45,104 nucleotides of DNA, taken from positions 1 to 45,104 of the forward strand of contig CATKHK010000156.1 of the NCBI GenBank assembly GCA_949751835.1, read 5' to 3'. A program made the translations under genes and the position numbers. The notes beneath the pieces are model-generated. The model made no database searches. It was not told the origin of the DNA and was given only the letters and a program-made list of their open reading frames with translations. Source of the DNA: Blepharisma japonicum. Its lineage: Eukaryota > Ciliophora > Heterotrichea > Heterotrichida > Blepharismidae. Of the stretch, positions 1 through 45,104 are shown piece by piece (the stretch's first letter is position 1; the number at the start of each line of letters is the position of its first letter).

Positions 1-1
1 T

Positions 2-1291
2 GAGTTTATAGTCAACAAAACTTTAAGCCTAGGCATTACAATTCCACAAACATCTACAATGAATGCAACTATTTGCCAAATTCAACTCAAAAAAGAAAGG
101 GAAAAAAATGAACAGCTTGAAAAGGAGCTATTTGAATATAGAAAAGAGAACATGGCTCAAAAAAACGAAATTGAGTTGCTTAGAGCAGAAATAGCTCGCT
201 TAAAGGGAATAATAAATGAGAATAAAAAAGGCTGCAAAAATCTCGAAAACTTAAAAGAAGAAATAAACTCAAAAATGGAAAATGAGATCGATCAAATTCA
301 TTCTCAAATAATCGATGTAAATCAAGATCTCAAAAAAATCAATTTTATAAACCCTCAAAATCTACTTAAAGAATTAAAAGACAAGAGATTAGAAATTTTA
401 AATAAACCAAATGACCCAGAATTAGAAAAAGAATTTAGGGAAAATTGCCCAATCTACCAAAGCCATACCTGCATTAACAACCCACCTATTCAGCAAGCAT
501 AAAGATTATAACATTGCTTACTGTCAAAACACATCACTTTATAGTATTATTAAAGGATATAATAACAATACTAAATTGCTTATTTATGATACAGAAAGAG
601 AAAGTGAAGAAGTCAGAGTGTTAGAGACTCCTGAACCATTAGACCATGCCGCATGTATAGCTCAACTGCCTTTCGGAAATTTATTTTGTTTTGGTAGTAG
701 AAGCTCTATTTCTGGCATTTGCTTGATAATTGATGAGAATTATAGAATTCAACATCTGCCATCTGGAACTCCATGCTATTTTTCATCATCTATCTATTTC
801 AATAATAGTGTTTATTGCTTTGGAGGTACAATAAGGATGCTTTAACTCTATCAGAGAGATTTGATTTGAATAAAGAGAAATGGATTAAGTTAAAGCCACT
901 GCCGCAAGCTGATTGCAGCTGCATGAATATAATATTTAATGGAAATATTTTGATTTCTGGATACAATAATAAAAATCTTTTGCGATATTCAATTGTTAGC
1001 AACACTTTCGTGACAATTCCTTATGATTTTGCAGAATGGAAAAGTAAAATCTTAATAAAGTCAGAGAGATTATATTTAATTGAATGTGGTAAGGATGGAT
1101 CAGTTTATGAAAGTGAAGCTTCAAATGACTCTGTCTGGAGAAGGATTGGAGATTCAACTATAGATTATAATTTTGATCAAGTATATCTCATATACAACAA
1201 AGGAGCAATAAACATTGCACACAATTATCACGGTGGCATTAATTACTTCAAATTTAATTTGAAAGAAAAGGCATTAGAGCGGCTAGTTTAA
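2..1291 (+). pseudogene. Kelch-like coiled-coil gene, 5' truncated by window edge and frameshifted
   Basis: The reading frame is open to the left edge, so the true start lies outside the window; an internal Met is at 59. The first ~145 residues are a Lys/Glu-rich coiled coil. The rest is a kelch-like domain with the hallmarks LFCFGS, YCFGG and ILISGY seen in the paralogs at 2458-4218 and 40788-41822. The frame moves from phase 2 to phase 0 near 446-460 and back to phase 2 near 815-835, so three pieces (59-~455, ~455-~815, ~815-1291) must be joined to match the paralogs. No GT...AG segment of suitable size explains either shift. It is therefore a pseudogene or carries two single-base assembly errors. 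It converges with the intact relative on the minus strand. Confidence 0.75.
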
Positions 1292-2457
1292 AGTAAGTGG
1301 CTTAATGCATAGTTCTCTTTTAATACTCTTCGGCTATTAATTTTAAAAATTATATCATTGATCAATATAGTTTATATAGACATACACTTACATAGCCAAA
1401 ACTAGGGCTGCAAATTCCTATAGAATATTATTAATAGATCTGCTGCTTGAAATTGACAATTCTCTCCTGCTCAATTACTCAACTGAAATCATCTTGCTAA
1501 TTCCAATAATTTTTGATGATATATTTTAGGCTTTTTGAATGTTCATTGGTCTTATAAGCATTGATTTTGAAATGTAAATTTTACGAAAAATAACACTTGT
1601 ATTATAAGCATAATTTTATTAATTAAATAATTACAGAAATCTATGAATGACAAGCTATTTTCAAAATTAAATTTTGGAATTTGCCTCAAATCCACTTTTA
1701 TGTTATTTTTGGTTGCAGATTCCCAATCTGTAGCATTTCCTCTGATAGTGCCTTCGATCTAGAAATTTTAAGCATGATTCTTCTCTCCGAGGTATGCGAT
1801 GCTATGCAGTTAATTGGGTAAGTTCAGGAGTTACTCATCGCTTTCTTATAAATTGTTATAGAGTAATTGATAGTTGTTGCATGAAGATATAATCCTTTTG
1901 AGCATTTGAGCAATACAATTTATTAATAAAAATTTAATTTGGCCTTTAGGCCATCAAAGACAATTCTAATTCTGATGATTGCTTGGGCTTAGATACTTTC
2001 AAATTCACTGTTTGGATTATGGGCATAGGAATCTAGCAAACTCCTTCATATAGGTGTTTTGGAAATTATGGACTTAAAGTGGACTGGATACTTCATATCC
2101 AAGAAGCTTGGTATGTCTAACGCTATTATTTAATTATAAGTTTAAGCCTATCAGTTTCGACATATAAATTTATTTTAATTTCTCAAGATAGATTTTAAAT
2201 CTATATGCAACTTAATTTGTTAAGATATCTCTATTTTATTATTAATTAAGATTTAAACGCTTTTTATTTTAGAAGCTTTACGGGCTGCATATCATTTCTT
2301 TAACACATGCGGTGCCAGTTCGAAGTTATATACTCTCATTTCTTATCCAAAATCAATTTAAACATCAAAATTAAGAATTAAATATTAATTCCATAGACAA
2401 AGGTTTATTTTTATTTAAAGTTTAGATTTTTAATAATAATTAAATATAAAGATATTA
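1292..2457. other. Intergenic space between convergent kelch-like genes
   Basis: About 1.2 kb between two 3' ends. I find no long open frame in any phase with TGA read as Trp. The part from about 1720 to 2110 is slightly less AT-rich and has short open stretches that match nothing I recognise. Confidence 0.5.
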
Positions 2458-4218
2458 TCAAAACCCTAATTGTTCTTCGATAATTTTGCTTTGTAGATTA
2501 AACTTATAGTACTTCTCAGCAGGCAGAGTTGCAATGTTTATTTCTCCTTTGTTATATGAACAATAAACTTGCCAATAATCCAAATTTTCAATAGCAGAAT
2601 ATGCTATTGGATTCCATACTTTCTCATTTTTAATTTCACTTTCATAGATCCTCCCACCACATTCAACTACATAGAGCCTTCCTTCAGCATTTATTAAAAT
2701 TTTTCTTGTTTCTGAAGCAAATTGATACTGAATTTGAGTAAAAGAATTTTTATCAATTGAATAGCTTAAAAGATTCTTGCTTAAAAATCCTGAAACCAAT
2801 ATGTTCCTTTTAATCACAACACAATGACATTTGTAATCAGCGGGTCTCATTTCCTTCAGTGATATTCATTCCTTCGTCTTAAGATCAAATCGCTCTGATA
2901 GATTTAAATACATTTTGCTAAGTCCTCCAAAGCAATAGATGCTGCCATTGAAATATATAGCAGATGAAAAAGAGCAAGGTGGTCCACTGGGAAGTATCTG
3001 AGTTTTGTAATCTCTGTCAATAATCAAAGTAATACCAGAGGGAGGGTAATTTCCAAAACAGAATAAATCGCCTGACTGGAGTTGAGTAATACAAGTTCCT
3101 AATGCTATGTTTTCTCTTGTATTGAGTGTTTTTCTTTCTTTTAGGCCGTTTTCAGTGTCTAAAGTAAATAAAATGGAAGAGTCAACGAGGTAAAGAGATG
3201 ATTTTTGGTGGTAAGCGTTGAAATACTCTTGAAATGCATGTGCTAGAATTGGTTTGGATTTTCTGATCTCTATTAACTCATTCTTGTTAAATGGACAATA
3301 TTTTCTAAAATCTTGCATTGATTCGATGTTGTTTTCTCCATGTAAAAGCGAAGATGTTTTTTCTTTTAAAATTTGCAATAGAAGGTCTGTTTGTATCTCA
3401 ATAATTAATTGATCTACTTTTTCATTAATTTCAGTATTTAAGCTAAAAGTGTTCTGAATCTGAGAATTAATCAAGTTGATTTCATTATATCTGTTGAGCT
3501 CTAAAAGCCTCCACTCTTCAAGCTCTCTTTCATTTTTTTCTATCATAGTTTTAAGGTTCAAAATTGAATCCTTTACCATCTCAATCTCATCAAATACATC
3601 CTTATTTGGTCTGATAAAGTTTTCGTGCCTTTCAAGTGTTTTTTCTATATTCACTAGTCTTTTTTCTAGACAAGCCTTAATTTTCTCTTCAATGAAATAT
3701 TCTGCCATTTTCTCCATTTCTTCACTGAACCCACAAAAATATTTAAGACTCTTATAAGAATCTGATTTAATTGGAATCATCTCTTTGGTATCTTTAATGG
3801 CTTCTTCAGGGCTTAAAGCTAACAGTGTTAAAATTCGGTCTGCATCCTCTTTTATTTTTCTTCCAGCTTTATCTATTTTTTCTGAAAAATCACTCAGTTC
3901 TTCCAAATTTTCCTTTAGTTTATTGACATGGCTTAGAGTTTCATTTTCTGAATTTCTTATATGTTTGCTTAAAGAGGCCATTGCATTACTAATCAAATTT
4001 TCGATTTTAGATTTCTTTTTTCCAAGAAATTTAAGGACTGCTTCTTTTGTCTCTGCGTTTGGTTCTAAAAAAATAGGCTCGAAAGCATGAGCTCTATTAG
4101 GTAATCTACTATGCTTATTCCAGTGTTTTGCACAGGAGTAAGTAAAAGGCGAAGTGCATTTGCAGGCATATTCAATTTCTTCCATGCACATTCGCTCAAA
4201 ACACCTAGCATTCTCCAT
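2458..4218 (-). CDS. B-box-like zinc finger, coiled-coil and kelch-like protein (586 aa)
   Basis: This is one continuous frame from ATG at 4218 to the stop at 2458 when the TGA at 2863-2865 is read as Trp. Residues ~6-45 hold a Cys/His cluster (CxxxxC, CxC, C..H...H) like a B-box zinc finger. Residues ~55-300 are a long Lys/Glu coiled coil. The C-terminal half has kelch-type motifs (LFCFGNYPPSG, YCFGGLSKMYLNLSERFDL, ILVSGF). The order zinc finger, coiled coil, beta-propeller-like domain resembles TRIM-like or kelch adaptor proteins without a RING. A role in protein binding or ubiquitin targeting is inference. It is the intact counterpart of the frameshifted gene at 2-1291, and no introns are needed. 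Confidence 0.85.
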
Positions 4219-5372
4219 AATTTCTAAATTTATAGAAGGAATTCTTTTATGCTAGAGAAATTATGAGATTTCAATAAATTTTAGAAATTTCTGGAAAATG
4301 ACGTAAGCTCATTCCTTTCGGAGACAGAAATTGAAGTAATCCTCATAATCAGGAAAGCAATACAAATGATAAGATAGATGAATTTTTTATGTCAAATTTC
4401 ATTCATCTAGTCTTATTAAGGAAGGCAGTCAACAATGTTTAATTAGTATTTCTCCGGCGCAGAATAATTAAATTTGTGATGATATTAATACACAAAGAAA
4501 ACTCTTTGAATGACTGAAGCTCATTTAAAATAAGAAATCTTTGAGCAGGATCCAAATATTTTGTCATATCCTTCCTTGGCTGAAAAGAAAAGTCATTATA
4601 ATGACAACTTGAGAGAGATAAATTAATACAGATTTTTATAAAATTTTTTTCTGCAAAAGTGAATTAGAGCATGATTAACCTGGTATATTTATGCAGCAAG
4701 CTCAAGAGATCTGCTAAAGCCCAGTAGATCAGAAGTCATTTTTTTCATCATTAAAAATAGAGCATAATTTCAAAGCTAAACTTCTAATTGTCCTTATTTT
4801 TAATCTGACTTTTTTAGTAAAATAATAAAAAATCATTAATTTCATGTTTGCATACAATTTATGAAAGTTAAAACAATTTCTGCTAACTATTTTGGCTAGA
4901 TTTTAGCCAAAAATGAGCGCTAATTATGCAGTGATTTAAACAAAATGCATAAATTGTAGGATAAATGACTTTTTTCTCTATTTTATGGAACAAGTGCTGA
5001 TCTTACAAGCTGAATAAGGTATACATCAAATTTAATTTTTGCTATTTAGAAGAAGAGCTAAGAAATTCCAATAAATTCTCAGTTTTTGCTTGAGAGTATA
5101 AATATGAAATCAAGATATTAAGCTCACAGCCAAAATAACTTGGATCATAGATCACTATTTTGAGTATTGATAGTTGAAGCAGTATAAATTTATTTTAAAT
5201 ATTAGTGATATATAAATAAATTATATAACTTTTCATTTACACCTAGGGGTAAGAAGAGAAATTGAAGAGAATTAATCCATAGATTTATTTATTAAAAGCA
5301 GAAGGGGATGTTAATACTTGAAAAATATTTAAAGCAGATAATTGTCTAATTATAAAGGTATTAAATTATGAA
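4219..5372. other. Intergenic, no gene seen
   Basis: About 1.15 kb of AT-rich sequence between two minus-strand genes. Both strands are closed by frequent TAA/TAG even with TGA as Trp. I see no RNA gene or repeat. Confidence 0.5.
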
Positions 5373-6449
5373 TTATCCCAGTGTAAAAAACATAACCATA
5401 AAATAACCTGCAAGTAGCTCCGCCCCACTCCATGTGCTTACACTATATGATGCATCGAACAAACCAATTTCTGCCGAGCATGCATCAAGCACCCCAGATT
5501 GATAAATAGGCCAGCTTTGGAAAATCGTCATCATTTGCTGATAATAGTAATATCCGTCATAATTTATCACTCCACACGCATATAACGTTGGCACATTATA
5601 TGAGTGTCCTCCAGTTCCTGAACAATTTGTATTTGTATATTGAAATCTGCTCCAAAAATTTGCAGCTATTTCCACAAGTCCTCCATATGATGGGTTACAA
5701 TATCCGACGCTTCCTCCGACTCCTGCACATTGGCAAGCTGAAGTATTATAAGTGCTCCCGTCTGAGTATTTATAAGTGCAGGTGCTTGGAACTGTACATT
5801 TGTAAGGCTCGCTGAGTTTTTTGCTGTCCACATAGACACTAATTTCATCACATTTAAATTTGCTGTTGAAAATCTTAGTTTGGCAAAAACTTGCATGATT
5901 TACTAAACTTCCAGTGCTTCCTGCTAATAACTTATAACATACCCCATTATTACACCCATATCCTGTCGGGCATTGATTATCAGTTGTACAATCTTCCCCA
6001 GATGACTGTGAAGCTTGGCACATGCTGCTTGTAGTGTTACAAAAATTTCCAGGCACACATTGGTCGTCAGTTTCACATGGATTCCCTTTGGCTACACCTT
6101 TGCAATGGTTATTTGTGCAATAACCACTGAAGCAGTCAGAGTTTGTGCAGCATAGGTCATTTGTAACAAATGTCCCTGTGCCAGGACATTCAGCAAGAAT
6201 TATTCCTGAGGGCGGCGAATATGCGCATTGAGAGAGCGCATAGGATTGAGTAGATGAGAACTGTGAGAGGCCAGAGCATTGGTAGTTGCTGGGACAAATG
6301 TTGACTGTTACATTTGAGTTTTGTGGAACAATACAATAGCCCCATGTAGTGGTGTTTGTTCCGCAGGAAAGGGTTGAGCATGGGGAGCCTGAATCCATGC
6401 TTAAGGCAATTTTTAGAATTGAAACTATGAGGGTGATAGAGAAATTCAT
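5373..6449 (-). CDS. Cys-rich secreted or GPI-anchored surface protein (358 aa)
   Basis: The protein begins with a hydrophobic signal peptide (MNFSITLIVSILKIALS) and ends with a short hydrophobic tail (ELLAGYFMVMFFTLG) and no basic cytoplasmic segment, the pattern of a GPI-anchor signal. The middle carries repeated Cys modules of the type CxTDxQCxxGxxC and CCTNSDCFSGYC (about residues 95-170), resembling EB/dickkopf-like disulfide-rich repeats. There are many Asn/Ser/Thr residues. No in-frame TGA occurs, and the stop is TAA. It is probably a cell-surface protein; its ligand or role is unknown. Flanks on both sides are long gene-free stretches. Confidence 0.8.
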   Translation of the reverse strand: MNFSITLIVSILKIALSMDSGSPCSTLSCGTNTTTWGYCIVPQNSNVTVNICPSNYQCSGLSQFSSTQSYALSQCAYSPPSGIILAECPGTGTFVTNDLCCTNSDCFSGYCTNNHCKGVAKGNPCETDDQCVPGNFCNTTSSMCQASQSSGEDCTTDNQCPTGYGCNNGVCYKLLAGSTGSLVNHASFCQTKIFNSKFKCDEISVYVDSKKLSEPYKCTVPSTCTYKYSDGSTYNTSACQCAGVGGSVGYCNPSYGGLVEIAANFWSRFQYTNTNCSGTGGHSYNVPTLYACGVINYDGYYYYQQMMTIFQSWPIYQSGVLDACSAEIGLFDASYSVSTWSGAELLAGYFMVMFFTLG

Positions 6450-7008
6450 ATTTATATTTATTTTCTTTTAAATAATTCTTAGAAGAAGAAAAATCATAGA
6501 AAGCGAACTTATATTAGCTACAAAATTTAAATTGTATCATATATATTTTCTATGAAACTAGTTTTGCTTTATCGGTGATTAATGGGTTTAAAAAAACAAT
6601 TATGATGTCTCATTTCCAAATATTACCAGAACTAAAAGCACTCAATTTGCTTTTGTAGCCAGACATTTCTTTGAAGCCATAAAAACACTAACTTGGAAGA
6701 AGTAAAATAAGTCTTTAAAATTTCGCTGATTAACTAAAAAAAATATAGATAAACTGCCATATAATTATCATTTTTGACATAATAAATAGCTAGATAAGCA
6801 TTTACTTTTATCAAACAGCTTATAATATAAATCTTATTCTAATCTATTGGTTATTTGAGTTTTTAAAAACTTCTCTTAAAATTATTTTTAATCTCTATCT
6901 ATTATTTAGCCAATGAATACCAGCCTCCATTCATTTATCTTTTTGATTACAGCCATGAAATCCCCAGTATGCAAGCCAATGCTAATGATTAATTGATTTT
7001 CATATTAA
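6450..7008. other. Intergenic, no gene seen
   Basis: AT-rich upstream region of the Cys-rich surface gene. No open frame of useful length and no recognisable RNA gene. Confidence 0.5.
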
Positions 7009-7870
7009 CAACCCATTTTATTTAGCATTTTGACTTTTAAGACCCACAGCAGCGTTAAGACATTAGAATTTATTATCAGAGAACTTAAATATTCCATAAT
7101 ATCTCTAAAAGCTTGGACACTATTTCAGCGATATCAAAGAAAAAATAGAAAACATAGAAGTAACAACGACCTTATTGATTTTTGTGAAAGAAATAGCAAA
7201 CCCAGAGATAATAGGGGAAATTATTCTGGCTTTCAGAGTATCTATAGTGTAGAAATTTGCCCGAAAAAGAGAGCCTTATCACTTGACTACTTAGTAGCTA
7301 AAAATTTGAAACCCGAGCAGAGGATTTTGAGTCAATTCAATGCCGATTTGATATAGAATTCGAATTTCTTACAGAACAGTTTAACCTTTTTAAATTCCCC
7401 TTGCTCTCAATAGACCCAAAAATATGTCCTTATATCATGATTTTAAATTTTATGTGCTTTCTGTCATATATCTGACTTGCTTTGGAAAATATACCTGATT
7501 TAATGTAATTAGAGTTTTTATAACGGAGGATGGTGCACCTTATAGTGACACTTAAAAGCTTAAACTTTTAATTTTGAATGCAATCGAGAATTATTTAAGA
7601 GACTTTGAGACTAATCTATATCATAGTTTATAGGAATCGCTATAGATGGAGCTAATTTCAAAAATTTGAAATATTAAAGATTTTGAGAAATTGCTATGCT
7701 TAGAGAGTTTTGAAAGAAAAGATAAACACTATTATGTAGGATTAAGTTTAAATAATTTTATTGAAATTATGTGAATTATTTTTATTGATAAAAATATTAG
7801 TAAGGCTGATTTGAAAAAAGGTTAAGCTAAATATAAAAGGGAAATTGCTAATAAATTTATATCAGATAAA
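7009..7870 (+). pseudogene. Decayed coding-like stretch, family unknown
   Basis: An open frame without ATG runs from 7009 to 7356 (basic, with the segment RNYQRKNRKHRSNNDLI-like in character). Protein-like fragments follow in other phases, for example around 7440-7560 and an ORF from ATG 7646 to 7825 with TGA read as Trp. Several TAA/TAG stops and at least one phase change separate them. The pattern suggests a dead gene, perhaps of a mobile element, but I do not recognise the protein. AT-rich DNA can mimic this by chance, so confidence is low. Confidence 0.25.
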
Positions 7871-9127
7871 TATTTTTTCTGATCGAAAACGAGCTGTTTA
7901 GGAGATTACTAATATTTTTCATCAATTTCAATACATTCCCAGTAGAACTAATAGTCTGGGTGTATTGTACTCAATATTTTGATAAATCTGCATATGATAT
8001 ATAATTTTTGAATTTAAAATTTTGCCTGATATTCATTTAAAACACTAAATTAGCTTGGGATGGCCTTCAAGCGGTATAGTGCTCCACCTGTAAATAAATT
8101 CATTTAGATTATTTGCTTTATTTTTCTATTTTCCTATTTTGCGATTCTTTATGCATTTATTAGTCCATAACGTAGGGACAACACTCATTTTAGTAAAGAG
8201 GCCAATAGGAATAAGGAAAACTGCACAATTATATATAGTTGAAGAGCGAAATAAACTAAAAGACAAAAGCTGATAGATCAATAAATTAAAAACTAATGTT
8301 TAAAAATTGCAATAAATTAAATAAATTATTGGGGCCTCCATATGTAATAATATTGTCAGATATGCTGCAATTATAGAATTTCGAATAAATATTAAACTAT
8401 TTCTTTTTCTCTATTTTAAGAACTCTCTATTAGCTATAGTTCATTTTTCAAGCAGCTGCGCCAACATAAAGAAATTGCTGGAAAAAATAAAGCTTTTATT
8501 GGAAGCCTCGATTTCTCTTTAGGTAAGGCTATTTAATGATAAATAAATATAAGAAATTTGATTTGGAGAGAACTGAGATGCTTTATATTTGTCTAAATTG
8601 TATTAATTAACAGAATATCACATAAAATTAAATAAATTTGCTAAGTATTTTGAAATTATGTAATTCTTTGCCTAAAAGAGCCCCATTAAAATTAAAAGCT
8701 GCAATTAGTATCAGCTTGCGACATTTGAGTTTATTTAATCCGTTAAACTTTATGTAAATAAAACCTCACTTGATCTAATAAATAACTATAATTATATCTT
8801 CCAAAGCGATAGGCTGGCCTATTAAGATAGATATTTTTATTTCATCAAAATATCATCTTGCAAATAATTTTTATCAATATTCTCTTATCAATCATCATCC
8901 ATTAGTGCGATTTTATTTGTATTGCTCTGCATTATTTCCATTTATAGCATTACTTGATAAGATATCAATGTGGAATATGAATGGCTCAAATGACTAAAGT
9001 AATGGGTTTTCTAATTATAGTGAAAGAATAACAGTAGTAATAGTGGAATTACATATATTAAAAATTTTAATAGCATTATAACAAAATAGCTACTTAAATA
9101 ATTCTCAGTTATAATTTTTTTGCTGTA
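7871..9127. other. Intergenic, no gene seen
   Basis: About 1.25 kb with no sustained open frame on either strand. It lies downstream of the 3' end of the minus-strand zinc-finger/TPR gene. Confidence 0.45.
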
Positions 9128-11701
9128 TTAGCTCAACTCTAATTTAAAATTCGTCACATATTCATCAAGAAAGGCTTTGCACTTTATTTCAAGTGTATTG
9201 TCATAATCCTTTTTGCACATATCAATTAATAATGATATATTTTTAATGTAATCATAATGCTCAACATTTTTTTCTCTGCAAAGTTTTGTGTATTCTCAGA
9301 GATAACGCTTTTGGTTAAGTGTATCATTCATAAGTCAGTATAGATCAGCTAGATCAGAAATTATATATAAAATATTGTGAATATTATAATTTACATTTGA
9401 AACAATATCTAATGCTTTTAATAAGTATAATTCAGATTCCTTGAACTTCTTCATGCATTTATAATTCAAACCCAAACATAAATAAACTCTATCCCTATCA
9501 ACAAAAGTTTTAAAGTGCGTGTCTATTATTACCTCAGCTTTTTTTAGGAAAATTTCTGCATTTTCAAAATGCTTTCTTTTATAATATATTTGGCCAAATA
9601 AGAAATAAAAGAATATATAAGTATATGGGCTAGCTTTATTATTCAAAAAAACTAAATTAGACTTCAGATAGTCCATAATTTGGTTAGACTTCACATAATT
9701 ATTCTGAATTTCATAGATTTCTAATAGAAAAGCATGAATGAAGAGTATTGGAATATTATTTTGGCTATTTCTCCTCTTTTCAATAGCTTTTAAGCAAATT
9801 TCTTCACATAATTCATACTGATTTTGCATACTAATGCATAAAATAACAACTTTTGCAATATTTTCTAGGCTTAAATTAGCATGATATTGGGAATTTTGGA
9901 GACATTCAATAATGTTTAATATGTAAATCTTAAAATTTTCAGTATTTCCTATCTTGTAATACAGCTCTGCGATATAGTAATTAAGCGAGATCATCTCGTT
10001 TATATTATATAAACTAGCAAATTTCTTTGTGCTACGCATATATAAAAGATGTTGAAAAATTTCCAAAGGCTTGCTGGTTTCTCCTATATAGTATAAAACC
10101 TTACCAATATTATATTCAATGCTCAAATACAAGAAATTCTCAAATTCACCTATTTTTAATAGTAATTCTTTTGCTAGGGAGAAATATTTTAATGACTCTT
10201 CCAGCCAACCTCTTGACAAATTTATTTCTCCCAAAGTTGTGTTCATCTGCACAGAAAATAAATCATCGAAAAAGGATTGTGTCTTCATAATTTCTTTAGC
10301 CCTGTAAATATATTTAACAGCTTCTTTATGATTTTTTTTCATAAAAAATATTTTTCCAAAATAATAATTGATATAGCTTGCAAGGTAATCGTCAGTAAAT
10401 TTTGTAACCTTCATCTCTTTTTCAGCTATTGTTAAAGCTTTTAGCGCATTTTTATAGTCATGATTGAAATAATAAAGCATCCCATAATAAGCCATTATTC
10501 AAAGGCCTCCCGCAAGTGAGCTTGGCTTATGCTTTTTATAAAGACTGGCAAATTTATAAGAAAATCTCTTGACTTTCTCAATTTGTTTAGTAGAAAAGCA
10601 AAACTCTATCAACTCAATAAGAGTGGTAAAAGCACCTAAAAGTTTATGCTCATCATTTGTAGTCAATTTATTTTTTTTCACAAAAATATGATAGGCTTTA
10701 ATTTTGTATTTTTCATATTTTTCAATATTTCCCTCAAGTGAATAAAATTTAGATATATCCGAATAAGCTCTATGCACAAAACCAAGGTTATAGTCGTGAG
10801 CTGGGTTTTTAAGAGCTTTAATCAGGATCTTTGAGCATTTCACAAAATATTTTCTAAAGCCTAATAAGAAAAAGATTCATTGAAAAACAAAATAAAAGCA
10901 CCAAAAAAACATAGTTGCATGACTGACCTTTTTGCAATTTTTTTGGGCTTTTTTTCATAGAGATAAGTTAACATTAAAGTTTTTAGTAATAAGATAAGTT
11001 AAGTAATGTTGAACCACTTCAATTAAATCTTTTATGATGGTTTGAAACCTTCTAAAACATACTAAGAAATCTTTGGAATTACTTAAAAACTCATATGAAA
11101 TTGCGTATTGACGGCCTTTAAGGTAGTGCTGAAGCCTTTCTGCTATAAAAATTCATAAATAGTCTGGATCATTTAGCACTAAAGAAGGTTCTTTTCAGAT
11201 ATTTGTGAAATCATACCTCAAATAATTATGTAGTAAAAATCCAGATGTGTAAACTAGCATTTTGTTGTGAAATTTTGATGGATCAAAACCCTTCACATAC
11301 TTTTCTGCTAGATCTGGAGAATTCATTAGAAAATATTCAACTGGAAAATATAAAAGTTTTTTCTTCACAGTATTTGTTTTAATGAGATAATTTATCAGAT
11401 CTCTACAAGTTGAGAGAATAATTATATATTCTTCAGTTTTTAGTTTTAGCGTGTTTTGGAAACCTTTTGATATATTTTGTTTAAGATTATTAAAATGATC
11501 TAATGATTCTTGGATTAATCACTCAAAAAAATCAATTAATATTTCTTTTGATTTTTCGTTAATTCTGAAGGTAATTCTAAGTTTTGGATGTGGATTTGTT
11601 GAGTGTTCTTTTTCTCAATCTCCAATGCAAAAATTTTTGTTGCAGGGATCACAGTGATAGTAAGCATCATCTATTCCACATTCTGAGCATAAGGCCTCCA
11701 T
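9128..11701 (-). CDS. Zinc-finger (B-box-like) TPR protein, copy 1 (857 aa)
   Basis: One uninterrupted frame runs from ATG at 11701 to TAA at 9128-9130 when TGA is read as Trp (at least nine TGA codons, for example in GDW, DYLW, FQW, GGLW). Residues ~5-45 form a Cys-rich B-box-like finger (CSECG, YYHCDPCNKNFC, then D and His ligands). A helical region follows. From about residue 290 to the end are TPR-type helix pairs, many with Ala/Gly-Tyr/Phe signatures (YYGMLYYF, LYYKIGNTENF, LYLCLGLNYKCMKKFKESE). The protein is probably a scaffold that binds partners through TPRs. It is paralogous to 16791-19340 (shared RKYFVKCSK) and to the degraded copy at 31641-33766. An E2 gene lies 300 bp upstream on the same strand. 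Confidence 0.88.
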
Positions 11702-12001
11702 TTGATTTCTATAGAAAACCAAAATATTTTTATAAAATAATTAAGAATTAAAATTATAATTTGAGAAAGACAAGAGAGCACATTAATCTATCTAGGCATG
11801 CTATTAAAGAGTTATTTTTTTGTAACTACTCCCTAACAGCCTTTTATTAAAACTTATCTAATAACCTTTATTGCTGCTGGAATGAATGCAATCATTTTAT
11901 CTTTAAATTAATTTAATATCTGTAAAATCATTATTATTTTCTAGGAAGCTATTTTAATTAAATTAATTGGATAAAATTTTTCTTATCCTCCTTACATATA
12001 A

Positions 12002-12448
12002 TTAAATTGCATATTTATTTGTCCATTCACGTGCAGTTGTTTCAAATTTTCCTCTATCATTTTTATACAAGCAAGCTATTTCAAATTCAAGTGGATCACT
12101 AAGATTAATATTGCTCATAACATCAATAATAGATAATATGACTTTGCTTATTTTTAGCATTGGACTTCATTGATTATTCAGTATATCTAAGCACATCTTT
12201 CCAGAACTGTGCACATTTGGATGAAAAATTTTGGTAATAAATACAACTTGTGGCTCTTTAAAAGGATAATTTAAACTCAAACTGATATTCAGGAAAAATA
12301 TCCCTCCTTGGTAAGGAGAATTATCTGGTCCCGCAATTGATGCGATCAATTCATACTGACTATTTTCATCTTTTAATCAAACGCCACAGTTTTTAGGAAG
12401 AACCTTTGGCATTTCTATGACTTCTCTCGAGATTCTTATTCTATTCAT
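12002..12448 (-). CDS. Ubiquitin-conjugating enzyme E2, UBE2D-like (148 aa)
   Basis: The frame from ATG 12448 to TAA 12002-12004 gives a complete UBC fold of normal length. The HPN motif is at residues 76-78 and the catalytic Cys is C86 in GKMCLDIL. The downstream WSP motif (W94) and the C-terminal REWTNKYAI closely match the UBE2D family. W24 and W94 are encoded by TGA, while W142 is TGG. The conserved W94 being TGA is strong support for the code change. The enzyme should take ubiquitin from E1 and hand it to E3 ligases. It is the only E2 in the window with all catalytic residues. Confidence 0.93.
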
Positions 12449-12744
12449 AATTATTTATAAAATCAAGTATAAATTATTTTATAAAATGATATCAACAAAT
12501 TTATTATTTTAGCTGTTAACATATAGCAATAAATAGTTCTAATTTTTATTATATTGTTTCCAAACACGCCTATGCTCTTTATTGATTAAAAAATTCATCA
12601 ATATTTTTTGAATTGCTTTAGCAGTCATTCTTATAAATTTAATTACATCAGCATATATCTACAGCATTTAAAAGGAAGAAAGAATGAGGGATAATCTGCT
12701 AGGCTTTGATAAGTAATTTTTCCCTGTAGTTGTGAATTTATATT
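12449..12744. other. Divergent intergenic region, left part
   Basis: AT-rich spacer upstream of the minus-strand E2 and, beyond the GC-rich island at 12745, upstream of the plus-strand VIT-VWA-H4 gene. It likely contains promoters for the E2, but I see no definable motif. Confidence 0.4.
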
Positions 12745-12842
12745 TTGGACTCGGCACTTCCTAAGAAGCTAAGTACTATAGGAGGCGCAAGGCAGACCGC
12801 TCGCACTTAAACTTTAAGATAAGGACGAGACCTTACTTTTCC
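12745..12842 (+). ncRNA. GC-rich island, candidate Pol III RNA with weak 5S rRNA resemblance
   Basis: This ~95-nt stretch is clearly more GC-rich than the surrounding intergenic DNA. It contains GAAGCTAAG, AGTACTA-AGG and GACCGCT words in the order found in the internal region of ciliate 5S rRNA, but spacing is not normal. A possible stem pairs CTTCCTA with TAGGAGG. Near the end, AAGG-acgaga-CCTT can form a hairpin followed by TTTT, as in a Pol III terminator. It may be a 5S pseudogene, another small RNA, or chance. The strand is assigned from the T-run. Confidence 0.25.
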
Positions 12843-13045
12843 TAATTCCTAGAGTTTGCAGTGTAATGGTTTCCTTAAGGCAAAAGAACTTCCTGAATGG
12901 GCAATCTCTTATTATAAGCATAATAGCCACTTCAAAATTTTACTAATCCTAATCTTAATCATTTAATTAATAAATTCAAAATACACCCAAATTATAAAAT
13001 TTCAATCATAACTTTTAGGCTACCTCATAATATTCTATAAATAAT

Positions 13046-15682
13046 ATGGCGTCTTTAATCTCGCCTGATGGAAAATGTCTTGTCCTTACCAAATTCCAAA
13101 TCGAAGGGAAAACATCAGAAAACTTAAACGAAATTACTATTTTCCAAACCTTTATTAACCCCTCTCAAGAGGCAATAATAGAGGGTTCTTATCTTTTCCC
13201 AAAAGATTCAAATTGTGTAGTTTCCAGCTTGCAAATAAAAACTCCAACTGGGATAATAAAAGGCCAAGTACACGAAATAGAGGAATCCAAAGAAAAATAC
13301 AACGATGCTATTGCAGCGGGCAAAAAAACTTGTCTGTCTCATACAATAAGTTATGCCAGCGATTTGATAGCAATCAATGTAGGAAACATTCCGAGCGAGT
13401 CTGAGATCGAGGTTCAGATAACATTTGTGTCTGAGAGCACTTATAACAGCGAAGACAATAAATGGAAAATATATTTTCCCAATAAATTTATTGAGAGATA
13501 TCATACAGCTCAATCCTACGTCAGCTCGTCTCCTTTTCACGTGGTGCAACCAAAAGTTGACATTTATGCTTCATTTAGCATAAAATCCCATGAAAACATA
13601 AAATCAGTTGATTCAAATGTGAGCCATTTTAATGTTGAAGCCATCAATAGCAAGCATTCTATTATTTATTTGCAATTGGCTAATAATAGCGATTTAAGAG
13701 TGATCTATGAACTTGAAAAATCAAATAGTCCATGAGCATCAATTCAGCAAGACCCAAGAACTCAATTATATGGGTTCCAGCTATCGTTTATGCCTGAGCA
13801 TCCATCTGGGTTTTCTGAGTGAGAGTCTAAAGGTGAATTTGTTATTTTATTAGATAGAAGTGGGTCAATGGAGGGTTCTAATATTACTCTAGCTAAGCAA
13901 GCATTGTGTTTATTTTTAAAATCCCTCCCTGTAGACTCATACTTTAATGTTATTAGTTTTGGGTCTAAATATGACCCAATGTTTGAAACAAGCCAAAAAT
14001 ATACAGATGAAAATATTGATTGCGCTATAAATTTGATAAATAGTTTTTGAGCAGATATGGGCGGAACTGAAATTTATGAACCTCTTTGTGATGCTTTAAC
14101 TAGAAAATTAATTAGCATTGATAAACAAGGTGGCAATTTTGGAAAAAATTCTGAGTACATCAGAAGAAATGAAAGTCAAAATAGCGAAGATATCAGTCTT
14201 TATCGCCAATTTATTATCCTTATCACTGATGGAGGAGTTTCAAATGCCGATAAAATCGTCAGTATGATAAAAGAATCCAAAGGAGAAGCAATGATTAGCA
14301 CAATTGGAATCGGGCATGGAGCTTCAACTTATTTAATCAATGAAATCGCCAAAGAAGGAGGCGGCTCTTCACAGCTTATTTTGGACTCCAAAGAAATAAA
14401 TTTAGCTGTTATTTCCTCGTTGAAAGAAGCAATGATGCCTGGGTATAGTCAAATTCAATTTTTGAACCCAGAAAACTTTGAAATTTTATTCCCAAAAATG
14501 CCGTTTAAATGCCATTATGGAGAAAAAATTGCTTGCTATGGGATTATCGATGAAAATCAACCATTTCCATCAACTTTAGATATAAAGTATTTAAGCGATT
14601 TAACCAACACTGAAATGATTGTGGGGATTCCAATAAATGTAACAGAAATTGATCAAAGTTCTGCAGCTCTGGTCACAGCTGTTGGGAAATATTTTGATAC
14701 TTGCAGCAGCCAGGATCTTGTCAGGAAATCAATAAAATTTCAAGTTCTTAGCAAGGCGACAGCATTTTTAGGTGTTGAAATTGCCGTAATTAAGCATGAC
14801 AAACAAGATACTAGAGATGTCTGCCAACAAAATGTGTTTAGTAGTCAAAAATGTGGAGATGTCTTCAAAAAAAATGTGTTTAGTAGTCAAAAAAGGGATT
14901 ACAGTATGGGAATGGCAGATAGAAAAGTAGGAAAATGGCTAGGAAAAATTGGAGCAAAGAAAAGGCACAGAATGTGTATGAGAGAGAACATTCAAGGGAT
15001 TACCAAGCCTGCCATCAGAAGATTGGCAAAAAGAGGGGGTGTTAAAAGACTTTCTGGGTTAGTTTATGATGAAACAAAAAATATACTTAAAATATTTTTG
15101 GAAAATATTATAAGAGATGCCGTAACTTACACAGAGTATGCAAGAAGAAAGACTGTTAATGCATTAGATGTAGTTTATGCACTCAAAAGACAAGGAAAAA
15201 CCTTATATGGCTTTGGTGATGAGAAAAAAAGGGATATAAATTATAACGTAAAATCCAAATATAAAACGATAAAATCAGAAAGCTCTATGCTTGGCCTTTT
15301 GGGAAGCAAAAAATCACCTCAGCAGCCATTGCTTATTGGTTTTAATAACAGGAATTTACGACATGAAGAAGAAGAAAAAGAAAAAAAGACAGAAATAGTT
15401 CCTAAAGCTAAGCAAATTGAGGACTTAATAGCTCTTCAAAAAATAGATGGGCATTGGGAATTCAGCTCTGAGATTATGACGCTTATGAATAGTATTCTCA
15501 ACTTAATTGAAAATATAGAAAATGAAAGTGCTGGACTTATAACAGCGTTGATCCTTGCAATTTTCGAAGAAAAATTTAAAGAATTTGAAAATATATGATG
15601 CTTGGTAGCAGCAAAGTCGAAGAAATGGCTAAAGAAAAGCGGATTTCAAGAAGTTCACTTGGCTGATTTGGGATACTTCTAA
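13046..15682 (+). CDS. VIT-VWA domain protein with an in-frame histone H4 (878 aa)
   Basis: One frame from ATG 13046 to TAA 15680-15682 includes four TGA-Trp codons. Residues ~1-130 form a VIT domain ([18 protein letters not shown]). Residues ~262-460 are a VWA domain with a complete MIDAS: D270-x-S272-x-S274, T341 in GGTEI, D395 in LITDGG. Residues 623-724 are a full-length histone H4 starting at its own Met ([11 protein letters not shown]) and ending at TLYGFG, with no stop or gap in the globular part. By my hand count, ~78% of the last 82 residues are identical to canonical H4. The C-terminus ([29 protein letters not shown]) resembles the tail of VWA5A-type proteins. The two paralogs at 35346 and 38217 share everything except the H4, which sits in their variable Ser/Lys linker. 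Confidence 0.93.
14829..14892 (+). repeat. 42-bp (14-codon) tandem duplication just before the H4 segment
   Basis: The 22-bp word beginning AAAATGTGTTTAG occurs at 14829-14850 and again at 14871-14892, giving NVFSSQK twice in the protein. It lies in the linker 20 bp upstream of the H4 start codon. The paralogs have a single FSSKK-type motif in the equivalent linker. Confidence 0.85.
14912..15217 (+). other. Embedded full-length histone H4 segment
   Basis: The segment encodes residues 623-724 of the VIT-VWA protein. It begins with ATG and a basic tail ([14 protein letters not shown]), then DNA-contact and histone-fold stretches nearly identical to canonical H4: [52 protein letters not shown]. 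Most changes are conservative (I/V, K/R, E/D, M/L). The position of Lys20 is Met. The final canonical Gly is replaced by Asp, where the frame runs into the host linker. No intron, stop or frameshift occurs in it. Confidence 0.95.
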
Positions 15683-16127
15683 ATAATATTTTATTTTATC
15701 ATACAAATGTATAAATTAATCTTTCTGATAAATTTACAATTTTCGAGTTATATAGGTAACTGATGTAAAGCTATGCTATCTTTTTATAATCAAATTTTCT
15801 CAGAAACACATTATTAAATCTTGATATTTATCTCATAAATTGAGATCCAATCGATTTTAAATTATCTAAAAAATCTCTGAAATCAAAGCTGAAACTTGAG
15901 AATTTTTATAACTTAAGGTCAGCTGTAGGTGAAAACAAGCTTTTCTCTTAAAGAAAATGATATCATGAATTTTATTTATAAAGCATCTTTCCTAGTAAGC
16001 ACTGAGTTAAAAAATGAATCACTTGAGCAGTCCCAATTGAGTGCTTATTTAGGATTTTAGCTACGTTTCTGTGAATCCTTAAAAATTTAATAGTAAACTT
16101 GCTTAAAAGTTTTATTTTTCTAACTAA
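15683..16127. other. Intergenic between convergent genes, no gene seen
   Basis: About 445 bp of AT-rich DNA between the 3' end of the VIT-VWA-H4 gene and the 3' end of the E2-like gene. Nothing recognisable. Confidence 0.5.
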
Positions 16128-16568
16128 TTAATTTGCATACTCTATAGTTCATTTGCGTGCAATTGCCTCAAATTTTATTTTATCATTCTTATATACTTGA
16201 GCTATATCATTATCTATAATATTATGAAGGTCAATATTCTTCATTAGATTGATAACGCACAATATGATCTGTCTTAAGGTTATCACTGAGCTTCATCTAT
16301 TATTTATTATACCCAAGCGGATCTTCCCTGAGCTGTGAACATTTGGATGATAAATTTTTGTCATAAATACTAAATTCGGCTTTTTAAGTGGATACTCTGA
16401 AGGCAACTGTATTTTCAAGAAAAATATTCCTCCCTGATAAGGAGTATTATCTGGTCCCACAATTGATGCTATCAATTCAGAAAAATCATTTCCGTTAGCT
16501 GGCCAAATGCTATATGTTTTTGGGTGATTTTTTGGTATGTCTAAAACATCTCTTGGAATTCTTCTCAT
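16128..16568 (-). CDS. E2-like protein lacking the catalytic Cys (146 aa)
   Basis: ATG at 16568 to TAA at 16128-16130 gives a full-length UBC fold. HPN is retained at residues 74-76, but the active-site position reads GKIRLGI: Cys is replaced by Arg84 (codon CGC, one transition from TGC). The following Asp of the usual CLDI motif is Gly. W92 and W140 are TGA codons. The frame is open throughout, so it is not obviously decayed. It may act as a UEV-like non-catalytic partner, or may be a young pseudogene. The closest relative in the window is the active E2 at 12002-12448 (shared [17 protein letters not shown]). Confidence 0.87.
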
Positions 16569-16790
16569 CTTTTATTATTTTTAAAAGCAAGTTTTAAATA
16601 AATTATATGAGGCATAACGATACCATAAATTTTATTTTGAATACTTTATTACGAAAAATATATAAATTTTAAATAATAAATATAATTTAAATTGCTAGAT
16701 TGTTAACTGGGGTTATTGAGCAGCAGATCTCTTAATAATTTTTATTATTATAACTTGTGCACATTTAATAATATTATTATATGATCTGCT

Positions 16791-19340
16791 CTATATTCTT
16801 GTATCAAAATGCACTTTAATCTTATCACCATTTTTACCATTTCCAATGTCTAAAGTAAACTCCAGTCCAGGAAGATTTTCTTTATAATACTCCCTAAGAT
16901 GCAAATAACACTCTTTTGCAGTGCTTTCATCATTGAGCTTTATGCAATGATAAAGCAGCAAAGCTCCAACTTTTAAATAACAAGCGTAAATTTTCTTTTC
17001 TTCGCAAAGCCTAATAAATTCTCAATGGTAGTGCTTCTGCCTAGGAAAATCGTTTTTCAATAAATACAAATATCCAAGATAAAAATAAATTTTTAAAATT
17101 CCAGTGGTTCAGAAAAAATTATTTATATAAATATCCAAAGCTTTCAGTAAGTAGCTCTCAGATTCCTCGAGTCTCTCCAAACTAAAATAATTTGAACCCA
17201 ATCATAAATAAACATCTGCTTTTTTATCAACATAAGTTCTTAAGTATCTCTCTAATATCTCCTCAGCTTTCTTAAAGTATATCTCTGCTTCCTCAAAATT
17301 ATTTCTACAATGAAATAGTTCACCAATATGAATCAGCACATTTAATTGATGATTCCAACCTTCTTTATTATTAAAGTGAACTAAATTCAATTTTAAATAC
17401 TCCAAAACTGAATCAGCTTTTTTATAGTCTTCTTGGTACTCGTAATTTCTCAAAAGACACAAATTTATCGCGAGCATAACATTTTTATTTTGATTTTCTT
17501 TGCAATCTAAGCACTTACGACAAACTTCTTCACATAATTTATATTTTTTTTGTTTAATGAGTGCCTCATTAATAAATTGAATACAAGATCCAGATCATGA
17601 ATATGAGCCCTCATAAGATTCGAATAATTTTATCGAATTTTCTATATGATAATTAGTTTTTTCAATATTTCCAAATCCATAATGTATCATAGATAATATA
17701 GTGTGAATTATGATCAGAGCGCTAGTACTTGTTTTAATTGAGCTTTCATATAAGCATGTTTCAAGAATCGTTAAAGCTCTAGTGTAGTCGCCTTTACCAA
17801 AGTATGTTCTTCCAATATGATAATCTATACATCGTAGCCATATATTGTTTTCTCCTAAATTTGTTAATGACTCTTTTGCAAGATTATAATATTTAAGTGA
17901 TTCATCATATCAATGCTGATTAGAGTATATGTGCCCCAAAGTTATATTCATCTCGACAACAACCTCATTATCTTTGGTTAATCTTTTTTCGAAAATTTCT
18001 TTTGCTTTGTAAATTTCTTTGGTAGCAGCTTGGTAATTGTCCTTTTCAATGAATATTTTCCCAAGATAAAAATGTATATAGCCCATTAAGAAATTATCGA
18101 TAAGTTTTGTTTTTTTCGATAAAATAATTAATTTTTTAAATAAATCTAATGCAAAATCATATTTTTCACATTTGAGCATCGCCCTTCCTATAAAGAAACA
18201 AGAAAGAGTCATTGTTTTAGCTGAAATTTGTCCATATTTTTTTAAAAAACGCTTAAATTTGGCATATAAGGCATTACAATTGTCATATAATTTTCAGAGA
18301 ATTTTGAAAGCAAAAATAGTGTTGGATTCATTATTAATGATCAAATTGCCATGCTTTACAAGAGCGTGATAAGATTTAAATAAATATTTTTGGCATTTTT
18401 CGATATTCCATTCATCAAGATAATAGCAGGAAATTTTATCATAAATATAACTGAGGAAAGTAGAATGATTTCTCCCTAGTTGTAGCAAAGACTTTGAGCA
18501 CTTTACAAAATATTTCCTATTCTTCAAAATATGAAAAATACGCTGAAAAGCTATGTAAAAAATAATTAAATAGTATTTATAATCTTTTTTACTTATCTCA
18601 TTTTCAACCTTATCTCACAAAGTTAAATCAACATTGAAATCTTGATCAATAAGATTAGCAATAAAGTTTTGAATAATTGTAATTTCATCGTGTATCTCAA
18701 GTTCAAATCAACTTAAATAGAGTGAAAACTCTCGCAGATTATTTAAAAACTCATAAGCTAGCTTATATCGACGATATTTGAGGTATTCATCTAATATTTC
18801 TGAAATAAGAGGATTAAAATATTTGCTTGCTGGATCAAATGATAGCCCATAAAGAATTTTGGAGTCTAAATGAAAATAATTATACATGAAAAAATTATAG
18901 AAATATAAAAAAGAATTTTGAAAATGAAAACTTTTTGCGTATTTCTCTGCTAGAATTTCAGGATTGATTAGAAAATATTCAATTGGAATATATAAAATTT
19001 TTTTCTTTACATATTTGATTTTCATAAGATAAGTAATAGTTACATTACAGAGTGAGGAAATTCAGCTAGTCTTGATATTTATTCTTAATGTTTTTGGGTA
19101 ATTTTTAATAATTTTTTGCTTAAAATGATTGAAATCGTTTGAGAGCTCATCCTTTATTGATTCGAAAAGATCAATAAGTATTTTTCTAGATTTTTCGTTA
19201 ATTGGTAAGATGATCTTTAGTTTTTGATGAGAATTTTTATAATGTACTTTATCCCAGTCATCTATACAAAATTTTTTATTGCAGGAATTGCATTGATAGT
19301 AAGCATCATATACTCCACAGTCTGCGCATAAAGCATCCAT
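16791..19340 (-). CDS. Zinc-finger (B-box-like) TPR protein, copy 2 (849 aa)
   Basis: One continuous frame from ATG 19340 to TAG 16791-16793 with nine TGA-Trp codons (for example TSW, LYLSW, LTLWD, QHW, YLW). The N-terminus has CADCGVYDAYYQCNSCNKKFC followed by acidic and His ligands, a B-box-like zinc finger at residues ~5-40. A Phe/Tyr-rich helical region follows. From about residue 370 on there are TPR-type repeats (GYIHFYLGKIFIEKDNYQAA, HIGELFHCRNNFEEAEIYF). It uses UAG as its stop, showing that UAG is not reassigned. A decayed E2 fragment lies immediately upstream, mirroring the E2-TPR arrangement at 9128-12448. Confidence 0.88.
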
Positions 19341-19522
19341 TTATAATAAATGAATGATAGACAAATAATTAATTAATATTGATATTTTAATTTATCTCTC
19401 AATTTACAAATTCAATCTCTGTTTTATTTTTATAAAATCTGATTTAATTACGTTAAATAAATCTATAAAGCCGATTGCCCGATAGCTTTATTTAATTGCT
19501 AAGTCAAAGGATGTTAATGATA

Positions 19523-19838
19523 TAATTATGTCCATTTCATGCTGTGGCTCCAAACTTTTCTATCGTTTTTATATATGATATTATATCAAGTTCTTGTATA
19601 TTATGAAGACTAATATTTAATAAATCTTCCTCAAAATGCAGCATGTGGCTATTTAAGTGGATAAGTAAAAAGCATTGTGAATTCAAAAAAATTATTTATC
19701 TTTATTAAGATGTCATGGTTGATAAAATTATTAAGAAAATGATTATTCTTATTGCTAGGCTTTAACTATTTGGATAAATATTTAGCCTGCCTAACACTTT
19801 TCTGGCATATCAAGCAAACAATTTCCAATTGGAATATG
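19523..19838 (-). pseudogene. Relic of a ubiquitin-conjugating E2 gene
   Basis: Reading the minus strand from 19838, a fragment IPIGNCLLDMPEK matches the E2 N-terminus, NNFFEFTMLFTYPLK-(stop)-PHAAF matches the [10 protein letters not shown] strand, and NISLHNIQELDIISYIKT...KFGATAWN matches the C-terminal helices. The HPN-Cys region is deleted, and stops and frameshifts are present. It is therefore a dead E2 copy between the zinc-finger/TPR gene and channel copy A. Confidence 0.7.
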
Positions 19839-19931
19839 GAGGAACTTTTGCTTGAATTCAAATTAAATTACCATGAATTAAATTAAATGCCTAATAATAT
19901 TTAAAGTAATAAAGTTTAATTGAATAAATGA

Positions 19932-22900
19932 TTATTTTTCTTCAAAATATTTTCCAATTTTTTGGTTTGTTTCTCCTACAGCTTTCATTAAAATGTCCAG
20001 TTTTTCATTATTCTTTCTTTGATTGGCATTTATTTTTTTTTTTAATTTTTCAATCTTCTTCTGGAAAATATCAGACTTCATTTCTGATATTTCTTCATTG
20101 CAGATCTGAAAATAATGCACATCTTGAATTTTTCTTCTCCAAAGAAGAATGCTTTCTAATTCTATTATCATTCCTGTGAGCTCTTTAAATTCAGCAATAT
20201 CTTTTTCTTCTTCAACTCTGCTAAAAGTATCTCCTATAATTGAAATGAGTAAGTTTAGCATAATAATAGGATTAATCATAGTGGCTAAGAAAAAACAGAT
20301 CCATTGAGCCAAATTCATCCCATCAGTTTCAAAGTCTCCAATATCAATTCTATAAGAAATCTCCAAATAATTTAGAATTGGGGTATCATTTTTATCAAGC
20401 ACTTGAAAAATAAATGCAAATGCCACTGTTGAATACAAAAGCAAAATCGCAAATGATTTCATATCTTTTACCACCTCTGCAAGCAAATTTACGATATATC
20501 TTGTATCTTCAAATAGTCTAAACAGTGTAATTCCTCTTAGTCAGATAACTACTACTAATAAAAATAAAATATTATATTCGATTGTAGGTTCAATTCTACT
20601 TCATATGAGCCCTGCGTATAATCATGCTATAAATGCTTGAATGGCGTCTATAATATTTCACTTATCTCTTATATATTGTGAAGGTGACACATAAAATTGG
20701 TATAATTCATATATAGAGAGAATAGTGCTTAGTAGTAAAACTAAGCCAAAAATATTATTATCACGTGGATAAGTTATTGCATAGTTTGATAATGCTAATA
20801 GATACAGCAAATAAACGAAACCTTGCAACTGCATCATCCATTTTAGATAAGACCATTTATAGTCCAAAATTTCTTGCACACATTCTGTCGTAAAAATTTT
20901 ATCGTTTTTTGAATCGTTTAAGCTCCGTAAAAAATCTAAACTGGCCTGGCTGCCTGCAGCTAGTCCTAGAGGTATTATAGTGTGTCTGAAATTAATAGGT
21001 TTTCCTTCATCTTTCTTTTGATCACCTGGCAGAAATTTTGAATCATCAATTACTAATTGTTTTGAATATTGAATAATTGGCAACATTTGATTTTCATCAC
21101 AAAATTTCTGTCCTCTTTCATATTTCCGGAAAATTGCATTATATAGTTTAGGAAGCATAGGATGTCCAGATAAATTTAGCCTTGAAATAATATCAGTATC
21201 TAAATATGCCAATGAAAACGGATTGTTTTTCGCTATTTTATCAAGCGATTTTATTATAAAGCCAATGCAGTGTGTATAGCGTTTTGATAAGGCCAAAGAT
21301 AAAGGATTTTCATTAAAAGATGTAGAAATTAATGGGATTCCATTATGCAGCGCAGCTTTTAAATGCAAAGGATAATTAAAATACGAATAGAGATGTAAAG
21401 AATTCATTTTGTAAGGATTATAAACTCAATGATCTAACTCAGGAGTATAGCTTTTACATTTGCAGTTAATGATACTATTTATATAATTAAATATTGCATA
21501 TCTGCTAGACCCAGCTGGTATATCAATTCCTGTAATATTCATAGGATTAGAAATCAAAAAAACCCTGTTTTCTGTATTATTTGTTTCTTCAGTACCTTTG
21601 CCACAATAAGCGAAATATTTGTTGTCTTTGGACACTTGGAATTTACTTATCCTCTCACCCAATTCTTTGGAAAATATTCTAGTATAGCTATCCAGATCCC
21701 AAAAAGTTACCCTTCCTTTATCGGTAGCAGATAGAAGAGTTTTATTGTCTGATAAAACTTTAAGCTGGACAATTTCTCCAGCCCACATTTTTATGGTGTA
21801 AATCCTAACTTTTAGCTGTCAATCCCATATTTTTATAGTCCCTGCACTGCTTCCTGTAAATAATAATTTTTCATGATCAGCTTTTTTGATTTTGGTAATT
21901 TTCTGCTTATGGGCCCTAAATTCTTGGGCGAGATCAGGCTTTTCTTTGCTATTGTCCCAGTATTCTATAAACCCATTAGCTGAGCCTGCTACAATTTCAT
22001 GAGATTTTATAAAAAACTCAATTGAACGTATATGGCCATGGTTTCCTTTTAAGTCTTTTACAACAGTCATTGTGCTCACATCCCACAAAAAAACATGAGA
22101 AGAACTCCCTGCAGAAACAAATATTTTTTTATTAGGAGATAACCGCAAATAAGTAATTGTATCAGCTTTACCTCCAATAACTTTTACTGATGTTGTTTCT
22201 TTGGTGACTAAATTTACTTTTTTTATGCAGTCTTGCTGATAAAGAACGATCACATCTTCAGAGACTACAATATAAAGAAAATTATATCAAAGATCATCAG
22301 AAAATTTTTCTAGCTCGACTAAAGTAAACTTTTAGATGATAAATGGCTTGCTGATATATGCTTCTTATCTGAAAAAAGGTTTCATTTTCAAAAGGCTTGA
22401 TTTTCATATATAATCATGCTATTCCCTGAAATATTATTGCAAAACGTTCTTGCCATTTGAGATTGGATTTTTGGAAATTCTGGATATTTCAGCTCAGAAA
22501 ATCTCCCTTCTTGTCCACAGGTAAAAATTAATTTGTCATCATTACTTAAAGCCATAAACCATACTCTCTTCTTATGAACTTTAATTTCATCTAGCTTACT
22601 ATCAGAATCTAGTCTCCAGAATGACAAATAACCTTTATGAGCTATAACAAGTGAAAGCTCATCTTTAGTCATACAAATCGGGCCTATGTTAATTCCTTCA
22701 GGTAAGCTTAAATTGATTTCTTTTTCAATAGCCAGAGTGTTTCTGTTAAATATAAGAGCAGACTTTAGGCATTTCATTATAATTTTTGAGCCTTGAGGAG
22801 AAAAATTAATAGAAACACAATTTTGATTGATCTCTATCTCATATTTTAGTATTCCTTTGCAAGAATATAAGGATAACTTCCCTTCTTTTTTAAATACGAC

Positions 22901-23476
22901 TAATTCTCCATTTGAAGCTACATCAAAAGCACAAAATTCATCTTTGATAAAATCCTTGATAACTCTAAGATCCCTTGTTTTAATTTTAATGACTTTATCC
23001 TCCAAAAGAACATAAATTTTCGATTTATCTTGATTTATTTTTAAGCTCAAAATTTCACTGTTAAAGCTGATTTTATCATTTTCCTCACAAGAAAGTGAAG
23101 GAATTTTTACTAAATAGATAGAATTGCTACTAGAAAAAATTGCAAAATCTTCTTTAGGTAAAATGATAGTATTGTCTAAGGAATATGCAATTTTTCTTTC
23201 AATAAAAGCTTTATTAGTAATATCAAAATAAAGAGCATAGCCACGAGAAGTGCCTGCTATATAGTGTGTTCCATTGAAAAGCTGAGCCAAGGATTGAATG
23301 CGATGATGGCAACTGCTATAAGAAGGAAAGGACTTCTTCAAAGTTTGTTGTAGTTCAGTTACTACATCTTTCATTTTGCCTGCTTCAAGGTCATTGCTCT
23401 CAAAGGCAACTCTTTTGATGTTGAATTCTATTGCTTGAGATATCATTGGAATAAGAAGCTCCTGGTTTTCTATCAT
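19932..23476 (-). pseudogene. WD40/TRP-like ion channel, copy A, split by a TA-bounded 41-bp insertion
   Basis: The coding frame from ATG 23476 continues to the stop at 19932 only if 41 bp at 22327-22367 are removed; it then gives 1167 aa collinear with copy B (24033-27557). The first ~545 residues are WD40-type repeats (IFLWDV, IEYWDNS, GTIKIWD, VTFWDLD). An ankyrin-like region follows (~670-770), then six hydrophobic segments and a TRP-type S6 (IIMLNLLISIIGDTF), and a Lys/Glu coiled coil at the C-terminus. At least nine Trp are TGA. If the insertion is spliced out at the DNA level the gene is functional; as assembled it is broken. It is called a pseudogene only for that reason. Confidence 0.85.
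22327..22367 (-). mobile_element. 41-bp TA-bounded insertion, IES-like
   Basis: Copy B reads ...AAAG-TA-TCTG... on the plus strand. Copy A has TA at 22325-22326 and again at 22366-22367, with 39 bp between. Precise loss of one TA plus the interval restores both the sequence and the frame of copy B. It is not GT...AG in any register and is not the 15-nt size of the intron seen here. TA-flanked, precisely removable, frame-breaking DNA is the signature of ciliate internal eliminated sequences. Confidence 0.65.
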
Positions 23477-24032
23477 CTTAATGATATTATTAAACTCTCA
23501 ATATAATATTATTTGTTTTGCATTGTATTAACCAAAAATTATGTTGTGTTGATAAACATTATAAAGCTTGAAGATGGCTATAGACCAAGATTTTCTTGAC
23601 ATATGCCATTTATTAAAATTGCTTATAAATAAAATTTAATACTGCACGCTATTCAAAAATAATTAATATATAGTAATAAACATTAATAGTTATTTATAAT
23701 CAATTAACTTGTCCACAGATTTTAATTGTGCCATTAAATTTTCTTATCTAAGATAGATATATAGTAGATAAGCACATATTCTTTGAAATCTGATTATGAT
23801 CAATATTAAAATAATATTAGTTTATCTCTATAATTATCAAGGATATTATTTAATTACTTAGGGAATTATTCTCATCTGCTGGCTCGGCTATAATTTTTTT
23901 GGATGACTCTTTAAACTGTCTAGCACTTTTCTTGACAAACAATTTCCTATTTGACTATGGATGAATTGCTGTTAATTTATAATTACCATGAATTAAATAT
24001 TTGCAAGTAATAGAGTTTAATTGAATAAATGA
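23477..24032. other. Spacer between channel copies
   Basis: AT-rich. The part from about 23875 to 24032 resembles 19760-19931, the downstream flank of copy A, including the outer end of the E2 relic. The duplicated unit therefore included this 3' flank. No gene seen. Confidence 0.6.
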
Positions 24033-27000
24033 TTATTTTTCTTCAAAATATTTTCCAATTTTTTGGTTTGTTTCTCCTACAGCTTTCATTAAAATGTCCA
24101 GTTTTTCATTAACTATACCAATCGTATCATCATTTTTTCTTTGATTGGCATTTATTATTTTTTTTAATTTTTCAATCTTCTTCTGGAAAATATCAGACTT
24201 CTCTTCTGATATTTCTTCATTGCAGATCTGAAAATAATGCACATCTTGGATTTTCCTTCTCCAAAGAAGTATGCTTTCTAATTCTATTATCATTCCTGTG
24301 AGCTCTTTAAATTCTGCTATGTCTCTTTCTTCTTCAACTCTTCTAAAAGTATTCCCTATAATCGAAATGAGTAAGTTTAGCATAATAATAGGATTAATCA
24401 TAGTGGCTAAGAAAAAACAGACCCATTGAGCCAAATTCATCCCATCTGTTTCAAAGTCTCCAATATCAATTCTATAAGAAAGCGTCAAATAATTTGAAAA
24501 TGGGGTATCTTTTTTATCAAGCACTAGAAAAATAAATGCAAATGCCACTGTTGAATACAAAAGCAAAATCACAAAAGATTTCATATCTTTAGCCACCTCT
24601 GCAAGCAAATTCACCATATATCTTGTATCTTCAAATAGTCTAAACAGAGTAATTCCTCTTAGCCAGGAAACAATTACTAATAAGAATAAAATATTATATT
24701 CGATTGTAGGTTCAATTCTACTTCATATGAGCCCTGCGTATGCTCATGTTATAAGAGCTTGAGCAGCGTCTATAATATTTCACTTATCTCTTATATATTG
24801 TAAAGGAGACACACAAAATTGATATATTTCATAAACAGTCAGAATAGTGCTTAGTAATAAAACCAAGCTAAAAATATTATTATCACGTGGATAAGTTATT
24901 GCATAGTTTGATAATGCTAATAGATACAGCAAATAAACTAAACCTTGCAACTGCATCATCCATTTTAGATAAGACCATTTATATTCCAAAATTTCTTGCA
25001 CACATTCTGTCGTAAAAATTTTATCGTTTTTTGAATCGTTTAAGCTCCGTAAAAAATGCAAGCTTGCCTGGCTGCCTGCAGCTAGACCTAGAGGTATTAT
25101 AGTGTGTCTGAAATTAATAGGCTTTCCTTCATCTTTCTTTTGATCACCTGGCAGAAATTCTGAATCATCAATTACTAATTGTTTTGAATATTGAATAATT
25201 GGCAAGATTTGATTTTCATCACAAAATTTCTGTCCTCTTTCATATTTCCGGAAAATTGCATTATATAGTTTAGGAAGTAAAGGATGTCCAGATAAATTTA
25301 GCTTTGAAATAATATCAGTATCTAAATATGCCAATGAAAAAGGATTGTTTTTCGCGATTTTATCAAGCGATCTTATGATAAAGCTGATGCAGTGTGTATA
25401 ACGCTTTGACAAGGCTAAAGATAAAGGATTTTCATTAAAAGATGTAGAAATTAATGGGATTCCATTCTGCAGTGCAGCATTTAAATGCAAAGGATAATTA
25501 AAACATGAATAAAGATGCAAAGAATTCAATTTGTAAGGATTATAAACTCAATGATCTAACTCAGGAGCATAGCTTTTGCATTTGCAGTTAATGATACTAT
25601 TTATATAATTAAAAATTGCATATCTGCTAGACCCAGTTGGTATATCAATTCCTGTAATATTCATAGGATTAGAAATCAAAAAAATTTTGTTTTCTGTATT
25701 ATTTGTTTCTTCAGTGCTTTTGCTACAATAAGCGAAATATTTGTTGTCTTTTGACACCAGGAATTTGCTAACCCTCAATCCTAGTTCTTTGGAAAAAATT
25801 TCAGTGTAGCTATCCAGATCCCAAAAAGTTACCCTCCCTTTATCAGTAGCAGATAGAAGAGTTTTATTATCTGACAAAACTGTAAGCTGGACAATTTCTC
25901 CAGCCCACATTTTTATGGTATAAATCCTGACTTTTAGCTGCCAATCTCATATTTTTATAGTCCCTGCACTGCTTCCTGTGAATAATAATTTTTCATGATT
26001 AGCTTTCTTGATTTTGGTAATTTTCTGCTTATGGGCCTTAAATTCTTGGGCGAGGTCAGGCTTTTCTTTACTATTGTCCCAGTATTCTATAAACCCATTA
26101 GCTGAGCCTGCTACAATTTCATGAGATTTCATAAAAAATTCAATTGAACGTATATGGCCATGGTTTCCTTTTAAGTCTTTTAAAACAGTCATTGTGCTCA
26201 CATTCCACAAAAATATATGTGAAGAACTCCCTGCAGAAGCGAGTATTTTTTTATTAGGAGATAATCGCAAATAAGTAATCGTATCAGCTTTACCTCCAAT
26301 AACTTTTACTGATGTTGTTTCTTTAGTGATTAAATTTAACTTTTTTAAGCAGTTTTGCAGATAAAGCACTATTACATCTTCAGAGACTACAATATAACGA
26401 AAATTATACCAAAGGTCGTCAGGAAATTTTTCTAGCTCAACTAAAGTATCTGAAAAAAGGTTTCATTTTCAAAAGGCTTGATTTGCATATATAATCATGC
26501 TATTCCCTGAAATATTATAGCAAAACGTCCTTGCGGTTTGAGAATGGATTTTTGGAAATTCCGGGTATTTCAGCTCAGAAAACCTCCCTTCTTGTCCACA
26601 GGTAAAAATTAATTTGTCATCATTACTAAGAGCCATAAACCATACTCTCTTCTTATGAACTTTAATTTCATCTAATTTAATATCAGAATCTAAGCTCCAG
26701 AATGATATATAACCTTTATGAGCTATAACAAGTGAAAGCTCATCTTTAGTCATACAAATCGGGCCTATGTTAATTCCTTCAGGTAAGCTTAAATTGATTT
26801 CTTTTTCAATAGCCAAAGTGTTTCTGTTAAATATAAGAGCAGATTTTAGACATTTCATTATAATTTTTGAGCCTTGAGGAGAAAAATTAATAGAAACACA
26901 ATTTTGATCGCTCTTTATCTCATATTTTAGTATTCCCCTCCAAGAAAATAAAGATAATTTCCCTTCTTTTTTAAATACGACTAATTCTCCATTTGAAGCT

Positions 27001-27557
27001 ACATCAAAAGCACAAAATTCACCTTTGATAAAATCCTTGATAACTCTAAGATCTCTCGTTTTAATTTTAATGATTTTATCCTCTAAATGAGCATAAATTT
27101 TCGATTTATCTTGATTTATTTTTAAGCTCAAAATTTCACTGTTAAAGCTGATTTTATCATTTTCCTCACAAGAAAGTGAAGGAATTTTTACTAAATAGAT
27201 AGAATTGTTGCTAGAAAAAATTGCAAAATCTTCTTTGGGAAAAGTAATAGCATGGTTTAAGGAATATGCAATTTTTCTTTCAATAAAAGTTTTATTAGTG
27301 ATATCAAAATAAAGAGCATAGCCACGAGAAGTGCCTGCTATATAGTGTGTTCCATTGGATAGCTGAGCCATTGTTTGAATTCGATGATGGCAACTGCTAT
27401 AAGAAGGAAAGGTCTTCTTCAACGTTTGTTGCAGTTCATTTACTACATCTTTCATTTTCCCAGCTCCAAGCTCATTGTTTTCTAGGGAAAAGTTTTTGAT
27501 GTTGAATTCTATTGTTTGAGATATCATTGGGATCAGAAGCTGTTGGTTTTCGATCAT
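24033..27557 (-). CDS. WD40-repeat TRP-like ion channel, copy B (1174 aa)
   Basis: A single frame runs from ATG 27557 to TAA 24033 with at least seven TGA-Trp codons. Residues 1 to ~600 form WD40-type repeats (probably a beta-propeller or two), about 677-770 are ankyrin-like, and hydrophobic segments lie near 866-885, 895-915, 930-985, 993-1011 and 1046-1070. The last has the TRP-channel S6 look (IIMLNLLISIIGNTF), followed by an EEE/coiled-coil tail (ELTGMIIELESILLWRRK). It is likely a plasma-membrane or ciliary cation channel with a cytosolic propeller; selectivity cannot be read. It is highly similar to copy A along its whole length, with a 7-residue insertion near the C-terminus. Confidence 0.88.
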
Positions 27558-28648
27558 TTTTAATATTAAATTATAAACTTCTTAATAAAATCCTATTCTT
27601 TTGTATTGCATTAACGAAAACGAAATTATTATGATATGCTGGCAAAAATCATAAAACTACCATCCATTGCAAAAGATAGCTATATAGATTAAGATTTTAA
27701 TTTATTAAATTGTCATTAAAATAAAATTTAATGCAAAGTGCTATTTAAAACATATAAATATATAATCAAAGAAATTGTTCGCATTTTTTAATTCCGTTAT
27801 GAATAGGCTTATTTCAGAGAGATATATAATAGTTAAGCATTTTTTTATTATTAAAATTAGATTAGCTTATCACTATCAAAAATATTATTTATTCATTAAT
27901 AAATTTGTGAAACGATAATAAAATTAACCGCTAATAAAGAAAAACTTTCCATTTAAAATTTATAAAAATTAAGAAATATAGTCTTTTCCCTTATAACAGG
28001 CTATATTAGTAAGGCTTAGCACTTCCAAATAATTAAAATCCAATTATAGTCAAGTCACTATTCTCAAGCTTTCTCAGCCACTTTCTTCATCATAACCTTC
28101 CTCTTTTTCTTCTCTCCTTCTAACTTCATTCATATATTTTTCTTAGTACTTTCAATCTTTTGAGGTTAAGTAAATTAAATATTTTTATGATTTCCTTGAT
28201 TGCCGACATCTGGTGTTAATATATTTTTCTATTTCTTTAGATTATTCATTAGAAATTACTCTTAATAAAACTTCTAATAAATTTATTAAATCTTAGCTAG
28301 CTTCGTTCTCAAGAATTATTTCAAATTTTGGAAAAAATTTCACGCTTCTTGTATTTTTCTATTGCTGATTGGTTTCCAGTTAAATAGAACAATTATTGTG
28401 ATTTTATTCTTTTATATCACTTCATATTTTATTTTGATATATAAATTCTTAGAAATTCTAAATAGCCTGATTATCAGAATGTTATTATATATCATATTTT
28501 TGGGTCTTATCTTTAAAAATTCTTTTTTAAATCTGTCTATGCTTGCATGAAAGTGTAGAAACAATTGGCATTAGCGACTAAAATAAGCTTATTCCTCATA
28601 ATTTACTTAAGCAAATACATATAGACACCATCTCATAATAAATAATCA
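27558..28648. other. Divergent intergenic region, no gene seen
   Basis: About 1.1 kb between the 5' ends of channel copy B and the plus-strand pepsin-like/RING gene, so it should hold both promoters. There is a pyrimidine-rich stretch on the plus strand near 28070-28150. A short hydrophobic open frame around 28362-28550 has no ATG and is not supported. Confidence 0.5.
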
Positions 28649-30580
28649 ATGTTTTTATCATTTATGATCTTAGCTTTAACAGAAGCCTTAATTCGCATCC
28701 CTCTGCACTATGAATTGAAACCCTCAACAAACGTTTTTAATGGAACTCATCCCTTTTCATTCAGAAGACTCTCTTCTTCATCATCAATAACAACAACAAA
28801 TTATGAAAACGTACCCTTTATTTAGTTTCAATATTACATTCAGTTTGGAGTTGGAACCCCTCTACAAAATTTTACAGGATTATTATCCCTAAGATCTCCT
28901 TGGATTTTTATTGACCAAAAAAACTGTTCTCAATGCAGAAAATTTGCTTACAAATTTGACTCCAAACTCTCGTCAACCTTTCAAAACGGAAATAAACATT
29001 TAACTATAGAGTCTATTGGCCTCATAGAAGGATATACAGGAAAAGACACAGTCAATATAGGAGGAAACGTAGCTAAATCTCAAGGAATACTTTTAATAGA
29101 CAAGGAGAATGACATGGACAATCTTAAATCAGATGGTCTATTTGGTTTAGGTTTCAGCACTTCTACGGATGGAACCCCCTCTATTTTGAGTATTTTATAT
29201 GCCCAGAATGACATTAGCCATATGACATTTTCACTTTACTTAAATGATTACAACAACCCATCTGATTTACCTGACTATGGCCAGTCAATGCTTATTATTG
29301 ATGGCCATGATCTAAATAAATATTCAGCAGAAAGCACTTTTACATATATTAAAGCGACAAATTCAAGTGGATTTTGGCAAATAGACTTCGATAGTGCTTC
29401 TTTTGACGGAGCTAATTATACAAGCGGGAATAAAGCAATAATTAGCTCTGGAACAAGCTATATATTAGGTCCAAAAAATCCCATTAGTGATATTTTGAAG
29501 CGTTTGCGCGATCATTATAGCTGTGAAGATGATGATAAAGGGAATCTCTATTGCAATTGTGATGATGTGTACCCTGATTTTATAGTTCAAATGAGCGGAG
29601 TAAAATTTACTGTTAAGCCAGCAGGATACTTACTACAAAGAGGCTACTACTGCGTCCCAACATTTGATTATTCAACCATTGCCAATACATGAGCGTTGGG
29701 CGATGCTTTTCTTAGGAGGTTTTATTCATTTTTTGACATGGAAAATATGAAAATTGGCTTTGCTACTGTTGGAAATCGATCTCAAATAAGCTATAATAAT
29801 TCTATTAGTTCAAACGGTTCTGGCGGTGGGTCTTCTGGAACAAATCCAGGTTCATCAGGAAATGGCTCTGGCACCACCAATTCCACAACAGGCTCAGGAT
29901 CAAATAGCTCAGGCACTAATTCAACAGGTTCAGGGTCTTCATCGGGTAACAGCAGTAACAATTCTGACAGTTCAGATAACGATTGGAAGCTAATACTTGC
30001 CATAACACTTTCTGGATTAGCAGTTTTTATGGTTTGGATATTTTCTTTAGTTGTTCTCTTTATTAAAATGAGAGAAAGCCGCAATGCAGTCATAGAAACG
30101 CAGAGGCAAGAACAATTACGAAGACTTGAAGAAGATCGGAGATTAAGAGATGCACAGAGGCCTGATAATGTAAATTATCCTAAGCACCTTTCTGATGAAA
30201 GTTCTGTATGTAAAGAAGTAGTGGGTTATCCAGATCTCGATCCTCTAAAGCAATGTTGAACTTGTGGAAGCATTTTTCCTGTGAAAAACTTAATAGAATT
30301 TTCATGTAAGCATTCATTTTGTGAACAAGATTTAAGACAGCATTTAGAGAATAACATCAAAGAAAATTCTATGGAAAGAGTTATGAGATGCCCCATTGAT
30401 AATTGTCAGGGAGAAATCGGCTTGATGGCAATTCAGATTCTTGTATCTCCAAATTTATGGGTAAAGTTTAATAATTATGCCATAAGCAATTTAGGACTTA
30501 AAAATTGTCCTAATTGTCACAATTATTTTGATCAGTCTCAGTTTAGAGGTGGAAAATGTTTAAATTGCCAAATGCAGTAA
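28649..30580 (+). CDS. Inactive pepsin-like ectodomain, TM helix and RING/IBR-like tail (638 aa, one intron)
   Basis: ATG 28649 to TAA 30578-30580, with a 15-nt intron at 28811-28825 removed and two TGA-Trp codons (W343, W532). A signal peptide (MFLSFMILALTEA) leads into an aspartyl-protease fold: YYIQFGVGTPLQNF, two close Cys (CSQC), DGLFGLGFS, and WALGDAFLRRFYSFFD near residue 343. Both catalytic motifs are lost: DTGS is replaced by S75-L-R-S78, and the second by S261-SGTS. A Gly/Ser/Asn-rich stalk (~382-439) and one TM helix (~443-467) follow. The cytosolic part ends in a Cys/His domain from C531 (CWTCG, CKHSFC, CPIDNC, CPNC, CLNC) like an RBR-type RING/IBR. It may be a receptor-like membrane ubiquitin ligase. 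Confidence 0.87.
28811..28825 (+). other. 15-nt spliceosomal intron
   Basis: GTACCCTTTATTTAG has GT and AG ends and contains an in-frame TAG. Its removal joins NYEN to FQYYIQFGVGTP, exactly the first strand of the aspartyl-protease fold. The length matches the 15-16 nt introns known from heterotrich ciliates. It is the only intron I find in the window. Confidence 0.88.
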
Positions 30581-31640
30581 AAAATAACAATAATTTTTAG
30601 TGTTTTATAATAATTGCAAGATCTATTTGAGCAAAATATTTTATTGCTTTGAGACTCTTCAGGCCTATATTTTCTTTCATTTGTATATAATAATTATTTT
30701 TCTAGATTTTTCATTAATGGTAAGTTTTGTAAGCTTCATATACTCCAAGTTGGAGCATAAATATAATAAAATAAAATAATAAGGAAATGCAATATAGTGG
30801 CACAATTCTTAATTAAAACTAATGAATACCACGCTTTCAACTAGTAAAAGAAAGTTGTATTATTTTATTTTAATCATTTGTCATAACTATTTAAATTATA
30901 ATCCTAGCCTCCTTTTGGCAAGACTATACATGCAGTTCTCTAAAGTTCTTATCCACTTGGGACATATAGTAAATATTTATCTTACAAGCAATCTTTTGTT
31001 ATATAAAACCAGATAATCAAAAATTTCGATTATACATTCTGATTCTAATGTGGCTTCTCTATAGTGAAAATATTTTATTTTAAAATCAGATCCTAGCTGT
31101 GCTGGGACAGTGCATGATGAGAAGTTAAATATTCTATTCACAACAGTCACTATTTTATTATTCCATTTATTGTAACTGAATAAATTGGTTGAAGCACTCC
31201 TGTAATTGCAGAATCTTTGTTTAGTGGCTAAAATTTCTTGGTCTAATATTCATCGGTATTCCAAATAAATCACATACTATGCAATTTTCTATATAAATTT
31301 ATATAATTTTCTGGATGCTATGCAAGTCTGACATATTTATGATATATTAAACTCTTAAAGAAATGGCATCAAAAATTTCTCTTATCCCGATTAAACTCCC
31401 AAATTAAATTTTTTAATTGATCTTTGGCTATATTCTTTTCATAAAAATTAATATACATTTTAAATCAAATTAAAATATAGATATTTCAAGAAGAGCTCTA
31501 TTATAGATAAATCCATATTCAAATCATGTATTAATAATATAATTTCAATGCTTATTTAATTTAAAATAATATCTATTTTATCAAATTAAACAATTTAATT
31601 TGCTTATTTATATTAATCATTTACTGCATTTATATCTCGT
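30581..31640. other. Intergenic with a short zinc-finger/TPR relic
   Basis: About 1 kb between convergent genes. Apart from the relic at 30695-30775 I see nothing. The short open frame near 30822-31016 has no homology and is not called. Confidence 0.5.
30695..30775 (-). pseudogene. Fragment of the 5' end of a zinc-finger/TPR gene
   Basis: The plus-strand word TTTTTCTAGATTTTTC at ~30698 and the segment GTAAGCTTCATATACTCCAA... ending in GGAGCATAAAT match the start region of copy 2 (around 19175-19335), with about 100 bp deleted between the two parts. It is too short to code for anything. Confidence 0.65.
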
Positions 31641-33766
31641 TTATCTTGATGCAACCCCATTAGTCAGTTGCTGTTTCTGTAATTCTACAACTTCAGATAA
31701 AAGTTCGTAAATCATCTCTATGTCATCATCTTCATTGTGAGCATTTACCAGTTGACATATATTTTTGAAATATTCAGGGTGCTTTACATTTTTTTCTTTG
31801 CAAAGTTTTACATATTCTAATAAATAATGCTTATGCATTTTCCAATTTGCTTTCCTCCCATTTAGATGTGCTAGAAAGTTATAAGAATCTAAAATTCCGT
31901 TTACATTGTAATCAATATTTGAAAATGCATTCAATGCTTTTTTATAATAATATTCAGATTCCTCCAGTCTTCCCATATTGGAATAATTCAATCCAATAGA
32001 TAAATATAAATCTCCTCTCAGTGTAATATCAGCTTTCAAATTATTTTCTAATATATCCTCAGCCTTTTTTAAATAAATATCTGCTTTTGTGAAGTCTTCC
32101 TTATCGCAATGTATTCTTCCAATTAAGTTAAATATTCTCATTTTAGATTTGTTATCAGCATAAGTTATATTCGCTTCCAAATATTCTATAATTTCATCCA
32201 CTTTTTCATAGTTTCCTTGAATATCATAAGTTTCTAAAAGATATTTATAAATTATAAATTTATGATGCTTGCTTTTATCTGCCGAGCACATTTTTAAGGA
32301 TTTTAGGCAAATAGATTCGCATAAGCTATAATTTCTTTGAAAATAACACAAGTTATAAATGTCAAAAATAATTGTATAGTTTATAAATTTTTGCTTAAAA
32401 CATGAATCAAGATATTGAAGACATCTTTCAGTGTGAGGTGTTGATTTCTCAAAGTTTCCAAGATCTATATATATCAATGCAATATAGTAATTAATCCGGA
32501 AATAATTTATATCTTGCACATTTTTATACTCACTGTTGGAAATAATCATAAAAAGCCTTTCTAAGATTTCCAAAGATCTTATTTTATCACCTTTTTTGTA
32601 GTAAATTATTCCAATATAAAAATCTACCTCTCAAAGGTGACTTCAATAAAATTCTTTTGACTTCTGCAAAGATTCTTTACATAGATTAAAATATTTAAGA
32701 GCCTCATCCAGTCAAGATCATTCAAAATATATATATCCCAAATTTAAATTTATAAAAATAACGTATGTGCTATCTTTGAACTCCCAAGTATCTATAATTT
32801 GTTTAGCTTTATATAGTTGCTTTGCAGCTTCTCTGTAATTTTTATTTTTGGAGAATATCATACCTAAATGATAATAAATGATAACCAATAGGCGATAGTC
32901 ATTAACTTTTGCTTTTTTCATTACTTGCATCGCTTCTTGTAAGTAATTTATTGCAGATTTGTATTTATCGTTTAAATAGTAAAGCTCTCCTAATAAGTAG
33001 CTATTTTTTGACATATCGTGCATAATTGAAAGTAATTATTTATATTTTTGTACTCATGCTTTAAATACTTTAAGCACTTTTTAGAATATTCTCATTTTCC
33101 CAGTTTACAAAAAATAATATCAAAACTTTTGTAAAAAAATTCGATAAATCGATTAAATTTGTTAATTTTTAAGATTTCGTCAGCTCAATCTCACAGATTC
33201 ATGTTAATATATAAATCTCTATAAATCAGATGAGCTGTGAAATATTGTATGACTTCTATTTCATCTCTTCAATCGTTTAAATACCCTTTTAAAATTACTC
33301 AATATTCTTTATAGTTATACCTTTTAAAAATATATGCAATTTTTTGATGCCTTATCTTAATTCACTATTTAAGAATCAGTATTTTTATAACAATGCTGTT
33401 TTTTATGATATATTTAAAAATTCATGGGCGCTTTTGTAATTGCAAGTTTCTAAGATAAGACACCAAATTATCACACAATAAGCTGCATGATCTATAATCA
33501 CCAAGTTTTATAGGTGAATTTATGCCATTTTCGGCAGCATTTATAGCATTCTGCTTGTAGAGATTCAATGCATCTGCCTTTATTGACTCAAAAAAATCAA
33601 TTAATATTGTTCTCGACTTTTCATTTATTGGCAAAATGATTCTCAGTTTTTCATGGGAATTATCTCCATGAACGTTATCTCAATCATCTATGCAAAACTT
33701 TTTATTACAGGAGTTGCATTGATAGTAACTATCAACCACCCCACATTTTGCACATAAATCATCCAT
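31641..33766 (-). pseudogene. Zinc-finger/TPR protein, copy 3, degraded
   Basis: It starts at ATG 33766 with the same finger as copies 1 and 2 (CAKCGVVDSYYQCNSCNKKFC). A TAG interrupts the frame near 33363, a long internal part of the paralogs is missing, and the phase changes near 33020. From ~33023 an open frame with TGA-Trp runs to TAA at 31641 and holds good TPR repeats (YYHLGMIFSKNKNYREAA, DLYLSIGLNYSNMGRLEESE). The 3' part (33023-31641) could still be expressed as a finger-less TPR protein of ~460 aa. The whole is best seen as a decaying paralog. Confidence 0.75.
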
Positions 33767-33846
33767 TATTATAATAAACGATCTGCCTTTTTATAAATTC
33801 AAATTGTTTAAAAAATTTGAGACATATATAATTTTTGATTTTTCCA

Positions 33847-34020
33847 TCCTCATTAACTCAAAAAAATTTATTAATATTTTTCTTCTTTTTCATTTCTCGT
33901 TAAAACAGTTTTCAGCTTTCTTGGGAATTTGCTATATTTATCCACGTTTTATTTTATTGTAGGAGATAAACTTATAGTCAGCATCAACGACTTCGTATTT
34001 TGTGCACAAATTATGATTAA
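33847..34020 (-). pseudogene. Relic of a zinc-finger/TPR N-terminus
   Basis: The minus strand reads NLCTKYEVVDADYK, parallel to DLCAKCGVVDSYYQ of copy 3, then after frameshifts NEK-(W)-KRRKILINFFEL, parallel to the INEKSRTILIDFFES region. Zinc ligands are lost. It lies directly upstream of copy 3, so it is a tandem remnant. Confidence 0.7.
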
Positions 34021-34369
34021 TTATTTTTATAGAAATCTTCAAATTTTTAGATCTTAAATAGAAGAATTTTATTATCTAGATATAGACTAATGATCATTTC
34101 TTCTCTGCTATAAATAAGTTTCCTTGCTTATATTATCTTATTATAGGTTATTTGAATAGCACGCTAAATAATTTCTAATAAATTTCAATAAGATGTATAA
34201 AAGGATTTAAGAGGGATTCTTCAGTCTTCATATTTAGGAAAGATGATTTCTAATGAAATTAAGTCTACAATTTTGTCTAATTTATAAGAGCATAGTAGTA
34301 AAAGCTGTAAAGATGAAGTAACTTCATTATTAATTTAAATATAATTTCATATATAACTTCATGGTATAA
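34021..34369. other. Intergenic, no gene seen
   Basis: AT-rich DNA between the zinc-finger relic and the start of the VIT-VWA tandem array. Nothing recognisable. Confidence 0.4.
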
Positions 34370-34721
34370 TCTGATAATGATAAAAGTTTGCTTCTCTGCT
34401 GTTAAAGGCCAATTATTGATCTTAAGTTCTTTAAAATCCTCAAGTTTCAGTTGCGATTTAATAAACTTTCTAATATTAATATCAATTCAGTCTCAACTGA
34501 GAAGAAAAATATCAATATTTAACTATGCGTAAGAAAATTCCAATTTGCAAATTTAACCGAGGTCTTTAACTTTATCTAAAAGATTAATGCTGCGGACATT
34601 TATGCATTTTATTTTATTAAGACTTGCAAGAACTATGAGCTATTATTGAATTTTACAATTAAAACTGTCAAATGTAAAGATATTACGAAATTAAAATAAT
34701 ACAAGATCAAATAAAGTATTA
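34370..34721. repeat. Spacer repeat of the VIT-VWA array, oldest copy
   Basis: Diverged match to 34950-35345 and 37880-38216: the same order of short words, such as the AAAAGTTTGCTTCTCTGCTG and ATTAAAACTG regions and the ATCCCAAATCAAC end. It precedes the VIT-VWA relic just as the other spacers precede the intact 3' ends. Confidence 0.55.
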
Positions 34722-34945
34722 TTAAACTATATCCCAAATCAACTAAACAAACTTCTTGAAATCCGCTTTTCTTCAGCCATTTCTTTGACTTAACTGATAT
34801 AAAGGATCATATATTTTCATACTCTTTAAATTTTTCCTTGAAAATCGTAAGGATCAATGTTATTATAGACCCAGAATTTTCATTTTTAATATTTTTCTTT
34901 GATTTGATAATACTCTGAAAAGATTTTTACCTGAGAACGGTATAT
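34722..34945 (-). pseudogene. Relic of the 3' end of a VIT-VWA gene
   Basis: The plus-strand sequence from ATCCCAAATCAACTAAAC to about 34945 matches the last ~200 bp of the genes at 35346-37658 and 38217-40526 (C-terminal segments [12 protein letters not shown] and [15 protein letters not shown]), with several substitutions and indels. The rest of the gene is gone, replaced by the next spacer copy. Confidence 0.75.
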
Positions 34946-35345
34946 ATAAAATTCTTTAAATTTTTTGCTTATGAAAAAAGTTTGTTACTAAGCTGCTAAA
35001 AGATTGCTTATTAACTTAACTTCTTAAACTCTGGGCTAAGATGCATTTTAGACACTTTTATAGAAAAATTAATTATGGATCAACCAGAATTTACAAGGTA
35101 ATAATAACATAAGTTTAATCACGCCCTAGGCGTCTTAATAAATTTACAAGATAATAATCAAAATTTTACTATATCTTAGAAAATTTTCAGCTGCATAAAA
35201 GCTTAAGGCTTTTTAATTTTATGAGAAAAATGATGTTTTATACATTATGATTAATTAAAACTGACATGAACAATAATTTATTGAGGGTAAAGCGTTGAAA
35301 TTAGAGATTAATTTAAAAAAATGCAAGATCATATAAAAGTATTAT
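34946..35345. repeat. Spacer repeat of the VIT-VWA array, middle copy
   Basis: Similar to 37880-38216, including TTAATTATGGATCAACCAGA and the AATAATTTATT end. It contains an extra 53 bp (35101-35153) absent from the other copy. Confidence 0.75.
35101..35153. mobile_element. 53-bp insertion in the spacer, TA at both ends
   Basis: Compared with the spacer at ~38010-38035, this copy has 53 extra bp bounded by TA (35099-35100 and 35152-35153) and also by a 10-bp direct repeat AATTTACAAG. It holds the hairpin ACGCC-CTA-GGCGT. It may be an IES-like insertion or a slippage duplication. Confidence 0.4.
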
Positions 35346-37658
35346 TTAATTGTATCCCAAATCAACCAAATGAACTTCTTGAAATCCACTTTTCTTAAGC
35401 CATTTCTTTGACTTAGCCGCTACCAAGCATCATATATTTTCAAACTCTTTGAATTTTTCCTCAAAAATCGCAAGGATCAATGCCGTTATAAGCCCAGCAC
35501 TTTCATTTTCTATATTTTTCTTTGAATTGAGAATTCTTTTCACAAGAATCTTTATCTCAGAACTACATTCCCAATGCCCATCAATTTTTTGAAAGGCTAT
35601 TAAGTCCTCGATTTGTTTAGCTTTAGGCTCTATTTCTGTTTTTTCTTTTTCTTCTACTTCTTCTTCTTCTTCTTGATGTGATAATTCACTGCAACAATAA
35701 TTAACACTACGCTCTTTAGGTGATTTTTCGCGCTTTTTGCTACTAAAACTACTAGAGCCTCTTGATTTTTCCATTTTTACAAAAGAGCCTTTATCGTATA
35801 ACTTTTTATGCTCAATATTGAAATCTATATTCCCAGATTTTGGTCTGCTAGACTTTATTACTGCATTTTCAACACCTAAAAATGCTGTTGCCTTACTCAG
35901 AACTTGGAATTTTATTGATTTACTCACAAGATCATGACTCTTACAAGTATCAAAATATTTTCCGACAGCTGTCACCAGCGCTGCAGAATTTTGATCGATT
36001 TCTGTCTCATTTATTGGAATTTCCACAATCATTTCAGTATTGGTTAAATTGCTTACATATTTTACCTCGAATGCCGACGGAAATGGTTGATTTTCATCGA
36101 TAACTCCATAACAAGCAATTTTTTCTCCATAATGACATTTAAATGGCATTTTTGGTGATAAAATTTCAAAGATTTTTGGGTTAAGAAATTGAATTTGACT
36201 GTACCCAGGCATCAATGCTCCTTTTAATGAAGAGATAACAGCTGGCTTTATTTCTTTTGAGTCCAAAATAAGCTGTGAAGAGCCACCTCCCGCCCTGGCG
36301 ACTTCATTAATTAAGTAAGTTGAAGCACCATCACCGATTCCAATTGTACTAATCATTGCTTTTCCTTTAGATTGTTTTATCATACTGACAATTTCATCAG
36401 TATTTGAAACTCCTCCATCAGTGATAAGTATAATATATTGGCTATAAAGGCTTATGTCATCTTTATTTGCTTGTTTTGTAATAGCATTTTTGCTTTTATT
36501 GCATCTAAAGTACTTAAAAATTTTTTCAAAAAAGCCCTTCTTTTCAATAAAGCCCTTCTTTTCAATGTTGTCCGGGTGTGGTTTTTTCTTTAAACTTCTA
36601 GTTAAAGCATCACAAAGAGGTCCATAAATTTCGGTTCCTCCCATATCTGCTCCAAACCTATTGATCAAATTGATGGCGTAATCAATATTTTCATCTGTAT
36701 ATTTTTGGCTTTTTTCGAACATTGGATCATATTCAGAACCAAAACTAACAATATTAAAATATGAGTCCTCGGGGAGGGATTTTAAAAATAAGCATAGCGC
36801 CTTCTTGGCCAGTGTAATATTAGACTGACTGCTCATTGACTTACTTCTATCTAATAAAATAATAAATTCGCCTTTCGACTCTCACTCAGAAATATCAGCT
36901 TCAGTTGGGTGCTCTGGCGTAAAGGACAGCTGAAACCCATATAATTGGGTTCTTGGGTCTTGCTGTATTGATGCTCATGGACTATCTGAGTTTTCAAGCT
37001 CATAGGTCACTCTTAAATCGCTATTATTGGCAAATTTCAAAGAAATAATAGAATGTTTGCTATTGATGGCTTCTACATTAAAGTCACTCACATTTGAAGA
37101 TACTGAGCATATATTCTCGTGGGATTTTATAATAAATGAAGCACAAATTTCAACTTCTGGCTGCACTACTTTAATAGATGAATCATCATAGTGTTGGGTC
37201 TTATTATATCTTTGAATAAATTTGTTAGGAAAATAGATTTTCCATATATTGTCTTCGCTCCTATAAGTGCTCTCAGAGACTAACGTTATTTGAACTTCTA
37301 CCTCAAACTCACTCGGGATGTTTCCTACATAGATTGCCATCAAATCACTGGCATAGCTTACCGTATGAGATAGAAACGTTTTTTGGCCTGCTGCAATAGC
37401 GTCGTTGTATTTTTCTTTAGATTCCTCTATTTCGTGGACTTGGCCTTTTATAATTCCAGTTGGAGTTTTTATTTGCAAGCTAGAAATTATACAATTTGAG
37501 TCTTTTGGGTAAAGATAAGAACCCTCGATTATCTCTTGAGAAGAATTAACAAAGGTTTGGAAAATAGTAATTTCATTTAAGTTTTCTGACGTTTTCCCTT
37601 CGATGGAGAATTTGGTAAGAACAAGATATTTTCCATCAGGTGATATTAGTGATGCCAT
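35346..37658 (-). CDS. VIT-VWA domain protein, array copy 1 (770 aa)
   Basis: ATG 37658 to TAA 35346-35348 in one frame with several TGA-Trp codons. Residues 1-130 are a VIT domain. The VWA domain spans ~262-480 with an intact MIDAS: D270-R-S272-K-S274, T342 (GGTEI), D414 (LITDGG). A Ser/Lys linker and an acidic run (EEEEEVEEKEKTE) lead to the C-terminal LQKIDGHWE...[16 protein letters not shown] module, which resembles VWA5A-type proteins. There is no signal peptide, so it is likely intracellular; a role in metal-dependent protein binding follows from the family. The VWA insert contains a short repeat (EKKGFIEKKGFFEK) absent from copy 2. The proteins are very similar, indicating recent duplication. 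Confidence 0.9.
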
Positions 37659-38216
37659 TTTATTATAGAATATTAAGAAATAGTTTGAAGATTTCTAATT
37701 GGGAATTTTAATAAATCAACTTAAAAAGCTGTATTGTGCTAAAATAAGTTAAATAAATTGTAAGATAAATTACTTTACTTTTCTCTAAAGAGAGTTAATC
37801 AATCCAATATTGCTTTCAAATAGATTTACTCGATGATCAATGGATTTATTATAGAAATGGATTCTTCATATGTAAAATTCATTATATTTTTGCTTATAAA
37901 AAGGTTTCCTTTTTATCTGCTAGAGGATCGTTTATTGAACTTAAACTTCTTAAAGCTTTAGGCTAAGATCCGTTTTTTAAGCTTGTTGTTTTAATTTAAT
38001 TATGGATCAACCAGAATTTACAAGATAAATATCAAGCTTTTACTATATCTGGAAAATTTTCAATTGCATAAACAACTTAAGGCTTTTTAAACTTCATTAG
38101 AAAAATAATATACCATACATTTTGATTTATTAAAACTGGCATGAACAATAATTTATTTCAAGTAAAAGTCGAAATGAGAGATCATTAAAAAAAATAAGTT
38201 CGAATAAAAGTATTAT
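37659..38216. repeat. Spacer between VIT-VWA copies 1 and 2
   Basis: The first ~150 bp is the 5' flank of copy 1 and resembles 40527-40670, the flank of copy 2. From about 37880 it matches the middle spacer at 34946-35345. No gene. Confidence 0.7.
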
Positions 38217-40526
38217 TTAGTTGTATCCCAAATCAACCAAACGAACTTCTTGAAATCCGCTTTTCTTAAGCCATTTCTTTGACTTAGCTGCTACTAAGCA
38301 TCATATATTTTCAAACTCTTTGAATTTTTCCTCAAAAATCGCAAGGATCAATGCCGTTATAAGTCCAGCACTTTCATTTTTTATATTTTTCTTTGAATTG
38401 AGAATTCTTTTCACAAGAATCTTTACCTCAGAGCTGCATTCCCAATGCCCATCAATTTTTTGAAAGGCTATTAAGTCCTCGATTTGTTTAGCTTTAGACT
38501 CTACTTCTGCTTTTACTTCTTCTTCTTCTTCTTCTTCTTGATGTGATAATTCACTGCAACAATAATTAACACTACGCTCTTTAGGCGATTTTTTGCACTT
38601 TTTGCTACTAAAAAAACTAAACCCAGAACTTTTTTTTGGTGGTTCTGCCATTTTTAAAGAGCAGCCTACAGAGTAATCCATTTCTGCCCCAATTTCTCTG
38701 GCTGCATATAGTAAATTCCCAGAATTTTGCCTGTTCGACTTAATTACTGCATTTTCAACACCTAAAAACGCTGTCACCTTACTCAAGACTTGAAATTTTA
38801 TTGATTTACTCACAAGATCATGACTGTTACAAGTATCAAAATATTTTCCGACAGCTGTCACCAGTGCTGCAGAATTTTGATCGATTTCTGTCTCATTTAT
38901 TGGAATTTCCACAATCATTTCGGTATTAGTTAAATCACTTACATATTTGATATCTAGTACCGATGGAAATGGTTGATTTTCATCGATGACCCCATAGCAA
39001 ATAATTTTTTCTCCATGATGGCACTTAAATGGCATTTTTGGTGATAAAATTTCAAAGATCTTTGGGTTAAGAAATTGAATTTGACTGTATCCAGGCATCA
39101 ATGCTCCTTTTAATGAAGAGATAACAGCTGGCTTTATTTCTTTTGAGTCTAAAATATGTTGTGAAGAGCCACCTCCTGCTTTAGCAACTTCATTAATTAA
39201 GTAAGTTGAAGCGCCATGTCCGATCCCAATCGTACTAATCATTGCTTCTCCTTTAGATTTCTTTATCATACTGACAATTTGATCAGCATTTGAAACTCCT
39301 CCATCAGTGATAAGTATAATATATTGGCGATAAAGGCTTATGTCATCTTTATTTATTTGCTTTTGGATAACATTTTTAGGTTTATTTCTTCTGAAGTACG
39401 TAAAAATTTTTTCAAAAAAGCCCTTCTTTTCAATATTGTCTATTTGTGGATTTTTCTTTAAACTTCTAGTTAAAGCATCACAAAGAGGTCCATAAATTTC
39501 GGTTCCTCCCATATCTGCCCCAAACCTATTGATCAAATTGATGGCGTATTCAATATTTTCATCTGTATATTTTTGGCTTTTTTCGAACATTGGATCATAT
39601 TCAGAGCCAAAGCTAACAATATTAAAATATGAGTCCTCAGGGAGGGATTTTAAAAATAAGCATAGCGCCTGCTTGGCTAGGGTAATATTAGAATTGCTAC
39701 TCATTGACCCACTTCTATCTAATAAAATAATAAATTCGCCTTTCGACTCTCACTCAGAAATATCAGCATTAGCTGGATGCTCTGGCGTAAAGGACAGCTG
39801 AAACCCATATAATTGGGTTCTTGGGTCTTGCTGAATTGATGCTCATGGACTATCTGAGTTTTCAAGCTCATAGGTCACTCTTAAATCGCTATTATTGGCA
39901 AATTTCAAAGAAATAATAGAATGTTTGCTATTGATGGCTTCTACATTAAAGTTTCTCACATTTGAAGATACTGAGCATATATTCTCGTGGGATTTTATAA
40001 TAAATGAAGCACAAATTTCAACTTCTGGCTGCACTACGTTAAAAGGTGAATCAGCATAGTATTGGGTCTTATTATATCTTTGAATAAATTTGTTAGGAAA
40101 ATAGATTTTCCATTTATTGTCTTCGCTATTATAAGTGCTCTCAGAGACTAACGTTATCTGAACTTCTACCTCAGACTCACTCGGGATGTTTCCTACATAG
40201 ATTGCCATCAAATCACTGGCATAGCTTACCGTATGAGATAGAAACGTTTTTTGGCCTGCTGCAATAGCGTCGTTGTATTTTTCTTTAGATTCCTCTATTT
40301 CGTGAACTTGGCCTTTTATAATTCCAGTTGGAGATTTAATTTGCAAGCTTGAAATTGCGCAATTTGAATCTTTTGGGTAAAGATAAGAACCCTCGATTAT
40401 CTCTTGAGAAGAATTAACAAAAGTTTGGAAAATAGTAATTTCATTTAAGTTTTCTGACGTTTTCCCTTCGATGGAGAATTTGGTAAGAACGAGATATTTT
40501 CCATCAGGTGATATTAGTGATGCCAT
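38217..40526 (-). CDS. VIT-VWA domain protein, array copy 2 (769 aa)
   Basis: ATG 40526 to TAA 38217-38219, one frame with TGA-Trp. Domain order is as in copy 1: VIT, VWA with DRSGSM, MGGTEI and LITDGG, then a variable linker, an acidic run and the C-terminal module. The linker (DYSVGCSLKMAEPPKKSS, FSFFSSKK) is the exact region where the third family member (13046-15682) carries its histone H4, which makes this copy the best outgroup for that insertion. The 5' flank is shared with copy 1. Confidence 0.9.
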
Positions 40527-40787
40527 TTTATTATAGAATATTAAGAAATAATTAGAAGGTTTATAATTGGGATTTTTAATAAAACAATTTAAAACGCTAT
40601 ATTTTGTGTTAAAAATAAGTTAAATAGATTGTAAGATAAAAATTACTACTTTTCTCTAAGCCTTTGAACTGTCCAGGAAAAGTTGAAATTCATGGAAATG
40701 TGCGAAAAGGGATTTTTTATGGATTAGAGGTGTGAGAAAGAATTGGATGCTAATTGAATGTGAAGAAGATGAATGATGGGAGGAATT
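40527..40787. other. Divergent intergenic region
   Basis: About 260 bp between the 5' ends of VIT-VWA copy 2 and the kelch-like gene. It should hold both promoters; no motif is clear. Confidence 0.5.
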
Positions 40788-41822
40788 ATGGATTTCAAAG
40801 CCCAAAATAAGCCAAACTTGCTCATTTCTCAACGAAGCCTTGCTGGAGAATCCTTAAACAATGAAAAACAAGACATATTCGATAATCGACTACTTACCCC
40901 GGAGGAGTTAAGAGCTAAACGATTTTCTCTTTTCAGCAGGGCCAACAATCCAGAAACAGAAAGAGACTTTAGAAAAACTTGCTTAGCTTATAAGAAGAAT
41001 TCCTCTTCTAATCTAGAAATCAATAAAGCTTATAAAGAATATGTCAAAGCGTACCATCAAATCACATCTCTTTATCTCCCAACGTGGTCCGATAGCAGAA
41101 ATAAGTTACTTACTTATAACACTGAAAAAGGAAAAGAAGAAATAAAAGAATTTTCGACTCCAACTCTATTTAACTATCGCTGCAGCGTTACGATCATCCC
41201 AAATGGTAAGTTATTCTGTTTTGGTAGTTGCCATTCACGATTGGGTATCACATTGGTAACTGATATTAAGGATGGGTATCAGGTGCTACCAGCTGGAGCG
41301 CCATGTTTTGAGTCCTCAGTTATCTATTATAATAGAAACGTATATTGTTTTGGAGGAATGGATAATAGATGGTGCGATTTGAATATATCATGCAAGTTTA
41401 GCTTGGATAGAGGTCGATGAATTGGGTTAATTCCAATGCCAAAATCTGACAGTATGTGTCACAGTGTCATATTTAATGGCAATATCTTGATTTCTGGATA
41501 CTTAAACAGAAGTCTGTACCTTTACTCTATTGAAATTGAGTCTTTTTCAATAATTCCTTATGAATTTGCAGAGGAGAAAAGAAAAATTATGATTAGCACG
41601 AAAAGAGTGTATTTGATTGTGTGTGATTTTAAAGGGCTGATATACGAAAGTGGATTAGGAAATGAATATTCTTGGGATATAATAGGAAAGTCAGTAATCA
41701 AAATAAATCCTTTAAATATTTATAGCATATATAATAAAGGAGCATTTTATATCGCAACAGAATTAAAGAAAAGATATTACAAGTTTGATTTAGCCAAAAA
41801 AATATTATCAGCTGTAAAATAG
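40788..41822 (+). CDS. Kelch-like protein (344 aa)
   Basis: The start at 40788 (MDFKAQNKPN) is chosen because the tandem copy has its ATG at the same place; in-frame Mets at 40773 and 40776 would add 5 or 4 residues. A TGA-Trp near 41418 (RGRWIGLIPMPK) joins two halves, and the stop is TAG. After a charged N-terminus, kelch-type blocks follow: KLFCFGSCHSRLGIT, NVYCFGGMDNRW, NILISGYLNRSLYLYS, YIATELKKRYYKFDL, suggesting a beta-propeller. There is no zinc finger or long coiled coil, unlike the relative at 2458-4218. Function is unknown; kelch propellers usually bind protein partners. Confidence 0.85.
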
Positions 41823-42151
41823 CACAATATTTGAATTCATTAAATTAATATTTTGAATAAAAATATTAAATTAGCTCTAAGCACTATCAAATTGTTTAAT
41901 AATAGCATATGCAAATTATAAGATTTATCAAAACACGATTTTCCACATTTGCGAGCTATAATAATGCATTAAATTCATATTAATATCTACGAAATGGTAA
42001 CTGTGCTGTCTAAAGTAGATTGAATATGAAAAGTATCAAAATTGGATTTAAAATTAGTTTTCAAAAATTATATTAAAATATCCTTTCTCATTACGATCAT
42101 ACAAAATAATGAGCTAAAAATAGATATCACTAAAATATAAATAATTACAAT
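41823..42151. other. Intergenic between tandem kelch-like copies
   Basis: About 330 bp, very AT-rich, nothing recognisable apart from the start context of the next copy. Confidence 0.5.
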
Positions 42152-43233
42152 ATGGATTTCAAAGCACAAAATAAGCCAACTTGCTCATTTCTCAACGAAG
42201 CCTTGCTGGAGAATCCTTAAACAATGAAAGACAAGACACACTCGATAATCGACTACTCACCCCGCAGGAGTTCAGATCTAAACGACTTTCTCTTTTCAGC
42301 AGGTCTAACAACCCAGAAACAGAAAGAGATTTTAGAAGAACTTGCTTAACTAATAAGAAGAATTCCTCTTCTAACCCAGAAATCAATAAAGCTTATAAAG
42401 AATATGTCAAAAGCGTACCATCAAATCACATCTCTTTACCTCCCAACGTGGTCCGGCAGCAGAAATAAGTTGCTTTCTTATAACACTGAAAAAGGAAAAG
42501 AAGAAATAAAAGATTTTCCGACTCCAACCCTATTGTATTATCGCTGCAGCGTTACAACCATCCCAAATGGTAAGTTATTCTGCTTTGGTAATTGCCATTC
42601 ACAATTGGGGATGACAATTGTAACTGATTTTAAGGATAGGTATCAGGTGCTACCAGCTGGAGCGCCATGTGATGAACACTCAGTTATCTATTATAATAGA
42701 AACGTATATTGCTTTGGAGGTAGGAATGCTAGTTGGAATTATTCAAATCTATCATGCAAATTTAGCTTGGATAGAGGTCGATGAATTGGGTTAATTCCAA
42801 TGCCAAAATCTGACAGTATGTGTCACAGTGTCATATTTAATGGCAATATTTTCATTTCTGGATACTTAAACAGAAGTCTTTACCTTTACTCTATTGAAAT
42901 TGAGTCTTTTTCTATACTTCCTTATGAATTTGCAGAGAAGAAAAGAAAGATTTTGATAGCACGGAAAGAGTGTATTTGATTGTGTGCGATTTTAAAGGGC
43001 TAATATACGAAAGTGGATTAGGAAATGAATATTCTTGGGATATAATAGGAAAATCAGTAATCCAAATAAATCCTTATAATGTTTATAGCATATATAATAA
43101 AGGAGTATTTTATATCGCAACCGACTTAAAGAAAAGATATTACAAGTTTGATTTAATCAATAAAAAATTATCAGCTTTAAATAGTACAATATTTGAATTT
43201 ATTAAAGGAATATTTTCCATCTTCAATCGTTAA
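42152..43233 (+). pseudogene. Kelch-like tandem copy with three single-base frameshifts
   Basis: Nucleotide comparison with 40788-41822 shows a one-base loss near 42178 (AAACTTG to AACTTG), a one-base gain near 42411 (AAA to AAAA), and a one-base loss near 42955-42962. The original stop is also changed, so the frame runs to 43233. Between the shifts the protein is nearly identical to the intact copy, including the TGA-Trp. Two of the three changes are in A-runs, so assembly error is possible for those. Confidence 0.82.
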
Positions 43234-43243
43234 TTCAAGTGAC

Positions 43244-43619
43244 ACTATTTTTGATTATGATAATCGGACATGCAAATAATCTTCTAGTATATTCAATCGA
43301 TATTAACTCTTTTTCCACAATACCTTATGAGTTTTCTCCAAATGCAAGAAAGATTGTGATAAAAGTAGAGAGATTATATTAGATTGAGTGCTCTAAATGT
43401 TGAATGATTTATGAGAGTGAGACTGGAGATGAGTATACTTGAAAACAAATAAGAAAATCAGTAATTAATGAAATTTATAACAAGTTTATTGTTCATATAA
43501 TAAAGAAGCAGTATATATCTCAATTATTGAAATTGAGGATTCTCGCAAATATTACAGTTTTGATTTAAATAAAAAAGTTCTTATTGAAGTTGCATATTAT
43601 AATAAGCATGGCTATTAGA
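43244..43619 (+). pseudogene. Third kelch-like copy, 3' fragment
   Basis: HANNLLVYSIDINSFSTIPY and KIVIKVERLY-(TAG)-IECSKC match the last third of the tandem copies. A TAG near 43379 and a phase change near 43480 break it. The 5' two thirds are missing. The end (RKYYSFDLNKK) is still recognisable, and TGA again stands at Trp positions. Confidence 0.75.
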
Positions 43620-43719
43620 AAAAAAGACTTAATTTTTGAAGCAATCTAAGGCTATAGCCAAAATTTCAAGCTCAATCCTATCCATACAATTTGCAATAAT
43701 AAAAGCTAGCTCTTTCTAA

Positions 43720-44755
43720 TTGGGGATAGAGGTTAAAAAAATTGAATGCCTTAACGAAAAAATCAAATTTGATCCCAACAATTCAGAGAATTATTATAGT
43801 AAAGGACGTTCTATTCATTATATAGGCGAAAGTCTAGAAGCTATAGAATGTTATAACCAAGTAACCAGGCTTGAACCTGTACATGCTAATGCTTACATGA
43901 ATAAAGGATCTAAGTGATTTAGGCAGAAATATTGAAGCCATAGAATGCTATGATGAATCAATCACGCTTTACTATATGTCTGCTTCAACTTATAGTAATG
44001 AAGAATTAACTATTTACAATTTAGATGGGACGATTCAAGTTGCTGATTGCGATTATTCAAAAATATATATCGGCCCTAGGATTAGTGCCATTTACAATTA
44101 TAAAGAGCTTGCTCTTATTACTTTAGGAAGAAATGACGAAGCAATTGAATTACATAACGAGGCGATCAGACTCGATCCTGATACTGCTGTATTCTACAAC
44201 AATAAAGGTAGAGCGCTTTATACTCTAGATAGAGAAATTGATGCGATAGAATGCTATAATGAAGCAATCAACCTCAGGCCTGATTTCCATTGATCATAAT
44301 AATAAAGGAAATGCGCTTTATGATTTAGGAAAATTCAGGAAGCAATAGAAAGCTATAATGAAGCAATCAAATTTGATCCTGGCTTTGCCATTGCTTATCA
44401 TAGCAAAGGCAATGTTCTCGCTGAATTAAAAAAATATCTCGAGGCAATAGAGTGCTATGATGAAGCAATCAAATTCGACCCAACTTATGCAGTTGTTTAC
44501 AACAGCAAAGAAAAGGCTCTTAATGCTTTAGAAAGAAATAGTGAAGCAATTGAATGTTATTGCGAAGCAATTGAATGTTATTGCGAAGCAATCAAACTCA
44601 ATCCTAGTGATTCTGTAGCTTATAGCAATAAAGGAGAGGCCTTTAATGCTTTGGGAAGAAATCTCGAGGCAATAGAGTGCTATACTGAAGCAATTAGACT
44701 TGACCCTAATAATGCATATACTAATATTTATGAAGGTAATGCGCTAAGTAAATAA
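43720..44755 (+). pseudogene. TPR-repeat protein of the O-GlcNAc-transferase/TPR_1 type, frameshifted
   Basis: Canonical 34-residue TPRs are obvious: EAIECYNEAI, ALYDLGKFQEAIESYNEAIK, NKGEAFNALGRNLEAIECY. The phase changes near 43915 and twice more (near 44293 and 44335, which cancel). There is no ATG: a stop immediately precedes the first repeat, so the 5' end is missing. A 21-bp unit (GAAGCAATTGAATGTTATTGC) is repeated around 44537-44578. The final stop is TAA at 44753-44755. It is either a decaying gene or a real gene with assembly indels. These TPRs are the regular consensus type, unlike the divergent ones of the zinc-finger family. Confidence 0.75.
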
Positions 44756-44993
44756 ATTTATAGGTGATGCCAAGCAGCGAATCCTCAGTTTTAAATACTG
44801 AACTTAAGGATAAAAAAATTTATAAAATTGTAAATTTATCACTGATATTTGAATGGCTTATTATAAATTATACTAAACGATATCTCTTATAATTTCTTCC
44901 TTAGTTTTTGTAAATAAATTGAGAAAATAATTCCAGTCACCTTTAATTTTAACAATCTAAATCTATAATTAAATTATAAACAGTTTTATATAA
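44756..44993. other. Intergenic, no gene seen
   Basis: AT-rich spacer before the last partial gene. Confidence 0.5.
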
Positions 44994-45104
44994 ATGGATA
45001 ATTCAGCTCTCTTAGAGCCATTGCTAAGCCAAGAGAACGGGTATTCAAAATCTGCCAGCCTTCAACATCAGATAACAGCACTTACGCCTCCAGTCTATCA
45101 AGAA
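44994..45104 (+). CDS. Start of an unidentified gene, cut by the window edge
   Basis: ATG at 44994 opens a frame that stays open for 37 codons to the last base (MDNSALLEPLLSQENG...). Base composition rises sharply in GC at this point, as in coding regions here. The fragment is Ser/Gln/Leu-rich with no recognisable domain. Confidence 0.5.
   Translation, partial: MDNSALLEPLLSQENGYSKSASLQHQITALTPPVYQE

Follow-up and report, generated by a model that had tools for sequence, protein, structure and literature searches.

The window analysed here, the whole 45,104-nucleotide stretch of Blepharisma japonicum DNA (contig CATKHK010000156.1), holds a gene on the forward strand in which a histone H4 is embedded within the linker of a VIT-VWA protein, together with two VIT-VWA paralogs on the opposite strand that lack the histone. 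The features on which the argument depends are listed below; C1, C7, C48, C52 and similar labels denote other loci in the same genome, P0001 the fusion protein and P0001-P0003 the VIT-VWA proteins of the window.

13046..15682, forward: fusion gene, an intact 878-aa ORF with TGA read as Trp (4 TGA codons)
13085..13426, forward: VIT domain (PF08487, E 4.6e-20)
13835..14374, forward: VWA domain (PF13768, E 1.3e-17)
14801..14905, forward: 5' linker of the fusion gene, containing a 23-base direct repeat
14906..15217, forward: captured H4 coding sequence, from the likely donor start codon to the last Gly, with the stop codon lost; nearest copy, the C52 H4 gene
14906..14983, forward: N-terminal tail of the H4 (codons 1-26), with mostly radical amino-acid changes at 10 of the 25 codons after Met
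14984..15217, forward: histone-fold core of the H4, 78 residues, of which 9 are altered, all with BLOSUM62 of at least 0, no stop
15218..15403, forward: 3' linker of the fusion gene
15404..15679, forward: C-terminal domain like the MVP-binding (INT) region of PARP4, a weak match
35346..37658, reverse: paralog without histone, 770 aa
38217..40526, reverse: paralog without histone, 769 aa

Translation, Pfam and reading give the order of parts in the fusion ORF as VIT, VWA, beta region, linker with H4 and INT-like C-terminal domain, and the VWA DxSxS motif (DRSGS) is intact by reading. The UGA=Trp code and the A+T content agree with Blepharisma as given for B. stoltei in PMC9942806. The H4 segment (MADRKVG...TLYGFG) occupies residues 623-724 of the 878-aa protein, corresponding to 14912-15217, which coincides exactly with the whole in-frame H4 of the original prediction, and the two paralogs lack the segment, as had also been claimed. 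With two upstream residues included, the segment matches a canonical H4 sequence in 77 of 105 aligned columns, all of the best 60 of 102 PDB matches to the fusion protein are histone H4 (best E 2.8e-45), and by sequence the H4 histone fold is complete. The conserved H4 N-terminal tail is not kept, 10 of its 25 residues differing from the C52 gene. No relatives of P0001 were found in viral and prokaryote sequence collections.

Since the segment is embedded in the 878-aa ORF and its stop codon is lost, the gene yields no free-standing histone of about 103 aa. This bears on the suggestion that a separate H4 variant is made from the internal Met (14906/14912), by way of an internal promoter or start site, and that its being in frame with the host ORF is accidental; although the donor start codon and about 9 upstream bases were carried along, such a product would keep the 3' linker and all of the tail domain, so that a free H4 is impossible, and we consider the suggestion extremely improbable. 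An intron at the H4 junctions was likewise considered and rejected: stretches of 15-16 nt with GT..AG ends lie at 14904, 14927 and 15216, but 14 such stretches are listed over the gene.

Elsewhere in the window, a stray VIT-VWA tail fragment (34726-34917, reverse; 67% to paralog P2) lies beside the paralogs and is perhaps a decayed copy. Two large proteins with WD40 repeats and an Ion_trans channel domain are encoded at 24033-27557 and 19932-22070 (both reverse), and the other neighbours, at 9128-11701, 16791-19340 and 2455-4218 (all reverse) and 29114-30580 (forward), comprise two TPR proteins, an aspartyl protease and a Kelch protein.

Source and age of the H4 insert

A genome search revealed seven H4 genes elsewhere with 77-82% protein identity to the fusion H4, and two further H4 matches, both on C7 and both degenerate; the dN/dS comparison covered seven of these nine matches, the two C7 pieces being dropped. 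The nearest gene is the H4 on C52, which over 79 codons shows 9 synonymous and 9 non-synonymous differences (dS 0.17, dN 0.052). The H4 genes on C1, C37, C43 and C2 lie at dS 0.40-1.40 from the fusion H4, and for the variant H4 genes on C10 and C23 dS is saturated. The donor was therefore probably the genome's own C52 gene.

Homology between fusion and C52 extends from about 9 bases 5' of the ATG to the last Gly codon and excludes the stop. Because the nearest canonical H4 proteins begin with MGG, the donor start codon is most likely the Met two codons upstream of 14912, that is at 14906; the segment originally proposed to begin at its own Met thus stands, with its start shifted by these two codons. 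The letters upstream read GATTAC in the fusion, GATTAT in the C52 5' leader and GATTAC in the linker of paralog P3, and since both the P3 linker and the donor leader carry them, the 5' breakpoint probably falls within this short common stretch. For the same reason the DYS..G motif, which had been taken as the upstream linker flank, is ambiguous: its letters occur in the P3 linker, as claimed, but also in the donor leader. Just 5' of the insert, a 23-base direct repeat starts at 14829 and 14871 (window 14829-14893).

Both flanks of the insert run on collinearly into paralog sequence. The host gene differs from the window paralogs by dS 0.52, with dN/dS of 0.18-0.19 outside the linker. Because the H4 segment differs from C52 by a dS of just 0.17, the capture is probably younger than the paralog split, given comparable synonymous rates. 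That one paralog received an H4 coding sequence by insertion, as first proposed, is thus upheld, and the event gains a probable donor and a relative date. The original prediction had reserved the case of an assembly chimera, to which a haplotype artefact may be added; the fusion is indeed single-copy in one assembly, but its core is 92% (219/237 bases) identical to the nearest genomic copy and not about 100%, both flanks are collinear with paralog sequence and the frame is intact, leaving such an artefact with hardly any probability. Core histones are normally among the most constrained free proteins. The locus offers a recent capture of a whole core histone into another gene, in which donor, breakpoints and branch-specific substitutions can be read.

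Selection on the H4 segment and the passenger question

Changes in the H4 segment were polarised with four other H4 genes, five H4 genes being used for this purpose, which placed 30 changes on the fusion branch over 104 codons and none clearly on the C52 branch, 7 being ambiguous. The 78 codons of the core carry 14 fusion-branch changes and 4 ambiguous silent ones. The nine amino-acid changes among them (three R>K, four V>I, one H>Y and one T>N, with no stop) are, in the usual H4 numbering, R39K, R55K, V57I, V60I, V65I, V66I, H75Y, T82N and R95K. In the spectrum of the 18 core changes there are 8 G>A and 6 C>T, and the conservative appearance of the changes is in part due to this mutation bias, which favours changes of that kind.

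Neutral simulations were run mainly with the four ambiguous core changes assigned to the fusion branch, and in a separate run with these excluded. For 18 changes, so few amino-acid changes without a stop have a marginal P of 0.016-0.098, and when stops are ignored the amino-acid count alone has P 0.069-0.171; with the four silent changes excluded (14 changes) the count is not unusual (P 0.26-0.33). That all core changes are conservative and none is a stop has P at most 0.004 with 18 changes and 0.0005-0.010 with 14, although this test was picked after the changes were seen, its highest P values coming from runs with the observed mutation spectrum. The tail is altered more than the core (10/25 versus 9/78 residues, Fisher P 0.003).

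Taken together, there is moderate evidence that the H4 fold is under constraint, which depends partly on where the four silent changes are placed, whereas the N-terminal tail, on this comparison, is scrambled and bears no signs of being kept. The original claim of selection rather than decay therefore holds moderately for the fold, where all changes are conservative without a stop and the core differs from the tail, and does not hold for the tail; the dN/dS comparison with the cell's own H4 genes that had been proposed gives dN 0.052 and dS 0.17 to C52. Against the claim stand the mutation bias and an amino-acid count that is marginal with 18 changes and unremarkable with 14.

These figures also bear on the view that the H4 is a recent passenger, captured by chance in a tolerant, fast-evolving linker and not yet lost, with no histone function there. 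The insert is young (dS 0.17), linker length varies from 19 to 376 aa over the family, linker dN/dS among the window genes is 0.5-1.2, close to free evolution, and the H4 tail is already scrambled; the surplus of conservative changes is partly a product of G>A/C>T mutation, and the amino-acid count without a stop has a neutral P of 0.016-0.098 with 18 changes and of 0.26-0.33 with 14. A passenger would nevertheless sit poorly with nine core changes that are all conservative and include no stop (by the post hoc test, P no higher than 0.004 for 18 changes and 0.010 for 14), with the difference between core and tail (P 0.003), and with a conserved H3 fold in the same linker of three relatives, described below. 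On balance, a passenger is possible but doubtful.

Histone folds and linkers across the VIT-VWA family

Genome-wide, 56 family-matching pieces were found, and those within 18 ORFs or ORF pieces were used. Left out were C6:367277-368230, C6:372767-373102, C6:373518-373796, C6:373892-374161, C4:554942-555325, pieces on C194, C84 (two) and C34, C66:63889 and the window fragment 34726-34917, while C48:210858-211832 was read and left uncounted. A search for the Histone family gave 49 matches in the genome; three of these have an open frame that reaches 400 aa or more, and they are exactly the VIT-VWA genes C48, C94 and C7. The window H4 is absent from the matches, and the search seems to close its open frames at TGA, so that a further histone fusion may be hidden from it.

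The VIT-VWA proteins of C7, C48 and C94 each carry an H3-type fold, according to reading, Pfam and genome search, with a PDB search on the C48 fold only; H2A was entertained as the class of these folds and was ruled out by reading, the PDB search (C48 fold) and the genome search. Four VIT-VWA proteins among the 18 family ORFs or ORF pieces thus bear a linker histone fold, one H4 and three H3-type, and in all four the fold lies in the same linker, which follows the beta region and precedes the C-terminal domain. The C48 fold is 49-51% identical to nine genome H3 genes over 94 residues, these identities coming from the genome search, since the canonical H3 genes have no pairwise scores in the regional comparison of C48 and C94. 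In that comparison the H3 fold has dN 0.148 and dS 1.30 (ratio 0.11), the lowest dN and the lowest ratio of five regions, the dN/dS values of the others being 0.272/1.18 for the VIT-VWA core, 0.434/1.01 for the linker before the fold, 0.281/0.96 for the linker after it and 0.182/0.96 for the tail.

A tree of 17 rows, from which C48:209659-210969 was excluded and which carries a long-branch warning for C7, C106, C48:215295 and C66, unites C7, C48, C94, C66 and C48:215295 in one clade (100/99) and places the window genes in a separate clade (100/100) adjoining the C6 genes (87/91). No histone match at E 1 was found in C66 and C48:215295, both members of the H3 clade; to judge from these two, the fold is dispensable in some members. 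Because the fusion and the H3 carriers sit in different clades, the tree suggests an old H3 gain, before the C7 split, followed by loss in C66 and C48:215295 (several gains being a less simple account), and a recent H4 gain separate from it. A chance figure of 3e-13, based on the gene count of the B. stoltei paper and 19 VIT matches, was set aside as evidence.

Several features of the family linkers are recorded here in their own right. In the C7 H3-bearing protein (C7:341500-347500, ORF 1129-4347), residues 581-640 contain six [GSA][LI]F[GA] repeats, GLFG-like as in FG nucleoporins, for which Pfam Nucleoporin_FG gives E 0.23. The C106 VIT-VWA protein (C106:44500-50500; record 48158-48298) has SYSPTSP heptads in its linker, like the RNA polymerase II CTD, and their sole other match in the genome is at C65:164169, in a frame named RPB1-like by reading that has its own CTD repeats. 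Both the GLFG and the CTD-heptad matches are low-complexity. The cluster on C48 holds histone-bearing and histone-less VIT-VWA members, and a third VIT-VWA gene there (C48:209659-211832, within C48:208500-218000) is split in two frames and has no histone match in the Histone-family search or in the genome search with the C48 fold.

Linker composition is relevant to a chromatin or histone-chaperone role that does not involve vaults, in which nuclear VIT-VWA proteins would dock on H3-H4 or nucleosomes and the tail would serve otherwise. The linkers of the H3 clade (C7, C48, C94, C66 and C48:215295) have a K+R fraction of 0.20-0.29 and are basic, with KRGRxK/AT-hook-like stretches by reading, and the six nucleoporin-like repeats of C7, despite their Pfam E of only 0.23, and the resemblance of the C106 heptads to the RPB1-like frame on C65 point the same way. 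Such a role does not account for the position of the fold, which has a PARP4-like front before it and an INT-like tail behind it, and the linkers of the two histone-less window paralogs (K+R 0.22 and 0.15, D+E 0.23 and 0.19) have no notable net basic charge. We regard it as rather unlikely, though with the passenger reading of the H4 it is one of the two main alternatives. That one expanded family has several different nuclear-type modules (H3, H4, GLFG and CTD heptads) in the same linker has also been weighed as a sign of a decoy, in which displayed modules would bind factors of nuclear parasites or viruses; the H3 fold, however, shows no arms-race sign, having the lowest dN of five regions, and the GLFG and CTD matches are low-complexity, which makes a decoy very unlikely.

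PARP4, vaults and a possible role for the histone folds

The best PDB match of the C18 family member is human PARP4, residues 619-1184 (E 2.1e-37), with inter-alpha-trypsin inhibitor heavy chains reaching 1e-13 at best; PARP4 is the closest solved relative for the C18 member only, the best 60 of 102 matches of P0001 all being H4 chains. A profile of the family tail (A1), built from 13 of the 17 family ORFs with a tail, C48:215295 having none, has as its only PDB match up to E=10 a 28-residue stretch of PARP4 (1574-1601, E=1), weak alone, and the window protein's tail by itself gave no PARP4 match in the PDB search. According to PMC5665922, INT comprises residues 1563-1724 of vault PARP and binds the major vault protein (MVP) on the luminal side, and cargo fused N-terminal of INT is packed into vaults. 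The stretch 1574-1601 falls inside INT, and the weak match carries weight solely through its collinear position in PARP4, the protein to which a family member is most closely related; identity of the family's C-terminal domain with INT is thus supported but not proven. No PARP catalytic or BRCT domain was found in Pfam scans of P0001-P0003 and eight other members (11 of the 18 family ORFs), and the absence of the former is why we speak of a PARP4-like adaptor rather than a PARP. The genome contains three MVP_shoulder (MVP shoulder-domain) loci, that on C40 being an intact 830-aa MVP ORF. In this regard, a PARP4-like vault adaptor with putative vault association is the best reading of the fusion protein, and the earlier idea that the H4 might link VWA complexes to chromatin missed this closer frame, the best PDB relative of the C18 member being the vault protein PARP4, as well as the H3-bearing sisters.

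Histone folds pair with a partner, and H3 and H4 are each other's partners. We therefore propose, tentatively and with somewhat less than even confidence, that the histone-bearing proteins are vault adaptors resembling PARP4, in which the histone fold is a docking module. A VIT-VWA front, a variable linker and an INT-like C-terminal domain would form a vault adaptor devoid of the PARP catalytic domain, whose linker in the fusion gene has acquired a complete H4 coding sequence, with C52 as the likeliest source. Because histone folds pair with partners, the H4 fold would hold free H3 or the H3 fold of the sister proteins of C7, C48 and C94, and the H3-fold proteins likewise would hold H4. The INT-like tail would bind MVP, and H3-H4 pairs might thereby reach vaults or enter them, to be stored, buffered or transported. 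The histone-bearing linker lies directly N-terminal of the INT-like tail, the position of engineered vault cargo. Partner binding, vault binding and purpose go beyond the anatomy of the genes, which no more than suggests them.

A broader and more doubtful extension of the docking-module proposal is that vault-based histone handling exists in nature, with H3 and H4 folds serving as linker bait in front of an MVP-binding domain and vaults capturing, storing or ferrying H3-H4; the old H3 bait and the recent, complementary H4 bait would then form a two-sided set. Against the docking-module proposal, the H4 fusion is one recent gene, the fold is dispensable in some members of the H3 clade, and the basic linkers of that clade and the GLFG-type repeats of one of them could fit a nuclear role free of vaults. 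Vault function is said to remain elusive in PMC13100048. The separate uptake of both partner histones by vault-PARP4-like proteins points to a concrete and directly testable vault cargo, and the finding is more interesting than first noted, since the recent H4 fusion has a conserved counterpart with H3 and stands within a frame resembling PARP4. Among the open-licence PMC papers listed, none describes a fusion of a histone with a VIT-VWA protein or an adaptor between histones and vaults, which is weak evidence of novelty, most of these papers being off-topic; a Loxodes paper (PMC11441545) was rejected as a VWA lead, as its 'VWA' is part of a DOI string.

Among known systems, the C-terminal half of PARP4 is the nearest likeness, with the same succession of VIT, VWA and beta region along some 550 collinear residues (E 2.1e-37 for the C18 member) and, towards the C-terminus, the motif LQ..DGFW, which in PARP4 lies within the INT region that binds MVP; it differs in that the 11 scanned family proteins have no PARP catalytic or BRCT domain and that the linkers of four members hold a histone fold. 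Inter-alpha-trypsin inhibitor heavy chains and other VIT-VWA proteins share the succession of VIT and VWA, but the heavy chains match less well than PARP4 (E 1e-13) and give no tail-profile match, and we know of no histone in any of these proteins. The canonical H4 proteins of the genome (C52, C1, C37, C43, C2) are 81-82% identical to the fusion H4 over 103/104 residues and have the local AKKRHR and RENIQG features in common with it, whereas the fusion H4 is embedded, has lost its stop, has a scrambled N-terminal tail and carries nine conservative core changes. The canonical H3 of the genome is 49-51% identical to the C48 fold over 94 residues, in which GVKKPHRFRPG is kept, and differs from the VIT-VWA-embedded fold, which is without the ARTK tail and the RRIRGER end. 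In engineered cargo-INT fusions (PMC5665922), cargo placed N-terminal of INT is carried into the vault lumen; those fusions are man-made, whereas the arrangement described here, with a histone fold at the cargo position and putative vault binding, is a natural one.
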